DNA from: a virus
Virus record (IMG/VR): IMGVR_UViG_3300030118_006581
Location: 1 to 57,887 of that record
Direction: 5' to 3' (one strand)
DNA length: 57,887 nucleotides
Shown here: in pieces, positions 1 to 57,887 of the stretch
How positions within the stretch are numbered: position 1 is the first letter of the stretch
How the letters are laid out: each line of letters opens with the position of its first letter
The notes under the pieces: model-generated
What the model was told of the DNA's origin: nothing
The model's database searches: none
The model's input: the letters and a program-made list of their open reading frames with translations, nothing else
Position numbers and translations under genes: made by a program

Positions 1-1961
1 TCGTCGAATCGACGTGTGTTGTATCCGTCAAGTGAAATACTGTTTAAAATCTTATTTGGGTTGTCAGAAGAGAAAACATAATCTAATCCGAATCCAATAT
101 TTTTTCCTCTTTCATATGTTGGTGAAAAGGTATGTTCCACGGTTGAAAAATTTACCCTCGTAGATCGACTTCTATTATTAGCAAAACCAGTTACCACTGG
201 ATTATCTGCCCGTCCAAAAGGATCTTGTGGATAAAATTTCTCTAGCTTAGAGTATACAAAATGTATGCCAAGATCAATTATGTTTTCTAGATCTTTAATA
301 ATCTGTAAATCAACACGCCCGCCGTTTATCTCAAACTGATTTTGATAATATTGTTCCAATTCTATTGCTTGACCGGATGGACTTAACGCTCCTATAAAGA
401 TGTCATAAGTCTTTACCGTTTCAAATATCTTTTCAGATACGTTGATATTTTCTCCATCAATAGGTGCTGTAATAGATTTTATATCTGCTAATAGTTTCCC
501 CGTGTTGGGATCTGTGATTGAGTCATCACCTGTTAAATAATCATATATTAACTTAGTCGATCTTTTCAAACCATACATTGAATTTGCCAACCTTCGCATC
601 ATATCAGGAGAGTTATCTATTATAGTGCATTCGGCAATATATTGATAAGTTCCATTGTTTTGATAATTAACGTCTTGAGAAGTGCCAAAATTGTCATATC
701 CTTCATAAAAACAGATTCGAGATGTCTCAGGGAGACCCAGTAAATTTACGTTAGCTTTTTCTATTTTTTCAACTAAAACCTTTGGAAACTCCTTGTTCGG
801 TCCTTTAACAGAACTTTTCCCTATGGTCCCAAGATCATTACTTGCTAAGTATCCAGAGGTCTTAACATATTGTCTATACACTTCTACTGAAATTATCGAT
901 GATAGTTTCCGTGGGGATAGATCGCTGCCTCCCGAAATTAAAATCTCTGCAAGTTCATTATTTTTATATACAAATGGAAACAAACCATTCTTTGCTAAAT
1001 ACGCTTGGACATCAAAGGCAAAGATAAATCTATTGTTCTCTTTAGTATCTCGGGTGAGCCATAGATCAGAAAAATAATTTTCCTTTTTTAGAATTTTATT
1101 TATTTCATAATTTTTACTTTTCTGGAAAGTTGTAAAAAGTTCTTCTACTTTATCCGCAATATTTGTATATCTCTTAACTGCAATATCACTTGGTAATTCT
1201 TCAATTATTCTTAATTTGTCTCTATCTACATTTTCCTCAACTTTTTGTTGCCCCATCCCAACAAAAGGGTTTTCTTTTGAAACCGAAATAAAAGTAGTTT
1301 TTCTCCCTAAAGGAGTAACGGATGAAATAATTGTGGTTCCCGTATTGATAGTAAAATTATCTTCAGGATCGTCTTTTAATATATTTGGTATATCAGTATC
1401 GTAAGCAAAAGCATAAAGAGACAACTGCTCTATGTCTTCCATTGTTTCTGGAAGGTCTATTCTTATTAAGTCCAAAAGTGCTATCTGGTTTTTTCTGTTT
1501 GCTATAATTTCATCGATGGCGACATCATAGATAATAATATCTTTAGCTACCGATGAGCCTTCACCTAAGCGAGATATTCGATGAGGAGTCACAAGACTAA
1601 GAGCTTCTAAATCAGTGGATACAGGAGAAAATGGACTAGAAGAATTTAAATATTGTCCTATTTTATTTGTTTGTTGTCTTAAGAAGATATTATATTCCGT
1701 ACTTGTTACGTTATCATCGGCTCCGAGGTCAATATTATTATACTCATTGTAGCGCTGAGAAATGTAATCCATAACCCGTGCTGCTTGTTCTGACACTGCG
1801 AACACCATTCTTAAATTTACTTTTTCTAAATTATCACTTTGACGTGGTAAATGAATGTTAGAAGATACTACTAAGCTATTAATAGTCTTATCGGTGTTTG
1901 TATCCTTCTTTTTTTCAAGCACAATAGAATCAATGCGGATGTCTGATATTAGTTTAGTCAT
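1..1961 (-). CDS. Large phage structural protein, partial (C-terminus outside window)
   Basis: An open frame of 653 codons runs without a stop from an ATG at 1961 to the left edge of the window, so the C-terminus is missing. I do not recognise the family. The protein is hydrophilic, has no signal peptide or membrane segment, and starts MTKLISDIRIDS. It lies 5 nt downstream of the neighbouring virion-like gene and at the end of the baseplate/tail block, so a virion or baseplate role is inferred from context only. The stop codon of the upstream gene and the ribosome-binding region of this one nearly coincide, as expected for translational coupling. Confidence 0.85.
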   Translation of the reverse strand, partial: MTKLISDIRIDSIVLEKKKDTNTDKTINSLVVSSNIHLPRQSDNLEKVNLRMVFAVSEQAARVMDYISQRYNEYNNIDLGADDNVTSTEYNIFLRQQTNKIGQYLNSSSPFSPVSTDLEALSLVTPHRISRLGEGSSVAKDIIIYDVAIDEIIANRKNQIALLDLIRIDLPETMEDIEQLSLYAFAYDTDIPNILKDDPEDNFTINTGTTIISSVTPLGRKTTFISVSKENPFVGMGQQKVEENVDRDKLRIIEELPSDIAVKRYTNIADKVEELFTTFQKSKNYEINKILKKENYFSDLWLTRDTKENNRFIFAFDVQAYLAKNGLFPFVYKNNELAEILISGGSDLSPRKLSSIISVEVYRQYVKTSGYLASNDLGTIGKSSVKGPNKEFPKVLVEKIEKANVNLLGLPETSRICFYEGYDNFGTSQDVNYQNNGTYQYIAECTIIDNSPDMMRRLANSMYGLKRSTKLIYDYLTGDDSITDPNTGKLLADIKSITAPIDGENINVSEKIFETVKTYDIFIGALSPSGQAIELEQYYQNQFEINGGRVDLQIIKDLENIIDLGIHFVYSKLEKFYPQDPFGRADNPVVTGFANNRSRSTRVNFSTVEHTFSPTYERGKNIGFGLDYVFSSDNPNKILNSISLDGYNTRRFD

Positions 1962-1966
1962 AATTA

Positions 1967-2887
1967 TTATCCATCATTCTGTCCGTTCAAATCAAACCCT
2001 GATGCATCTGAAAGTTCACAAGGATCAATTGGGTTTCTATCAACCTTCCTACTATACAATGTTGAGTTAGTTGGTAAAGATATTCCAACAATCTCATCAT
2101 CAACAGAAATGTCTAGAAAAAATTCAACAAAACTATCATTCAGTATTGGAAAAGTGTTGCTGATCTGATCTTCTGTTCCCTGGATCCTGTCAGCTAATGT
2201 GTATGGATCTAATTGATTTGACAATAAACTCGCCTTATCCGATTTATCATTTATAAACCCTAATGACTTATGTAGTCCATCTGTACCCGATACATACACC
2301 TCTATGTCAAAATTGCCGTTTCCTTTAAAAATTGTGTTAAGCTCTTGTACGTCTATGATAAACTTGTCACTATTGATAAGAGTTAAAACTTTATCATCAG
2401 AATCTGGAATATCCATACTTTCATAGTTAATATTAAGGGTTGCGCTCATCTGAGGGATAGTGCTCTCTGCATTATAATTTGCGCCTGGATGAAAACCAAC
2501 GTCACTTATATCTAAAACATTTATTTTCCAAGACGGATTATAAACAGAGTTTGGATCACTATTGCCTAACATTCTGTAAAAAGAGGAATTCCAAACATTG
2601 TCTTGTGAAAAATCATCCCTGTTTCTTGCCGAAGCTAACGAGAAAACTGAACCTGGTGTTGACGTAAATCTTGTTACAGGTTTAAGCCTAGGGGTCTCGT
2701 TAGCGATCCTATTTGTCACTTGATTCTGGGTCTCTGTTATACTAGCATAAGATCCATCATAAAGAATTGACTTGTCATAAAAAGCGTAATATGCTGGTGA
2801 CAAAGTTCCACTGGCGAACTGTTGTCTGCCATACGGCGTAAGTTCGATATTTATTACTTCTTCTTTTTGATCGAAAAAACGGACCAT
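1967..2887 (-). CDS. Virion structural protein, 306 aa
   Basis: This is a complete 306-residue protein beginning MVRFFDQKEEVINIELTPYG, followed by a YYAFYD segment. That N-terminal pattern recurs in predicted virion proteins of uncultured marine T4-like phages; this is my recollection, not a search result. There is no membrane segment or enzymatic motif. The ATG at 2887 is preceded by GAGGAT. The gene lies 23 nt downstream of the 2189-residue gene and 5 nt upstream of the truncated gene at the window edge. A tail or baseplate role is inferred from position; the exact role is unknown. Confidence 0.85.
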   Translation of the reverse strand: MVRFFDQKEEVINIELTPYGRQQFASGTLSPAYYAFYDKSILYDGSYASITETQNQVTNRIANETPRLKPVTRFTSTPGSVFSLASARNRDDFSQDNVWNSSFYRMLGNSDPNSVYNPSWKINVLDISDVGFHPGANYNAESTIPQMSATLNINYESMDIPDSDDKVLTLINSDKFIIDVQELNTIFKGNGNFDIEVYVSGTDGLHKSLGFINDKSDKASLLSNQLDPYTLADRIQGTEDQISNTFPILNDSFVEFFLDISVDDEIVGISLPTNSTLYSRKVDRNPIDPCELSDASGFDLNGQNDG

Positions 2888-2910
2888 ATCTTAAATATCC
2901 TCAAACATTA

Positions 2911-5900
2911 TTATTTGTTGCCCGCTTTTTCGTCAATGACAGCTTGTGTTAGTTTAGCCTCAACCTCTTCATACTCTTTATCAAGGTCAGGACGGAAACC
3001 AACCTTAGAGTCAATTTTAATAGCCTCAACTAATGAACAGTAATCATAAGGCCAATTAAATGTTGGGTTATCCAAAGAGTGTTTTGAGATGTATGCATTT
3101 TTAGCAAAGTCATCCCTATCGCCCAAGATCCTTTCCACTTGATCACTGGGGAGTCCCTGAAGAGTTAAGAACTCTTTGGAATTATCGTAACCGAGAGCAT
3201 TTGGTCCATCTACCTCTTGTATAATCATTTCACCATAAGTTGATATACCTTTTTGCTTAACCTTAAACACAAGCCATTTAATTTCCGGGAAGAACCCTTG
3301 TTTACAGGCTTTCTCTGCTATGTCTAAAAGGTCATATCGTGGGATACCGTCTCTCACTGCTCCCACATTGATCTGCTCCTTGAGTACCTCTGGGAACTGT
3401 TGTGGTGTTTCTTCTACGTTTGTCCCCGGCATATAATGATCTATGGCAGAAAAACTAAAATTCATTTTTCGTGATAGGTCTGGCATAATTCCTTGCCAGA
3501 TATCAGCAAGATCCTGCTTTGTTAAAGTAGCACGATGCTCCATTAAATATATGACGGGTATTTGAGTTATATCCTCACCTGCCATTATTTCATCGTATTC
3601 ATCTCCGCCAAAGGGATTAATGGTTCTTGGAATAGAAGGATAACCCTTTGGAACCAAACCAATTAATTTTTGAGCTAAGGCTGGTGGGAATGAGTATTTT
3701 GTAAAGTTCTTTCGGAACTCTTTTATTTTTGGTCCCAATTCTGATGGATTACACTGTAATGTTATCAGCTTGGGTTCGCCGTTCTCATCTAGATAAAATG
3801 GTAATGCTACAACACCCTCAGATATTGAATTTTCTCCATCCTCTGCTAGTTCTCCTAATCTTTTAGCTTTTGTGGGATCAAAGCCTTTTCGAATGATTTC
3901 CTTGCTATCAAAACCACACAAATCAGCTAAAGAATCTACAGATCTATTTGAATCAATTACAAACTTAGGTATCTTTTTAACGTAATTGTAACGTCCGGTA
4001 TTTGTAGCAGTGACATTTGCTACCAGATCATATTCTTCATCGGCTCCGGTTGGGATATCTTTTATATACATATATACACCCTCGCCTTCGTCGGGTGTAG
4101 AGCCGTATTGATGCCACATACCTTGAGCAGAACTTGTAAATTCGGAAGCGTTGACTGACGATGAAAAGTTATATCCCACTGTCGTAGATGCAGGAATAAC
4201 TGAAGTTGCTGCTGCTCCGCCAGCAAATGGACCCCCAACAGTCATAGATGATGGGGAGATTGGTCCCCCCACAATATTCCTAATGACGCTTCCATTTATT
4301 GCTGTCCCAACAACACTGCAAGTAAGTGCTATAAGAGTATCTGTATGAACCGCCTGGACATCAAGGTCACCATTGCTAAATGCAAAATTAATTCCCGAAG
4401 CGATCTGTTGGGCAGCCGCTGAATCTTTGTCTACTAAAGACGAACTAAATGCTATTAAATATTCTGTCGCTGAAGCTCTCAAATTAGAAGTCTCTGCGCC
4501 AGCTAAGATAAATTCAACAGCATTAGAACTTCCTGTAATGGCAAATGATTCCAAGGAGTCTGCTGCGGTCAACAAAGCGTCATAATCAACCACCGTCATA
4601 GATGCAGTAGCTGCGGTGCCCGAGGTAGCTGGAATTTCTGGTGTTCTTATTATATTCGGAAAATCTAATATTGGACTTTCCCATTTTGGCATAATTGTCC
4701 ATTTGTTAGGATCTGATGATTTATATGAAGACCCCGCCGAAGTTGCAAACTCATTCCCTATATTAATTGAGGCGTCAATATCCATTCTGTTTAGCCACGC
4801 CCTATTCCATAAATAAGCTGGTGTTGTCGTTGTCGTGAGTGTATTTCCATAAGAGTCAACAAATGATCCTGAAGTTGCATCATAATAACTTCCGCTTTCG
4901 TTTAAGAAGTCAATGAAAACTTCGCCTCGATCATTATCCAAAATTTCATTTAGAGTATATTCTTTTTTATCCCCAGTTGGCATAAAAGTGATTCGAGCTA
5001 ACGATGGTCCATAATAATACGGCGGCGCAAAAGGTGCGTACTCACCTCGGTGCTTAGGCCAATTAGAGCCCGAAGGTGTCCAAGAGCCTGAAGCTGCAAC
5101 GACTTCCCAGGGCTTATAAATGTAGCTTGTATTTGTTGAAGGTCCAAACGCAGCAGGGTTACTGTACATATTAAATTGATCAGTCTTCATTAGACCAATT
5201 TCCATCATATATGCTTTTTTAGGATCGACAGCCACTGTTCGAGCCGCTGTAGTAACTTCTTGAGACCCCTTAGAGGGATTACCAAACTGAGAGACAAATT
5301 TAGTCAACTTTCCAGGAGAACCAAACTTGTTGTTTTTAGTTTTTAAGAAAAACTGTGGTACGTTTGCTATAAAGTTTGACACTGCCTTTTTATATAAATT
5401 ATTTGAGTCAATTGCGCCCTCTGAAAACGAAGCGGTGACTTTAAGATGCAAAAAGGCATTAATGTCTGACATCACTGTTGCTTGTGAGCCGGTTAATGTT
5501 TCTAGATCCGCACTCAAGTAATCTTCAGGTGACAGAATTGATTCAAAAGGTAACCTATCAGCCCAATATAAAGCATTTACATCAGGATTAGACCAATCAA
5601 AATTATTTCTATTTCTTCGACTGTTTCCTGGTATCACACCGTTAGATGCAGCACCGCCTGTTATATTACCATACAGGGCTCCAAAAAGTGGATGACCAAT
5701 TTTATATTGTGGTAGTAGTGGATCGGCTTGGATCGCTTGCTGTTTTCCAAATCCCCCAGAGTTTCGGTTGACTCTGCGGATAGGATAGTCTACAGCGATC
5801 CCCGATTTAATTGAATTATACATAATACCAGGCGCAAAATATGGTCTGAGCAATGCTCTCCATTGGCTTCGTTCGCCAGCTTCCGACCCCGTAAATAAAG

Positions 5901-8900
5901 CATAAGGAGCATAAGACTGTGAGAACAAAGTTGATATTTCTAATGTTCTGTTAACTGGATAGAAACCATTATATGGTAAAAGTTTTATGATGGCGTCGGA
6001 ACTGATTTCTAAATGTCGTGGATAGTTGTTAAAAATAAAGTTTACATCACCCTTATCATATGACATAAAGTCAGACAAAAATTCCATATTGTCTGTAGTC
6101 GCATATCTAGTATAAAAGTTTGTATTTGTGCCATCAAAGTTGGTTGTGTTTGCACCCGTTATCTCAAGTGACGACGAAATAGCAGTAAATACAGAACGAT
6201 TAGTTTTAAATTGAGATATATGCTCACTTACACGATATTCAGGAACAATAGTGTGAGCCTTTGCTTTTAACCTAAGATCTTGAGCCCAATCTTCGTAGCT
6301 ATTATAAAATGGATATTCTCTAGGAGCAAGAAGACCTTTACTTTCACCATCAACATATAGTCGCTCAGAGCCAGCAGTCCAAGGCGGTCTAGAAAAAGGT
6401 CCCCCTGGAATACGAGGCTCAGCAGAAGCAGACCCGAAATTTGGCTTGCTAGCTGATCCCAGATTTCCAGTTACAAAAGCTATACTATAAACATATTGAG
6501 AGGACACTATGTCTGATAGAGTATAAGTGCTAAGACTACTTGTATTATATACAGGATTGCTATCTGTCATGCGATCCTCTACTGTTCCAAAATTGGTCAT
6601 CATAAGTTCACCACAAGCAGTGGTAGATTGATCAGCCAAAATTACAGGCGCAGAAAATGCTCCTGTGTTGAAAGTTGCCCCAGCGTAAGTATGGGATAAA
6701 TCAGACCACAGATAAGAATCCATTGGCCACATAGAGGCAGTGCCTGGAACGGATGCTGCGGCAATTTGTGTTGATGGATTTCGTGGATTGTATGGAAGTT
6801 GATCTCTTCGTCGAACCACGTATCCTTGGGATGTAGTAAACGGTGCAACTAGTCTTGGTGCTTGTCGATTGTCTCTTTTCTCTATTGAGGGAAGATAAAA
6901 CAAAACATCAAAGTTATTATAAAAAGTTGTCACAGTATCAATAAAAGCGTCATTTCTCCAGTATGAGTTTTGAAATGCTAGACGAGCACGACTACCAGAA
7001 GTATAAGTATTAATCTCTCTTGGGAAGATGGTCTCATTGTAAGCAAACATTTTTATCATATTGATGCCATTTACAGAGGCATTTGTGTCGCTATTTTTTT
7101 GTTCCCGTAAAACTTCATATGGTCGCTTGATCTTGTTAAAAGCAAACTTAACATCGCCTTTAAGTTGCCTGTTAAGTTCACGGTTTGCAAAACCCATTAA
7201 CGAATTGCCGTAACTGTATTCTAACCCAAGAGTTATTTTATTGTCCGTAGTATCAGAAGGTGACCCTATAAAAGTCTCTATTTGGTGTGTCAAGGGTTTA
7301 TATTTAGAAGTTATTGGCGGCTCAGTAATTTGCTGCGAATAAAAAGTTGTTATTGTATTACCTGCTTGATCCGTTGTGGTTTTAGAGTTTGTTGATGCGG
7401 CATTATTAACTGCATTGTTACTGAATATTGTTTGGGGCAACAAATCATAGGTGTTGGTTTTTCTTAAATTACGAGCAGCATTTTTATATTGTGCTCCCAA
7501 TTGCGCCCACGGTGCGCTATATGGTGTACCATAATCAGTCCAAACATAATGCACTAGACCATCCGAAGCTGTATATGCAGACCTGCCAAAAGGTGTAGAT
7601 AGGGCTGCTTTTGTTAGGAAAATATGTTCTGGATATTTAGACCCAGACAAAACATAGTTGCTGTATGTATTAGTGTTGGAACCCGACAAAGAGAAAAACC
7701 ACTGAGTGCTGTCTCCAGCCGGAATTGGTCTATTGAAGAAATAAGTGTCAAAAAGATTCCCTGTTACAAATGTGTTATTAGAGGAGACTATACGCTGTGT
7801 CTCATTTCTTTGTACCTTATAAACTGCTGCTATAGTAGCACTAGTGCCAGATTCAAAACCTCCAAATAAAGTATGAGTCCCAAGCTTTTTCAGATAAGGC
7901 ATACGCACTGCCAAGTTTCTAAAAGGCAGTGCAGAATTAGGAGAAAATTGATCAGAGGCTACGTCTCTAAATTGCTGCTTGGAAGTCTGTTTTCCGCCAG
8001 GAGCGCTGAACCGATTAACGAAAATGGTGTCATTAGTTCTACGTGATGCTATTTGACGAGGTGCTGGGTAGTCTGCTGAACCTACAAGCCCTGCTGTTCT
8101 TCTGGCTGGGGTTGTGATAAAAGCACTTGGGGCACTGTAGTTATAATTGACAGTATTAAATGCCAGGTCCATATTAGTTGCTGCACGGTTAGCAGTCTGG
8201 ACTACTTCATAGTTTTTGACATAGTTGCCAACCACTCTAACGCTATCAGAAGTAAATAATGTTTTTATGTTCCCAATATTTACTGGTGCTTTGGGACCAA
8301 GACCTCTTAGGTACTTCCCTTGAGGATTACCAACCGTAGGTTCATTCATGGTCCTTGATATATCCCTGCCTCCACTAAATGTAGGTGTCGGAGTTACAAT
8401 ACCAGACGCAACCGCATTTCCACCAAAAGCTGTGCCATTGTCTCTCGTTCCTACAAACGTGCCTTTTACATTAACATAATTAAATCCTGGTACTCCGTTA
8501 TAAACTACGGTGATCGGTAGATTGTCCGCAGAGGCAGCCAGGGTTAAACTTCTGGATATTGCGTCAGCAGCGCTATCAGAATCAAGTGCATCTTTAATGC
8601 CCATAACTGTTTTAGTTGAATCCGCTATATTGACGGCATCACTAAACGTTGCTGAAAAAGATATTCCTCCAAGTGTCAAGGTTAATACTTTGCCATTAAA
8701 GCCGTCAGCGATGGGATCTGCTCCTACATCAACTTCTATGAGGCTTTGTGCTATAAGTCCAGGATCTAACGTAATATTGAATGACTCTTGTCGTTCCGTA
8801 GTTCTTAGTGGTGCATTATGTCGAGAAAGAATCCCACCCACATACCTTTCAGTAAATGGTCCCTGGAGGGGTACTTCTCCCTGGTAAGACTGAATTTTGT

Positions 8901-9480
8901 CATCATGTAAATTAGCAAAGTCCACATTACCAAAACCATTTGCAGCCAAGGTCGCTTGGTAACCATCCGTTACACTCGAACTAAAAAGACTGAACGGTAC
9001 AACCTCTTCGCTGTTGTATGTTTTTCCATCTATGGTTACACCAAAAGACACTCTCTTTTTGGTATTTGGATATATTTCATTCCTGATATTAAGTTCTTGG
9101 TCAAAAGCTGTGAACGTCTTATCACCTAGGTGATATTTCTTATTCAGTGGTTGATTACTACCACCTCGAATTGGATTATCAATTTCGGCATCTAAATTAT
9201 AAATCCTTCTCCTATCGGATTCCTTTTGAACTTCTCTTTTAACTGATTGTCTAGTATAGAGAACATCTCCGGATGATGATAGGGGAGCAACATACCTTGG
9301 TGCTCTTTCTTTCCACCATATGGCATTATCCGCCTGATTAAGCGGAGTGGGTGCGTGATTAAAAGACCACCCATGTGATCCTTGAAGATTAAGTCTTACC
9401 TTACTCCGCTGATTTGATCCACCTATAATTCGCTTTGAGGGCTTTGGTGGAGCGGAGTTTATAATAGTTTTATTAGCCAT
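2911..9480 (-). CDS. Giant virion protein, 2189 aa
   Basis: A single uninterrupted frame encodes 2189 residues, rich in Asn, Ser, Thr and Tyr, as in fibre or baseplate proteins. No enzymatic motif was seen. Two segments, roughly residues 240-360 and 1620-1780, share a layout seen in phage structural proteins: a beta-rich stretch, then a helix with Ala/Asp/Ser, then a strand ending near a GT..NG motif. They could be repeats of one fold, but this is a weak visual match. The last 400 or so residues are less repetitive and more charged, and may be a separate docking domain. Its start is an ATG at 9480 preceded by AGGA. It sits between the LamG protein and the 306-residue virion protein. Function unknown. 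Confidence 0.85.
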   Translation of the reverse strand: MANKTIINSAPPKPSKRIIGGSNQRSKVRLNLQGSHGWSFNHAPTPLNQADNAIWWKERAPRYVAPLSSSGDVLYTRQSVKREVQKESDRRRIYNLDAEIDNPIRGGSNQPLNKKYHLGDKTFTAFDQELNIRNEIYPNTKKRVSFGVTIDGKTYNSEEVVPFSLFSSSVTDGYQATLAANGFGNVDFANLHDDKIQSYQGEVPLQGPFTERYVGGILSRHNAPLRTTERQESFNITLDPGLIAQSLIEVDVGADPIADGFNGKVLTLTLGGISFSATFSDAVNIADSTKTVMGIKDALDSDSAADAISRSLTLAASADNLPITVVYNGVPGFNYVNVKGTFVGTRDNGTAFGGNAVASGIVTPTPTFSGGRDISRTMNEPTVGNPQGKYLRGLGPKAPVNIGNIKTLFTSDSVRVVGNYVKNYEVVQTANRAATNMDLAFNTVNYNYSAPSAFITTPARRTAGLVGSADYPAPRQIASRRTNDTIFVNRFSAPGGKQTSKQQFRDVASDQFSPNSALPFRNLAVRMPYLKKLGTHTLFGGFESGTSATIAAVYKVQRNETQRIVSSNNTFVTGNLFDTYFFNRPIPAGDSTQWFFSLSGSNTNTYSNYVLSGSKYPEHIFLTKAALSTPFGRSAYTASDGLVHYVWTDYGTPYSAPWAQLGAQYKNAARNLRKTNTYDLLPQTIFSNNAVNNAASTNSKTTTDQAGNTITTFYSQQITEPPITSKYKPLTHQIETFIGSPSDTTDNKITLGLEYSYGNSLMGFANRELNRQLKGDVKFAFNKIKRPYEVLREQKNSDTNASVNGINMIKMFAYNETIFPREINTYTSGSRARLAFQNSYWRNDAFIDTVTTFYNNFDVLFYLPSIEKRDNRQAPRLVAPFTTSQGYVVRRRDQLPYNPRNPSTQIAAASVPGTASMWPMDSYLWSDLSHTYAGATFNTGAFSAPVILADQSTTACGELMMTNFGTVEDRMTDSNPVYNTSSLSTYTLSDIVSSQYVYSIAFVTGNLGSASKPNFGSASAEPRIPGGPFSRPPWTAGSERLYVDGESKGLLAPREYPFYNSYEDWAQDLRLKAKAHTIVPEYRVSEHISQFKTNRSVFTAISSSLEITGANTTNFDGTNTNFYTRYATTDNMEFLSDFMSYDKGDVNFIFNNYPRHLEISSDAIIKLLPYNGFYPVNRTLEISTLFSQSYAPYALFTGSEAGERSQWRALLRPYFAPGIMYNSIKSGIAVDYPIRRVNRNSGGFGKQQAIQADPLLPQYKIGHPLFGALYGNITGGAASNGVIPGNSRRNRNNFDWSNPDVNALYWADRLPFESILSPEDYLSADLETLTGSQATVMSDINAFLHLKVTASFSEGAIDSNNLYKKAVSNFIANVPQFFLKTKNNKFGSPGKLTKFVSQFGNPSKGSQEVTTAARTVAVDPKKAYMMEIGLMKTDQFNMYSNPAAFGPSTNTSYIYKPWEVVAASGSWTPSGSNWPKHRGEYAPFAPPYYYGPSLARITFMPTGDKKEYTLNEILDNDRGEVFIDFLNESGSYYDATSGSFVDSYGNTLTTTTTPAYLWNRAWLNRMDIDASINIGNEFATSAGSSYKSSDPNKWTIMPKWESPILDFPNIIRTPEIPATSGTAATASMTVVDYDALLTAADSLESFAITGSSNAVEFILAGAETSNLRASATEYLIAFSSSLVDKDSAAAQQIASGINFAFSNGDLDVQAVHTDTLIALTCSVVGTAINGSVIRNIVGGPISPSSMTVGGPFAGGAAATSVIPASTTVGYNFSSSVNASEFTSSAQGMWHQYGSTPDEGEGVYMYIKDIPTGADEEYDLVANVTATNTGRYNYVKKIPKFVIDSNRSVDSLADLCGFDSKEIIRKGFDPTKAKRLGELAEDGENSISEGVVALPFYLDENGEPKLITLQCNPSELGPKIKEFRKNFTKYSFPPALAQKLIGLVPKGYPSIPRTINPFGGDEYDEIMAGEDITQIPVIYLMEHRATLTKQDLADIWQGIMPDLSRKMNFSFSAIDHYMPGTNVEETPQQFPEVLKEQINVGAVRDGIPRYDLLDIAEKACKQGFFPEIKWLVFKVKQKGISTYGEMIIQEVDGPNALGYDNSKEFLTLQGLPSDQVERILGDRDDFAKNAYISKHSLDNPTFNWPYDYCSLVEAIKIDSKVGFRPDLDKEYEEVEAKLTQAVIDEKAGNK

Positions 9481-9506
9481 TTAGTAACTAGTTCCTTGTC
9501 TAATAT

Positions 9507-12500
9507 CTATCCAAAGTTTGGTCCATTTAGACCAGGGCGTAAAGCTCGCTCGGCGTCAAATCCTCGTGCGAAATCTTCAAGTCTTCCAGCTTGAATCTGT
9601 TCTGGTGGTAGAAGTTCATCACCTCCCAAATCACCCGGATTGGAATTAGCTGGGCGGCGGCGAGGATTGCTGGCTGGACTCCCAGGAGCGCCGTCAACAC
9701 CTATTTGTGTATTGTTACCGTTTATATCACCTGTAATTTCATTTCCTCCTGATAAAGATCCAGGTGGTTTCAATAAAGGCGCACGATGTTGAATCTTATT
9801 TCTTTCGAGAGCATGGCTTTCAACTAAATTTCTTACATTGGGGGCGTATCGAGCAGATGCCGGCATAAGCTGATCCAACATCTCGGTCATAGCTGTATCT
9901 AGCCACTTATAGTAGTCAAGATACTTTTGTAAGTCTGGTATGTCGTTTCGAACTTTACGGAAAAATATTTCACGTAACTTTTCCATATGCTTATAATTCA
10001 TTCGATATTTGTTAACTGGTTCACCAATAAGGTTATTAAACTCTTTAATCGATGCGAACAAATGCAACATACGATTTGAGATGCTTCGATACATACTCTT
10101 CTCAATAGCAAAATAAGTACTTGATGGTTTTTTAAATGTTCCAAATATTTCATCGTCAACCGACAGAACTTTTACCATTTCGTTGCCAGCAATATATTCA
10201 GGCGGCAACAATTTATCAGCGTAAACATATTGTTTTCTAACTGGTGTTGAACTTGCTGTAAAAAAGTCACCTCGTCCTGTGTGTTGGCGAAGATTGATTG
10301 GGCTAAAAATAGATCCCTGATATGAGGACTCATAATCTGTTCCAACCGAGCCGGACGATGCATCTTGGACTATAAAGCGACCACTAGCATCAGAGCCAGT
10401 AACTTCAGCAAACTCCCAATTTAATGCCAGAGTCTGTATACTAGGTATGTAGACCCCAGCACTCGCTGTTTGAAACAAATATGCATTTCTTGAAGGGTGC
10501 AAGGACCCGTGAGTATCCACTTGTTTAGCCTGCAAGTCTACAACAGCAGGTGAAATGTAATCGGTCCAATATCTGGCGCTAGATGCACGAACATCTGAAG
10601 ATATCAAAGTACTTCCCGTAAAATTAGTTTTATGTGCCCCTACATAAATTCTTTTAGCTGTATTAACTATAGCAGAACCTGATGCGTAAGTCAAGTCAGT
10701 AGTCACATTAAAATAATTTTCTTTTTTGCCGGTGTTATAATTAACTCCATAAAATCCAAGTTCGTATCCAGAAGTTGCGACAGTTGTTCCCAATACACCG
10801 TTAGAGAATGGATATTTTTTTGGTTTTAAGGTAAGAGATAAATTCCATCTCTCGTTATTATAAACATTTCTAAAAATACTTGAACTAAGCAACGTATTTC
10901 CAGCCCGATCTTTTACAAGAAAAAACGCATCCCTGACCTTAAAATCTGGAGATGTTACCTCAGCGAATTCTCCTGGGCTTTTTACAGCATATACTTGTAG
11001 TCCGTGATCATTTGCGGCGGCTTTCCAAGTCAAATCTGTTGATGTTTGAGTTTCGATATTAGGAGTATGAAAACCATAAAGTGATGAACTTATCACCTGT
11101 GGGACTAAATAGGGTAAAGTATCTTGCTCATCTTTATTTGGAAATACAAACTCACTTTGAAGGGAAAATGCATACTCAGACAATTGATTAGAGCCAGTGA
11201 TTAAACCTACAGAATTAGAATTAGAAGAATCATAGTATTGGTATACGACCGCATCGTCATCTGATTGATTTAATAACCCTGTAAAATCTACATATTTTTT
11301 TGTACTGACCGAACTAAGGTAGCTGCTTGTTAATTCAAAATCCATATCGTCTGAATATGTGTTGAATGCTAATATCTCCTCTCCAACACCTAAACAGCGT
11401 ATAAAGTTTCTAATTGACTTCTGGTTACCTTTAGACTTCAGTATAAAATTTAAGTTATTATAAATGTTTTTATAAATTGAATTTTTAATATCTACCAATT
11501 GTTGATCAAAATTTATTTGCTCATCTCTTTGGAAAAACTGAGACAGTAAATCTGCGTTTTCAAATAGTTCCGGTGTTTGAATTCCATAATTTTCTATAAG
11601 TCGATCATTGTGAGGAAATTCATCAATCGAATCAGATAAAGAGCCGCTAACATATTGATTATACTTTAATTCCTTTAAAAAAGTTAATTGGTTATATAAG
11701 GTGTCAAAATAACTAGAAACTATCTGAGTTAGGGCTACGATCTCACTTCCGCTATTCTCATCCTCTTCAATCACCCAATTAGGCAAATGATTTAGCAATC
11801 GGGCGTTATTAATTCCATCATAAACAGAGCCACTTTGCTCATACCTTAATTTTGTGGTTAAATAATTGGGGTTATTTGTTCTTACAATCGGATCTCCACG
11901 CTCTGTGATTGATTGCATCGAAAGCTGATCTATAGCGGAGCCTGTGTTTCTTGCAATGGCTACAGCCGTGCTATAATTTACATATGTTCCATTTGAAACT
12001 CTTCCAGAATAATCTAACATTGTTTGGTCCACAGAGGATGTACCTGTTATTCCTTCATTGAACTTAAAATATACGCCCAAAGAGACGTTGGCATCATACT
12101 TATCACTTCCGCCCTCAACATTTGTAAACCAGTGGCGGCCTATCTGTTCGGCATTACGAGCCTTTTTCCAGAACCTAAATTCATCTAAAGAAGCAGAAAG
12201 CTTTCCTGATCCCTCGGCTGTGGTTCCAAAGCCTTCCGGTGCTTGGCGCAAAGCGCCAATGTTAGCTATCATTGTTCCAGTCACAGCGCCGATAGCGCCC
12301 GAACCAGTTACACCTGTCTCAATACAAGTGCCGTTTACAAAAAGATCAACAGTAGGGACATTAGTAGAGGTATTGAACCTGAACGAAAAGTTTCTCCAAG
12401 TAGCGTCGGAAATTGTTATTTGTCCTGGCGTACTTGGAATAGCAGTTTCGGTGAACCCATTTGATCCAGAACGCATTGTAACAAAAAATTGAGTTTCCGA

Positions 12501-13166
12501 ACCTGAGTGGATTGCTATACGAAGCCTCCCATAAGTAGCACTTGATGAATTTGTTGTTGAGACGCCATTTGTCAAATCCAAGACAGCCATCTTCCTAGCT
12601 GTACCGGTAGTAATCAAAGCGTCTTTTTTCAAGAAAAATTCAACGGTTGTTCCATTAGTTCCGCCAAATTCCAAGTTAGATGTTCTATCTTTAGCTACAT
12701 TGAATTTTGTATTCTTATGAGGACCTCCTTTAACCTGTATGTAATTTGTAGTTGCTGAGGATTCATCGTATCCTGATGAACTTAGTTTATCTACTGTGTA
12801 AGGCTGTCCTATTGAGACAAAACCCGTTGATCGAGGATAAGTTACCTCTAGAGTATATTTTTCAAGTGGATTTATATTGTTATAAAAATCTGTCTTTTCA
12901 AGACCTGATCCATCATAGGGATAATCGCTGGCTATAAATTCAAAGGCGTTTTTATAATATTTCTCGGCGGATCCAAATTTTACAAATTTTTCTGGATCTG
13001 AGTAATCTATGGGTGGAAGAAAATAATCTTGCTTTTCTGTTAGAGCTTTTAAATGAGCTTCGGACTCAACCCCACTTCCAAGAGTGTTAGGCGCACTACT
13101 CTTTAAGTATTTGCTTACCGTAGTGCCCTGTTTGTTGTTCTGATATAAACTCTTTAAGCTGCTCAT
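9507..13166 (-). CDS. Tail/baseplate protein with LamG-like domain, 1219 aa
   Basis: The protein has a concanavalin/LamG-like jelly-roll at about residues 165-360: strands TTVEFFLKK, WRNFSFRF, VDLFVNG and LDEFRFWKKARN follow in the usual order. Such domains often bind glycans or proteins. The part after residue 450 is alpha/beta with many aromatic residues and no recognised family. The C-terminus is rich in Gly, Pro, Asn and Arg and is probably disordered. The start ATG overlaps the stop of the upstream gene in an ATGA arrangement, implying coupled translation. Its place among baseplate genes suggests a peripheral baseplate or fibre-attachment protein; this role is inferred. Confidence 0.85.
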   Translation of the reverse strand: MSSLKSLYQNNKQGTTVSKYLKSSAPNTLGSGVESEAHLKALTEKQDYFLPPIDYSDPEKFVKFGSAEKYYKNAFEFIASDYPYDGSGLEKTDFYNNINPLEKYTLEVTYPRSTGFVSIGQPYTVDKLSSSGYDESSATTNYIQVKGGPHKNTKFNVAKDRTSNLEFGGTNGTTVEFFLKKDALITTGTARKMAVLDLTNGVSTTNSSSATYGRLRIAIHSGSETQFFVTMRSGSNGFTETAIPSTPGQITISDATWRNFSFRFNTSTNVPTVDLFVNGTCIETGVTGSGAIGAVTGTMIANIGALRQAPEGFGTTAEGSGKLSASLDEFRFWKKARNAEQIGRHWFTNVEGGSDKYDANVSLGVYFKFNEGITGTSSVDQTMLDYSGRVSNGTYVNYSTAVAIARNTGSAIDQLSMQSITERGDPIVRTNNPNYLTTKLRYEQSGSVYDGINNARLLNHLPNWVIEEDENSGSEIVALTQIVSSYFDTLYNQLTFLKELKYNQYVSGSLSDSIDEFPHNDRLIENYGIQTPELFENADLLSQFFQRDEQINFDQQLVDIKNSIYKNIYNNLNFILKSKGNQKSIRNFIRCLGVGEEILAFNTYSDDMDFELTSSYLSSVSTKKYVDFTGLLNQSDDDAVVYQYYDSSNSNSVGLITGSNQLSEYAFSLQSEFVFPNKDEQDTLPYLVPQVISSSLYGFHTPNIETQTSTDLTWKAAANDHGLQVYAVKSPGEFAEVTSPDFKVRDAFFLVKDRAGNTLLSSSIFRNVYNNERWNLSLTLKPKKYPFSNGVLGTTVATSGYELGFYGVNYNTGKKENYFNVTTDLTYASGSAIVNTAKRIYVGAHKTNFTGSTLISSDVRASSARYWTDYISPAVVDLQAKQVDTHGSLHPSRNAYLFQTASAGVYIPSIQTLALNWEFAEVTGSDASGRFIVQDASSGSVGTDYESSYQGSIFSPINLRQHTGRGDFFTASSTPVRKQYVYADKLLPPEYIAGNEMVKVLSVDDEIFGTFKKPSSTYFAIEKSMYRSISNRMLHLFASIKEFNNLIGEPVNKYRMNYKHMEKLREIFFRKVRNDIPDLQKYLDYYKWLDTAMTEMLDQLMPASARYAPNVRNLVESHALERNKIQHRAPLLKPPGSLSGGNEITGDINGNNTQIGVDGAPGSPASNPRRRPANSNPGDLGGDELLPPEQIQAGRLEDFARGFDAERALRPGLNGPNFG

Positions 13167-14650
13167 ACATCATCTTCTTCTATTTTAAATTTGAATACCT
13201 CGGGTTGCTCTCTATATTCACCTTGTAAATAGTAAGCAAACTTAATTCCATACATATACCCAGGCTCCAAGCAAGAAGTGTCCATTTCAAAATAGTTCCC
13301 GCTTACATCATAGGATAAGCGAGTGAAGTTGTTGTTTGAACTTCCAGTTCCAAATGGGATGATTTCTAAATTATCTATTGACCTATGAATACTGTAATAG
13401 GCGTCTTCAATCACAGTGGTATCAACCGCAGCATTAGCAACTGTATAGATGTTTGGACTCCAGTCTTTATCTCTAACAAATACACGTAGTCTTGGCTTTT
13501 GTCCTTTTTTATAACTGTCGTCTAGATTTGTAATTGTTGTCAAATAAACTGTATCATACAGCAAATCACTGGTTGCTACTGGCTTTGGCTCAAATGATCC
13601 TGTATGGAATTCTATCCTAGATGCTCCAGATCCTGTGTGCCATACGTCAAAGAGTGTTGTAAAACTACTAGTTGAAGCAAACGATGCCGTATAAACACCA
13701 GATATAGTGTTACCATTCTCAACCAACAATCCAGCAGTGAGGGATGATCCAGACGTTCCGGCAGAGTTTACTACAGTTAAAGCATTACCAACTGGTGATG
13801 TGCTTCCAGAATAAACTGCGACAGATAACTTATTACCTGTTAACCCTGGAATGTTTGCTAATTGTCCTCTGATAACATTATACAAATACAAAGTGTTTAA
13901 GTTATTTGCCGCAGAGGCCATACTGCTGCTAATAAAAAAGTTCCCTCGGTTATCTTTTCTTCCCGAATCCCAGCGGGCTTCGAGAGTTGGTTGGTAATGA
14001 TAAAATTCACTGGTTCTTGAGAAGAACATTTTAGTGTACAGAGAATCAGTACCAGATACAGCAGCGTCTGGGAACTTTAACAAAAATCCATAATTTGAGG
14101 TTCCGCCGAGCCACTTATAAACTTGCTCAGATACATCAACAGAGATATTCTCTAGTCCTGTGTCAAAAGAAATACTAGCTGAAGTATTTGCTCCCCTGAT
14201 AAAAGAACCACCAGTTGATGCCCAAGATACGCCAGAAGATGCCGAAATCCAGTTTGATACACCAGCATCTGTATAATTGTCCATATCTAAACCCCTACCC
14301 TCATTCCAACTTTGAGACAACATCATCAGGTCTAAAGTGAAGTTTTCAGGAGTTGAGTTTCCATGAGGGGCATTGTACATATTTAAATGAAATTTAATAC
14401 TACCTGAATCAGTGGGGAGTGTTCCGTTCCCCATATCTGTCTGGATAGTATCTACTGGGAACTGAATTATAACTCTACTTTGTTCGGCGCTTGCGGCGGA
14501 GATAGAGGCAGATGTTTGTCCAATAATTACAAACGTCTCTAATATGTCGGCAGCACCCATATTAGACCCTGTTGCATTTGTGATAAGGTTAGATTCAAAA
14601 GCGTTAGTAATTGTATTGTCTTTTGTTGCGTAATATTTTTTTATACCCAT
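13163..14650 (-). CDS. Virion protein with DNRLRE-like beta-sandwich, 495 aa
   Basis: The N-terminal 230 residues follow the pattern of DNRLRE/disaggregatase-type repeat domains: a GSNMGAADILE segment, a strand with RVIIQFPVD, a SQSWNEG segment, a W...W pair, then NYGFLLKFPD and a final FSRTSEF...P.LEARW. That family is associated with cell-surface and carbohydrate-binding proteins. The rest is beta-rich with no recognised motif. The start at 14650 lies 1 nt from the stop of the gp6-like gene, and the stop overlaps the start of the LamG gene by 4 nt. A baseplate-peripheral, receptor- or glycan-contacting part is inferred. Confidence 0.8.
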   Translation of the reverse strand: MGIKKYYATKDNTITNAFESNLITNATGSNMGAADILETFVIIGQTSASISAASAEQSRVIIQFPVDTIQTDMGNGTLPTDSGSIKFHLNMYNAPHGNSTPENFTLDLMMLSQSWNEGRGLDMDNYTDAGVSNWISASSGVSWASTGGSFIRGANTSASISFDTGLENISVDVSEQVYKWLGGTSNYGFLLKFPDAAVSGTDSLYTKMFFSRTSEFYHYQPTLEARWDSGRKDNRGNFFISSSMASAANNLNTLYLYNVIRGQLANIPGLTGNKLSVAVYSGSTSPVGNALTVVNSAGTSGSSLTAGLLVENGNTISGVYTASFASTSSFTTLFDVWHTGSGASRIEFHTGSFEPKPVATSDLLYDTVYLTTITNLDDSYKKGQKPRLRVFVRDKDWSPNIYTVANAAVDTTVIEDAYYSIHRSIDNLEIIPFGTGSSNNNFTRLSYDVSGNYFEMDTSCLEPGYMYGIKFAYYLQGEYREQPEVFKFKIEEDDV

Positions 14651-14651
14651 C

Positions 14652-16448
14652 TTATACTATAACTCCAACTACATCAGTATTAGGTAGCAAAATCTCTGCT
14701 ACTGCGTCAGGTGGAATCCTCAGATACCTACCATCATTGGAAAGATTAGAATTTATGTCATAAACAACATTACTATATGTTCCACCAACACGATTATATA
14801 ATTCAACACTCTTTGTATCTGTTACTCCTGGGACATCATTTAGAACTTTATAAATATCAGAGATGTAAATTGATTCGCCTAGTCCAAACTTTATTGTTAG
14901 AAAATTATCATTTATTGCCTTATTGCATTGCTGCAACAGATCAAAGCGATTAATATCAATATCAGGGATTACCTGGTATCTTATTCCAATATTTATTACT
15001 TTCCCGTCGAGTATATCAATTGTGTCATTTATCATTCGGTAGTTATCAAGCCACACTTTAAGATTATCTTTTAGTACAGAGTTGGAAATAGTCAAGTTTC
15101 CGTTCTCATCCTCGGACAAAACAAACATATTCAGGTTTCTTTTCAAAGAGTTGTCATCTCTCACAATATTTGCTCTTTTAATTTTTCCAAATTTTGCAGG
15201 CATGCGATAAGCAAGATTCATATAATCTTCTCTTGTTACTGCACGATTTTGAGCAGCAAATGTTCCAAATGCTCTAGTTCTTATTTCATCGGCAGTTAAA
15301 GGCTCTGTATCCCCTAAAATTGGACTTTCATTATCAACTTCAATAGAAGAAAGCATTATTGATATAACATCCTCTGATAATGCAGATCGATCTCTAAAAA
15401 GTAAATTAGAATTGATCATATTATTAATAGATCCAACAGCAGCGTTTGCAATATTAGAAGTATTTGCTGTATAAGTAATTGTTAAAGTTGTATTTACTGG
15501 AACAACTCCAAATTTATCTGTCTTTATTAAATTTGTTGGATCAAAAGTTGTTTCAGTTACATAAGGCTTACTATTAACATTCAACACTACGTCGGCTGGG
15601 TCAGCAACTAAATCGCCAGTCAAATTATTCTCGGAACCATACCCGAACTGAACGCTTGTTGTATTATCAGGATTAAACTCTACAACGTATCTCCTTGGGA
15701 CAGGAGTTAATCTCATGGAGAAAGGAACAGACTCTCTAGAACTACTATCAACATTTTCCATCTGAGAGATTACAACATCTTGGGACAAATTCTCAACTTC
15801 AAAATATTCATTACCTTGAGAGTCTTTAATTGAAAGTATCTCCGTTATGTTATTTCTATCCAAAGATAATTTTAAAAACCTTTGATAATTTCCAACAGTT
15901 ATTTGTTCTTCAAACTGTTGGCCAGATACAATTTGTCCGAATGCTTTTACAGCAAAATAAGTTGGGTTACCTGTTGCTGCATCAGTTCTAGCAACAGTTA
16001 TTTCGTTATTGGAATCAGAAAAATCAACGTTACTTGCTAGTGTGTATGTTGCTCCATTGTCGCCAGACAAGATGCTACCTTTTTGAAGGATGGGGAAATA
16101 GTTCAAATCCGGGGCTCTAGAATTTGGTGCAACAGGGACAAGCATAAAAATTGCCACCTGCCCAGTAGATTTAGCAGCACCCTGGTTCTTAAAGCCAAGA
16201 GTTTCTGACAAACGAATAACATTATCATATCTAATAGCGCTATCTAGAAAGCTTTCGTTAGCCTGAAAATCAGCATAAAAAGATAACTGATCTCCGACGT
16301 AGGCAACCAAATCTAACATTAAAGCCCCGAATGAGGCTTCACTAAAATCTTTGAAAGTAGTAGGATAGTAACGCTTAGCATAGTTTTCTAAGTCTTCTTT
16401 AATAGACTCAAAGTCTCTGCTAGTATAGTTTATCGGTCTTTTAGTCAT
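14652..16448 (-). CDS. gp6: Baseplate wedge protein, gp6 / baseplate J-like
   Basis: The 598-residue protein has the hallmarks of the gp6/baseplate-J family: an N-terminal INYTSRDFESIKEDL segment, then a DFSEASFGALMLDLVAYVGD segment near residues 38-57, a FYADFQANESFL helix, and the mid-protein RAVTREDYMNLAYRMPAKFG motif. T4 gp6 is about 660 residues, so the length fits. In the family this protein forms the inner wedge ring that links the hub to the periphery. It lies directly downstream of the gp25-like gene (17 nt), the conserved order in contractile tails. Confidence is high for family and fair for exact T4 orthology. Confidence 0.93.
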   Translation of the reverse strand: MTKRPINYTSRDFESIKEDLENYAKRYYPTTFKDFSEASFGALMLDLVAYVGDQLSFYADFQANESFLDSAIRYDNVIRLSETLGFKNQGAAKSTGQVAIFMLVPVAPNSRAPDLNYFPILQKGSILSGDNGATYTLASNVDFSDSNNEITVARTDAATGNPTYFAVKAFGQIVSGQQFEEQITVGNYQRFLKLSLDRNNITEILSIKDSQGNEYFEVENLSQDVVISQMENVDSSSRESVPFSMRLTPVPRRYVVEFNPDNTTSVQFGYGSENNLTGDLVADPADVVLNVNSKPYVTETTFDPTNLIKTDKFGVVPVNTTLTITYTANTSNIANAAVGSINNMINSNLLFRDRSALSEDVISIMLSSIEVDNESPILGDTEPLTADEIRTRAFGTFAAQNRAVTREDYMNLAYRMPAKFGKIKRANIVRDDNSLKRNLNMFVLSEDENGNLTISNSVLKDNLKVWLDNYRMINDTIDILDGKVINIGIRYQVIPDIDINRFDLLQQCNKAINDNFLTIKFGLGESIYISDIYKVLNDVPGVTDTKSVELYNRVGGTYSNVVYDINSNLSNDGRYLRIPPDAVAEILLPNTDVVGVIV

Positions 16449-16465
16449 AATATTCTTTCCCGATA

Positions 16466-16870
16466 TTAATTAGTCATTGTCGAAGTTATTATTAACTCAT
16501 CTTTTTCGTTAAAAGGTTGTATAGTATATTTTATAATAACTCTGACTTCATTCAATTGCAAAGTTGAGTCTTCATCACTTGTTAAAAAATCTATGTTTTC
16601 TAAAGAGATTGATGGAATATAGAATGATACCTGTTTATTGATTGTTTCTGCTATTGTTCCAAAAGTAACAGAATTAACTCCTTCAAAAAGAAATCTATAA
16701 AGACCAACTCCAAATTCGGGAACCATTGGTCTTTCGCCAGGTATCGTAAGAATAAGCATTTTTAGATTCTGCCGAAATGTTTCTTTCAGCGTTTTGTTTA
16801 ATTGATAAGGTCCGTCTGTTTTATCGTAGACTAACGGTAACCTTGGTGATATGCCTTGTAGTTTACTCAT
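16466..16870 (-). CDS. gp25: Baseplate wedge subunit gp25-like
   Basis: This 134-residue protein carries the gp25 signature LTIPGERPMVPEFGVGLYRFLFE near residues 40-63, followed by two beta-strands ending in VRVIIKYTI. T4 gp25 is about 132 residues, so it is full length. In contractile tails gp25 binds gp6 and forms the platform on which sheath assembly starts. Its ATG lies inside the end of the 1940-residue gene (8 nt overlap), so the two are probably translationally coupled. The gp25-gp6 pair is the firmest evidence that this window is from a myovirus. Confidence 0.95.
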   Translation of the reverse strand: MSKLQGISPRLPLVYDKTDGPYQLNKTLKETFRQNLKMLILTIPGERPMVPEFGVGLYRFLFEGVNSVTFGTIAETINKQVSFYIPSISLENIDFLTSDEDSTLQLNEVRVIIKYTIQPFNEKDELIITSTMTN

Positions 16871-19800
16871 TTCTGTTAATTAGTGTTTCCAATATACTTT
16901 TCTCTTCCAATCTTCCCTGAAGACTTACATTGTAGTTTCTGTACAAGTTGGGCAAATATATTCTAAAAAATCTTTCCGAAAGCGATTTTACTACTCTTTC
17001 AACATATAAGTCTGGAGCGCCGTCAGGCAAAACGGGTTGCTGCGCAAACTCAAGGAGATCAATTGAAATATCTGTAATATCTTCTCCAGCCTGTTGACGG
17101 CGGAGACGCTCATATTGTTCACGCTCTTTTAAATTAAACGTTTCAAATATGTTCGCTAATTCATCAAAATACAAAGAAGGCATTCGATCACTTGGGAAAA
17201 TTGTGTCAATACCGTTTCGTCCTAAGCCTGTCCTTCCCTGTATCTCTTGTGCAAGAAGTAATTCTATTCTAAGCACAGTTTGGGCTAACTCCTCACGATC
17301 ACCCCTTTGAATATTGTACCATTCCCTAGCGGTATAGGTTCTGCCCTGTCCTGGATTTGTGTATTGGGTGGAAGGATTATAAAAAAGATTATTCAAAATT
17401 ATCAACTTTTCTCTTACCGCAGTTAACAACTCTTCAGAAATGCGGTCAGATAAGTTTTGTGGTATGGGCTCATAACCACCCCCCATATCAATATCGTCTC
17501 CCACTAGGTTCGCAGGGCTAAAATAATCAGGGAATATGTCTAGTAACGTAGCTGGTACAGAGGGCTCATCAGGCGAAAATTTGACTGTTGAATTAACCGA
17601 AGTTAAAAACAACAAATCTCGAAGTCTTAAAATTCTATCATCAGTTAATAAGCTGTCGCTAATCTCTTCCGTGAGGGTGCGCAACCTTTCTTCGACTTGA
17701 TCAGAAGAATAATAAACTACTTCCTGAGTTCCATCATAGTAACGAACACTCACAGGGAACCCTACGAAAGGAGTACTAAACTTTGTTACAAGTTCACCCT
17801 TTATTGCTGTCAGAAGATTATCATCTGCATTCGCATTTTGCACTAAAATTCTATATTGTGTATCACTATATCTGTTTGCATATTTTATGCCACGATCATA
17901 ATAGATCATATAGGATGCTATCTGAAAAGCAATTGGAAAATAGTAAGCTCCAGCCAATAATCCTAATTGAGTTATCTGATTACCATTATAAAACTGACCT
18001 ATAATTGATTGTGCTGCTCGTGCTTGGGCTGCATCCTCAATTCCATATCTTGCAAAATCTACATTAAACAAAAGTCTATAGAATTTAACAAGAGTGTTTT
18101 CATACCTTTGCTTAATATTAGCCGGTGATTCTGGGTCAAAAACAGATCTATTTACTGATTTATATTCAGATAGTCTAGAAATGTTCTGTAATATACCAAC
18201 GTACATTGATTCTATGATATTCCTCACATTTGCTGAGGGACTTAAATCATCAGATATCGCTGGGTTGTTTTTAAATTTATTGTCTTCTAGGTCTTGTGGG
18301 AAAACAAGCTTAACATATTGAATTGATTCATACAAGGGTCCAATCATTTCTTTTGCAGTTAATTCATCTGTTATTTTTTTGTAGAGATAATCTGTAATTA
18401 ATTTTACTGTACCTACACTATTCCAACAAGGATATACACGAGCTAAAGGCATAACATTCATAAAAAATGAAATCATTCTAGTTTGTATAACTTGAATAGC
18501 TGATTCCGCTCGAAGGGTGTCCTCCGCTGTTACACATATATCATCTGTTTTTTCCAGAGGTAGTTTTGCAACAGCCGAGACATAACGTGGCATGCGTCTT
18601 CTTCCGGTGTCATTAATAACAGCATTGTCAATCTGGGTGTCTATTCTTTCTCTGTAATTTTGCATACTTGTAAGATCAACATCTCTATCAAGTGCTCTCA
18701 GCGCCAACTGTTCATTGGTTGGATTTTCAAATGGTAGTCCTACAGAAAAGTTTGAATAAAGTTCAAACATTCCTCCAGAATACAAAGGAGGTAATAGTGT
18801 ATCATTTATAAACAACTTATAATTATTATCAACACGGTAAGTGAAATCACCTATTTGTAAATTGTTAAAAATTCTATAATCTACAGATTGAAAATCACCG
18901 TTTTCTGTTATGGTTTGTGTGTTTGACGATACAGATCTTTCGTTATGTATTAAGCCGGCAGGGTTATAGTATGCAACGGTTGGTGTTTGTCGATCTGCAT
19001 CCCAATACACTATTCGTATATCTCCTTTAGATGGATTTGAACAGTAAAGATTTGACGCTCCAGCATACCCAACATAAGGAGAAAAGGACTCTTGTTGCTT
19101 TAAATATCCATATGTAGCATTTGATATTTTATTAAGTTGTGTCTTTTCACTAGTTGATGGGTCTCCATCATTATCAAGCGGTTGATATACTCGTCTTAAA
19201 CTATCTGGGGACAACAAAGCAGTCCCTTGGGATTCTGCATTATTTAATATTTTTTTCAGTGGAGATGGTGCGTTAACTATTGAATAATACGCAATTCCAT
19301 AAATATCAAACGGCTTTGTGACGGGGCTTCGATATTGGGGAAGAGGTAATTTAGGTAATTCCCCAGGCAAAGCATATGTCATCCATATATAATTATAAAC
19401 AACGTCAGATGTCCAGCCATTTCTTCTTGACCCTATTTGACCACCAGTTAGGGTGACATCACCATCACCATCAACTTCAACAGTTATTGTTGTTCTTTGT
19501 CCATGTCCGGCAGGGGTCATAAAAAATACATCTCCATTTGAAGATTTATAAAGCTGATTTATGCTACACTCTCTTAGTTTAGTTCCAAGTTGGTAATATA
19601 TTTCCGTTCCTAGCTTAGAGTTGTATACATTGTAGTCATAATTTTGAACCCTTTTTTGTTCTTTCCCAAAAAGATCAGAAAACAGTTCTGCTATTGATTC
19701 AGATATAGAGTTACTTATACTTGCTATAAATTCTAGCAAATCATCATACCAAGTCATTGTTGGCAATGAATCTATCAATCTCTCAATTTGAAATTTAATG

Positions 19801-22685
19801 TTAGCTAAGTCTCTTAACCAGTTGCATAGATTATTAATTTTATTAATCTTATCGCTGACTATATCTGCATACTGAGCTTCTATTTCCGGTATGTCAAAAT
19901 TTAATTCTAAAGGATTTGTATAACTCTCTCTTTGGTCGCAATATGCCTCAAGAGGAGAGCGAAATGGCAAATCACCAAACCTACCTTGATTTTCTATTGC
20001 ATCACCCAAGAGGACAAAGAAATCAATTATTTTGTTGTTTGAAAAATTTAAACTATTATAATCATTAGGGTCTATAGTTAAAAGATCAGGTGTCCCTGGA
20101 TTTGAAAAGGGAGATATATAATTCACAACGTGAATACTGGATACAGTCTCAAATATATGACTAATCAGTTCGTTACTAGCATCCCCATCTAGAAGTTGCT
20201 GCAATTCAACTGGAGTTGACATTTCTGAAACGTCCTCTAACAGATTTTGTATTTGTTCTAGTGTCGCTGGAGATGTTTGTCCCTCATTGTCAATATTAAA
20301 AAGATTTGCTAATCGGGCGATTTCTACTAAATCCACCTCTTCAACAAAGTTTCTCAGATCAGTAAAACCAAAATCCTGTTTTTTAAATGAATTTCTTAAA
20401 CCACTGGCTGGTCTTTTATTGCCTTCGGGTCCACAGCCAAGTAAGGCATTAACAACATCTTTTGCAACACCTGCTATGATGGACTTTATAAAGTTTTGAA
20501 GTATTGTCTCAATGGCTTTTTGGTACACTTTAGATTGTTTTGGCTTAAGTCCAATCATTTTTCTTTTCTTAAACTCGATTTTTATTGGTTGATCTAGAGT
20601 TTCTCTAACCAAAGAATTGACAACTGGAGGAGCGCCAATTGGATCTAAAAAATTATCCTCAATAAAATCACCTAAAACATCTAGAGAGCAAAATATTTGC
20701 TGATTGACAGCACGTTCAATCTCTTGTATTGCACGAGTAGGATTATCAGCATATCTAGCTGCATCAGAAATTCTTGCTTTAGTTGTTTCGTCCTCTATGA
20801 CCTCTTGTCGCAGTAAAATAATAGTTTCTCGTATTAGTGATCTAATTTTTGTTTTTCCTGTGGCAGCTTGCCAAAACCTTAAAGCATATTTGGCTGCCTT
20901 TGCTTGCCCTGTGTTACAATCAATACTACTCAAGGTTGAAGCCATTCGATAGCTTAACGGCCTATTTGAAAACAGTCTTTCATACTCAGACGGATCTACC
21001 CTGGAAAGCTCTGAAAGTTTTGTAAACAAGTTCTTTCTTTTTAGTCTCAGTCTTTCATTCTGTTCTCTTGTATTATTTGCACGCTTCGCCCTAATTGCAT
21101 CAATTCTTGAGGGCGGGTAAGAATACTTTGACAAAAAATCTAAAGCAGGCTCTCTTGTTGTTGGCGTTGTATTTCGTACTTCTGTGTATATCTCATAGCT
21201 ATTTTTCAGAAAAGAAAAACTAGTCGGCGTTAAAAGAGAAAAAGCATTAGCAATTCTAGCCTGCTCCTCATTGATATTAAGATAGGTTGTATTACCAGTT
21301 CCTTGATAATAGAAACTTCCGTTAATACAAATATGATCTAATAAATAATCCTTGGTAAAGAACATCTGGACGAAATCATCATCCTCTAGGGATATTTTGT
21401 TATACCCATAAAATAAAGACAATAAATCAAAGAATGATTCAAGACGGTCTACTTCCCTAGCAAGGTCAATTCCATTAAGAACCTGTGGCGTAAAACCATC
21501 ATCTAAAAGCTTTTCATTATATTCTCCCAATACACCTCGAACAGAAAACATATATCTCAGCATATCTTCGATCTGGAAAGTAACACTCCTCGTGGACTTG
21601 TTCTGGTCGCCGATTATCCTCTTTGCTTTTTGTAGAGTAGATAATTCATACTCCTCATAAGATGGTCTATTATTAGTTTCTGTAGAATCTGGGAGATTAT
21701 TAACATCGTTTGAATCTATCTGCAAACAATATATCCATCGAGATCCTGGTCGAAGATCTCTGTAGGATAACAGAGCAAATGTATCAGGAGTACCATATTT
21801 TGATAATAAATTTTGAAAGTTTGCTTCCGAGTTTTTTCCCGTGAGCTTTAATATTTCACGAATACTGGTTTCTACTGCATCATTATATCTTCCTCTTTGA
21901 CTTTCTGACAAACGAGCAAAGAAGCTAATCCTGGCGCTAGTAACTGGTTCTGCTCTTAAGAAGTTAAAAGCATAAGCAGCAGGTTCAGTGCGTCCAGTTC
22001 GTTTAACGTAGTAGAATTTTAAATCAACTGGGTTGTAATACACACGATCATTATCTTCTCCAGGAAGTCCATTTTTTCTCCAGTCGTATAAATCTACATT
22101 AGAGTCAGAACTTATATATGTTGTTACGCTTGGGCTCAAGTTCAGTAGATCAATACCAGCATTATCACTGTACTGGATATCTGGCAACCCTAGTGCATTT
22201 CTTAATTGATTTTTGTATTGCTTGGAGTGGGCGGAAGGAACTGCAATCAAATTTGCTATATCTTGATTAAGGTCTGGTCTATCGTTATCGTTTCTGTATT
22301 CTTCTTTATATGTCAACTCGGAAGTATTAGAAGAGTACTTCTCTAAAGAACCATTCTCTCTCAATTGTTCAACCACGCTTTGTAAAGCAGCTATAGAGTC
22401 GGTATCGCTGATTTCTTCTGCACTATTATTCACTACTCTGCCATTTTGAGGGTAAAGCGCAAAATATGCAAGCATATCGTCTGTAGTGATTGTCCTATCA
22501 CGATCTACTAACTCTTTGCCGATTTTGGGGAACTCATAGAAGAATAGATAACTTTCGTGAATAGCGTCAATGACAAACTTATTAGATTCATTCTCATAGT
22601 CGTAACCCAAGCCTCGCCTAGAGTCTGTATCAACAGTCTCAGCGTATGGGTTTATTATTCTTCGTTGCCTATCTGTTAGTGCCAT
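16863..22685 (-). CDS. Giant baseplate-region protein, 1940 aa, unknown fold
   Basis: One frame of 1940 codons begins MALTDRQRRIINPYAE and ends by overlapping the gp25-like gene. It is hydrophilic, rich in Asn, Asp, Tyr and Arg, and has no signal peptide. A helix-rich tract around residues 960-1010 has regularly spaced Ile/Leu and SISNSISESIAELF, but no enzymatic motif. I do not recognise the family. It lies between the spike/PAAR-like gene and gp25, where contractile-tail phages place hub, wedge or tape-measure-related genes. Tape measure is an alternative, but the chain lacks the long uninterrupted heptad repeats expected of one. Confidence 0.8.
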   Translation of the reverse strand: MALTDRQRRIINPYAETVDTDSRRGLGYDYENESNKFVIDAIHESYLFFYEFPKIGKELVDRDRTITTDDMLAYFALYPQNGRVVNNSAEEISDTDSIAALQSVVEQLRENGSLEKYSSNTSELTYKEEYRNDNDRPDLNQDIANLIAVPSAHSKQYKNQLRNALGLPDIQYSDNAGIDLLNLSPSVTTYISSDSNVDLYDWRKNGLPGEDNDRVYYNPVDLKFYYVKRTGRTEPAAYAFNFLRAEPVTSARISFFARLSESQRGRYNDAVETSIREILKLTGKNSEANFQNLLSKYGTPDTFALLSYRDLRPGSRWIYCLQIDSNDVNNLPDSTETNNRPSYEEYELSTLQKAKRIIGDQNKSTRSVTFQIEDMLRYMFSVRGVLGEYNEKLLDDGFTPQVLNGIDLAREVDRLESFFDLLSLFYGYNKISLEDDDFVQMFFTKDYLLDHICINGSFYYQGTGNTTYLNINEEQARIANAFSLLTPTSFSFLKNSYEIYTEVRNTTPTTREPALDFLSKYSYPPSRIDAIRAKRANNTREQNERLRLKRKNLFTKLSELSRVDPSEYERLFSNRPLSYRMASTLSSIDCNTGQAKAAKYALRFWQAATGKTKIRSLIRETIILLRQEVIEDETTKARISDAARYADNPTRAIQEIERAVNQQIFCSLDVLGDFIEDNFLDPIGAPPVVNSLVRETLDQPIKIEFKKRKMIGLKPKQSKVYQKAIETILQNFIKSIIAGVAKDVVNALLGCGPEGNKRPASGLRNSFKKQDFGFTDLRNFVEEVDLVEIARLANLFNIDNEGQTSPATLEQIQNLLEDVSEMSTPVELQQLLDGDASNELISHIFETVSSIHVVNYISPFSNPGTPDLLTIDPNDYNSLNFSNNKIIDFFVLLGDAIENQGRFGDLPFRSPLEAYCDQRESYTNPLELNFDIPEIEAQYADIVSDKINKINNLCNWLRDLANIKFQIERLIDSLPTMTWYDDLLEFIASISNSISESIAELFSDLFGKEQKRVQNYDYNVYNSKLGTEIYYQLGTKLRECSINQLYKSSNGDVFFMTPAGHGQRTTITVEVDGDGDVTLTGGQIGSRRNGWTSDVVYNYIWMTYALPGELPKLPLPQYRSPVTKPFDIYGIAYYSIVNAPSPLKKILNNAESQGTALLSPDSLRRVYQPLDNDGDPSTSEKTQLNKISNATYGYLKQQESFSPYVGYAGASNLYCSNPSKGDIRIVYWDADRQTPTVAYYNPAGLIHNERSVSSNTQTITENGDFQSVDYRIFNNLQIGDFTYRVDNNYKLFINDTLLPPLYSGGMFELYSNFSVGLPFENPTNEQLALRALDRDVDLTSMQNYRERIDTQIDNAVINDTGRRRMPRYVSAVAKLPLEKTDDICVTAEDTLRAESAIQVIQTRMISFFMNVMPLARVYPCWNSVGTVKLITDYLYKKITDELTAKEMIGPLYESIQYVKLVFPQDLEDNKFKNNPAISDDLSPSANVRNIIESMYVGILQNISRLSEYKSVNRSVFDPESPANIKQRYENTLVKFYRLLFNVDFARYGIEDAAQARAAQSIIGQFYNGNQITQLGLLAGAYYFPIAFQIASYMIYYDRGIKYANRYSDTQYRILVQNANADDNLLTAIKGELVTKFSTPFVGFPVSVRYYDGTQEVVYYSSDQVEERLRTLTEEISDSLLTDDRILRLRDLLFLTSVNSTVKFSPDEPSVPATLLDIFPDYFSPANLVGDDIDMGGGYEPIPQNLSDRISEELLTAVREKLIILNNLFYNPSTQYTNPGQGRTYTAREWYNIQRGDREELAQTVLRIELLLAQEIQGRTGLGRNGIDTIFPSDRMPSLYFDELANIFETFNLKEREQYERLRRQQAGEDITDISIDLLEFAQQPVLPDGAPDLYVERVVKSLSERFFRIYLPNLYRNYNVSLQGRLEEKSILETLINRNE

Positions 22686-22695
22686 ACCTGCTTAC

Positions 22696-23598
22696 CTAGT
22701 TTACATTATTAAATTTACTACGAAAATTGTACTTTGCAAACGGATTGATCTTACTATAGTTCATTTTATGAAAAGCAAAGTTTAACTCTTGCGTTTGTAA
22801 ATTGCCAAGTGATAGACTACACTTTCTCAATAATGGAAGTATGGCTGGTGCAGCCGGAGGTAAAAAGCCAAACATTAATGATCCTATCTGGGTTATCATC
22901 TCAACGGATGTTGAAACCTCCGAATGCAAATCATTAATCAACTCCAAAAGATTGTCCAAAACCTCCGCAAGATCATCACCTTTTACCATTGGCTGTAGAT
23001 CAGTATCATTATTCCCAGCAATTAAATCAATGCCTTGAATATTATCTCCAATAAACATACCAGCGGCACCGTTGTAAGCATCTGTGCTTGTTACTAACTT
23101 TATACCTTCTCTACCAATGATTCGCACAGAATCAGCTTTTATGGCAATTGCTGATCGGTTTGTCAGATTGCCAACTTTTCCTTTCGCTAATCCAAAATAT
23201 TCTTTAGAATCAATATCTGCCCTCTGGGAAATGTATATACGAGCAGAGTCAAGTTCAGTGCTTTTATTTGTTAATACTTTGCCCCCGTCATTGTCAACTT
23301 CTCGTGCAAGAATACCAGACAACCCAGCAATTATATCAATACACCCCACATTAGTGTTGGCTGACGCACCTTTACCACTTGACTCGCTCCCAGGACGATC
23401 ACGCCCTTGAATAATAATCGTGTTATGTTTGCCTTGAATAACATTTTCAGACTCTTTAATATTATAGCTTGGATTTGGACCCAGAATATCTGATTGATAA
23501 TAACCTGAATATTCTTGTGCTTCAAGCTTTGGAGAGTTCTCTTTTATTTCTTCTTTACCATTTGAAAGGAGCGCATCGGTTATTGTTTTTCCTAACAC
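22696..23598 (-). CDS. Spike/hub-like protein with beta-helix-type strands, GTG start
   Basis: This 300-residue protein opens with a polar leader, then a run of short strands separated by turns (HNTIIIQGRDRPG, IDIIAGLSGI, SARIYISQRADID, IAIKADSVRIIGREGIKLV), which looks like a beta-helix or gp5-type needle. The C-terminal 80 residues are helical with a hydrophobic, proline-rich segment (FGFLPPAAPAILPLL). The start is GTG at 23598; there is no in-frame ATG nearby, and AGGGGG lies 7 nt upstream. It follows the LytM spike gene by 1 nt, so a role in the membrane-puncturing device is a reasonable inference. Confidence 0.8.
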   Translation of the reverse strand: MLGKTITDALLSNGKEEIKENSPKLEAQEYSGYYQSDILGPNPSYNIKESENVIQGKHNTIIIQGRDRPGSESSGKGASANTNVGCIDIIAGLSGILAREVDNDGGKVLTNKSTELDSARIYISQRADIDSKEYFGLAKGKVGNLTNRSAIAIKADSVRIIGREGIKLVTSTDAYNGAAGMFIGDNIQGIDLIAGNNDTDLQPMVKGDDLAEVLDNLLELINDLHSEVSTSVEMITQIGSLMFGFLPPAAPAILPLLRKCSLSLGNLQTQELNFAFHKMNYSKINPFAKYNFRSKFNNVN

Positions 23599-23599
23599 T

Positions 23600-24760
23600 T
23601 TAAGCCCCCTTTTTCTGGTAAAAATTATTACCTATAAAAAATGCCATTGGGTCTTTTTTATCGCCAGCAGCGAACGGCGTCGAAGAATTAGTAACATATT
23701 CAAAATGTAAGTGAGGTCCGCTACTTGTCCCTGAATTAGCCGAGAAACCTATTGGCTGACCTCTTTTTACTTTTTGCCCATTCTTAACAACTGGATATCT
23801 TAAATGACTCTGAAGGTGAGCGTAAAGGGTGAAGAAAGGCTTTGGTGTTCCTCCTTCTTTTGTACTGTAAGTTGTATGTTTTATAAATATATAATACCCG
23901 TAGCCTTTGGTCGGTCCACCCTTATTAGTTCGTAGAGTAACAACGCCATCCAAAGCGGCGAAGATAACTTCTCCAATAGGCGCAGTAAAATCTACACCGT
24001 AGTGCGGCTCTGTCCTTTTTCTAACAGGATGAAATCTCTCTAAATCAAAAGGAGACGTGACATTTATATTTCTAACTGGTGGTGCTGGTATTAAGAGCTT
24101 CTCTCCAGAGGGTGTTATTGTTGGCTCCTCTCCTACTGGTTCTACTTCCCCAAGTCGAAAAACCTTTTCACATGGATCTGGGAGTTGTTTCTCTTCGTCT
24201 GGGAGTATTGATCGACAAGCATCTCCTATATCAATATCCCACTTGCCAGTAAGATGCCCCTCAATACTTATAACTTTACCTGTTTCCATATGGCTAGAAA
24301 ACTGGGCCCGAGGATTATTAAACTGAACTGTCACTATGTCGCCAGGCTTTAACATTGGAGCGCCAGTTCCATACACATATTTAACCATAGGATAAAAACC
24401 TATAGCAGGGTCGTTTGATCTTTTCGCTTCTGGTATCCAATAATGTCGTGTATCACTTAAGACCATTACTCTGATCATTTGATACTCAACTCCTGCTTCC
24501 TCATTTTTAACCGTCTCGTAAAAAGACTTTATATTATCGTCTGTTCTTAAGACCAAAGCATGAACAAGAGTTAAGTTCAAAGCCCTATTAGGAGTATTAA
24601 CTTTTCTAATTAAACCCTTCAGGGTTCCCATCGGAGTTGAACGATCTAAATCCCACGCATTAGCGGCTAGATCAGTACCAGTAGACATTTCATTTTTAAG
24701 AAGCTGACGAACCTTATCGTCAAATACTGTTGGTTTAGCCGTCTTTTTAGGAGTGGTCAT
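23600..24760 (-). CDS. Central spike lysin with M23/LytM peptidase domain
   Basis: Residues 230-375 form an M23 (LytM) zinc endopeptidase: HxxxD at H253/D257, the YAHL motif with H315, and HLH with H350 and H352, so all metal and catalytic positions are present. M23 enzymes cut peptide bridges of peptidoglycan. The N-terminal 200 residues include a GDIVTVQFNNP barrel-like strand pair resembling the OB part of gp5-type hub proteins. There is no signal peptide, which fits a virion-borne enzyme. Position beside the spike-like gene and the baseplate supports a tail-tip lysin that opens the cell wall during infection, replacing T4 gp5 lysozyme. Confidence 0.92.
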   Translation of the reverse strand: MTTPKKTAKPTVFDDKVRQLLKNEMSTGTDLAANAWDLDRSTPMGTLKGLIRKVNTPNRALNLTLVHALVLRTDDNIKSFYETVKNEEAGVEYQMIRVMVLSDTRHYWIPEAKRSNDPAIGFYPMVKYVYGTGAPMLKPGDIVTVQFNNPRAQFSSHMETGKVISIEGHLTGKWDIDIGDACRSILPDEEKQLPDPCEKVFRLGEVEPVGEEPTITPSGEKLLIPAPPVRNINVTSPFDLERFHPVRKRTEPHYGVDFTAPIGEVIFAALDGVVTLRTNKGGPTKGYGYYIFIKHTTYSTKEGGTPKPFFTLYAHLQSHLRYPVVKNGQKVKRGQPIGFSANSGTSSGPHLHFEYVTNSSTPFAAGDKKDPMAFFIGNNFYQKKGA

Positions 24761-24761
24761 T

Positions 24762-25052
24762 TCAATCCTCCTTTAAAATATCAAACAACTGATTCTTATC
24801 ATCGTCTGTAAGACCCGTTTGACCAGAGGACTGATCTTTCTTATAGACTAATGTGGCTAATTTTACTAATTGCTCATTGCTTCTTTGTAATGTTTCAACA
24901 AATTTAGCAGCGGTGGCACCAGAATCAGAGTATCTTTCTTTTGATACATTTAAATACTCCTTAAGATTATCTAGGAGTATCTCTGTTTCTTGTCTGTCCT
25001 TGTTTATATTTTCAAGGGCCTGTTCAATTAACGAGTTTAGATCTTTTTTCAT
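24762..25052 (-). CDS. Small helical protein, 96 aa
   Basis: A 96-residue charged protein predicted to be nearly all helical, with heptad-like spacing (LEYLNVSKERYS, FVETLQRSNEQLVKLATLV). No family recognised. It lies 1 nt upstream of the LytM spike gene, so it may be a chaperone or a small tail component. The Shine-Dalgarno sequence is weak. Function unknown. Confidence 0.75.
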   Translation of the reverse strand: MKKDLNSLIEQALENINKDRQETEILLDNLKEYLNVSKERYSDSGATAAKFVETLQRSNEQLVKLATLVYKKDQSSGQTGLTDDDKNQLFDILKED

Positions 25053-25067
25053 ACAATAAGTAGGATG

Positions 25068-25757
25068 CTAGCTAATTTCTCCGTCATTCCATTTTTTCTT
25101 GAAAGTACGATATCTTTCCCTCATCTTATTAAGAGCACTAACAATTTGTTTAGTATTGAGACCCGTTATCTCTCTCATATACAAATACACTGCTTTTTTG
25201 TTGAAAATTTCAATTTGTTCAATATTTTCCATAAGAGTCATCACAGCATTCAAAACCTTCTCTTCGTTAGGCTTGAGTTTTAATTTTTGCCAACTGCTGA
25301 TTTCTGTAAGGAGAGAGTTCCAAAATTGTTTCTCTTCAATCTCAGTTAATAAACTAGCATCGGATCCAGAAGATATTGCTTCTACTTCACGGACCATTTC
25401 GTCATAATTAACTTCACGTCGGTTTTTCTTTGTTTGTTTTTTTGCCTTGTGCGTAAACCAATTCTTGGTTACAACAGAGAAATATGAAAATGCTTTCTTC
25501 CCCTGGGAAGGGTCGAATTTTCCTAGGATAGTGGTAAGCCAAATTTTGCAATCATCTTTGTGATATTCAATATTCTCAAGGGAGGTAAACTTATAAGTAT
25601 AAACTATCTTATCTACCAATTCATCAAAAGCAGGCTGTATGTGCTGAATGTAAAGTTCTGATCTTTTTGACAAACTTTCTGTATTACAGTAGTCAACTAT
25701 GGCTTTCTCAGTTATCTCCGTAAAGTAATAATTATTTTTCTTCTTCTTTCTAGGCAT
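25068..25757 (-). CDS. gp55: Late-transcription sigma factor, T4 gp55-like
   Basis: The 229-residue protein matches the gp55 family: a basic N-terminus, the ITEKAIVDYCNTESLSKR segment, then the characteristic FDPSQGKKAFSYFSVVTKNWF core near residues 80-100, where sigma region 2 contacts the core polymerase and the -10 DNA, and a C-terminal helical part. T4 gp55 is 185 residues, so this form is slightly longer. In T4 it directs host RNA polymerase to late promoters with a TATAAATA box, together with gp33 and gp45. A TATAAATA box is found before the tmRNA in this window. The gene overlaps its upstream neighbour by 8 nt. Confidence 0.88.
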   Translation of the reverse strand: MPRKKKKNNYYFTEITEKAIVDYCNTESLSKRSELYIQHIQPAFDELVDKIVYTYKFTSLENIEYHKDDCKIWLTTILGKFDPSQGKKAFSYFSVVTKNWFTHKAKKQTKKNRREVNYDEMVREVEAISSGSDASLLTEIEEKQFWNSLLTEISSWQKLKLKPNEEKVLNAVMTLMENIEQIEIFNKKAVYLYMREITGLNTKQIVSALNKMRERYRTFKKKWNDGEIS

Positions 25758-26055
25758 TAGTATTCTCTAGCTCTGTTTCTGTAAGCTCCTGATTTGCTCT
25801 TATATAAAGTTGTATCTCATCAGCTAACTTACCTGTGTGTTCAAGTAAAGCTTCTAGGGTGGCATCACCATAAAAAATATCTCTACCATACACATCTGAT
25901 AAATGGTTTTCGTATTCAGCTACTGAATTAAATATCCCTCGGGCTTCTTCATTGGTCATCTCTAGATAGTTAAGAAGCTTTCGTGTATACCAAACAAAAA
26001 CAATATTAATAATCGCTGAGGATGTTAATAAAACTGATAGTAGTATAGTTGTCAT
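25750..26055 (-). CDS. Small membrane-anchored protein, 101 aa
   Basis: Residues 3-24 form a single hydrophobic segment (ILLSVLLTSSAIINIVFVWY), followed by an acidic, helical, presumably cytoplasmic or periplasmic part. No family is recognised. It sits between the zinc-ribbon protein and the late sigma factor, overlapping both by 4-8 nt; small membrane proteins beside gene 55 occur in other T4-like phages, but I cannot assign a role. Confidence 0.75.
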   Translation of the reverse strand: MTTILLSVLLTSSAIINIVFVWYTRKLLNYLEMTNEEARGIFNSVAEYENHLSDVYGRDIFYGDATLEALLEHTGKLADEIQLYIRANQELTETELENTNA

Positions 26056-26315
26056 TTTTGTTTGTGAATTCTTTTCTTTTGTTTCTTTTTGTACTCTTCT
26101 AAAGTTTTTTTACCTTCTTCGATTGCTTTGTTAACTTCAGTTCCTGTTTTTTCCTTATCGACTGTAACCTTTTTTGTTACCTGTAAAACAGTTGATAAAT
26201 TTTTCCGTATGTCTTTAGAATTACACAACGGACACTCCACGTCTTTCTCTTTATACGAATGTCGGATATTAACCTGTTTGCCACACCCGAGACAATCATA
26301 AAGATATAGAGGCAT
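26052..26315 (-). CDS. FmdB-like zinc-ribbon protein, 87 aa
   Basis: The protein begins MPLYLYDCLGCGKQ and has a second CPLC at residues 33-36, forming a Cys4 zinc ribbon of the FmdB/putative-regulatory type. The C-terminal half is a long lysine-rich helix (EEYKKKQKKRIHKQK), likely to bind nucleic acid or an acidic partner. Its start shares one base with the stop of the upstream 57-residue gene (TAATG). A transcriptional accessory role near the late sigma factor is possible but unproven. Confidence 0.8.
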   Translation of the reverse strand: MPLYLYDCLGCGKQVNIRHSYKEKDVECPLCNSKDIRKNLSTVLQVTKKVTVDKEKTGTEVNKAIEEGKKTLEEYKKKQKKRIHKQK

Positions 26316-26488
26316 TATTCAGTTTCAAAAACTTGAGTCTTTACAGTTGGTGGATTTGTTACTACAACTTCACCATTTTCAACTTCCAAGTTCCAGTCAG
26401 CTAACATCTCTGTTATATCTGTTTGTTCCGCCAAACACTTTTGAAGTGTCATCAATAGCGCTCCTACAGCTTGATTTGAAAACTTCAT
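26315..26488 (-). CDS. Small conserved-looking protein, 57 aa
   Basis: This short gene reads MKFSNQAVGALLMTLQKCLA at its start and ends with VTNPPTVKTQVFETE. An N-terminal helix is followed by an acidic strand (WNLEVENGEVVVTNPP). Both boundaries are fixed by coupling: its ATG shares a base with the stop of the SIS-HAD gene, and its stop shares a base with the ATG of the zinc-ribbon gene. I believe similar small proteins occur near gene 55 in marine T4-like phages. It could be a counterpart of the gp33 coactivator by position, but no sequence evidence supports that. Confidence 0.75.
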   Translation of the reverse strand: MKFSNQAVGALLMTLQKCLAEQTDITEMLADWNLEVENGEVVVTNPPTVKTQVFETE

Positions 26489-27480
26489 TATTCTTCTCCT
26501 TTCATATTATTAACCTGATTAATGACATTATCCCAGCCGCCTGTGAATGGAACCGCCTTATCATCAATATAAGCAAAAGCTCTTGGTTTTTCAGCAGTAA
26601 CCTTTGACACATATTGTGCCATATCATGCTTTTTAAGCCATTCCCAGACTAGTTCAGAGCCAGTTCTTCCATTTACTAATCCTCGATCTGGTTTTGCCTT
26701 ACAGGTATAAATGATGACTGTATGATCTCTAGATAGTTTTTGCAGTGCTTCCTTGGAACCCTCAACTGGGTCATCGTAGATTGTGCCGTCATGATATCCC
26801 TTTGAGCATTTGTGGATTACCCCATCAAAGTCAATACCAATATTTACCTGCTCATCTGGATAACTGTGTTTTCTGACACTTGGACCTTTCCAATTAATTT
26901 TCTCTAAGTCGTCAGGGGAATTTTTACCGATCGGAGGGCACTCCTTGCCTGAACCATGAGTCAACTGGTATTGCAGTAGCAAAGTTAAAACTTCTGCTGT
27001 GTGGTAGTATTCGGCTCCAAGAACTACTTGGGCTAATCCTTTAATTTCTTCTTCAATAGGATTAGACGTTACCAAAGCTGTCCTTAATCCGTTATCCGAA
27101 GCCCATTGAAGTGCCTTGATTACATCTTTTGATTTCCCAGACGAAGATATCCCATATACTAGAGACTTTTTCATTTGAGATTTAGTCTTAGTGCAAGTTC
27201 TTTGTTGCAGCCAAGCAACCATCCATTGGTCAAAACTTGTATCGTTAATCAAGGAAGTTGCTACTACACAACTCCCAGGACACATAGCGTTCTTTGTCCC
27301 ATTGGATAGTCTTGTCATATCTACAGCGGTGTGATCAGCAACACCCATGTTTCCGCCGTGTCCAAGAACATAGATATCATCACATTCATTATAATATTCT
27401 TGTAACTGTCTCCATTCTTTTGAGCTTATAGTTTCGTAAAATTTACTCTCTAGATTTTCAATGTCAAGTGCTGAACTCAT
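26488..27480 (-). CDS. SIS sugar isomerase - HAD phosphatase fusion
   Basis: Residues 30-180 form a SIS domain of the GmhA/KdsD type: GHGGNMGVADH at 40-50 replaces the GNGGSA loop, and ISSSGKSKDVIKAL at 111-124 is the phosphosugar-binding loop. Residues 213-325 form a HAD phosphatase with the nucleophile motif D217-F-D219 and the metal motif D306-D307, plus K298. The family reactions are aldose-ketose phosphate isomerisation and sugar-phosphate hydrolysis, steps found in Kdo (KdsD, KdsC) and heptose (GmhA, GmhB) synthesis. No sign of frameshift. It overlaps the aldolase gene by 4 nt, so the two are probably co-translated and act on the same sugar; the substrate is unknown. Confidence 0.85.
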   Translation of the reverse strand: MSSALDIENLESKFYETISSKEWRQLQEYYNECDDIYVLGHGGNMGVADHTAVDMTRLSNGTKNAMCPGSCVVATSLINDTSFDQWMVAWLQQRTCTKTKSQMKKSLVYGISSSGKSKDVIKALQWASDNGLRTALVTSNPIEEEIKGLAQVVLGAEYYHTAEVLTLLLQYQLTHGSGKECPPIGKNSPDDLEKINWKGPSVRKHSYPDEQVNIGIDFDGVIHKCSKGYHDGTIYDDPVEGSKEALQKLSRDHTVIIYTCKAKPDRGLVNGRTGSELVWEWLKKHDMAQYVSKVTAEKPRAFAYIDDKAVPFTGGWDNVINQVNNMKGEE

Positions 27481-28160
27481 TTAATTCCTAGCTCCTTATA
27501 AAATTCTAAAAGTCCGGTTGTATCCATTCCTAATGCTATAATACCATAATCTGAATATTTCTTTAGATATTTTTTAACTTCTGTTGGAATATGGACTGCC
27601 ATCTTTTCTTTTGGTATTAATTTTTCCATTTTCTTAATTGCGTTTAGATACAAGTTTGAACCAAAATCTCCCGGTACTCCAAGACTAGCGGATAGATCAT
27701 AAGGTCCTATCATATAATAGTCAAAATTATGACTCATTATCTCCTCTAAATTATTTACGCCATCAATAGTTTCAATCTGAGCTATAACAGAAGGTGGTTC
27801 TGATATTAAAGGTGACAATCCCCATTTATTAGCCCTGGTTAAACCAAGCCCTCTACGTCCGCCGTGTTTTGGGAATTTGCAAGAATTCATTATTTTGTTA
27901 CACTGACGTGTATTTTCAACGGTAGAAAAAATTAAACCTGTCGCTCCTGCGTCCAGACACATCCTAATGCTTGATTTTGTTGGAACCATCAATCTAACAA
28001 AACATTTCCTATTCAATGAAGTTATAGTCTGAATACAATTATAAATTGTTTCATTGTTGTAGGATGCGTGCTCTGTATCTATAACAACACCGTCAACGCC
28101 AGTGTGGCATAAAATCTCTGATACAACTGGTGATGGTATTTGTTGCCAAGCTAATTTCAT
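27477..28160 (-). CDS. HpcH/HpaI-family pyruvate aldolase
   Basis: The 227-residue protein matches HpcH/HpaI class II aldolases: D28-x-E30-H31, R56, the metal ligand E130 in IAQIETIDGVNNLEEI, and the IGPYDLSASLG motif near 151-161 with the second metal ligand. These enzymes reversibly join pyruvate and an aldehyde to give 2-keto-3-deoxy sugar acids. I chose the ATG at 28160 over an upstream TTG at 28181, because the ATG removes a 17-nt overlap and the family begins close to the IPSP motif. Flanked by the SIS-HAD and methyltransferase genes. In this context it may build, not degrade, a ulosonic acid; that is inference. Confidence 0.88.
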   Translation of the reverse strand: MKLAWQQIPSPVVSEILCHTGVDGVVIDTEHASYNNETIYNCIQTITSLNRKCFVRLMVPTKSSIRMCLDAGATGLIFSTVENTRQCNKIMNSCKFPKHGGRRGLGLTRANKWGLSPLISEPPSVIAQIETIDGVNNLEEIMSHNFDYYMIGPYDLSASLGVPGDFGSNLYLNAIKKMEKLIPKEKMAVHIPTEVKKYLKKYSDYGIIALGMDTTGLLEFYKELGIK

Positions 28161-28164
28161 TATA

Positions 28165-28860
28165 TTATACTTTCCTGACAAATGCGCTCGGTGCGATATA
28201 ATTTAGGTTTTCTACTTGTACGTCTTTGTCTTTAAAAAATTTGTCTACACCTTGCGATTCTGACCAGTGATGAAAAGCATATTCATCGAACACTACAATA
28301 CCACCTCTAGACACCCTATCCCAAGCAGCCTCAAGAACGTCGTATGTTGGTTGTGCTAGATCAAGATCCAAATAGAGAAGAGATATCTTTAACCCAGGTT
28401 TATTCGAAATATATTCTGGCATTGTTTTAGAAATATCACCTGCAATTAACTCATAGTCGTGATCTTGAAACCCCGCTTCTTGAATAACATTTTCAAGATA
28501 ATTTTGATAGTTATGATCGTGACTAAAATTTCTTTTTTTAAAAAGCGTAGACATCGCTAATTTATCTTGCGATGATAAAGTTTCAATCAGACTATCTGTA
28601 TCAAAAAAATCAAATCCTAAAACTTTTTTCCCAGAGTTTGGATTAAGATATTTTTTCAATTTAAGAAAAGTTAAAATACCTGTTCCCTTGAAAACACCAC
28701 ACTCAACAATATCGCCAGGAATATCTTTAACTTCATTCATCAAAAGCGTTCTAGCTAAAAGCTTCCCAAAAACCTTTGTATCATCACTTAAGATAAACCC
28801 GTTGAAACTATCAAAAAGGGATTGGCTAGTTTTTACTATTTCTAAATCTTTTATTTCCAT
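28165..28860 (-). CDS. TylF/MycF-like O-methyltransferase
   Basis: The protein has the SAM-binding motif IVECGVFKGTG at 51-61, an acidic motif II (FDFFDTD) and the metal-binding D165/D167 and D192-E193 typical of the TylF (macrocin O-methyltransferase) family, which adds methyl groups to sugar hydroxyls using a divalent metal. Length (231 aa) is normal for the family. It starts at the base where the upstream phosphodiesterase-like gene stops. It probably methylates a sugar made or attached by this cassette. Confidence 0.88.
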   Translation of the reverse strand: MEIKDLEIVKTSQSLFDSFNGFILSDDTKVFGKLLARTLLMNEVKDIPGDIVECGVFKGTGILTFLKLKKYLNPNSGKKVLGFDFFDTDSLIETLSSQDKLAMSTLFKKRNFSHDHNYQNYLENVIQEAGFQDHDYELIAGDISKTMPEYISNKPGLKISLLYLDLDLAQPTYDVLEAAWDRVSRGGIVVFDEYAFHHWSESQGVDKFFKDKDVQVENLNYIAPSAFVRKV

Positions 28861-29288
28861 TATTTAAAGTTCCCAACAAAGTCAGAGCAAATACCCTCAA
28901 GATTAGAGTCGTCTGGTATCTTTTGATCATTTCTTAATACTAGTATACCACCTTCTAATGGTTCCTTATCGGGGTAAATCCATATTTTCCCCTTGGAAGT
29001 CAATGTGTAATCATCTTTATCGTGCCAGAAACAGTGAATTTTTGGGTTTTTAAGCATTGCACTTAAAGCTTGTGAATTTTTAGCATGGCACCATAATCCT
29101 TCTTTTTCTAGAAAGCTTTCAGAAATTTTATATTCAGGATCATCATGACCAAGATAATAAACCCCCAACACATTCCAAACATCTACTTCAACATCATAGC
29201 CTGCCATTAAAGCTTCCTCAATATACTCAGGCATATTCTCTCTGTTTGTTTTTCCTTGAATGTTGCCACGATGAGCTATTAGCTTCAT
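28860..29288 (-). CDS. Short GDPD-like (glycerophosphodiester phosphodiesterase) protein
   Basis: The start MKLIAHRGN and the later EVDVW and LGHDDPEY segments match the first part of the GDPD TIM barrel: catalytic H6/R7, metal ligands E54 and D56, and H68. The enzyme is only 142 residues, against about 230-300 for normal family members, so the second half of the barrel is missing or replaced. The C-terminal half keeps WCHAKNSQAL and CFWHDKDD segments that recur in short phage and bacterial homologues. Neighbours lie at 1-nt spacing, so there is no room for a lost half. The substrate is unknown. Confidence 0.8.
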   Translation of the reverse strand: MKLIAHRGNIQGKTNRENMPEYIEEALMAGYDVEVDVWNVLGVYYLGHDDPEYKISESFLEKEGLWCHAKNSQALSAMLKNPKIHCFWHDKDDYTLTSKGKIWIYPDKEPLEGGILVLRNDQKIPDDSNLEGICSDFVGNFK

Positions 29289-29289
29289 A

Positions 29290-30663
29290 TCATTCCTTAT
29301 AATTTCTCAGGTATGTGTCTAAATCTTCTGGTGTCCCTATACCCCACATTTTTTTGGTTGGAAAGATTTTAATCTTCTTATCATCTGCAATAGCCTCATT
29401 AAATACAGGACAAACATAAAACTCGTTATTAACCCTGATATCCTTTTCAATCATCTGTTCAGCATATTTAACATAGTCAGAGCCGTGTTTCCAATAATAA
29501 ATCCCAGTGGTAGCAATATTACTGATTGGTTTCTTTTCTGCTACTTCCGTTACATACCCATCAGGACCTAGTTTGGCGAAACTCCACTTTGGATGAGTAG
29601 CTTCAAAAGTTAACATACCACCATCGATATTATCTGCCATCATAGAATACATAAATTCATTACTGTCCCACTCTAGAAACTGGTCTGAATTTGCATAGAG
29701 TAAGGGCTCATCATTATTAATAAATTCTTTTGCTAACAGTGTTGTACAAGCAGCACCCTCTGTTAGTCCATCTGTATAAATAACCTCACACCCTGGAGAG
29801 ATCAATTGTAAAAGATGTTTTATGTTGTATCTTTCTTCATGTTCCTTGCGGACCACAAAAATATGCTGCGCATCTATATTCAAGTTTTCAACAACAAGTT
29901 GAATCATTGGCTTTCCGTTAACTTCAATTAAAGGTTTTGGAAAAGCATAGCCAGCCTTTTGAAAGCGAGAACCTTCGCCAGCCATTGGAATAAGAACCTT
30001 CATATCTCCCCCTTGCCATTTTGGTCTAGACAAAGTTTTAGGACGATTCTTCTCAATAAATCCAAAAACCTTTTCTTTTGTTACATCTTCACTGTTCATT
30101 ACACCGCATACGTGAGCGCCAGCACGCTGTGCTGCTTCCCGTCCAATATGTGAATCTTCAATAATTACAGTCTCTTGAGGTCCGACTTCCGCCTTTACCA
30201 TACATTTAAGATAAATTTCTGGATTTGGCTTAGGGTTTCTTACGTCCTGATTAGAGTAGAAAAAATCAACATACTCCATAAATCCTTTGCGCAACAAAAC
30301 CATCTTTATGGTTTCTCTGATAGAATTTGAAGCAACCGCAATTTTAAGACCCTCTTGTTTAAGGTCTCTCAACAAATTACAGATTCTTTCGTCTCGACCA
30401 TATTCATTTGATATTATATTGATTGTATGTTTTTGTTTGTTTTTCCATACAGAATGGTGACTCTCCAGAGGGAGCCCCTTCATCTCTGTGAGCATCTTTA
30501 ATTTCTTACTGGTTGGTAGTCCATCAAATGTTGATAGGTGTTCTTCTCTTTCAACAATATACTTTGGATCTACCTCTTTTAGAGAGCGGTTTAGAGCTTC
30601 ATAATGAAGTTCCCTAGCATCTACCAATACGCCATCCAAATCAAAAACTACTAATTTAATCAC
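29290..30663 (-). CDS. HAD phosphatase - sugar nucleotidyltransferase fusion
   Basis: Residues 1-205 form a beta-phosphoglucomutase-type HAD domain (D8-L-D10, ASNS at 111-114, K144 in NPKPNP and EDSHIG at 169-174). Residues 221-457 form a sugar-1-phosphate nucleotidyltransferase: the MAGEGSRF loop at 227-234 and FPKPLIEV with the conserved Lys243. The two domains together could dephosphorylate and then activate a sugar, or act separately. The gene starts with GTG at 30663, overlapping the upstream stop. An ATG preceded by GGGGGAG lies at the domain junction (30003), so the second domain might also be translated alone. Confidence 0.87.
   Translation of the reverse strand: MIKLVVFDLDGVLVDARELHYEALNRSLKEVDPKYIVEREEHLSTFDGLPTSKKLKMLTEMKGLPLESHHSVWKNKQKHTINIISNEYGRDERICNLLRDLKQEGLKIAVASNSIRETIKMVLLRKGFMEYVDFFYSNQDVRNPKPNPEIYLKCMVKAEVGPQETVIIEDSHIGREAAQRAGAHVCGVMNSEDVTKEKVFGFIEKNRPKTLSRPKWQGGDMKVLIPMAGEGSRFQKAGYAFPKPLIEVNGKPMIQLVVENLNIDAQHIFVVRKEHEERYNIKHLLQLISPGCEVIYTDGLTEGAACTTLLAKEFINNDEPLLYANSDQFLEWDSNEFMYSMMADNIDGGMLTFEATHPKWSFAKLGPDGYVTEVAEKKPISNIATTGIYYWKHGSDYVKYAEQMIEKDIRVNNEFYVCPVFNEAIADDKKIKIFPTKKMWGIGTPEDLDTYLRNYKE
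30001..30012 (-). promoter_or_regulatory. Internal ribosome-binding site and ATG at HAD/nucleotidyltransferase junction
   Basis: On the minus strand the sequence GGGGGAGATATG occurs exactly where residue 221 (Met) begins the nucleotidyltransferase domain, in frame. The linker residues Gln-Gly-Gly-Asp are the translation of the Shine-Dalgarno-like tract. This looks like the relic, or still active, start of a once separate gene that became fused in frame. Spacing is short for the purine run closest to the ATG, but an AAGG further upstream would be well spaced. Confidence 0.45.
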
Positions 30664-31589
30664 TTCCTAAACCTTTCATTATCTTTAAATGGGTGCTTGT
30701 CAATATCTTCACACTTGTTGAGATCAAGCCAGAAATCACCCTCTCTCCAGCCAACATAGTTTTGTTCCTCAAGTGTTTCAACATCTTTTTCAAAATAATA
30801 ATATTGTATAAAGTTCGGAACTGTTGGTAAATTTGGTGGGTTATCAACAAAATCTTGAGACCATCTCGTTAACCACCCAGTATAAGCGGGCTGTGTTTTC
30901 CAAGTGTCTTTCCACTTCCAATACAAAATTTGTGATGTATGATACCAACCTTCTCTCGATATACTATTCGACTTCTCTTTTCTCCACTCAGGTTCACCAC
31001 CTTGATATTCTGATGTATCTAGTGGTAGTGCATCTTGACTGTTTAATAGTCTGCCATGGATCTTGTCATTTATTAAGGACTTTTCTTTGTTTAAGATTAG
31101 AGCCCTAATATAATAGTCAGCCTCTTTGTTTGCTGGTGTTATAAAACGCTCATCCCATAAGCCTATTCTTTTTACCGCTTCTGGTCTATAGCTAATAATA
31201 TTATCGCCCAATTGCCCTGTGACAAAAGTATACTTCTTGTGCATTTTTAAAAGATTTGTTGCCCATTTTGGGTCTAATACAATATCGTTCTGCATTGTCA
31301 CAACAATTTTTGCCTCTGGATTGTTCAAGTCCTTGAATCCATGCACAAGTGCCTGATTCCAGTTTCTTGCTAAATTACCTGTATCCCAATCAGGTCTGGC
31401 GTTGTTGTGAATTACATTTACCTTGTTTCGGAATCTTTCCTCTAGAAAAAAATCACTGTGATTGTTGATAACATTTACTTCCGTATCAGAAACAAGCGAA
31501 AAATCTGTCTTATTAAATAAGGTATCCAAGGTTTTGTTTAGTATATCTTGCCTTCTATACGTTACAATATAAATCTTGATATTTTTCAT
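30660..31589 (-). CDS. Glycosyltransferase family 2-like
   Basis: The N-terminus IKIYIVTYRRQDIL and the ND-type metal motif around residues 101-102 (MQNDIVLDP) are typical of GT-A glycosyltransferases of the GT2 type, followed by a GLWDERF segment seen in the acceptor half. Length is 309 aa, no membrane segment. It would transfer a sugar from a nucleotide donor in the cytoplasm. It overlaps both neighbours by 4 nt (HAD-nucleotidyltransferase downstream, CMP-sugar synthetase upstream). Donor and acceptor unknown. Confidence 0.85.
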   Translation of the reverse strand: MKNIKIYIVTYRRQDILNKTLDTLFNKTDFSLVSDTEVNVINNHSDFFLEERFRNKVNVIHNNARPDWDTGNLARNWNQALVHGFKDLNNPEAKIVVTMQNDIVLDPKWATNLLKMHKKYTFVTGQLGDNIISYRPEAVKRIGLWDERFITPANKEADYYIRALILNKEKSLINDKIHGRLLNSQDALPLDTSEYQGGEPEWRKEKSNSISREGWYHTSQILYWKWKDTWKTQPAYTGWLTRWSQDFVDNPPNLPTVPNFIQYYYFEKDVETLEEQNYVGWREGDFWLDLNKCEDIDKHPFKDNERFRK

Positions 31590-32251
31590 TTTCCATTTAC
31601 CTTATCAAACAAAGCCTCAGCAACCATGAAATCAAACTCAGTATCAACATCTACTGATTCTATATCATCCAACATAAGCGGATAAAATTTATTCCCAAGA
31701 ATATTTTTATTTTGTATCATTATTTCCCTGGGTAATATGTTTGCTGCAAAGTTCAAAGCATATACATCAGGTAAATCCTGAGATCTTGGATGATTTTTAG
31801 GATCATAGTTTATAGCTGCATTATCAAGCCATAGATACTCTCTAATATAATTAGCCGTAACTACTGAATCATATTCTTCTCTATCTTTGTATAGGTCAAT
31901 GCACTCTTGAACTGTCTCATCTTTTATAAGTGGGCTCGTTACTGGTGTCCATAATATATCCTTACAATCCAAAGAGGAAGCTAAGTGAACATATACATCC
32001 CCCATAGGAACTGTGTCACTAGCATAAAATGGATTTCTTTTCATAGTAGTCGCACCAAGAGAGTTTGCTAATTCTAACATACCCTCATCATCAGATGTTA
32101 CAACTATGTTATTAATACCACTTAATCTTGTTGCTTGTTCTATTTTCATTTGGAGCATGTTAGAACTTCCAAATGGTCTTATATTTTTTCCTGGTACACG
32201 CTTAGATCCACCTCTTACTGCAATTAAAACAGTAATATCAGTATCTCTCAT
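31586..32251 (-). CDS. CMP-sugar (acylneuraminate/ulosonate) cytidylyltransferase, NeuA-like
   Basis: The protein has the family loop VRGGSKRVPGKNIRPFG at residues 12-28, a VVTSDDE segment near 49-55, and the acidic DIESVDVDTEFDF motif near the C-terminus that holds metal. These mark the NeuA/KdsB/PseF group, which activates 2-keto-3-deoxy acids such as sialic acid, pseudaminic acid or Kdo with CTP. Length (221 aa) is normal for a single-domain form. Nearby sialyltransferase-like genes could use its product. No NeuB- or KdsA-type synthase is present in the window, so the sugar acid must come from the host or from the aldolase nearby. Confidence 0.9.
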   Translation of the reverse strand: MRDTDITVLIAVRGGSKRVPGKNIRPFGSSNMLQMKIEQATRLSGINNIVVTSDDEGMLELANSLGATTMKRNPFYASDTVPMGDVYVHLASSLDCKDILWTPVTSPLIKDETVQECIDLYKDREEYDSVVTANYIREYLWLDNAAINYDPKNHPRSQDLPDVYALNFAANILPREIMIQNKNILGNKFYPLMLDDIESVDVDTEFDFMVAEALFDKVNGK

Positions 32252-32961
32252 AATTGACCTCCGTTTACATCAATTGCTGCTCCTGCAATATATGATGCAG
32301 CCGAAGAACATAAAAATAATATTGGTAAAGCTTGTTCTTTTGTAGTTGCAATTCTTCTGACAGGTATACTATGTTCTAGCTTTTCTATTTGCTCTGTAGT
32401 CATAGATTCTTGCAGCATCTCTGTCATTGTCTGCGAGGGGCAAACACAATTCACAAGAATATTGTGTTTTGAGACTTCATTCGACAACTGTTTAGTTAAG
32501 CCAATTATGCCATATTTACTAGACGTGTAATGAACACCACTTACAATACTTTTATTTCTTCCTGCGATTGATGAAACATTTACAATCCTGCCGAAGTTTT
32601 TTTGTTTCATTATCTCAACTGCTAACTTAGAAGTATAATAGAATGATTTAAGATTAGTGCTCATCACTCTGTCCCACTCATCACTATCAATATCTTCTAT
32701 AGGACAACACAAGTTAGTTCCAGCAACATTGATTAAAAAATCTAGTGTTTTAATCGAATCAAAAGCTAGTTTTATACTTAATTGATTTCTTAAATTACAC
32801 CCTATGTGGTGACAGCCATCTATCTTCGGATCTGTTCGTGATAAACAATATACAATTGCACCCGAATCTATAAATCTTTTGACAACCTCAAGTCCAATAC
32901 CTTTACTTCCGCCTGTAACTACAACTGTCTTGCCTGTGAAATCAAAAGATATATCATTCAT
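32248..32961 (-). CDS. Short-chain dehydrogenase/reductase (SDR)
   Basis: A classical SDR with the cofactor motif TGGSKGIG at residues 16-23, NVAG at 78-81, catalytic Ser near 130, and Y145-x-x-x-K149 in HYTSSKYG. It should oxidise or reduce a sugar or sugar acid with NAD(P)H. Three in-frame ATG codons compete (32982, 32967, 32961); I chose the last because it gives the smallest overlap with the upstream cupin gene and the usual short N-terminus, but the others remain possible. The stop overlaps the CMP-sugar synthetase start by 4 nt, so the two may act on related compounds. Confidence 0.87.
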   Translation of the reverse strand: MNDISFDFTGKTVVVTGGSKGIGLEVVKRFIDSGAIVYCLSRTDPKIDGCHHIGCNLRNQLSIKLAFDSIKTLDFLINVAGTNLCCPIEDIDSDEWDRVMSTNLKSFYYTSKLAVEIMKQKNFGRIVNVSSIAGRNKSIVSGVHYTSSKYGIIGLTKQLSNEVSKHNILVNCVCPSQTMTEMLQESMTTEQIEKLEHSIPVRRIATTKEQALPILFLCSSAASYIAGAAIDVNGGQL

Positions 32962-33385
32962 CTTCATATACGTGATCCACATCCGGCCTGGTTATCGCAT
33001 ATCTTACCCCTGGTTTATCTCCCACACACTTTATGTGATGCCAGACGCCACAAGGAACTACAATAATGTCATTCGTAGTAACAGTTCTTGTTCCTATACC
33101 ATCTATCCACCACTCCCAAGTTCCATCTAAAATAACCCAGTTCTCATCGGCGTCATGATGATAATGTTTTCTATTTCCTTCGCCTGGTTGTTGTTGAATT
33201 ACAACACCCCCAAACAATTCATTGTAAGCAATTCGTACAGCCCAAGACCCCATACCAAGATCTTTTCTTAATTCTTCTAGATTTACGGTTGAACAATTTT
33301 CATACTTTTTAAGTTCGGATACTGGTACACCGTCGTCTTTAAGGACACTTATAAGGTTACTATCTGATTTCTTTTTTTCACTCAT
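32954..33385 (-). CDS. Cupin-domain protein
   Basis: The protein carries a cupin barrel with the metal motif HYHHDADENWVILDG (residues about 74-88) and a second-motif segment DIIVVPCGVWHHIKC. Cupins beside sugar genes are often sugar epimerases, isomerases or binding proteins. I chose the ATG at 33385 (MSEKKKSD), 1 nt after the upstream stop; an ATG at 33400 would overlap that gene by 14 nt. The N-terminal 30 residues are polar. Function is not identifiable beyond fold. Confidence 0.83.
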   Translation of the reverse strand: MSEKKKSDSNLISVLKDDGVPVSELKKYENCSTVNLEELRKDLGMGSWAVRIAYNELFGGVVIQQQPGEGNRKHYHHDADENWVILDGTWEWWIDGIGTRTVTTNDIIVVPCGVWHHIKCVGDKPGVRYAITRPDVDHVYEDE

Positions 33386-33386
33386 A

Positions 33387-35285
33387 TTATCTTGTCTCAT
33401 GTTTAAATTTAGGTAACCTAGAAAATTTATCTATTCTTTCTGTAACCTTTTGGGAGTATAGCATATTAATTACGTCTTCGTCAAGCTTGAACCTATCGTC
33501 TTTCATCAAAATATTTTTGCAGTGCATCATTTGCGATAATTGGTCATGAAGTATATGGTCTGGACCAAATGGAGTCCCTGATACACCGTATGTGTCAGTA
33601 TATAGTTTATTGTATTTCCCTTGATCGTTTTGTGGTATCCCAGTGTTATAAAAATCCAAACCATATACAGACAACTTAATTAAGGGATAACGAAGCAAGT
33701 GGTTCAATGCTCCATAGCCTGAATTAAAGTTTGCCGAGTGCCTTTGGAATTGTTTATTGTTGAAGTTTTCTACATGTTGTTTAGGGTAAATTTGCCAGTA
33801 AAGAGCCCATCTGTCCCAAGTACCATCTTCATTTTTTAGGTGAACAAATGGAATATCTAAAGATTTAAAAACATTTTCATAAACTTGATCGATGTATGCC
33901 CACTGATTATTTGGCAGTTGGTGGCTTACAGTATCGTTAGCAATTATAAATTTTGGTCTTTCTTCTTTTGAAATATTATTCAAATGCTCAACAATGGGTG
34001 GCCCATAATTTGCATTAAGACAACTTTGTATTATATCTGTCCGTGTGCCGAAATCTTTCTCATTGGGAATTCCGTGCTGGATTCTAACTACGACATCATG
34101 GGAGTCGATTTCTTTACCTTTACCCTGTCCATTCAGGCGAGGAGCAGGACCAACAAACGCAACACTTTTACCGTCAAGGTAATTGTACAAATCTTGATCA
34201 ACTATACATTCATTGTGAAATAAAGATTTGTGGTCTTCAAGTTTATGATAAATATCAACACACTCGTTAACTTCTATTTTTTTACCTGATATCTTATTGT
34301 TAATTTCGTTTGTTATCTCAACCCAAGGGTTACTAGTTTTCTTGAAATCTTCAAAGGTTAAGCTTTCTAGATGTTCTCTAGCTGTGCTGTACGAATCATC
34401 TTTCAGGGGTGCTATCTTTTCTTCTACTTCAAGATTTATATTTGCAAACCTCTCATGAGATAGATCAAAAAAATTCTCAATGGACTGTATGTCCAAATAA
34501 TTGTCCTGCTTTTGCATCATCTTTGGCTTTAAACCTTTTGACAAAACCAAGTTAATAAAAGTATTTTTTATATGAAGTGAATCTCTTAGCTCTTGTTGGT
34601 TACTACCGTCACCCAAAATCTTACTTTTTTTGAATGCAGGCATAATCCAAGCCCACATCTCATCCATTCGATATTTACTCCAAGCACCATTTTGATTATG
34701 TGGTGTTTCCAGATCTGTTACCCCATTATCATAAAGCATCTTATGACTACAAACAACATGCCTAAGAAAAGGAATCTCTAGAATATTAAAAAGATGACAA
34801 GCATCGACACCACCACCAAACCTAGTAACCATTGGAAAGAACCAACTCATTAACGAATGGTGAACTATTTTTAAACCACAATGTGTAAAAGGTATTACTG
34901 AATGGTCTGCTGAATTGTAATACTCTTTATTTTCAGCAAAAGGAGTTATTAGTCCTTTACCTGGATAGTATGTTAAGACAGCGGGTTCAAAATCCTGTAG
35001 GTCTTCACAGATCTGATCTAGTGCGTTTTTATCTCTTTGAGGTCTTAACACATAATCATAATCTACAAACGCATAATATTCGTACTCCTTTGGTACTAGT
35101 TCGGCTAAAATATTTCTAGTTTCTACCCAGGTTGTATTAGGGCAAAACTTAATGGCGTCTTTATTTTCCTTATCGTGGGTTACAAAGTAAAAATCACTAT
35201 GTTCTTTATCTTTAAATAACTCAACATGATCTTTATTAGGTTCTTCAGGAGTTACTTGCAGAACACATAATCTCTTCTTAATCAT
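33387..35285 (-). CDS. Two-domain glycosyltransferase: GT-A-like N-part and GT29 sialyltransferase-like C-part
   Basis: Residues 1-260 resemble a GT-A enzyme, with DYDY (D75/D77) as a DxD-type metal site and WFFP, GGGVD and HKMLYDNG segments in the acceptor region. Residues 373-417 read KSVAFVGPAPRLNGQG, then IDSHDVVVRIQ and FGTRTDI, the layout of sialylmotif L in GT29 enzymes; NSGYGALNHLL...VYGLDFY at 521-546 resembles sialylmotif S, and histidines near 577-580 could serve as the VS-type motif. GT29 enzymes use CMP-sialic acid, and a CMP-sugar synthetase lies two genes downstream. No membrane anchor is present. The assignment is by motif, and the true donor could be another CMP-ulosonic acid. 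Confidence 0.78.
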   Translation of the reverse strand: MIKKRLCVLQVTPEEPNKDHVELFKDKEHSDFYFVTHDKENKDAIKFCPNTTWVETRNILAELVPKEYEYYAFVDYDYVLRPQRDKNALDQICEDLQDFEPAVLTYYPGKGLITPFAENKEYYNSADHSVIPFTHCGLKIVHHSLMSWFFPMVTRFGGGVDACHLFNILEIPFLRHVVCSHKMLYDNGVTDLETPHNQNGAWSKYRMDEMWAWIMPAFKKSKILGDGSNQQELRDSLHIKNTFINLVLSKGLKPKMMQKQDNYLDIQSIENFFDLSHERFANINLEVEEKIAPLKDDSYSTAREHLESLTFEDFKKTSNPWVEITNEINNKISGKKIEVNECVDIYHKLEDHKSLFHNECIVDQDLYNYLDGKSVAFVGPAPRLNGQGKGKEIDSHDVVVRIQHGIPNEKDFGTRTDIIQSCLNANYGPPIVEHLNNISKEERPKFIIANDTVSHQLPNNQWAYIDQVYENVFKSLDIPFVHLKNEDGTWDRWALYWQIYPKQHVENFNNKQFQRHSANFNSGYGALNHLLRYPLIKLSVYGLDFYNTGIPQNDQGKYNKLYTDTYGVSGTPFGPDHILHDQLSQMMHCKNILMKDDRFKLDEDVINMLYSQKVTERIDKFSRLPKFKHETR

Positions 35286-36265
35286 AATAAACCTTTTGTA
35301 CCATTTTCATCAAACCATTTGTCATACCACTCAATTGTTTTTGAGAGTCCCTCTTCCAAATTGACCACTGGCACATAAGAAGTTAAACTTTCTAACTTAG
35401 ATGTATCGGGACATCTTCTGTCCACGCTTCCCCTTGGGGCATCTCTAATATCATATTCATCATCGTTATTATACCAGAGGTTTACTTTTTTTGCAAGATC
35501 AATAATTTTTATTTCTTCCTTGTCGTTCCCAATGTGAAAAATGCCGCTCTCATTGCACTTAGATAATTCATAAGTTGCTTTTACTGCATCATCAATATAA
35601 CAAAAAGCTCTGGTCTGTTTATCACCAAATATCTTAAAAGGCATTTCATTATTTTTGGCTCTCAGGACAAATTGAGGTATTACGTGCTTGGTACCCATCC
35701 TTGGTCCATATATGTTGTGATACCTAATAATTTGATAATCTAATCCAAATTGCTTACTAAAACTGTTTAGAATAATTTCACAGGCCAACTTACTACCGCC
35801 GTATGAATATCTCTCATTCATAACATCTTCAATTGTACAATGAATTTTTTCATCAGTTGGCACCAAGCTTTGATCTCTCTGGATTGATCCAGCATAGACT
35901 TCTGAAGAGGATGTAAACACGAATTTAGTTTTAGATTCTTTATATTTCTCTAGCAATAACATCGTGCTTTTTATAGCAACTTCCATTACTGTATAAGGTA
36001 TTGTATAAAAATTTTCTGTTCCATTTATAGCCGCCAGATGAAATATTACATCATAGTCATCATCCAGTTTTTGAAGATCTTCAACCTTCGTAAGGTCAGC
36101 TTCGATAAACTTAGTGCCATCTATTTTTAAAATATCCTCTATGAAGCTATCAACCTGTCCTCTTTTGTTGTTGTCACATAGATGCGTCTCGTTACCTTGT
36201 TGGGCACAATAACGGGACAGATAAGACCCTATAAATCCACTGGCTCCCGTTACTAATATCTTCAT
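35282..36265 (-). CDS. NAD-dependent sugar-nucleotide epimerase/dehydratase
   Basis: An extended SDR with GASGFIG at residues 7-13, a TSSSEVY active-site segment near 118-124, and Y155-x-x-x-K159 (YGGSK). IYGPRMGTKHVIPQF and RAFCYIDD are typical of UDP-glucose 4-epimerase and UDP-glucuronate decarboxylase types. It needs NAD and acts on a nucleotide sugar. The UDP-sugar dehydrogenase gene begins directly upstream, which makes UDP-glucuronate a plausible substrate, but the sequence alone does not decide between epimerase, decarboxylase and dehydratase. Neighbours overlap by 1-4 nt. Confidence 0.88.
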   Translation of the reverse strand: MKILVTGASGFIGSYLSRYCAQQGNETHLCDNNKRGQVDSFIEDILKIDGTKFIEADLTKVEDLQKLDDDYDVIFHLAAINGTENFYTIPYTVMEVAIKSTMLLLEKYKESKTKFVFTSSSEVYAGSIQRDQSLVPTDEKIHCTIEDVMNERYSYGGSKLACEIILNSFSKQFGLDYQIIRYHNIYGPRMGTKHVIPQFVLRAKNNEMPFKIFGDKQTRAFCYIDDAVKATYELSKCNESGIFHIGNDKEEIKIIDLAKKVNLWYNNDDEYDIRDAPRGSVDRRCPDTSKLESLTSYVPVVNLEEGLSKTIEWYDKWFDENGTKGLL

Positions 36266-37059
36266 TATTTTCTCATCCCATCATATACAGTTACTTTATA
36301 TTTGCTATTCTCTTCTAAAATCATCTTAAAAAAACCAATATCAAGGTTTTTTTCCTCAACCAATTTTGATATGGCTAGAGTATCCTTGGGCAAACAAACT
36401 CCACCAAATCCTCTGAAATTGTCATTACACTGAAGGTATGAATCATTTATATGATCTCTTAGCACTAAGGAATTTTTAATGTCTGTATAAGAAGCGTCTA
36501 GTTCTTTGCAGACTTCATAAAAACTGTTTGCAAGAGTTATCAAAGTTGCATTGTAAATATTGTTGTAATATTTTACTAGTTCTGCCTCTGTCCTGGATAA
36601 TTTTCTAAACTGCGAAGGATATGATCCGTGGGCTTCTTTTATCTTTTCATAACATTCCTCACAATCAGTTCCGATTACGCACAAGTCGTGATTTTCAATA
36701 AAATCAATAACTGCACATCTTTCCCTCAAGAACTCAGGAACAAATGCTATTTTTAGCTGCGGGTATTTGTCCGCTAGTTTCTGTGTTGTACCAGGAGAAA
36801 CAGTAGATTTTATAACAACAATCCCAGAATAATTATTAGATTCTAGATTTACAATAGATTCCTCTACGATAGTAGTGTCACAAAAGCCATTCTCATCTGG
36901 GGGAGTGGGTACACAAATAAAACAGATATCACTGCCAAGAACATCTTCAAACTTTGACTCCTTTGCAGGATCGTAAAAGCTCATTTTATGCCCAAGTTCT
37001 AAAAAACCTGTATAAACAGCGTTGCCAACAACACCAAGTCCCAAAACTCCTATTTTCAT
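36265..37059 (-). CDS. Short UDP-glucose/GDP-mannose dehydrogenase-type enzyme
   Basis: The N-terminal NAD domain has GLGVVG at 7-12 and STVSPGTT near 85-92; E109 in FVPEF, K163 and N167 in LVKYYNN, and catalytic C222 within GFGGVCLPKD are all in place. Family members are about 390-450 residues; this one ends at 264, so the C-terminal UDP-binding domain is absent. Neighbours overlap at both ends, so this is a compact gene and not an obvious truncation. The nucleotide part may bind elsewhere or through dimerisation. If active it would oxidise a nucleotide sugar to a uronic acid. Confidence 0.85.
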   Translation of the reverse strand: MKIGVLGLGVVGNAVYTGFLELGHKMSFYDPAKESKFEDVLGSDICFICVPTPPDENGFCDTTIVEESIVNLESNNYSGIVVIKSTVSPGTTQKLADKYPQLKIAFVPEFLRERCAVIDFIENHDLCVIGTDCEECYEKIKEAHGSYPSQFRKLSRTEAELVKYYNNIYNATLITLANSFYEVCKELDASYTDIKNSLVLRDHINDSYLQCNDNFRGFGGVCLPKDTLAISKLVEEKNLDIGFFKMILEENSKYKVTVYDGMRK

Positions 37060-37646
37060 TTAAAAACCTCCATCTTTCTCAAATCAGGCCAGTCATCTAA
37101 AGTCCATTGCCTAGGTGTTGACTCTTTTGCCGCTGGTAGTTTTTCTAGTCCAAGTTTGGCTGTTTCTGGAGTCATATAATAATGGTATCCTACTGTGCTT
37201 ATATTTTGAGATGCCCAAGGGATGTCTGGCTCCCTACCATCATAAGACATTTTTTTCAATTTTTTATAGTCTTCCAAATTATCGCATAATATTACACCGC
37301 CACGACCTAAAGCTAGATGCTTTCTGAACTGAAAACTTACGCACATAAAAGTGTTTGGTATATAACTATCCTTTTTCCAAAGAACGGCAGCATCAATTAT
37401 ATTTGTGCCTCCAAGATAGTAATAATCAAGCCAATCTTCCTCTTTCCACTCAAGTTCTATATTTAACTTTTTGGATAAAAGAGGGATAGAAATATAAGTC
37501 TGAGTTGGGACAATAATCTTATCTACGTTTTTATATCGTAAGCAAAGTTCTATCCCGTGTGTACAGCAATCAACTGCCACAGCGTATGGAGCACCAAAAA
37601 AAGATGCTATCTCATTTTCAAATTCTTTTACTACCTCAAAACTCAT
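37056..37646 (-). CDS. Short DegT/DnrJ/EryC1-type sugar aminotransferase
   Basis: The protein keeps the central PLP part of DegT-family aminotransferases: VPTQTYIS near 46-53, D85 in the NIIDAAVLW segment, and catalytic Lys109 in SFQFRKHLALGRGG (104-117). Only 196 residues are present, against about 370 in the family, so the C-terminal small domain is missing. The start ATG at 37646 overlaps the upstream stop (ATGA); a GTG at 37655 is less likely. Because the reading frames on each side are coupled, this is a naturally short gene. It would add an amino group to a nucleotide-keto sugar if active. Confidence 0.82.
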   Translation of the reverse strand: MSFEVVKEFENEIASFFGAPYAVAVDCCTHGIELCLRYKNVDKIIVPTQTYISIPLLSKKLNIELEWKEEDWLDYYYLGGTNIIDAAVLWKKDSYIPNTFMCVSFQFRKHLALGRGGVILCDNLEDYKKLKKMSYDGREPDIPWASQNISTVGYHYYMTPETAKLGLEKLPAAKESTPRQWTLDDWPDLRKMEVFK

Positions 37647-38182
37647 TTTTTGCACTCCACGTTTAAACTCATCAAAGTTCCATTTTCCTTATCCATATGG
37701 GGTAAATATGCTTGAGAGTGATCATCGAATTTTGAATGGGAGGTATCTCTCCAGTCATATTTCTTAACCTCACTAAAGCCTGAATCCTCTAGCTCTCGCT
37801 TAAGCGATGGAAAATCATAAACTGTCCTATGATATATTGTCTCTTCGCCCATGGGCATCCTGCCATATAAAAGCCCAACAAATTTGTCGAGAGAATAACC
37901 CTCTTCCGTGTATAGTCTTGAAATTTCTGTAAAGTTAGGAACTGCGACTCTCAATGTGCCACCAGGTTTTAATATTCTTCTCCATTCACCAAGGACTGAT
38001 GGGATTTCCTGCCTATCAAAATATTCTACAACGTGTGAGGCATATATTAAATCGACTGTATTCTCACCAAATTGACTTAGATCAACAATGGATTCATAAT
38101 CTAGATGATCGTAATCTCCAGAATCTATATGAATCCATTCTTTTCCAAAATCTCTCCAGCCGCATCCCATATTTATTTTCAT
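37643..38182 (-). CDS. Class I SAM-dependent methyltransferase
   Basis: The start MKINMGCGWRDF holds motif I (NMGCGW, residues 4-9), followed by HIDSGDYDH (motif II) and the VDLIYASHVVEYF and WRRILKPGGTLRVAVPN segments typical of type 11/ubiquinone-like methyltransferases. It is 179 residues, a compact single domain. It overlaps the aminotransferase gene by 4 nt. N- or O-methylation of a cassette sugar is the likely job; the target is unknown. Confidence 0.87.
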   Translation of the reverse strand: MKINMGCGWRDFGKEWIHIDSGDYDHLDYESIVDLSQFGENTVDLIYASHVVEYFDRQEIPSVLGEWRRILKPGGTLRVAVPNFTEISRLYTEEGYSLDKFVGLLYGRMPMGEETIYHRTVYDFPSLKRELEDSGFSEVKKYDWRDTSHSKFDDHSQAYLPHMDKENGTLMSLNVECKK

Positions 38183-38595
38183 TATAAATACCTTTTATCC
38201 AGTGATTGACCTTCATAAGGTCCGGTCTTGTATTCATAGACAATCGTATCATCCTCAAGTATCTCATAAGTATGAGCGCCTTCAAGTGTAAAACTAGCAT
38301 CACCAGGTTTTAAGATAGGTGTTGCCAGGATTGTTTCGTTGTCTATGTCATACATATAACACTTAACACTGCCTTGTATTACAATCCAAGATTCTTGTGC
38401 TATTTGTTCTTTATATGTTCTTTCTTTTTTTATATGGTAATGTGGTTGAAAATTTTTACCTTGTTCAAGTTTCATAGTTGCACATTGAATGAATTGGTCT
38501 TCAGGAACTATATCTGTTCTACCATCCACATCCTCTAATCTATTAATCATATGAAGTAGGAGGTCTGGGTTTATCTTTGAATAGATCTTTAACAT
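38182..38595 (-). CDS. Cupin-like protein, 137 aa
   Basis: A single-domain cupin with a FQPHYHI metal-type motif near residues 49-55, a SWIVIQGSVKCYMYD strand pair, and PGDASFTLEGAHTYEI as motif 2 containing a second His. Similar proteins (WbuC-like) accompany O-antigen and polysaccharide genes, where their role is unclear. The ATG shares a base range with the stop of the GT42-like gene (7 nt overlap). Function beyond fold is unknown. Confidence 0.82.
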   Translation of the reverse strand: MLKIYSKINPDLLLHMINRLEDVDGRTDIVPEDQFIQCATMKLEQGKNFQPHYHIKKERTYKEQIAQESWIVIQGSVKCYMYDIDNETILATPILKPGDASFTLEGAHTYEILEDDTIVYEYKTGPYEGQSLDKRYL

Positions 38596-39284
38596 TTTAT
38601 CGCCTCCTCAATACTCATTTTTTTAAAACACTTTAGATTAGATATGGGGCTGCAATTTACCACTTCTATATCAGCGTGTGCAGCCCTATATGCAAACATA
38701 TTCCAAGTTGGCATATGAAATTTAATACCATCAGGAATATTATATTGATCACCTTTTTGTTGATAGTCATCAAACCAATAGTTCGGGTTCTTATCTGGTG
38801 TTTTATCCATAATCAGCCCAGGTCCGTCTTTTTTACTGCCGTCAACAAATTCAACATAGTTACAGTCTACACCCAAAAGGATAATTTTTTTATACCCCAT
38901 ACAAACAGCCGCCGAACAAGCGTTAGCACCACTATTACCATTATCGTGAAACTGAGTAAAACAATCTTCTGAATGATTCATCTTGTTGGTGCTACCATAC
39001 GGTAGCATATTTACAAATTGGAAATTATCTTTGTCACTTAAGTTCCTTATGTAAAAATGCTTTTTAAATTTACCTGAATCGATAAGATCAATGAAGCTTT
39101 GTTGGTGATTATCTGTTACACGATAATCAAAGCAGCCGTGATAGGTAGGCCACCAGTCTAAACGAGGATAGGCTCGATAGGCAGAATTTAATCCAAATGT
39201 GTCAATACCATCTAGCATAGAAAAATCAACATCCTTAAGGGATGGACCATTTCCCATAATAACTATCGTTTCACTCTTAGTCAT
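38589..39284 (-). CDS. GT42 sialyltransferase-like / DUF115-superfamily protein
   Basis: The protein begins with IVIMGNGPSLKDVDFSMLD, which closely resembles the nucleotide-binding start of Campylobacter Cst-II (GT42) and of DUF115/MptE-like proteins. A second conserved block, NSGANACSAAVCMGYKKIIL followed by LGVD (117-140), matches the block that binds CMP in those enzymes. GT42 enzymes transfer sialic acid from CMP-Neu5Ac. Length is 231 aa, slightly shorter than Cst-II. No membrane segment. Together with the GT29-like gene this suggests CMP-activated sugars are used here; the alternative is another DUF115-type glycosyltransferase. Confidence 0.75.
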   Translation of the reverse strand: MTKSETIVIMGNGPSLKDVDFSMLDGIDTFGLNSAYRAYPRLDWWPTYHGCFDYRVTDNHQQSFIDLIDSGKFKKHFYIRNLSDKDNFQFVNMLPYGSTNKMNHSEDCFTQFHDNGNSGANACSAAVCMGYKKIILLGVDCNYVEFVDGSKKDGPGLIMDKTPDKNPNYWFDDYQQKGDQYNIPDGIKFHMPTWNMFAYRAAHADIEVVNCSPISNLKCFKKMSIEEAIKC

Positions 39285-40128
39285 AAAAACTCCAAAATGT
39301 AGAACACCTTGTGTTCATATGTTCTCGACAAGATTCAGCACTATTAGCCCAAGATTCATATCTGTGTTGGACGTTTTCATTTAATATAGTTTCACACCCT
39401 AGCATTTGCGCTTCCATAACAAGCCTAGGACAAGTATCTGCACCATCAGGTAAAAATATAAGACCCTTTGAAGTAGACAATTTTATTAGTAATTCGTGAT
39501 AAGGTAAACCAGCAACTACTTCTGCCTCTAATGAGTTATCTTGCGCATACTTGACACATTTTTCATAACCCTTAATCCAAGAGTTTGTTCTAACAATAAG
39601 ATATTTGTCGTTTTTTTCATTGTCTCTTATCGAGTCAATAAATCTTAAATCACCCTTTGAAAAAACAGAATTTAAAGTTTCTGTATTTTCTTCTTTGATT
39701 GTCTTAACCCTCTGTAAGAAGATATTCTTTTGCGCATCGCTCATAAACCAGATTTTTTTTGCATACCCATAAAAGGCTAAATTTATCTTGTTCTCTTTTA
39801 TATCTGCACAATCACACTCCTGACCTGTTTGAATTCTGTGAAGATCCAAAGATCTGAATTTACAGAATTTGTAGTCGTACTCGACTATAGAATAATTTAC
39901 ATTTTTAATCAAATGAAGTTTTAACCTGTAATCAAGCGAAACAAAATTTAATACAACCCAGTGAGCTTCTTTATATTGGTTGATTACAGAGCTTGTAAGC
40001 TCAGCACATCTTATCTTTATTATGTTTTTATTATTGGGTCTCCCTTGGATAATAGCCTCCGAGGTAAGCTCCGCTCCACCAACATAATCTTCAGCAAAAG
40101 CATCAGCTAAGAATATCATAAGACTCAT
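39277..40128 (-). CDS. Glycosyltransferase, GT4/GT-B-like, 283 aa
   Basis: The start IFLADAFAEDYVGGAELTSEA matches the N-terminal donor-side loop of group 1 glycosyltransferases. A conserved C-terminal block, LIFLPDGADTCPRLVMEAQMLGCETI, is the usual E-x7-E region, with Asp in place of the first Glu. It is short for the family (about 350-400). It overlaps neighbours by 4-8 nt. Cytoplasmic; donor unknown. Confidence 0.83.
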   Translation of the reverse strand: MSLMIFLADAFAEDYVGGAELTSEAIIQGRPNNKNIIKIRCAELTSSVINQYKEAHWVVLNFVSLDYRLKLHLIKNVNYSIVEYDYKFCKFRSLDLHRIQTGQECDCADIKENKINLAFYGYAKKIWFMSDAQKNIFLQRVKTIKEENTETLNSVFSKGDLRFIDSIRDNEKNDKYLIVRTNSWIKGYEKCVKYAQDNSLEAEVVAGLPYHELLIKLSTSKGLIFLPDGADTCPRLVMEAQMLGCETILNENVQHRYESWANSAESCREHMNTRCSTFWSFYD

Positions 40129-41417
40129 ATTAAATCATCCAAAAGTGAATCCACTTCATCCTCATATTCTTGAACTGTTTTTAAATACGGAGAAAGTTCT
40201 TCGTTATTGAAATCCTTATACATACCCTTAATAACTTTTAGATTGTTTTTTTCTCTAAGATAATTTGAAAGATTTTTAGAATCTTCTAGGAACGATTCTT
40301 TATTCCTTCGGATAAAATTAAGAGACTTCTTAAAGGAGTCTTCTTTTGGATAAGCCCAAATACAAGACTCAGTAATTAAACCAGGCATCAAATGTTGTTG
40401 TTCTACAGGTTTTAAGTCATAAGCTACTTTGATAAAGTGGCTTTTAAGCTTAGTATTTCCAGCCCTGTTTTTACTGGGGGCTCTAAGAAAATCCAAATGG
40501 CCAGACCAGTTTGTTGCTATAATTGGAATACCGTTACAAGCTGCTCTAAAGATAGGTATACCAAAGCCTTCGCCATGTGTGGCTGTAACATAACAGTCAA
40601 TATAGTCTGGATTATATAATGACTCCATCTCTTGTTCTGTTAAACTACCGTGAACGAAATAAACCTTACACTTTCTACTAGGCGCTATAGCTTGAAGAGT
40701 TGCTTCAATATCCTGCTTTGTTGCATAGAAATCCATAGTACTATTATTATGCATATGTGTTTTTACAATAAGTCCTACTTCTTCATCATCTTTAAAGTTC
40801 TCTATAAACCATTTTAATGTCATCCTAAAGTTTTTTCTTGGTGCCATTTGAAGAACAGTAAGAAAGTTAAACTTTGTTTTAATATTCATACCTTTATAGA
40901 TGTCTATTTGTTCCACAGTATCATCGTGTCCAAATGGTATAACTGTGATTGGACACGAAATCCCAACACCGTTTTCATCTTTTGTATTTTTAAGGTTTTC
41001 TTTTGCGTGATTGGATACAACCAAGATATGCTTCATAGTGTTACATTTAGCAACCCATTCCGATGGTGCAAATGTTGTTTCTAAAGCGGCCGTGACACCT
41101 ATGTCGTGTGGGGACATAGGCTGGAATTCATTAGGTGGTCTCACTTGGTAAGTGGCAGTAAATAAGTCATTTATATTAATATTACCTTGAGCATCCTGTC
41201 GAGATACAAAAAGCCGATTTGTTTTGTCAATAAGATTTTTATACTTTTCGTAATATTTTGAACTACGACTAGTTGCAGCCCACTGAGTGTCTTGGACATA
41301 GACTTCTATTGTGTCTTGTAGTTCCAACAGTGAATCCAGTAATGTTCTTGCGTGTTCACTGTAACCTGATAGGTTACAAACGGGACCAACCACTAAGATT
41401 TTAGGTTTATTAATCAT
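40125..41417 (-). CDS. Glycosyltransferase family 4
   Basis: A full-length GT-B enzyme of 430 residues: the N-terminal VVGPVCNLSGYSEHARTLL loop, a FLTVLQMAPRKNFRMTLKWF linker segment, and the donor-binding HGEGFGIPIFRAACNGIPII block. The second Glu of the usual E-x7-E motif is an Arg here, so catalysis may differ or donor choice may be unusual. Stop and start overlap neighbours by 4 nt. It would transfer a sugar from a nucleotide donor with retention in the usual family mechanism. Confidence 0.88.
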   Translation of the reverse strand: MINKPKILVVGPVCNLSGYSEHARTLLDSLLELQDTIEVYVQDTQWAATSRSSKYYEKYKNLIDKTNRLFVSRQDAQGNININDLFTATYQVRPPNEFQPMSPHDIGVTAALETTFAPSEWVAKCNTMKHILVVSNHAKENLKNTKDENGVGISCPITVIPFGHDDTVEQIDIYKGMNIKTKFNFLTVLQMAPRKNFRMTLKWFIENFKDDEEVGLIVKTHMHNNSTMDFYATKQDIEATLQAIAPSRKCKVYFVHGSLTEQEMESLYNPDYIDCYVTATHGEGFGIPIFRAACNGIPIIATNWSGHLDFLRAPSKNRAGNTKLKSHFIKVAYDLKPVEQQHLMPGLITESCIWAYPKEDSFKKSLNFIRRNKESFLEDSKNLSNYLREKNNLKVIKGMYKDFNNEELSPYLKTVQEYEDEVDSLLDDLI

Positions 41418-42673
41418 AATTCTACTGTCCTAATATTATTGTATTTCTTTCTACTATCCCAAGATCCTCTCTCCTCATGAACCCGCAACATCAAATCAAC
41501 CCACTGTTTCTTAAAAACATCAAAATTGTAGTTATTCTTAACGTGTTGTTGTCCAAGTTCGCCAAGTTCTTTTAATTGTTGGGGAGTTTTTTTATACATT
41601 TCTAGAAGAGCGTTAATAAAATCGTCTTTATTGATTCTATCCTCGTAAATGTATGGCACCTGCTGCGATCCAATAACCGCCTTAGAACTTGGTTCAATTC
41701 CAATTCCAAACCATTTCTCTCCATCTGTGACTTGTTCCTGCAAACCGCCTGTCATATTAACAATAATTGGAGTGCCGCAAGATAGAGACTCAAGAGTTGC
41801 CAACCCGAACCCCTCTGCATCTGAAATATTAACTGTGCAATCAGCCATTGTGTAAAGCGCTGCTAATTGTTCAGCCTGAAGTTTATTGGTGGAAAGAAAA
41901 ATCTCTCCGTCATTAAACCCTAAATGAGAAGCAAGGTAATGCAATGGTTGCCCATGAGGATCGGTAGGGTCAGTATGCATAAACAAACAAACCTTTGATC
42001 GATCTACATCCTCCCTCTCTAGAAATTCCTTGAACCAATACACCAAACTACCAGACTGTTTTCTTCTAGCGTTCCGATTATTCCAGAAGAATATGAATTT
42101 ATCTTTTAGTGTTGGATTTATTTTATATAGGTCGTCTATTTCTTTCGAGGGTCTTGGATAGAAATGATCTGAATTTACTGCGTGTGGAACATATTCTTCC
42201 TCCACTTCTGGGCATACATTCTGAACTATATCACTTGTGACTTTCGAAATACTTGCGACCACATCATTAGCATCATAATATCTCTTATTGAATTTTGGGT
42301 ATGGATAATTATCCCAAACGTGATAATAAACCATAGGTAGTTTATCTCGAATCTGATCGTCTATTGACCATAACCATTCATAAAAACGTGGGTCGGTCAT
42401 AAAATATAGGATATCTGGTTTTCGATCTCTGATGAACTGGCTAATCATTTGAGGATTACCATAACCATCAACTGGGAATATTTCCCAAAATCCTGGATAT
42501 CCTTCGATTCTTTTAGGTTCATAGTTTTGATGCTTGATCGCTCCTCCAAGAGAGATCACATTAAACTTGCCACTATTAAGAAGAGCTTCTATAACATATT
42601 TTGTCTGGGTTCCCACTCCAGAAGGCAACAAAGGGTGGTCACTTATGGTCATAACCGTAATTTTTTTATCCAA
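41414..42673 (-). CDS. Glycosyltransferase family 4, TTG start
   Basis: A GT-B enzyme of 419 residues with HPLLPSGVGTQTKYV in the N-terminal donor loop, FIFFWNNRNARRKQSG in the linker and an intact E-x7-E in DAEGFGLATLESLSCG. The start is TTG at 42673 with GAGGTA well spaced upstream and overlapping the stop of the nuclease gene; the next in-frame ATG is 7 codons inside. It is the first gene of the sugar cassette in transcription order. Acceptor and donor unknown. Confidence 0.88.
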   Translation of the reverse strand: MDKKITVMTISDHPLLPSGVGTQTKYVIEALLNSGKFNVISLGGAIKHQNYEPKRIEGYPGFWEIFPVDGYGNPQMISQFIRDRKPDILYFMTDPRFYEWLWSIDDQIRDKLPMVYYHVWDNYPYPKFNKRYYDANDVVASISKVTSDIVQNVCPEVEEEYVPHAVNSDHFYPRPSKEIDDLYKINPTLKDKFIFFWNNRNARRKQSGSLVYWFKEFLEREDVDRSKVCLFMHTDPTDPHGQPLHYLASHLGFNDGEIFLSTNKLQAEQLAALYTMADCTVNISDAEGFGLATLESLSCGTPIIVNMTGGLQEQVTDGEKWFGIGIEPSSKAVIGSQQVPYIYEDRINKDDFINALLEMYKKTPQQLKELGELGQQHVKNNYNFDVFKKQWVDLMLRVHEERGSWDSRKKYNNIRTVEL

Positions 42674-42682
42674 TTTAATACC

Positions 42683-43522
42683 TCATTTGCAATACTCAGT
42701 CCTATAAAATTCACAGACACCTGGGCGGTGTTTGCAACTCGTACAAGAATTTCTGTTTTTAATATATCGTTCTTTTGTAATATTGTATAGGGCTGTAGTC
42801 AAAGATTTTAATGCATCTGTCGTTCTTTTTTTAGCCGCCGTAATTCTAACAAACTCTACTTTTTTTCCAGGCTTGGCAGTACGCTTTAAAAGAACAAAGT
42901 GACAATCAATATCTTTGGGATCAACATCATACTTTTGCGAATAAAAATGCTTATACAATACAAGCTGATAGGCCATAACCTTATCACTTTTCTTTTCACG
43001 ACGCCAACCCCAGGAGCAAGTCTTCCAATCGATTAGGTGAACCTTCTCATCTTTCTTAGAATGAACTACAAGGTCAATAAAACCTTTGAAATTTTTTTCT
43101 GCTTCCGTGAACTCTGTGATGGGTTGGTACAAAAACTCCTCAGCAGCTAAAACGTGCCAATCCTCGCCAAGTTTCCCAAATTTTTCTACTAGTGAGCGGT
43201 AAAGGTCGGGAATAATCTCAATGCCGTGAGCCATCCACAAAGGCAGGTCAAAGTCGTTAGCCGCTCTCTGTTGTTCATCAGCCGGCAGGGCTTTGAGTTC
43301 CTTTACAAACTGCTCCTTAAGCAAGGTAGTGATCTTTTCCTGAGATCTATACTGTTCAGTCTTTGTGAGAGTTTCCTCACATAGGGTATGTAAAGCTTTT
43401 CCAAAGGCAGTGTAAATATTGCCTTCAAACTTATTAATCTTATCAATATAGGTAAGCTTGTGATAGTGTGGGCAAATAAGCCAATTCTTCCACTCTGAAT
43501 AAGAGATATGTTTTCCAGCCAA
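42683..43522 (-). CDS. RecB/Cas4-like PD-(D/E)XK nuclease with Cys cluster
   Basis: The nuclease core shows GFIDLVV (D150), LIDWKT (D165, K167) and Q186, the PD-(D/E)XK pattern. Cys17 and a C-terminal set (Cys260, 263, 270, 278) could hold an iron-sulphur cluster as in Cas4 and AddB-like enzymes. It starts with TTG at 43522: every upstream in-frame codon back to a stop lacks ATG, and the protein begins with the family segment ISYSEWKNWLICP. Related genes in T4-like cyanophages are called RecB-like exonucleases and may process DNA ends during replication or packaging. Confidence 0.88.
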   Translation of the reverse strand: MAGKHISYSEWKNWLICPHYHKLTYIDKINKFEGNIYTAFGKALHTLCEETLTKTEQYRSQEKITTLLKEQFVKELKALPADEQQRAANDFDLPLWMAHGIEIIPDLYRSLVEKFGKLGEDWHVLAAEEFLYQPITEFTEAEKNFKGFIDLVVHSKKDEKVHLIDWKTCSWGWRREKKSDKVMAYQLVLYKHFYSQKYDVDPKDIDCHFVLLKRTAKPGKKVEFVRITAAKKRTTDALKSLTTALYNITKERYIKNRNSCTSCKHRPGVCEFYRTEYCK

Positions 43523-43537
43523 AGTTCCGTCGCTTTC

Positions 43538-44197
43538 TTAGTTGTTGACGAGTTCATCGATCTTGTTATATAGTTCCGGGCTAATTTTCTTTAGTTTTTG
43601 TTTACTTCCCAGAAAATACTGCTCAAATCCAGTAGCAAAGTATTCACGCAATGAAACAGAACTATAGGGTCGAATAAACATCCCAGAAGTAATCATTCTG
43701 AGTAGGTTTTTACCGACTCGCTTATAAAGAAACTGATCAAAATCCTCATCGAACTTAAGGTTTTTAAAATCATACTCCTGTGTCCAATATCCTTCTGACC
43801 TCAGTTCAAATTCCAACTCATATCTTTTTTTGAGAAACTCTTTTTTTATTTTTTGATCACCATAAATTTGTTCCGGGTATAGAACTTCTGCGTGGTGTGC
43901 AAATTCGTGAACAATATCATCTATCAAATCAGCAGCATTATCTTGATCTTGAGTTATATAAAAAACACCGTCTTTATACAGGGCATTAGCTTCACGATCA
44001 TCAAAAATTTCTTGGTGACCTATCTGCACTCCCTTAAGTCCACTAAATAATTTAGATGGTATTAGCTTCTCTACAGAGCGAAAAATAGCTTGGGCATCAA
44101 CGTTATCTGGTAGTTGATCTTTTTGATAAACAGGGACATTCCCAAACCGAAAATGCCTAGTGGTATTTTTTACCTTCTCAAAAACATATTCTCTCAT
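43538..44197 (-). CDS. Zinc metallopeptidase-like protein (HExxH)
   Basis: Residues 97-101 read HEFAH, a zincin motif, within IVHEFAHHAEVLYPE. A downstream REYFATGFEQYF segment (184-195) supplies candidate third-ligand glutamates E185 and E192, the spacing seen in the lethal-factor-like (ATLF) group of metallopeptidases. There is no signal peptide, so it acts in the cytoplasm or virion. It overlaps the PIN-PhoH gene by 4 nt and is followed by the nuclease gene after 15 nt. Target unknown; it could cleave a host or phage protein. Confidence 0.8.
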   Translation of the reverse strand: MREYVFEKVKNTTRHFRFGNVPVYQKDQLPDNVDAQAIFRSVEKLIPSKLFSGLKGVQIGHQEIFDDREANALYKDGVFYITQDQDNAADLIDDIVHEFAHHAEVLYPEQIYGDQKIKKEFLKKRYELEFELRSEGYWTQEYDFKNLKFDEDFDQFLYKRVGKNLLRMITSGMFIRPYSSVSLREYFATGFEQYFLGSKQKLKKISPELYNKIDELVNN

Positions 44198-45498
44198 AAT
44201 ATCTCCGAAGCAAGGGTTGCCAATTGTGATCTCTCACCTTTAGTTAGTGTGATATGTCCAGCAATGTCATAATTTTTAAATTTTTCTACTGCATGAGTCA
44301 AACCATTTGATACTGAATCTACATAGGAATTGTCTATTTGTTGTATATCACCTGTAAGAACTAACTTTGTCCCATGTCCTACCCTTGTTATTATAGTCTT
44401 TAATTCGTGTGCTGTCAAGTTTTGAGCCTCATCAACAATCATAAAAGCATTTGCGATAGAACGACCTCGAATATAAGTCATTGCCTCAATTTCAATAACT
44501 CCCTGTTCTACCTGCATATCTAGAGCAGTGCGGTCACCAAAGAGATGCTCCAAATTATCTCGAATTGGAGCGATCCACGGCAACATCTTCTCCTCTAAAG
44601 TCCCAGGCAGAAATCCAATATCTCTGCCCATTGGTTGCACTGGACGGGTAATTATAAGTTTGTCATAACCACCAGAAGCACCAGTAGTGTTAATGACTTG
44701 TTCCAATGCACAAGCTGTAGCTAACAATGTTTTACCAGTGCCAGCCGGACCTGTCAAGGACATTATATGAATATTTTTATCAAATAATAAATCCATAGCA
44801 TATTGTTGCTCTTTATTTCTTGCTGAGAGACCCCATATGTTTTTGTATTTATTTACTTTTTTTAAAGGTTTATTCTCTCCTTCATAGCGGCAAATCGCTG
44901 ACTTATTTGTTCCTTCGTTTTTAAGAAGAAGGAATTGATTGGGAAACAGTCTCTTCTTCTGCTCCGGGAGGACAAATGGCTCTCCTGTATAAAATCTATC
45001 AATAAGTGAGAAGTCCACTTCCAATTCTTGAGTACCAGTGAATAAATTTTCTACAGAATTAATAACCTTTTGTGGTTGATAGTCAAAACACTCTATACCA
45101 TAAGCATCACACTTGACTCTCATATTGAGATCCCGAGACACTACAGCGATCTCGTGACCTTTCTTTTTTAATCGGAGGGCGACGGCAATAATTTTATTAT
45201 CTGAGTCATCCTCTTTCATCCCAGCGGGTAGGAAATTTGCATCATAATGAGCCGCAAAGACTTTACCCTTGCCCCTCCCAAGCGCAACTCCTTCCATAAG
45301 ACTACCTTTTGAGCGCAACGCATCCAATACCCTGTTCATAGTTCGGGCATTAAGACCGGCAGTATCTTGACGGTGTTTATGTTTATCTATCTCATCTAAT
45401 ACAATTGTTGGGATTGCAATATTATTTTTCCCAAATGCCAATATGGAACCTGCCTCTGTAAGATACACATTTGTATCTAAAATGATGGTTTTCTTCAT
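44194..45498 (-). CDS. phoH: PIN-PhoH protein (RNase plus PhoH ATPase)
   Basis: Residues 1-130 form a PIN RNase domain with acidic residues D8, E36, D98/D100 and D123. Residues 220-430 form the PhoH NTPase with Walker A GPAGTGKT at 250-257, Walker B FMIVDEAQ at 352-359 and the ITRPV and GDIQQ segments. PIN-PhoH (PhoH2) proteins unwind and cut RNA. PhoH genes are frequent in marine phages. I prefer the ATG at 45498, which has a GGGGGA Shine-Dalgarno, over the TTG at 45510. It is the first protein gene after the tmRNA terminator, so it needs its own promoter or readthrough. Confidence 0.93.
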   Translation of the reverse strand: MKKTIILDTNVYLTEAGSILAFGKNNIAIPTIVLDEIDKHKHRQDTAGLNARTMNRVLDALRSKGSLMEGVALGRGKGKVFAAHYDANFLPAGMKEDDSDNKIIAVALRLKKKGHEIAVVSRDLNMRVKCDAYGIECFDYQPQKVINSVENLFTGTQELEVDFSLIDRFYTGEPFVLPEQKKRLFPNQFLLLKNEGTNKSAICRYEGENKPLKKVNKYKNIWGLSARNKEQQYAMDLLFDKNIHIMSLTGPAGTGKTLLATACALEQVINTTGASGGYDKLIITRPVQPMGRDIGFLPGTLEEKMLPWIAPIRDNLEHLFGDRTALDMQVEQGVIEIEAMTYIRGRSIANAFMIVDEAQNLTAHELKTIITRVGHGTKLVLTGDIQQIDNSYVDSVSNGLTHAVEKFKNYDIAGHITLTKGERSQLATLASEIL

Positions 45499-45545
45499 AT
45501 ATTCCCCCAAATAAGTGGGTTTATATAATTAGTTCTCAGGGTAAT

Positions 45546-45568
45546 AAAAAAGCCGCCCGAAGGCGGCT
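45546..45568 (-). terminator. Intrinsic terminator of the tmRNA gene
   Basis: On the minus strand AGCCGCC-TTCG-GGCGGCT forms a 7-bp GC-rich stem closed by a UUCG loop and is followed by a run of six T. The stem begins at the last base before the encoded CCA end of the tmRNA, so the precursor has a short 3' tail to be trimmed. Confidence 0.93.
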
Positions 45569-45891
45569 GGTGGAGGTAGGGAGAATCGAACTCCCGTCTT
45601 GTCTAGTTCCATAAAGAGGTCATTCACAAGGTTAGGTCTGTTTTTTTCGTCAGACAGCCCACTTGACTAGATCATTTTATTGTGGCTAAAATAATCAAAA
45701 GCACTTACAAAGACACAGTACGGCTTTCTGTTTTTTGGCTGCCGTCGCCTCAAGTCAAGTCAGGTTATTAAGCTGCTTGTGCTAGTTGAAAATCGTCGTT
45801 TGCGATTAGAAGTTAAGCGTTTTTAGTGAGCCACGCTTCCCTCACCCTTGCACCTTTTTTACTTTCCTATCAATCGATACCGGTTACCCCC
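45568..45891 (-). ncRNA. ssrA: tmRNA (transfer-messenger RNA)
   Basis: A complete 324-nt tmRNA. The tRNA-like end is clear: 5' GGGGGTA pairs with 3' TACCTCC, the T arm is GGGAG-TTCGATT-CTCCC, and an ACCA end is encoded. The acceptor stem contains G3-U70, the alanine identity pair. The tag reading frame is at 45803 to 45771 on the minus strand and encodes ANDDFQLAQAA followed by two TAA stops, preceded by the usual bases before the GCA resume codon. A-rich, pseudoknot-like stems follow, for example GTCTG/CAGAC at 45636-45655. tmRNA with SmpB rescues stalled ribosomes and tags the nascent chain; smpB was not seen in the window, so the host protein would be used. Confidence 0.96.
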
Positions 45892-45902
45892 ATTCACTTA
45901 AT

Positions 45903-45931
45903 GTTATATAATACAACGAAGAACTTGTCAA
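45903..45931 (-). promoter_or_regulatory. Sigma70-type promoter of the tmRNA
   Basis: On the minus strand TTGACA (45931-45926) is separated by 17 nt from TATAAC (45908-45903). The -35 is perfect and the -10 differs at one base. Transcription would start near 45896, about 5 nt before the mature 5' end at 45891, leaving a short leader for RNase P. Confidence 0.75.
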
Positions 45932-45933
45932 AT

Positions 45934-45941
45934 TATTTATA
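45934..45941 (-). promoter_or_regulatory. T4-late-type TATAAATA box upstream of the tmRNA
   Basis: The minus strand reads TATAAATA here, the consensus of late promoters recognised by gp55-type sigma factors, and a gp55-like gene is in the window. It lies just upstream of the sigma70-type -35 element, so tmRNA could be transcribed both early and late. The match may be chance in AT-rich DNA. Confidence 0.4.
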
Positions 45942-46039
45942 TTTCTATATATGCTAGCAAGCTATCAAGCTCCAATAAAGCTAGAAAAAGTAAGAAAAGT
46001 AGAAAAGAGTTTTTTTTCGTTGTTTAACAGCTTGCAGCT

Positions 46040-46067
46040 ATTATAACGAAGCCTGACAAAGTGTTAA
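46040..46067 (-). promoter_or_regulatory. Second sigma70-type promoter upstream of the tmRNA
   Basis: On the minus strand TTAACA (46067-46062) lies 16 nt before a perfect TATAAT (46045-46040). No gene starts between this element and the tmRNA, 140 nt away, so it would give a longer tmRNA precursor or a transcript for an unrecognised small RNA. The rest of 45892-46078 is AT-rich and holds no open frame I could support. Confidence 0.6.
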
Positions 46068-46078
46068 GGAAGAATTTT

Positions 46079-46855
46079 TTAAAGATCTAATTCCATATCA
46101 ACCCCTTGTTCAACATCATCTGTAGGGTCTTCTTTTTCCTCTTCATATTCTGGAGTAGAGACGGGAGACAAATCGTTCTGAAGTTCGTCTTCGAATTTAT
46201 CGAAATATAAAAGTAGATTCGTAACAAGATAGTCATAAAAAACATCCTTGTCTTTTTCATCTGCTAACATATCATAAGCATCAACAATTTGTTTTTCTAC
46301 CCTTTTATATGAAGCTTGAGCAAAGTTTCTACCAGTTTCATTCTGATCGTCTAGTTTTATGAAGTCATCTTCATCTGAATCGCCATCGCCATCAACATCA
46401 ATGAATTCACCTTCTATTGATTGTGCTTCTTTTCCGTCATCTTGTGGATCAAGATCTATGGATATTTTTTCTAACAGTGTATCTCTGTCAATTTCATACT
46501 CTATATCTTCAGTTTGTTTTTCACCCTGTGTGTTAGCTTCTATGGGTCTTAAGGAGTTTTCAACTGCGTGTACAATATGATTTTTAAAAGATTCTCTTTG
46601 TTCCTCTGAGGTGGTCAGCATTTTGTAATCATCTTGGAGTGTTGGAATAATATTCTGCAAAAGATCAGCAAGAACATTAATACCTGTACTACGACTAGCT
46701 TCTTCTGTACCGGTCTCAGCTTCAATCAATTTACGAACAACTTTTCTTATCTTTTCCTCAGCAAGTCTCTGCTGGTCCAGCTTTAAAGCTATTCTTTTAC
46801 GGATATGCTCCCTGATAAGTTCTTCAGCGATTAGTTGTTCTCGGTCAATAGTCAT
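46079..46855 (-). CDS. Acidic protein with EF-hand-like loop, 258 aa
   Basis: The N-terminal 100 residues are helical and charged (QQRLAEEKIRKVVRKLIEAE). A calcium-loop-like segment DVDGDGDSDEDD lies at residues 153-164. The C-terminus is very acidic and low in complexity. No family is recognised. The gene follows the 1129-residue ligase-like gene by 10 nt and ends just before the noncoding tmRNA region. A scaffold-like or virion role is possible, but the sequence does not show it. Confidence 0.8.
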   Translation of the reverse strand: MTIDREQLIAEELIREHIRKRIALKLDQQRLAEEKIRKVVRKLIEAETGTEEASRSTGINVLADLLQNIIPTLQDDYKMLTTSEEQRESFKNHIVHAVENSLRPIEANTQGEKQTEDIEYEIDRDTLLEKISIDLDPQDDGKEAQSIEGEFIDVDGDGDSDEDDFIKLDDQNETGRNFAQASYKRVEKQIVDAYDMLADEKDKDVFYDYLVTNLLLYFDKFEDELQNDLSPVSTPEYEEEKEDPTDDVEQGVDMELDL

Positions 46856-46865
46856 AGTATTATAA

Positions 46866-49800
46866 TTATCTCCGTCTTTGACGTTTTGCTCTTCTAACTT
46901 TTGGACGGCTAGTTTTAGAGCGGGTTTTGTTAGGGTAAACAGGTTTCATTCCCAAGGGTAGAGAGTAGCCACCAACACCCCCAGCAGACATCTCATCAAT
47001 GGTATCGTCTATCACTGAATTCAGTCTTTCAGTTTGAGGAATTAAAGAATTCCACAGAGCCTCTCCGTCAATTGATGGCGGAGCATAAGATAAGAAAGTT
47101 TCTTTATCTCTCTCAGCAATTGCTTTTCTCATATCACGAGCACTATAAACAATACCATCCTTGGATTGGACAGGATCTTCAACGATGTCTTCTACATTTA
47201 CACCGGGGTTATGACGCTCAGCATACGATTGCGCACGATCAAAGCGAGTATCCCCTACATCCTTACTACTCTTAACTAAAAGAACCGTATCTCCATCGGA
47301 GGCTGACTCAGGATCAGCAACAAATTCATAGACTGCCTGAACTGGACTGCGGTAGTCTGCAATTTTTGCAGTAATGTTTGGTTCACCGTTCTCAAGGTAT
47401 TCTTCCCAGATACGCAAACTTTGCGCATTGCTTACTTCTGGATAATCAACGGGAGAAATTAAAACAATCACCTCATCAACATCAGACCGTTTAGCAATTT
47501 TATTCACATAATCAAAGTGACCACGATGTGGTGGTTTAAACTTACCAGGGAATAGAGCTATACGCTTACCTTCTTTTTCAGTAATAACTTGAGTGGTGTT
47601 ATTTAGTGATTCGTTTCTTTGGGCTGGTGCTGATTTATCTTTAGCAACTTGAGTTTTCATCTCTTGTCCGATAATTTCACTATTTTTAATAGCTCCATCA
47701 CCAGCAGTAATAGCATCACTCCTATCACCGTAAGTGAAGTATCCATCTATGTCATCAGATAAATTTTTTGTAGCCTTGAAAATTTCTTCAATAGAACCCT
47801 CAAGAACGCCCATATAGTTTTCAGCAACAGCAACAATTCTATCAGTTGAAACGGGTAAATTACCAATAATCTTAAACCCTGATATATCTGAAGATATTCC
47901 TGTACCTTTTTTAGTATCGGGGACGATCTCTGTAGCAGAAATACTCCAGCTTCTGCCCTTTGCGCTCTGTTCCTCTGTTAATAAATCAGTTTTCCAAAGT
48001 TCTCTTTGTTCTTCAATAGTTAATCTAACAAGTCCCTCTTCTGCGAGTTCAGGATTATTTTCAACAGGCTGTGTCTCTTCTTCGGGTTGGGTAGCTTGAG
48101 TATCTTGTTGTTTTAAACGAGCTTCTTTTTCTTTCTTTGCCTTCTCATACTTAGCAGCCATGGCATCCCTTTTTTGGGCGCTATATCCGTATGTATTTTT
48201 AAGAAGCTCATACCTAACGGGCCATTCAGCAGCAGCATAGAGCTTCTTTAATTCTTCCACTTGTTTTACGACGTTATTTTTGTATTTCAGTAATCTTCTA
48301 TCGTATTTAGCGAGTAGATCTGCTGATAATTTTTTATCTTTTTTACCAGGGTAAACAAGGGGTTTATCACCGGAACCAAAAAGTTCATATTTGGCTTTTT
48401 CTTGTTTGCCGGAAGTTAGTAACTCTATAACATTGTCTCGTGTGATAGCAAATTGCTGAATTTGAATTTCATCGCCTAATTTTCTTGTGACAATGTAGAG
48501 CATCTCTGGATAAGTATTTAAAGCTTCTACAAGGTTTGTAAAACTTCCCTCTATTTTTCCACCTTCTTTTAATAATTTTAGACTAACAGGGATTCCCGCA
48601 ACACCTTCTATAGTTTTGAACGCTATAATATCCTCAATGGGTTTACTACCGTCATCAGGGTCTACTACCTGTTCTCCAGAGAACATGGCTGCTAGAAATC
48701 CTTCAAGCACAAAACCGGCTGACGACTCAGTGAAGCTATTAATCACCGCAGATAAAGACTCTAGAAAAATAAGAGTACTAATAATTCTTCGTGGCGATCT
48801 CATATTAGTATCAAAATTAGCTCTATCAATTATATCGTCAAATTTAGCTTGAATATTAGCACCACCTGAAATTGTTGCAAAAATCTTCTCAACCTGTTTT
48901 CTTTCCATGGATTGAGGCTTGCCCCAAGACTCATTAGGGGAGAACTTAGGAAGATTTAAAATAAATTGTCTTGCTCTTTCTTTCTTAATATTATTTTCTT
49001 TCTCTGTTATGATTGGTTTGTCAACAACTAGAGATTCTTTTGTACTTCTTTTTAGGTTCCCGTAGCGGAACATCCCAAGTATCTGATTTAGCGGAGCAAA
49101 GTTGCCCGCAAACTTGTATGTGTGTCCATTATAATCAAAGACCACCGCCTCTACTGGCGTAGTAATCGTAGAAAAGTCCTTGATTTTGTTGAGGTGACGC
49201 TGCATAACAGCCATGGCTTCGGGATTCTCAGTACCAACTGAAGTGATTTCTTTTACAGCGTTCGCAAGCTCATTCTTGAGACGCATTACTTCTTTGTTAT
49301 TATCTTCGATAAAGATACTTCTAAGACCTTTTAACAGTTCAACTGTAAAGTCGTGGATAGCTAACTCTAATGGTTCAACAGATTGTTGAAGCAATACTTT
49401 ACTACCCGCTATTATTGAGTTAAGGTCTTGCAAATCTTGAGGATTCAAGCCTTTCTTGAGTGCTCGCAGTCCTATGTTTCCGGGAAGCTTAAGAATATAA
49501 TTTATTATCTCTTCTTTTAAATTTCTAGGTAATTCAGAATCAATACCATTCATTAACCTTTTGTACATATAATCAAGGATAGTGGAGTCATCATTTAATC
49601 CCTCTTTCCTCATCTCATTATTAATGCGATTAAAAGCTTGATTTAGGGCTTGTCCATCATCTTCAATTTTTTTAATGTCTACTAAAGCTCTTCGTGCTAA
49701 ATTAAAATCATCGCTGTGAAGTTGGTTCTCCATTCTCTCCATAGCATTATCAAGAGTTTCAAGAGTTCCTCTGGGAATTGGTGATTGATCTCCAGTTTCA

Positions 49801-50255
49801 CGATCAAACACAAAGTGACCAACGTCGTGTATTTTTAGTGTTTTATCATCGTAGAGGATAACATTTGCATTACCTGGATCCATAACCTCAGCATTGTACC
49901 AAATATTTGTGTTGGGTCCAAAGATTCTCTCTTTCTCTTCGTCTGATAACGCCTCAACAGCTTTTTCAAAAGTAGCAAAGCCGCCACTAAAAGCCTTTTC
50001 TAACCCTCCACGACCAGCAAACTTTTGTGCAAGCCCTGCGGCATCTAAACCGCCAGACTTTAAATTTCCTTTGTTACGGGCTCCCTTGGCTTTTCCCTCG
50101 GGAATAGAATAAGAAAGAAATAGATTTTGACCGTCTACTTTTTCTTCAGCAGTCAGTTCACCATTAGCAGCAGCTTCAAGGATCTCCTTCATTTCACCAA
50201 ATGTTAAATCTCTATTTTCATAGAGATGATCCATGTGACCAGCTACGCCACCCAT
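46866..50255 (-). CDS. 1129-aa protein: KxDG ligase-like domain, unknown middle, HxGH nucleotidyltransferase
   Basis: Residue K39 begins a KVDG motif within EEKVDGQNLFLSYS, the lysine that carries AMP in DNA and RNA ligases; NIWYNAEVMDP and VVFDYNGHTYKFAGNF resemble later motifs of that superfamily. A middle module of about 200 residues (GFVLEGFLAAMFSG ... PVSLKLLKEGGKIEGSFTNLV) is unassigned. Residues about 895-1090 form an HxGH nucleotidyltransferase (FPGKFKPPHRGHFDYV, with later SKDGIVYSARDMRKAI), like NMN adenylyltransferase or cytidylyltransferases. I recall similar GHM...ENRDL starts in marine T4-like phages. Possible roles are nucleic-acid repair or NAD metabolism; the fusion's purpose is unknown. 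Confidence 0.85.
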   Translation of the reverse strand: MGGVAGHMDHLYENRDLTFGEMKEILEAAANGELTAEEKVDGQNLFLSYSIPEGKAKGARNKGNLKSGGLDAAGLAQKFAGRGGLEKAFSGGFATFEKAVEALSDEEKERIFGPNTNIWYNAEVMDPGNANVILYDDKTLKIHDVGHFVFDRETGDQSPIPRGTLETLDNAMERMENQLHSDDFNLARRALVDIKKIEDDGQALNQAFNRINNEMRKEGLNDDSTILDYMYKRLMNGIDSELPRNLKEEIINYILKLPGNIGLRALKKGLNPQDLQDLNSIIAGSKVLLQQSVEPLELAIHDFTVELLKGLRSIFIEDNNKEVMRLKNELANAVKEITSVGTENPEAMAVMQRHLNKIKDFSTITTPVEAVVFDYNGHTYKFAGNFAPLNQILGMFRYGNLKRSTKESLVVDKPIITEKENNIKKERARQFILNLPKFSPNESWGKPQSMERKQVEKIFATISGGANIQAKFDDIIDRANFDTNMRSPRRIISTLIFLESLSAVINSFTESSAGFVLEGFLAAMFSGEQVVDPDDGSKPIEDIIAFKTIEGVAGIPVSLKLLKEGGKIEGSFTNLVEALNTYPEMLYIVTRKLGDEIQIQQFAITRDNVIELLTSGKQEKAKYELFGSGDKPLVYPGKKDKKLSADLLAKYDRRLLKYKNNVVKQVEELKKLYAAAEWPVRYELLKNTYGYSAQKRDAMAAKYEKAKKEKEARLKQQDTQATQPEEETQPVENNPELAEEGLVRLTIEEQRELWKTDLLTEEQSAKGRSWSISATEIVPDTKKGTGISSDISGFKIIGNLPVSTDRIVAVAENYMGVLEGSIEEIFKATKNLSDDIDGYFTYGDRSDAITAGDGAIKNSEIIGQEMKTQVAKDKSAPAQRNESLNNTTQVITEKEGKRIALFPGKFKPPHRGHFDYVNKIAKRSDVDEVIVLISPVDYPEVSNAQSLRIWEEYLENGEPNITAKIADYRSPVQAVYEFVADPESASDGDTVLLVKSSKDVGDTRFDRAQSYAERHNPGVNVEDIVEDPVQSKDGIVYSARDMRKAIAERDKETFLSYAPPSIDGEALWNSLIPQTERLNSVIDDTIDEMSAGGVGGYSLPLGMKPVYPNKTRSKTSRPKVRRAKRQRRR

Positions 50256-50494
50256 TACTTATCCTCTGTGAGTACTTTTAATTCTTCTTCAAGAGCATTT
50301 ACACGCTCATTTAGAGATCTTACGTGGCGCTTAATAGAACGTATATGTTCTTTTGCTAATTGGACTCTTCCAGAGTCTCTTTTGTTAGTAACTCTAATAC
50401 TAGATACAATATCATAAAGAGCTTGAACAGAAGCTCCAGCATCTACTTTAAACTCTTCATTTAGAAGAAACTTCTTAGTCAGCCTTTTTAGCAC
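50255..50494 (-). CDS. Small coiled-coil protein, 79 aa, GTG start
   Basis: Starting at GTG 50494, the protein begins MLKRLTKKFLLNEE and is a basic helix followed by a strong heptad pattern (VRSLNERVNALEEELKVL), probably a dimeric coiled coil. The GTG lies inside the end of the upstream gene (20 nt overlap), and GAAGAAG precedes it; there is no in-frame ATG. Its stop shares one base with the start of the 1129-residue gene. No function assigned. Confidence 0.7.
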   Translation of the reverse strand: MLKRLTKKFLLNEEFKVDAGASVQALYDIVSSIRVTNKRDSGRVQLAKEHIRSIKRHVRSLNERVNALEEELKVLTEDK

Positions 50495-50660
50495 TGGACT
50501 TCTTCACTTTCTTGGGTGCTTTTGCAGCCTCAGCTTTAGGTGCAGCTTTAGGTGCAGCTTTAGGTGCGGCCTTGGGTGCAGGTGCTGCTGCTCTACGTGC
50601 AGCATCTCTTGCTGCAACTCTTGCAGCCCTTCTTGCTTTTCTTACTCGTGGACTAGGCAT
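50475..50660 (-). CDS. Lys/Ala/Pro-rich histone-H1-like protein, 61 aa
   Basis: This 61-residue protein is almost entirely Arg, Lys, Ala and Pro. The first half is Arg/Ala-rich (VRKARRAARVAARDAARR) and the second half has PKAA repeats and a KKVKKSS tail, like histone-H1 C-terminal tails and bacterial Hc1 proteins. It is expected to bind DNA non-specifically and could condense or protect phage DNA, or be packaged in the capsid. AGGAGG precedes the ATG. It overlaps the small coiled-coil gene. Confidence 0.83.
   Translation of the reverse strand: MPSPRVRKARRAARVAARDAARRAAAPAPKAAPKAAPKAAPKAEAAKAPKKVKKSSAKKAD
50531..50578 (-). repeat. Four tandem 12-bp repeats encoding PKAA
   Basis: The + strand unit cagctttaggtg occurs three times exactly, followed by a diverged copy cggccttgggtg. 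Each unit encodes one Pro-Lys-Ala-Ala step of the H1-like tail, so repeat number, and with it tail length, could change by slippage. Confidence 0.92.
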
Positions 50661-50742
50661 TATTAATTCCTCCTAATATTTGACTCTAAGTCATTATAAA
50701 TAGTAAGCAGCAAAGCTATATTCTTATATTGTTGTCTTATTT

Positions 50743-50994
50743 TTAGGATGAACCAGTAGGAAGGGCAACCAGCATACTGCCAGTGACTCCAAGTTGAAAA
50801 GTTTTAGCTTGTCCTAAATGATTAGTTCCTTGAATAAAAAGCCCAGCGTTGGGTTCAGTAATATAAACTGATCCGGAATTTTGCTGTGAGCCGTGAATAT
50901 GCCCTTCCTCTAGTGCTTTGTCTAAAGCCTTTGTAGCTTCTGCTTTAAGTTGTAGAATAGATGAAACGTGACCTAGGAATCTTCTCTTCTTCAT
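50743..50994 (-). CDS. Small virion-like protein, 83 aa
   Basis: The N-terminal 35 residues are helical; the rest is a short beta-domain with the segment GLFIQGTNHLGQAKTFQLG and a final VTGSML. This closely matches the C-terminal end of the 694-residue fibre-like protein of this window (GLFLQGTD, then FQVVVQGGML). A shared virion or assembly role is inferred. Its ATG shares a base with the stop of the upstream gene. Confidence 0.78.
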   Translation of the reverse strand: MKKRRFLGHVSSILQLKAEATKALDKALEEGHIHGSQQNSGSVYITEPNAGLFIQGTNHLGQAKTFQLGVTGSMLVALPTGSS

Positions 50995-51461
50995 TATGAA
51001 CTACCACCGTCATACCCTAAAGTTTCATCAGTTACATCTAATCTATAATGTCTGTCAACATATCCGAATATATTAACTTTATCATTTGATGTTGTTGATG
51101 CATAAATAGAAACATTTTTATGTGGAACACCAGGATAAATTTGTTGAAGCCCTTCTCGATTGAGTACTTGAATAACAAATGTTTTTTTAGCGTCTGAAAA
51201 AGCAGCCGCAGGTGCTGTACTACTAGGAACTACTGCTATAGTTAAATTCAAATCACTACTTGAATCATGATTTGCTGCCCACAGAAAAACCTCATCAAAA
51301 GCATAATCAGTTGTTGTGTGAACTAAAGTTGTCCCTGATACATTAAGTGGGACAGTCGAGCTATCGCCAGATAAAGCATTGCGACTTCTTAATATGCCTT
51401 TAGTATTGTATGCACCACCAGATAGTGACGGAGCAGACAATTGATTCCCTAACTTAGTCAT
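50994..51461 (-). CDS. Small beta-rich virion-like protein, 155 aa
   Basis: The protein has Ser/Gly-rich N-terminal residues, then alternating strands (DEVFLWAANHDSSSDLNLTI, KTFVIQVLNREGLQQIYPG, NVSIYASTTSNDKVNIFGYVD) as in small phage capsid, head-fibre or neck proteins. No signal peptide, no enzymatic motif. Preceded by AAGGAGG, 39 nt after the upstream gene. It ends in the start of the 83-residue gene. Family not recognised. Confidence 0.78.
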   Translation of the reverse strand: MTKLGNQLSAPSLSGGAYNTKGILRSRNALSGDSSTVPLNVSGTTLVHTTTDYAFDEVFLWAANHDSSSDLNLTIAVVPSSTAPAAAFSDAKKTFVIQVLNREGLQQIYPGVPHKNVSIYASTTSNDKVNIFGYVDRHYRLDVTDETLGYDGGSS

Positions 51462-51500
51462 ACTGAAGCCTCCTTGTCGTTTTATAAATACTCTTAAGAA

Positions 51501-51695
51501 TTATATTTTTTCGTCTCCAAATAAATTTACTATTTGCACGCCCCGTGTGGGTTTAGTTTCTTCTTTTGTGATAACCTGATTAATTTCATAATCTACTACA
51601 GGTATCTCTAGAGCAATTTCTTCACTTACCGGCTTTTTTGCTGGCTGTTTTTTTCGGTATATTGTAACAATTACTGTCTTGTAATTGCTTGGCAT
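51501..51695 (-). CDS. Small protein, 64 aa
   Basis: A short protein with one basic strand (YKTVIVTIYRKKQPAKK) followed by an acidic, Glu/Val/Ile-rich part. No family recognised. It has an ATG with GGGGG-type purine tract upstream and lies 15 nt downstream of the protease gene stop. Function unknown. Confidence 0.65.
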   Translation of the reverse strand: MPSNYKTVIVTIYRKKQPAKKPVSEEIALEIPVVDYEINQVITKEETKPTRGVQIVNLFGDEKI

Positions 51696-51710
51696 TTTAT
51701 CCCCCTTATG

Positions 51711-52643
51711 TTACAGAGGTTCAAAACCTCCATCATCTTTAACGGAACCAATGTGAAAATATTCATGAAGATTGTTGTGCAAATTTTGCATCATCTTGAT
51801 CATAGTAGAATCTGTTTTATCTTGATTGTTGTTTAATTTTTGCCATACTTGCATTTCGGCTTTAGCAATTGAGTTTCTCAAAAATACTTTTATTGCAAGA
51901 AGTGGTGATGCAACACCAATGTTTTCCATCGACCGATACCCAGCAAAAATATTGCCAATCAATTCATTATTACTATTAACAATTGGAGACCCGCTGCTTC
52001 CTGGTTTAGTTGGCATACTATACATTGCATAGCCTTCTGGTGAATACCCTGTAAAATATCCGTCAAATGTTAGAACCATTCTTGGAAAAACAATACCATG
52101 AGGTGCAGCCATATTATAAGCAAGTTGTCCTCTTTTAGGTCGATCTTTGGCTACTTTAAGAATTGGTGGCTTAGTTAGTACAGTATTTACTCTGAGTAGG
52201 CAAAGATCAAATCTTTTATCAATGGCAACCACATCAGCATTATATTTAAAACCATTGTAATCAACAATAGTAAATTTTTGACCCATATGAGTTACCACTA
52301 CACTATCTATTTTTCTTTCTTTCATAAATGTACTACGACAAGAATGCCCTGCACTTAAAACATAACTTACATCACTTGAGACTTCACTGTGTTTAATAAA
52401 AGACCCAGATGAAACAGCACGAGATTTTGCGTTTTGACATTTGACTTTATTGTCCTTATCAAGTTCACATCCTTTCCAAAGTGTATCACTTCTTAGTTGA
52501 ACAAAGGATTTTACTGGAAAATTATGCCTTAGTGGTTTTGCCTTGTTATGGTAAGAAGTACAGGCACCAGAACAGCTTGCAACCGTAACATATAACAGGG
52601 TGATTAAACACACTCTAAGGGTATCCGTAATTATTCGTATCAT
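51711..52643 (-). CDS. Trypsin-like serine protease lipoprotein
   Basis: Residues 1-24 form a lipoprotein signal: basic start, hydrophobic core, and lipobox VASC with Cys24. The chain then shows a trypsin/HtrA fold with His100 (LSAGHSC), Asp146 (RFDLCLL) and Ser217 in KPGSSGSP, so the catalytic triad is complete. It should act at the cell envelope, on the periplasmic side or outer membrane. In an infected cell it could cut host envelope proteins, receptors or incoming phage proteins. The gene is divergent from the plus-strand island across 84 nt and may share its control region. A prohead protease is unlikely, since those lack export signals. Confidence 0.87.
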   Translation of the reverse strand: MIRIITDTLRVCLITLLYVTVASCSGACTSYHNKAKPLRHNFPVKSFVQLRSDTLWKGCELDKDNKVKCQNAKSRAVSSGSFIKHSEVSSDVSYVLSAGHSCRSTFMKERKIDSVVVTHMGQKFTIVDYNGFKYNADVVAIDKRFDLCLLRVNTVLTKPPILKVAKDRPKRGQLAYNMAAPHGIVFPRMVLTFDGYFTGYSPEGYAMYSMPTKPGSSGSPIVNSNNELIGNIFAGYRSMENIGVASPLLAIKVFLRNSIAKAEMQVWQKLNNNQDKTDSTMIKMMQNLHNNLHEYFHIGSVKDDGGFEPL

Positions 52644-52684
52644 AAAATAACTATTTCCGAATAAAGAGTTTCAGTCTATTTAAG

Positions 52685-52700
52685 TTGTAATAAGTTACAA
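52685..52700. promoter_or_regulatory. Palindrome in divergent spacer (possible operator)
   Basis: The sequence TTGTAA-TAAG-TTACAA is a perfect 6-bp inverted repeat with a 4-bp spacer, placed between the protease gene (minus) and the secreted-protein gene (plus). Its position suits a dimeric regulator or an overlap with promoters of both directions. No consensus -10/-35 pair was found on either strand. Confidence 0.4.
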
Positions 52701-52727
52701 ACGCACAAACCAAGAAGGTGTTATAAG

Positions 52728-53027
52728 ATGTTGTCAATGTGTCAAAAAATGATCAAAATAGCCGCTTTTGTATTAGCGGCTTTAGTTTTATTCCCCTCAA
52801 ATGCTATCTCAGAGCCAAAAACTTCTGATTTGCAGCCAATTTGGGAAAAGATCAATGGTGAGTGGAAATTTAATGAAATAAAGAGACAAAAGCACCAAAG
52901 TCTTGTCTATGTTATAACTACAACTGAGAATAACTCCAGCAAAAACATACTTACTAAAGAAATGGTGAAACTTCCCTTCATCCAGATCATCGATGAGAGT
53001 AAGAAAGAGGGAATATCACTTCACTAG
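52728..53027 (+). CDS. Secreted small protein, 99 aa
   Basis: The N-terminus MLSMCQKMIKIAAFVLAALV is a signal peptide with likely cleavage near residues 26-28 (SNA or AIS). The mature part is about 70 residues, polar, with no recognised motif. The ATG at 52728 has AAGGTG 7 nt upstream; a second ATG at 52737 is possible. It is the first gene of the plus-strand island, with the membrane protein starting 17 nt after its stop. Periplasmic location is expected; function unknown. Confidence 0.75.
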   Translation: MLSMCQKMIKIAAFVLAALVLFPSNAISEPKTSDLQPIWEKINGEWKFNEIKRQKHQSLVYVITTTENNSSKNILTKEMVKLPFIQIIDESKKEGISLH

Positions 53028-53043
53028 TTTTTTAGGAGAACAT

Positions 53044-53517
53044 ATGACAAGAGTATTAACTAATAGATGGGTGCTCTTGTGTGTTCTTTGTGTGACAATT
53101 GCAGTCTCCTCGTTTTTAATATATAAAAACAATTTTCAGCCAGAATTAGTATTATCAAAAGACATAACTTATTATCTACCTGGACAAAGAGATAATTGTA
53201 AATGGATATTACAGGCAGATAATAATTTAAGAAACATAGCTGGCGAAACAACTGAAATTAGAATAGGTATACCCGAAGTTCAAGCGGGCGGTTATCTAAG
53301 CGGCCGCATAGAAGTGGGACAACATAATAATCTGATGCTTGCTTTTGTCCCCCCAGGGACACAAAAGAACAAAGTTCCTGTTATTCTAACAGCAGACTAT
53401 TCTGAACAAGAATTGCCGATCAATTTTTTAAGGTTTAGGTGGGTACAAAGCAGCACAATAACTATTCTTATATTTTCCTCCGAAGAAATGTGTATCGCCT
53501 CTAGGGGTAAAAAATAA
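53044..53517 (+). CDS. Membrane-anchored protein, 157 aa
   Basis: The N-terminal segment MTRVLTNRWVLLCVLCVTIA leads a single transmembrane anchor (about residues 9-27). The rest is polar beta-rich domain with two Cys, presumably periplasmic. I chose the ATG at 53044 because TAGGAG lies 6 nt upstream; a longer start at 52993 overlaps the previous gene. The stop overlaps the next ATG (TAATG), so it is coupled to the vWA lipoprotein. Function unknown; it may be a partner of that lipoprotein. Confidence 0.8.
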   Translation: MTRVLTNRWVLLCVLCVTIAVSSFLIYKNNFQPELVLSKDITYYLPGQRDNCKWILQADNNLRNIAGETTEIRIGIPEVQAGGYLSGRIEVGQHNNLMLAFVPPGTQKNKVPVILTADYSEQELPINFLRFRWVQSSTITILIFSSEEMCIASRGKK

Positions 53518-54764
53518 TGAGATTCTTACCCTTACTGTTTGCTCTTAGTGCTATCTCTGGGTGTGAAGAAGATAGGCTTGTCAAGATTGAGTGCATTCCT
53601 GGTGAAAAACTTGTATGTGATGAGCACGGTCAAGACTTCCCTGCGGCTGATCCTATTGATATCGCACAAAGAGCAGGTCAGTGTTCTTACGGTTTAAAAA
53701 CTTGCACAACAAGTGGCTGGTCAGAATGTGTGGGAGCACGAGGACCTTCTGAAGAAATCTGTGATGGCATAGACAATGATTGTGATGCTGCCATTGATGA
53801 AACCTACCCAGAAATACATCAGCTTTGTGGGTTTGAAGAAAACGTTGATTATGGGGTTGGTATTTGTACACCTGGTGTTATGAAATGTGACAACGGGGGT
53901 TTATATTGTGATGGTCACGTTGGACCTACTGAAGAAACGTGTGATGGGGTTGATAATAATTGTAATGGAACTGTTGACGAAAATATTCCAAACTCAACTG
54001 CTGTTGTTTGTTACGAAGGTCCAGACGGAACTTTAGGCATTGGAGAATGTCGAGCAGGAATTAGGTACTGTACTGACGGCAACTTTGGTGGACCTTGTGA
54101 TAATCAAACTTTGCCAACCTTAGAAAGATGTGACGATCTGGATAATGATTGTGACGGTGAGGTTGATGAAGGTTTTGATAATCGTGGTGTAGATTTAGTT
54201 TTTGTTCTCGATATATCCGGATCCTTCAGGGATGAGATAGACTCAATGATTCAAGGCATAACTCCCCTCTTAGACGACCCGATAACGAGCACATTTCGCT
54301 TTGGACTAGTTGTTGTAGGTGCTAGGGGCGGTGATGACTTAAGACCGCAAAATTACCTCGCAAGAATGGTGTCTGATTTTGTCTATGCTGACGAGTTTCT
54401 TGCTGTGATAGAGGCCGGCAGAATGATACCAAGTGCTGGACAAGAGCCAACAATTGATACAATGTACTGGTCAATGAATACTTATCCATTTTCGTGGAGA
54501 CCAGATGCACAAAAAGTTATTATAACAATGACTGACGAAGAAGCACAGACAATGAACGAGCACCCTATGTCTTGTTTGGAGATAGGTGAACTATCAAATA
54601 CTTTAGGTTTCGAACTATTTGTATTTGCCCTTGAACAACACCATAACACATTTATTAACTGTGTAAGAGGTGAAAGAGACCGACTGTACACACCTACAGC
54701 AAATTCAGAAACTGTATTTTTACAGATCAGAGCTATATTCGAAGACCTTTGTATCGGTCGTTAA
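53517..54764 (+). CDS. Lipoprotein with MopE-type metal-binding repeats and von Willebrand A domain
   Basis: A lipoprotein signal ends at Cys16 (AISGC). Three MopE-type motifs follow, at about residues 80-95, 140-155 and 204-218, each with an E-x-CDG-x-DNDCDG core (NDCDAAIDE, NNCNGTVDE, NDCDGEVDE), which in this family may bind metal. Residues 226-415 form a vWA domain with the MIDAS motif D232-x-S-G-S in VFVLDISGSF, used to hold a metal and a protein ligand. Such lipoproteins are common in Myxococcota and related bacteria. Here it is in a phage, on the strand opposite all neighbours except its own island, so it is likely an acquired gene. It ends exactly where a minus-strand gene ends. Confidence 0.9.
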   Translation: MRFLPLLFALSAISGCEEDRLVKIECIPGEKLVCDEHGQDFPAADPIDIAQRAGQCSYGLKTCTTSGWSECVGARGPSEEICDGIDNDCDAAIDETYPEIHQLCGFEENVDYGVGICTPGVMKCDNGGLYCDGHVGPTEETCDGVDNNCNGTVDENIPNSTAVVCYEGPDGTLGIGECRAGIRYCTDGNFGGPCDNQTLPTLERCDDLDNDCDGEVDEGFDNRGVDLVFVLDISGSFRDEIDSMIQGITPLLDDPITSTFRFGLVVVGARGGDDLRPQNYLARMVSDFVYADEFLAVIEAGRMIPSAGQEPTIDTMYWSMNTYPFSWRPDAQKVIITMTDEEAQTMNEHPMSCLEIGELSNTLGFELFVFALEQHHNTFINCVRGERDRLYTPTANSETVFLQIRAIFEDLCIGR

Positions 54765-55034
54765 TTACTCTTCTTCAGTTTCTAAATCTGGAATTTCCCC
54801 GATTAAATCTGCTAGATTTTGCAGTTCTTTAATGCTTTCTTCTAATCCCTCAATTACATTCTGAACTTCTGTAAGAATATCAACACTGTTTCCTTCTTGT
54901 AGTGAATCACTAACTTGTGCTGTATTTTCTTGGAATCTAGTACCTAAACGACCAATTACCAGAGATAGGCTATTTCTAGCTATTCCTCTTATGTCTTCTT
55001 CTAAAACTTTAAATGATATCTTTTTTAACTTCAT
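54765..55034 (-). CDS. Small coiled-coil protein, 89 aa
   Basis: An 89-residue protein whose C-terminal half has a heptad pattern (LTEVQNVIEGLEESIKELQNLADL) and an acidic end. The stop codon abuts the stop of the vWA gene with no intervening base. No family recognised. It lies 1 nt downstream of the J-domain gene. Confidence 0.75.
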   Translation of the reverse strand: MKLKKISFKVLEEDIRGIARNSLSLVIGRLGTRFQENTAQVSDSLQEGNSVDILTEVQNVIEGLEESIKELQNLADLIGEIPDLETEEE

Positions 55035-55035
55035 T

Positions 55036-55605
55036 TTATTTCCCCGTAAAGTGACTTATGATTGTTCTTAAAACCAGATCTTTTTCTTCATCTGTTTTTG
55101 CAACGTGAAAAGACCAAGCTGCTGTGCTCTTTTGAGTATGTATCTTCTTAGAAAGTAAAACAACATTATTTTCTAAAATTTGTATTGATTCTGGTGTTAG
55201 TTCCATTAACTCTATATTCAGGTTGCCTGCCAATTCTAGTAAGGTCGCTAGATCATTTTCCTGATAAGCTAAAGAAGCTTTAGAAAACATACCAGATAGA
55301 GTATCATCTCCAATCTTATCAGGATGAGTTTTTTCTGCTATCTTTCTGTAGAGCTTTTTTACATCATTGTTTTTTTTGTTTTTGGTTGCCTCGACTTCTT
55401 CAGATGTTTCCTCTTTGTTTTGTACATCTGGGTTTGGTTTTGTAATTTTGTTTTCAAATATCCTTTTGTATTCTTCAGGGTACCTTTGTTCTATCATTTC
55501 CCTTATTTGTTTATCTGATTGCAGACAAATCTCATCAACCTCTTCTTTTTCAAGAATGAGATAAGAATGTTGAAGTGTAAGTTTCTTAATTTTGATGGAA
55601 GACAT
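55036..55605 (-). CDS. J-domain (DnaJ-like) protein
   Basis: The middle of the protein reads VKKLYRKIAEKTHPDKIG, with the HPD motif near residues 93-95 that activates Hsp70 proteins. It lacks the Gly/Phe and zinc domains of full DnaJ, so it is a single-J-domain protein of 189 residues. I chose the ATG at 55605 (MSSIKIKK). A longer GTG start at 55650 would read through a terminator hairpin and is rejected. Such genes occur in marine T4-like phages and may recruit host DnaK for virion assembly. Its region upstream has a weak Shine-Dalgarno. Confidence 0.85.
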   Translation of the reverse strand: MSSIKIKKLTLQHSYLILEKEEVDEICLQSDKQIREMIEQRYPEEYKRIFENKITKPNPDVQNKEETSEEVEATKNKKNNDVKKLYRKIAEKTHPDKIGDDTLSGMFSKASLAYQENDLATLLELAGNLNIELMELTPESIQILENNVVLLSKKIHTQKSTAAWSFHVAKTDEEKDLVLRTIISHFTGK

Positions 55606-55615
55606 AATATAAATA

Positions 55616-55645
55616 GGTAAAAGGACGGGGGACCGAAGCCCCCCG
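55616..55645 (-). terminator. Intrinsic terminator of the fibre-like gene
   Basis: On the minus strand CGGGGGGC-UUCG-GUCCCCCG forms an 8-bp stem with one inner U-G pair and a UUCG loop, followed by TCCTTTTA. It lies between the fibre-like gene and the J-domain gene. The short U-run makes it weaker than the tmRNA terminator, but the stem is very stable. Confidence 0.8.
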
Positions 55646-55682
55646 CCCACAAGAACCTATACTACGGTAAATCAACTACTTA

Positions 55683-57767
55683 TTAAGCAGCGTCAGCACC
55701 GTCAGCAGCAGCAGATGTTCCACCAGACTCAGAAGGCAGAGCCATTCCTGTCTTCAACTGTAACATTCCACCTTGTACAACAACCTGGAATCTTGCTGTG
55801 CTTCCGCTAGAGTCTGTACCTTGAAGGAAAAGACCAGTGGCGGCTGTGCCGTTTGCATCAAACACTATATTTTCGCCAGCGGCGGTACGGTGAATAGAAG
55901 CTGCAAGCTTGTCACTAGTGACAGATGCGTTAAGAATCTTAGCACTATTGACTGCATCGGCTTGGAGTTCGGCTGTACCTACACCCAAAGCAACGATTTC
56001 AGTTTTTCCGACTCGGCTAGCAGCGATAGAAAGAGCACCGCTTGAAACACTGAAGTCAGCACCAGAACCAACGAAATCACCAATGCGCTCGACCGTGGCT
56101 TTCTTGTTGGTACCACCGTCACCATCATCGACAGCGAAGGTATCAGCGGCAACAAGGGCTGCGCCGATTTCATCCATTCCGTCGATATCAAGAGCAAGGT
56201 CACTCACAGCAGCAGAGCCGTTGTAAGATGACACAGCGACACCACCCTTAGAGGCAGCAGTCAACGTATTAAGGGCTGAGCCTAGAGCAACACCAGAGAT
56301 GGTGCTGTTTGCCAACTTATTGTTAGCAATCGAACCAGCCAACATAGCGTTGGTGATACCAGAAGCCTTAACACGCAATGTGTCGCTGTTGGTTTCAATA
56401 GAGCTATCGTCAACGTTGACAGCAAGAGAACCAGCAGACAAAGCGAGACCATCGCCAGCAACACTAGCAGACAATTCTAACTTACCTGTTCCACCAGAAA
56501 GATCAAACTGGAACGATTGATGACTAGCAGACAAGCTGATAACATCGGAATTTAGAGCCGATGAATCAATACCTTGTCCTGCTGTAAAGTCGCCTTCACT
56601 CTGCAAAAAGTTGAGTGCTGCAATAATAGAACCTGACGAGTTAACGAAACTCGAATGAAGTGCTCGACCAGCGACTCTATCGGCAGAAACTGCTGTAAGA
56701 CCTTCAACTGGAATTGCCTGGAATTGACCAGCGCTAGAACCTGAAACGAAGCCACCAAGGACTCCGGCATGTAACTGATAAGGGATAGCATCGCTACCTG
56801 ATAACATTGTACCAGCCATACTATTTCCTCCACCTAAAGTTATTTGGACCGAACTAGAGTCCACCGCTGAATTATCATTGGTAGCTCTAATTTTATATGA
56901 AACTGTTTCTGTGATCGTAACTGATTTGGAACTTAATCCTAAAACGTCTTCAGTACTATTAAGTAGTCCTCCGACATACTTAAGTAACTCTAATTTTGTT
57001 TCTCCTGAAACACTCCAAGAAAGTGTCACAGTATCTCCACTATTTTCTACCGAATTAGCGGAAGAAGAGAAAGAACTTATTGATGGATTTCCACTATGAA
57101 AAGTAACAGGTTCAGGAGTACTAGGATCAAAATCAGCTTGTGAGAATGATACTGCCTCCTCAGTCCAGAAAAAATCCTGAATATATCCTTTTACCCCAGT
57201 AGCTGCTGCATTAATATCAGCACCTAATGTTGGACTAGATGAATTATCAATTTCATATGATACAGTTGAAGATCCCTGCTCAGTGCCATTAATATATAAT
57301 TTTGTTGTTCCAGAATTACGCTGGACCATAATGTGCCACCATTGATTAGCAGCACCGGCACCAAGGTAATAATTGATAATCAAATCATGATTAGCATCAC
57401 CTGGAACTTCATCATCGTTTTCAACATAAACCCCGATCGATCCGTTATGATTATAAATACGGAAAGGGTTACCTCCTGAATCAGGACCTGTAGCAAATAG
57501 CCTATCGTATGATGTAAGCTGAGTGGGGTGAAACCAGAAACCAACTGTGTAGTCTCCAGTTCCTACATCAAAAACACTAGGGGTATTGAATGTAATACTA
57601 TCACTAAAATTAGCCATGAACATTGCTTGCTGCCCAAACAATTTTTGAGCAGTAGCCATTGCCACACCATTATTTTGAGTGATAGCTGTGTTACCTAGAG
57701 CGTCGGTAAAATTTCCATCATAAGCTTTAAAATGTACTTTTGCATTAGTTGGCGAAAATACAGCCAT
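55683..57767 (-). CDS. Fibre-like virion protein: LamG, Ig-like and repeat-rich region, 694 aa
   Basis: Residues 1-215 form a LamG/concanavalin domain (YTVGFWFHPTQL, WWHIMVQRNSGTTKLYING). Residues about 225-310 form an Ig-like sandwich (DTVTLSWSVSG, SYKIRATNDN). From residue 317 the chain is Ala/Ser/Gly-rich with phage-fibre-type repeats (GITNAMLAGSIANNKLANSTI-like) and ends with the module shared with the 83-residue protein. Glycan or receptor binding at a head or tail fibre is likely. An internal ATG with a perfect Shine-Dalgarno lies at residue 317, and base composition changes there (GC higher downstream), so the gene looks like an in-frame fusion. AGGAGG precedes the ATG at 57767. Confidence 0.87.
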   Translation of the reverse strand: MAVFSPTNAKVHFKAYDGNFTDALGNTAITQNNGVAMATAQKLFGQQAMFMANFSDSITFNTPSVFDVGTGDYTVGFWFHPTQLTSYDRLFATGPDSGGNPFRIYNHNGSIGVYVENDDEVPGDANHDLIINYYLGAGAANQWWHIMVQRNSGTTKLYINGTEQGSSTVSYEIDNSSSPTLGADINAAATGVKGYIQDFFWTEEAVSFSQADFDPSTPEPVTFHSGNPSISSFSSSANSVENSGDTVTLSWSVSGETKLELLKYVGGLLNSTEDVLGLSSKSVTITETVSYKIRATNDNSAVDSSSVQITLGGGNSMAGTMLSGSDAIPYQLHAGVLGGFVSGSSAGQFQAIPVEGLTAVSADRVAGRALHSSFVNSSGSIIAALNFLQSEGDFTAGQGIDSSALNSDVISLSASHQSFQFDLSGGTGKLELSASVAGDGLALSAGSLAVNVDDSSIETNSDTLRVKASGITNAMLAGSIANNKLANSTISGVALGSALNTLTAASKGGVAVSSYNGSAAVSDLALDIDGMDEIGAALVAADTFAVDDGDGGTNKKATVERIGDFVGSGADFSVSSGALSIAASRVGKTEIVALGVGTAELQADAVNSAKILNASVTSDKLAASIHRTAAGENIVFDANGTAATGLFLQGTDSSGSTARFQVVVQGGMLQLKTGMALPSESGGTSAAADGADAA
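56817..56831 (-). promoter_or_regulatory. Internal Shine-Dalgarno and ATG inside the fibre-like gene
   Basis: On the minus strand GGAGG-AAATAGT-ATG occurs in frame, with optimal 7-nt spacing, at residue 317. The tract encodes the linker Gly-Gly-Asn-Ser. Translation from here would give a 378-residue fibre without the LamG/Ig part. This fits an older separate gene start that is now internal, and it may still be used. Confidence 0.6.
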
Positions 57768-57847
57768 ACTTATTCCTCCTAGGAAAAGAGAAATATAACT
57801 CTAGTGATAACTTTTTGGAAAACTAATTAAAAACTATTTTTCACAGA

Positions 57848-57874
57848 AACAGCTTATAATGATCTCAAGCTGTT
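57848..57874. repeat. 8-bp inverted repeat upstream of the fibre-like gene
   Basis: AACAGCTT and AAGCTGTT are separated by 11 bp, giving a perfect 8-bp stem. No U-run follows on either strand, so it is not a clear terminator. It may be an mRNA end of the gene beyond the window or an operator. The 80 nt between it and the gene hold only the AGGAGG site. Confidence 0.4.
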
Positions 57875-57887
57875 AGTATCGCCCGAG

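Follow-up and report, generated by a model that had tools for sequence, protein, structure and literature searches.

Phage-borne tmRNA genes (ssrA) are already known: tmRNA was present in 402 of 18,146 phage genomes, which yielded 133 unique genes (PMC9004378), it is encoded by huge phages, some of which also have SmpB (PMC7162821), and further examples are found in Mycobacterium phages Bxz1, Cali, Catera, and Wildcat and in Bacillus phage G (PMC4131195). An earlier note on the DNA described here, which regarded tmRNA as normally a host gene, understates these cases. The marine T4-like myoviruses Methylophilales phage Melnitz and Pelagibacter phage Mosig have ssrA genes that are two-piece and permuted and carry a glutamine riboswitch (PMC9004378), and mycobacteriophage DS6A has a tRNA-like domain (TLD) without a tag domain (PMC4131195). 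As in the known phage cases, the gene that we describe is an entire phage-encoded ssrA that presumably works through the trans-translation machinery of the host, and as in Melnitz and Mosig the phage is a T4-like myovirus. However, the gene is one-piece, has a complete tag domain, and gives no riboswitch match in Rfam; it also differs from known phage tmRNAs in being universal within an uncultured T4-like clade and in having a tag block that is exchanged.

The window, meaning the whole stretch of DNA analyzed (57,887 b), is an entire IMG/VR record, linear and a fragment. The sequence is viral, being an IMG/VR contig with baseplate (wedge protein), PhoH2, and exonuclease genes, alongside which it encodes glycosyltransferases and nucleotide-sugar genes; it is a fragment of a T4-like myovirus. 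A separate 190-kb relative with the same tmRNA locus encodes a T4-type terminase, portal, and sheath, and further a DNA polymerase, a DnaB-like helicase, ribonucleotide reductase, and GroEL. At the nucleotide level nothing in 50,697 phage records matches the window tmRNA, and the best protein matches to isolates (PhoH2 39%, polymerase 32%, and terminase 45% identity) indicate different hosts; by these sequence comparisons no cultured phage is closely related to the clade, which is T4-like and probably lytic.

Several other genes of the window deserve mention. A long block at 26488-42673 contains nucleotide-sugar, sugar-isomerase, sialyltransferase-like, and glycosyltransferase genes and varies between relatives, a trypsin-like serine protease (PF13365; 51711-52643) has a hydrophobic, probably signal-like N-terminus, and a small DnaJ-domain protein (PF00226; 55036-55650) is present, here in a phage. 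The protein at 53517-54764 combines a MopE-type metal-binding motif (PF11617) with a VWA domain; this combination is typical of Myxococcota-like bacteria and hints at a possible Myxococcota-like host.

Anatomy and structural conservation of the tmRNA gene

ARAGORN called a single RNA gene in the window, a minus-strand tmRNA at 45568-45891 whose tag, ANDDFQLAQAA, is followed by two stops, and RF00023 matches the same interval over its full length (model positions 1-374) with 88.8 bits (E=3.4e-33), above the curated cut-off of 47 bits. Both results bear out the earlier note, which had proposed a complete tmRNA gene with this tag, and the G3-U70 pair, T arm, and encoded ACCA end that it described are all seen in the raw sequence, where the gene runs from GGGGGTA to TACCTCC-A-CCA, giving G3:U70, a discriminator A, and an encoded CCA, with a 5-bp T stem (GGGAG/CTCCC). 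The sequence CCTCCACCA at the acceptor 3' end is present in 46/46 homologues.

Table 1. Features of the tmRNA locus, in window coordinates
Feature	Coordinates	Strand	Evidence
ssrA, one-piece tmRNA, 324 nt including encoded CCA	45568..45891	minus	ARAGORN, RF00023, covariation
5' acceptor-stem strand GGGGGUA, G3 at 45889	45885..45891	minus	Raw sequence
3' acceptor-stem strand UACCUCC, discriminator A, encoded CCA	45568..45578	minus	Raw sequence
T arm GGGAG-UUCGAUU-CUCCC	45579..45595	minus	Rfam alignment; 3/5 pairs with compensatory changes
Tag frame ANDDFQLAQAA-stop-stop	45765..45803	minus	ARAGORN; translation; frame kept in 48/49 family members
Exchangeable tag block (approximate)	45730..45814	minus	Mosaics of L062, L056, L057; PHI p=0.001
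Sigma-70-type promoter TTGACA-17-TATAAC	45903..45931	minus	Raw sequence; recurrence upstream of homologues
Intrinsic terminator AGCCGCC-TTCG-GGCGGCT, then T6/T-rich tail	45551..45568	minus	Abuts CCA end
PhoH2-type PIN-PhoH helicase/nuclease	44194..45510	minus	phrog_2765 6e-109; PF02562 and PF13638; synteny
258-aa protein, no known family, directly upstream of tmRNA in clade	46079..46855	minus	Synteny, alignment
1129-aa protein, C-terminal nucleotidyltransferase (NMNAT/cytidylyltransferase-like) domain	46866..50255	minus	phrog_395 3e-6; weak NCBIfam NadD-like match

The gene resembles one-piece bacterial tmRNAs (RF00023) in having a TLD with G3:U70 and CCA but no anticodon arm (replaced by a long P2 in the Rfam alignment), PK1, an Ala resume codon, a short Ala-Ala-ending tag, H5 around the stop codon, and PK2. 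The tag codons, GCA-AAC-GAC-GAT-TTT-CAA-CTA-GCA-CAA-GCA-GCT-TAA-TAA, place the Ala resume codon first, Ala-Ala at the end, and the stop in the H5 loop. The gene is unlike the bacterial genes in its length of 324 nt, in its Rfam scores (82-96 bits across the clade), and in its -QAA tag end. A two-piece (permuted) tmRNA is ruled out, as the gene is colinear with the one-piece model, and a chance match is excluded by recurrence of the gene, with compensatory base changes, in ∼48 other contigs. By those sequence criteria that could be checked, the window gene is a working tmRNA.

Covariation was measured over 54 base pairs, including those of PK1 and PK2, in 38 distinct homologues. Among the resulting cells (54 pairs x 38 homologues) 97% are paired, and the number of pairs with two-sided compensatory changes is 21, compared with 10.8 in shuffles; 109 cells have two-sided changes, versus 31 in shuffles. 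None of 500 shuffles reached the observed covariation, and the signal is lost when the pairing partners are slid along. G3:U70 is invariant (38/38), the innermost acceptor pair switches from A-U to G-C in four sequences, and the T stem and inner P2 pairs are 100% paired in the 38 homologues. The two stems of PK1, which lies upstream of the resume codon, are 98.9-100% paired and so nearly invariant that they offer no measure of covariation; PK2 is backed by covariation, and two further downstream helices covary. PK1 and the TLD are the most conserved portions of the phage tmRNA, and RF00023 scores are above the cut-off in all 22 relatives. We conclude that the tmRNA structure is under selection.

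The promoter sits ∼12 nt upstream of the tmRNA 5' end, and TTGACA with a TATA-like -10 is found upstream of most homologues; a promoter scanner missed the window copy because it demands T as the last -10 base. The GCCGCC-loop-GGCGGC-T terminator is kept among relatives, with changes in the stem. Of the promoters and terminator claimed earlier, the terminator (one, and strong) stands, but the plural "promoters" does not, with a single good one seen.

Conservation at one locus across the clade

A degenerate search with the exact window tag found 14 more viral contigs, all with tmRNAs above the Rfam cut-off. To avoid selecting on the tag, we used PhoH2 as the query for relatives. At 48 loci (L024-L071) PhoH2 is ≥67% identical to that of the window, and a full tmRNA lies directly upstream in 45 of these; two of the remaining three are cut inside the tmRNA by the contig end, and L066 ends before the site. 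Where PhoH2 is ≤57% identical, none of 32 loci has a tmRNA at that place. A scan using only the PK1 sequence yielded 48 contigs, practically the set already found, with one addition. Gene-by-gene comparison of loci shows one order, kept as far as each contig extends (nucleotidyltransferase protein, 258-aa protein, tmRNA, PhoH2, 219-aa protein, exonuclease, glycosyltransferases), with PhoH2 always directly downstream of the tmRNA; protein identities at these loci are mostly 40-98%, and most tmRNAs are 85-95% identical. The tmRNA is conserved clade-wide at one locus, and the earlier argument that its preservation in a phage implies selection is upheld by universality in the clade, intact tag frames, and strong covariation.

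Two neighbors have features of their own. The 258-aa protein, which is modeled at low confidence as helical and has an acidic tail, was not found within 2.5 kb of PhoH2 in the relatives lacking the tmRNA; we considered it as an SmpB-like protein or adaptor and dropped the idea, since the model is all-helical and of low confidence and hence not SmpB-like. The 1129-aa protein has an N-terminal EKVDGQN...RNKG stretch that resembles nucleotidyltransferase/ligase motif I, and its version in relatives is shorter (∼660 aa).

Tag variants and exchange of the tag block

The 11-codon frame, with its Ala start and Ala-Ala-stop end, is intact in 48 of 49 family members, with synonymous changes present, and the terminal Ala-Ala is kept in every intact tag of the clade. 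The ending is -LAQAA in 18 of 48 contigs and the window (19/49), -MEMAA or -LEMAA in 19 of the 48 contigs, and -LALAA in 10 (ANDDFQLALAA in four, ANNNAELALAA in six). In one contig (L059/L243; 2116-2442 in L059) GCT-TAA comes straight after the resume codon of an otherwise conserved gene, so that the tag has only two residues (AA-stop); this tag is a singleton in IMG/VR, and its sequence suggests that the tag may have been dispensable at least once.

How unusual -QAA is depends on the comparison. There is no exact match to ANDxFxLA[L/Q]AA in 84,980 species genomes, searched with a pattern that misses the Leu codons CTC and CTT, and a broader scan of the same genomes found at least 117 bacterial tags of similar shape; among the matches listed, the endings are -LAA, -MAA, -YAA, -AAA, -VAA, and -IAA, and none is -QAA. 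The Q is polar, unlike the tags of sampled bacteria, and it seems to be rare or absent in such bacterial tags, among the matches listed. The tag that the earlier note called unusual is so relative to the bacterial tags scanned, but not within its own clade, where it has one of the two commonest endings; -QAA is one of a few interchangeable clade versions rather than an idiosyncrasy. The further suggestion of redirection to a different protease is unsupported. In PMC7652416 the terminal Ala-Ala carboxylate is described as the key ClpX contact, and changing the antepenultimate Leu of the Escherichia coli tag (citing Flynn 2001) as raising the ClpXP KM only modestly; on that account, and with Ala-Ala kept in every intact tag, -LAQAA would be expected still to be a ClpXP signal.

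The tag codons lie within a block of ∼90 nt. It begins slightly 5' of the resume codon, takes in the tag and H5 with its loop, and stops at the invariant AAACAGAAAG; the sequences that border it, PK1 and AAACAGAAAG, hardly vary across the clade. Its limits in the window are approximate, having been transferred from alignment columns about 80-167. Because the tmRNA by itself is too short to give a tree of firm topology, recombination was assessed by the PHI test and by triplets. L062, L048, and L056 have a common central block, but 5' and 3' of it L062 and L056 retain the sequence of their own relatives. In L062, 12 consecutive donor-type sites lie between 2 and 18 parent-type sites, a contiguity with a chance probability of 9e-8 (0.004 after multiplying by all triplets), and the PHI test with 36 sequences gives p=0.001, which is the floor of 1000 permutations. 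Some triplets (L029, L034) lack a local signal, as there the donor was matched by the entire gene and not by the block alone. The nearest neighbor is of the same tag class for 25 of 36 sequences by the flanks and for 32 of 36 by the non-coding part of the block, and the PhoH2 tree calls for at least 14 tag-class changes. Almost identical phages have different tags; by PhoH2, L062 (-LALAA) is sister to L065/L070 (-LAQAA), as L067 is to L068/L069 and L056 to L060.

In H5 the antepenultimate tag codon (Q, L, or M) pairs with a partner that covaries with it (pair 123-142: AU 22, GC 13, CG 3), which is a structural reason for the block to move as a whole. A chimaeric assembly is an unlikely source of the mosaics, since a read is longer than the exchanged block, which recurs in three different samples (metagenome assemblies). 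We conclude that the tag block, together with its paired H5 strand, has been repeatedly exchanged between phages, giving the -QAA, -LAA, and -MAA ends. No report of tag-block exchange within a phage tmRNA was found in the open-licence papers searched, and the exchange appears to be new, phage tmRNA itself being already known.

Proposed function and alternative explanations

SmpB (PF01668) was found in none of 23 possibly incomplete records (22 related contigs, including ones of 146, 175, 179, and 191 kb, and the window) in a search whose positive controls were detected in 10 bacteria, and no smpB lies elsewhere in the window, itself a linear genome fragment; in this the clade differs from the phage tmRNA-SmpB pairs. 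Neither SspB nor full-length ClpX was found, and host factors would thus be relied upon. We consider it probable that this is a functional phage ssrA that acts in ribosome rescue and tagging through host factors. The tmRNA would be transcribed from its own sigma-70-type promoter and trimmed, charged with alanine by host AlaRS via G3:U70, and bound by host EF-Tu and presumably host SmpB. It would then enter ribosomes stalled on broken mRNAs, and decoding would pass to the tag frame and terminate at UAA. This would release the ribosome and add ANDDFQLAQAA to the protein fragment, which host ClpX could pass to ClpP, with or without an adaptor reading ANDDF. The likely benefit is that ribosomes and amino acids stay available when mRNA is cut during infection; the earlier proposal that a phage tmRNA keeps ribosomes free is accordingly supported as probable, given the universality of the gene in the clade, the intact frames, and the covariation.

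A ClpP-family protease is encoded in 11/11 clade contigs of ≥97 kb, and we considered it as a partner of the tmRNA; this was dropped, as one is also present in 7/8 relatives without tmRNA. These are stand-alone ClpP-family (S14) proteases of 200-250 aa (L224:13253-13855 [G013], L231, L232, L233, L234, and L235), and in the ClpP-like proteases of the clade the Ser and His motifs are conserved. Type A lies a few kilobases from a phage GroEL gene and adjoins an SLT-domain protein, and type B (G007, G020) is near a lysis-like gene. A T4-type prohead protease is also present in three of the largest contigs, and the ClpP-like enzyme is probably not the sole capsid protease.

What the exchange of tags achieves can be read in several ways. 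We infer that it tunes the degron to the ClpX or adaptors of different hosts, and we put forward, tentatively, the stronger proposal that the block is traded by recombination and that phages switch between -LAQAA, -LALAA, and -MEMAA to match or evade the ClpX/adaptor specificity of their hosts; if true, the proteolysis tag would be a phage-host battleground. It is conceivable, although doubtful, that the tag instead copies that of the infected host, with segments taken from host ssrA, tag switches reflecting host switches, and -QAA coming from an unsampled lineage. Retention of the bacterial 11-residue ANDxxxLAxAA layout (ANDNVELALAA in Myxococcus, ANDDVELAYAA in Mariprofundus, ANDNFELALAA in Geothrix) is consistent with copying, as are tag classes that are fixed and discrete, with no continuum. 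However, the exchanged blocks resemble those of other clade phages and not bacteria, and the bacterial tmRNAs compared resemble the phage gene only over ∼30 nt in the TLD or ∼45 nt surrounding the tag; also against copying are the lack of an ANDxFxLA[L/Q]AA match in the 84,980 species genomes (CTC/CTT Leu missed) and of any match in a tmRNA BLAST against 195 Myxococcota genomes, run without a positive control.

It is unlikely that only ribosome rescue matters, with a nearly neutral tag whose variants drift and hitchhike with recombination. Such neutrality would accommodate the two-residue tag of L059/L243 and the greater conservation of PK1 and the TLD, but an uninterrupted 11-codon frame with terminal Ala-Ala in 48/49 members, few endings, and synonymous changes in the tag codons all argue against it, and L059 is a singleton in IMG/VR. 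We think it very improbable that the RNA is a decoy titrating host SmpB or alanine, as suggested for the TLD-only molecule of DS6A: there is that precedent (discussed in PMC4131195) and no phage SmpB was found, but a decoy requires the TLD alone, and this RNA retains, with covariation, the tag frame, H5, PK1, and PK2 as well. Prophages integrate in ssrA and prophage ssrA fragments are known (discussed in PMC9004378), which raises the notion of a functionless attachment-site remnant or captured host fragment; we reject this as barely credible, because the gene is complete, with its own promoter and terminator, occupies the same locus between the same two genes in all clade members, and belongs to a T4-like, probably lytic clade, with no integrase among the scanned window genes.

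Phage tmRNAs have mostly been reported singly, genome by genome, as curiosities. Here, a widespread clade of uncultured phages has the tmRNA as a fixed gene under structural constraint, in which the degron-coding block evolves through exchange. Natural variants with -QAA, -LAA, -MAA, and AA-stop ends on the same RNA body are a ready comparative set, which could show whether the phage needs the tag or ribosome rescue alone, and which also bears on how tightly ClpX specificity constrains natural tags.
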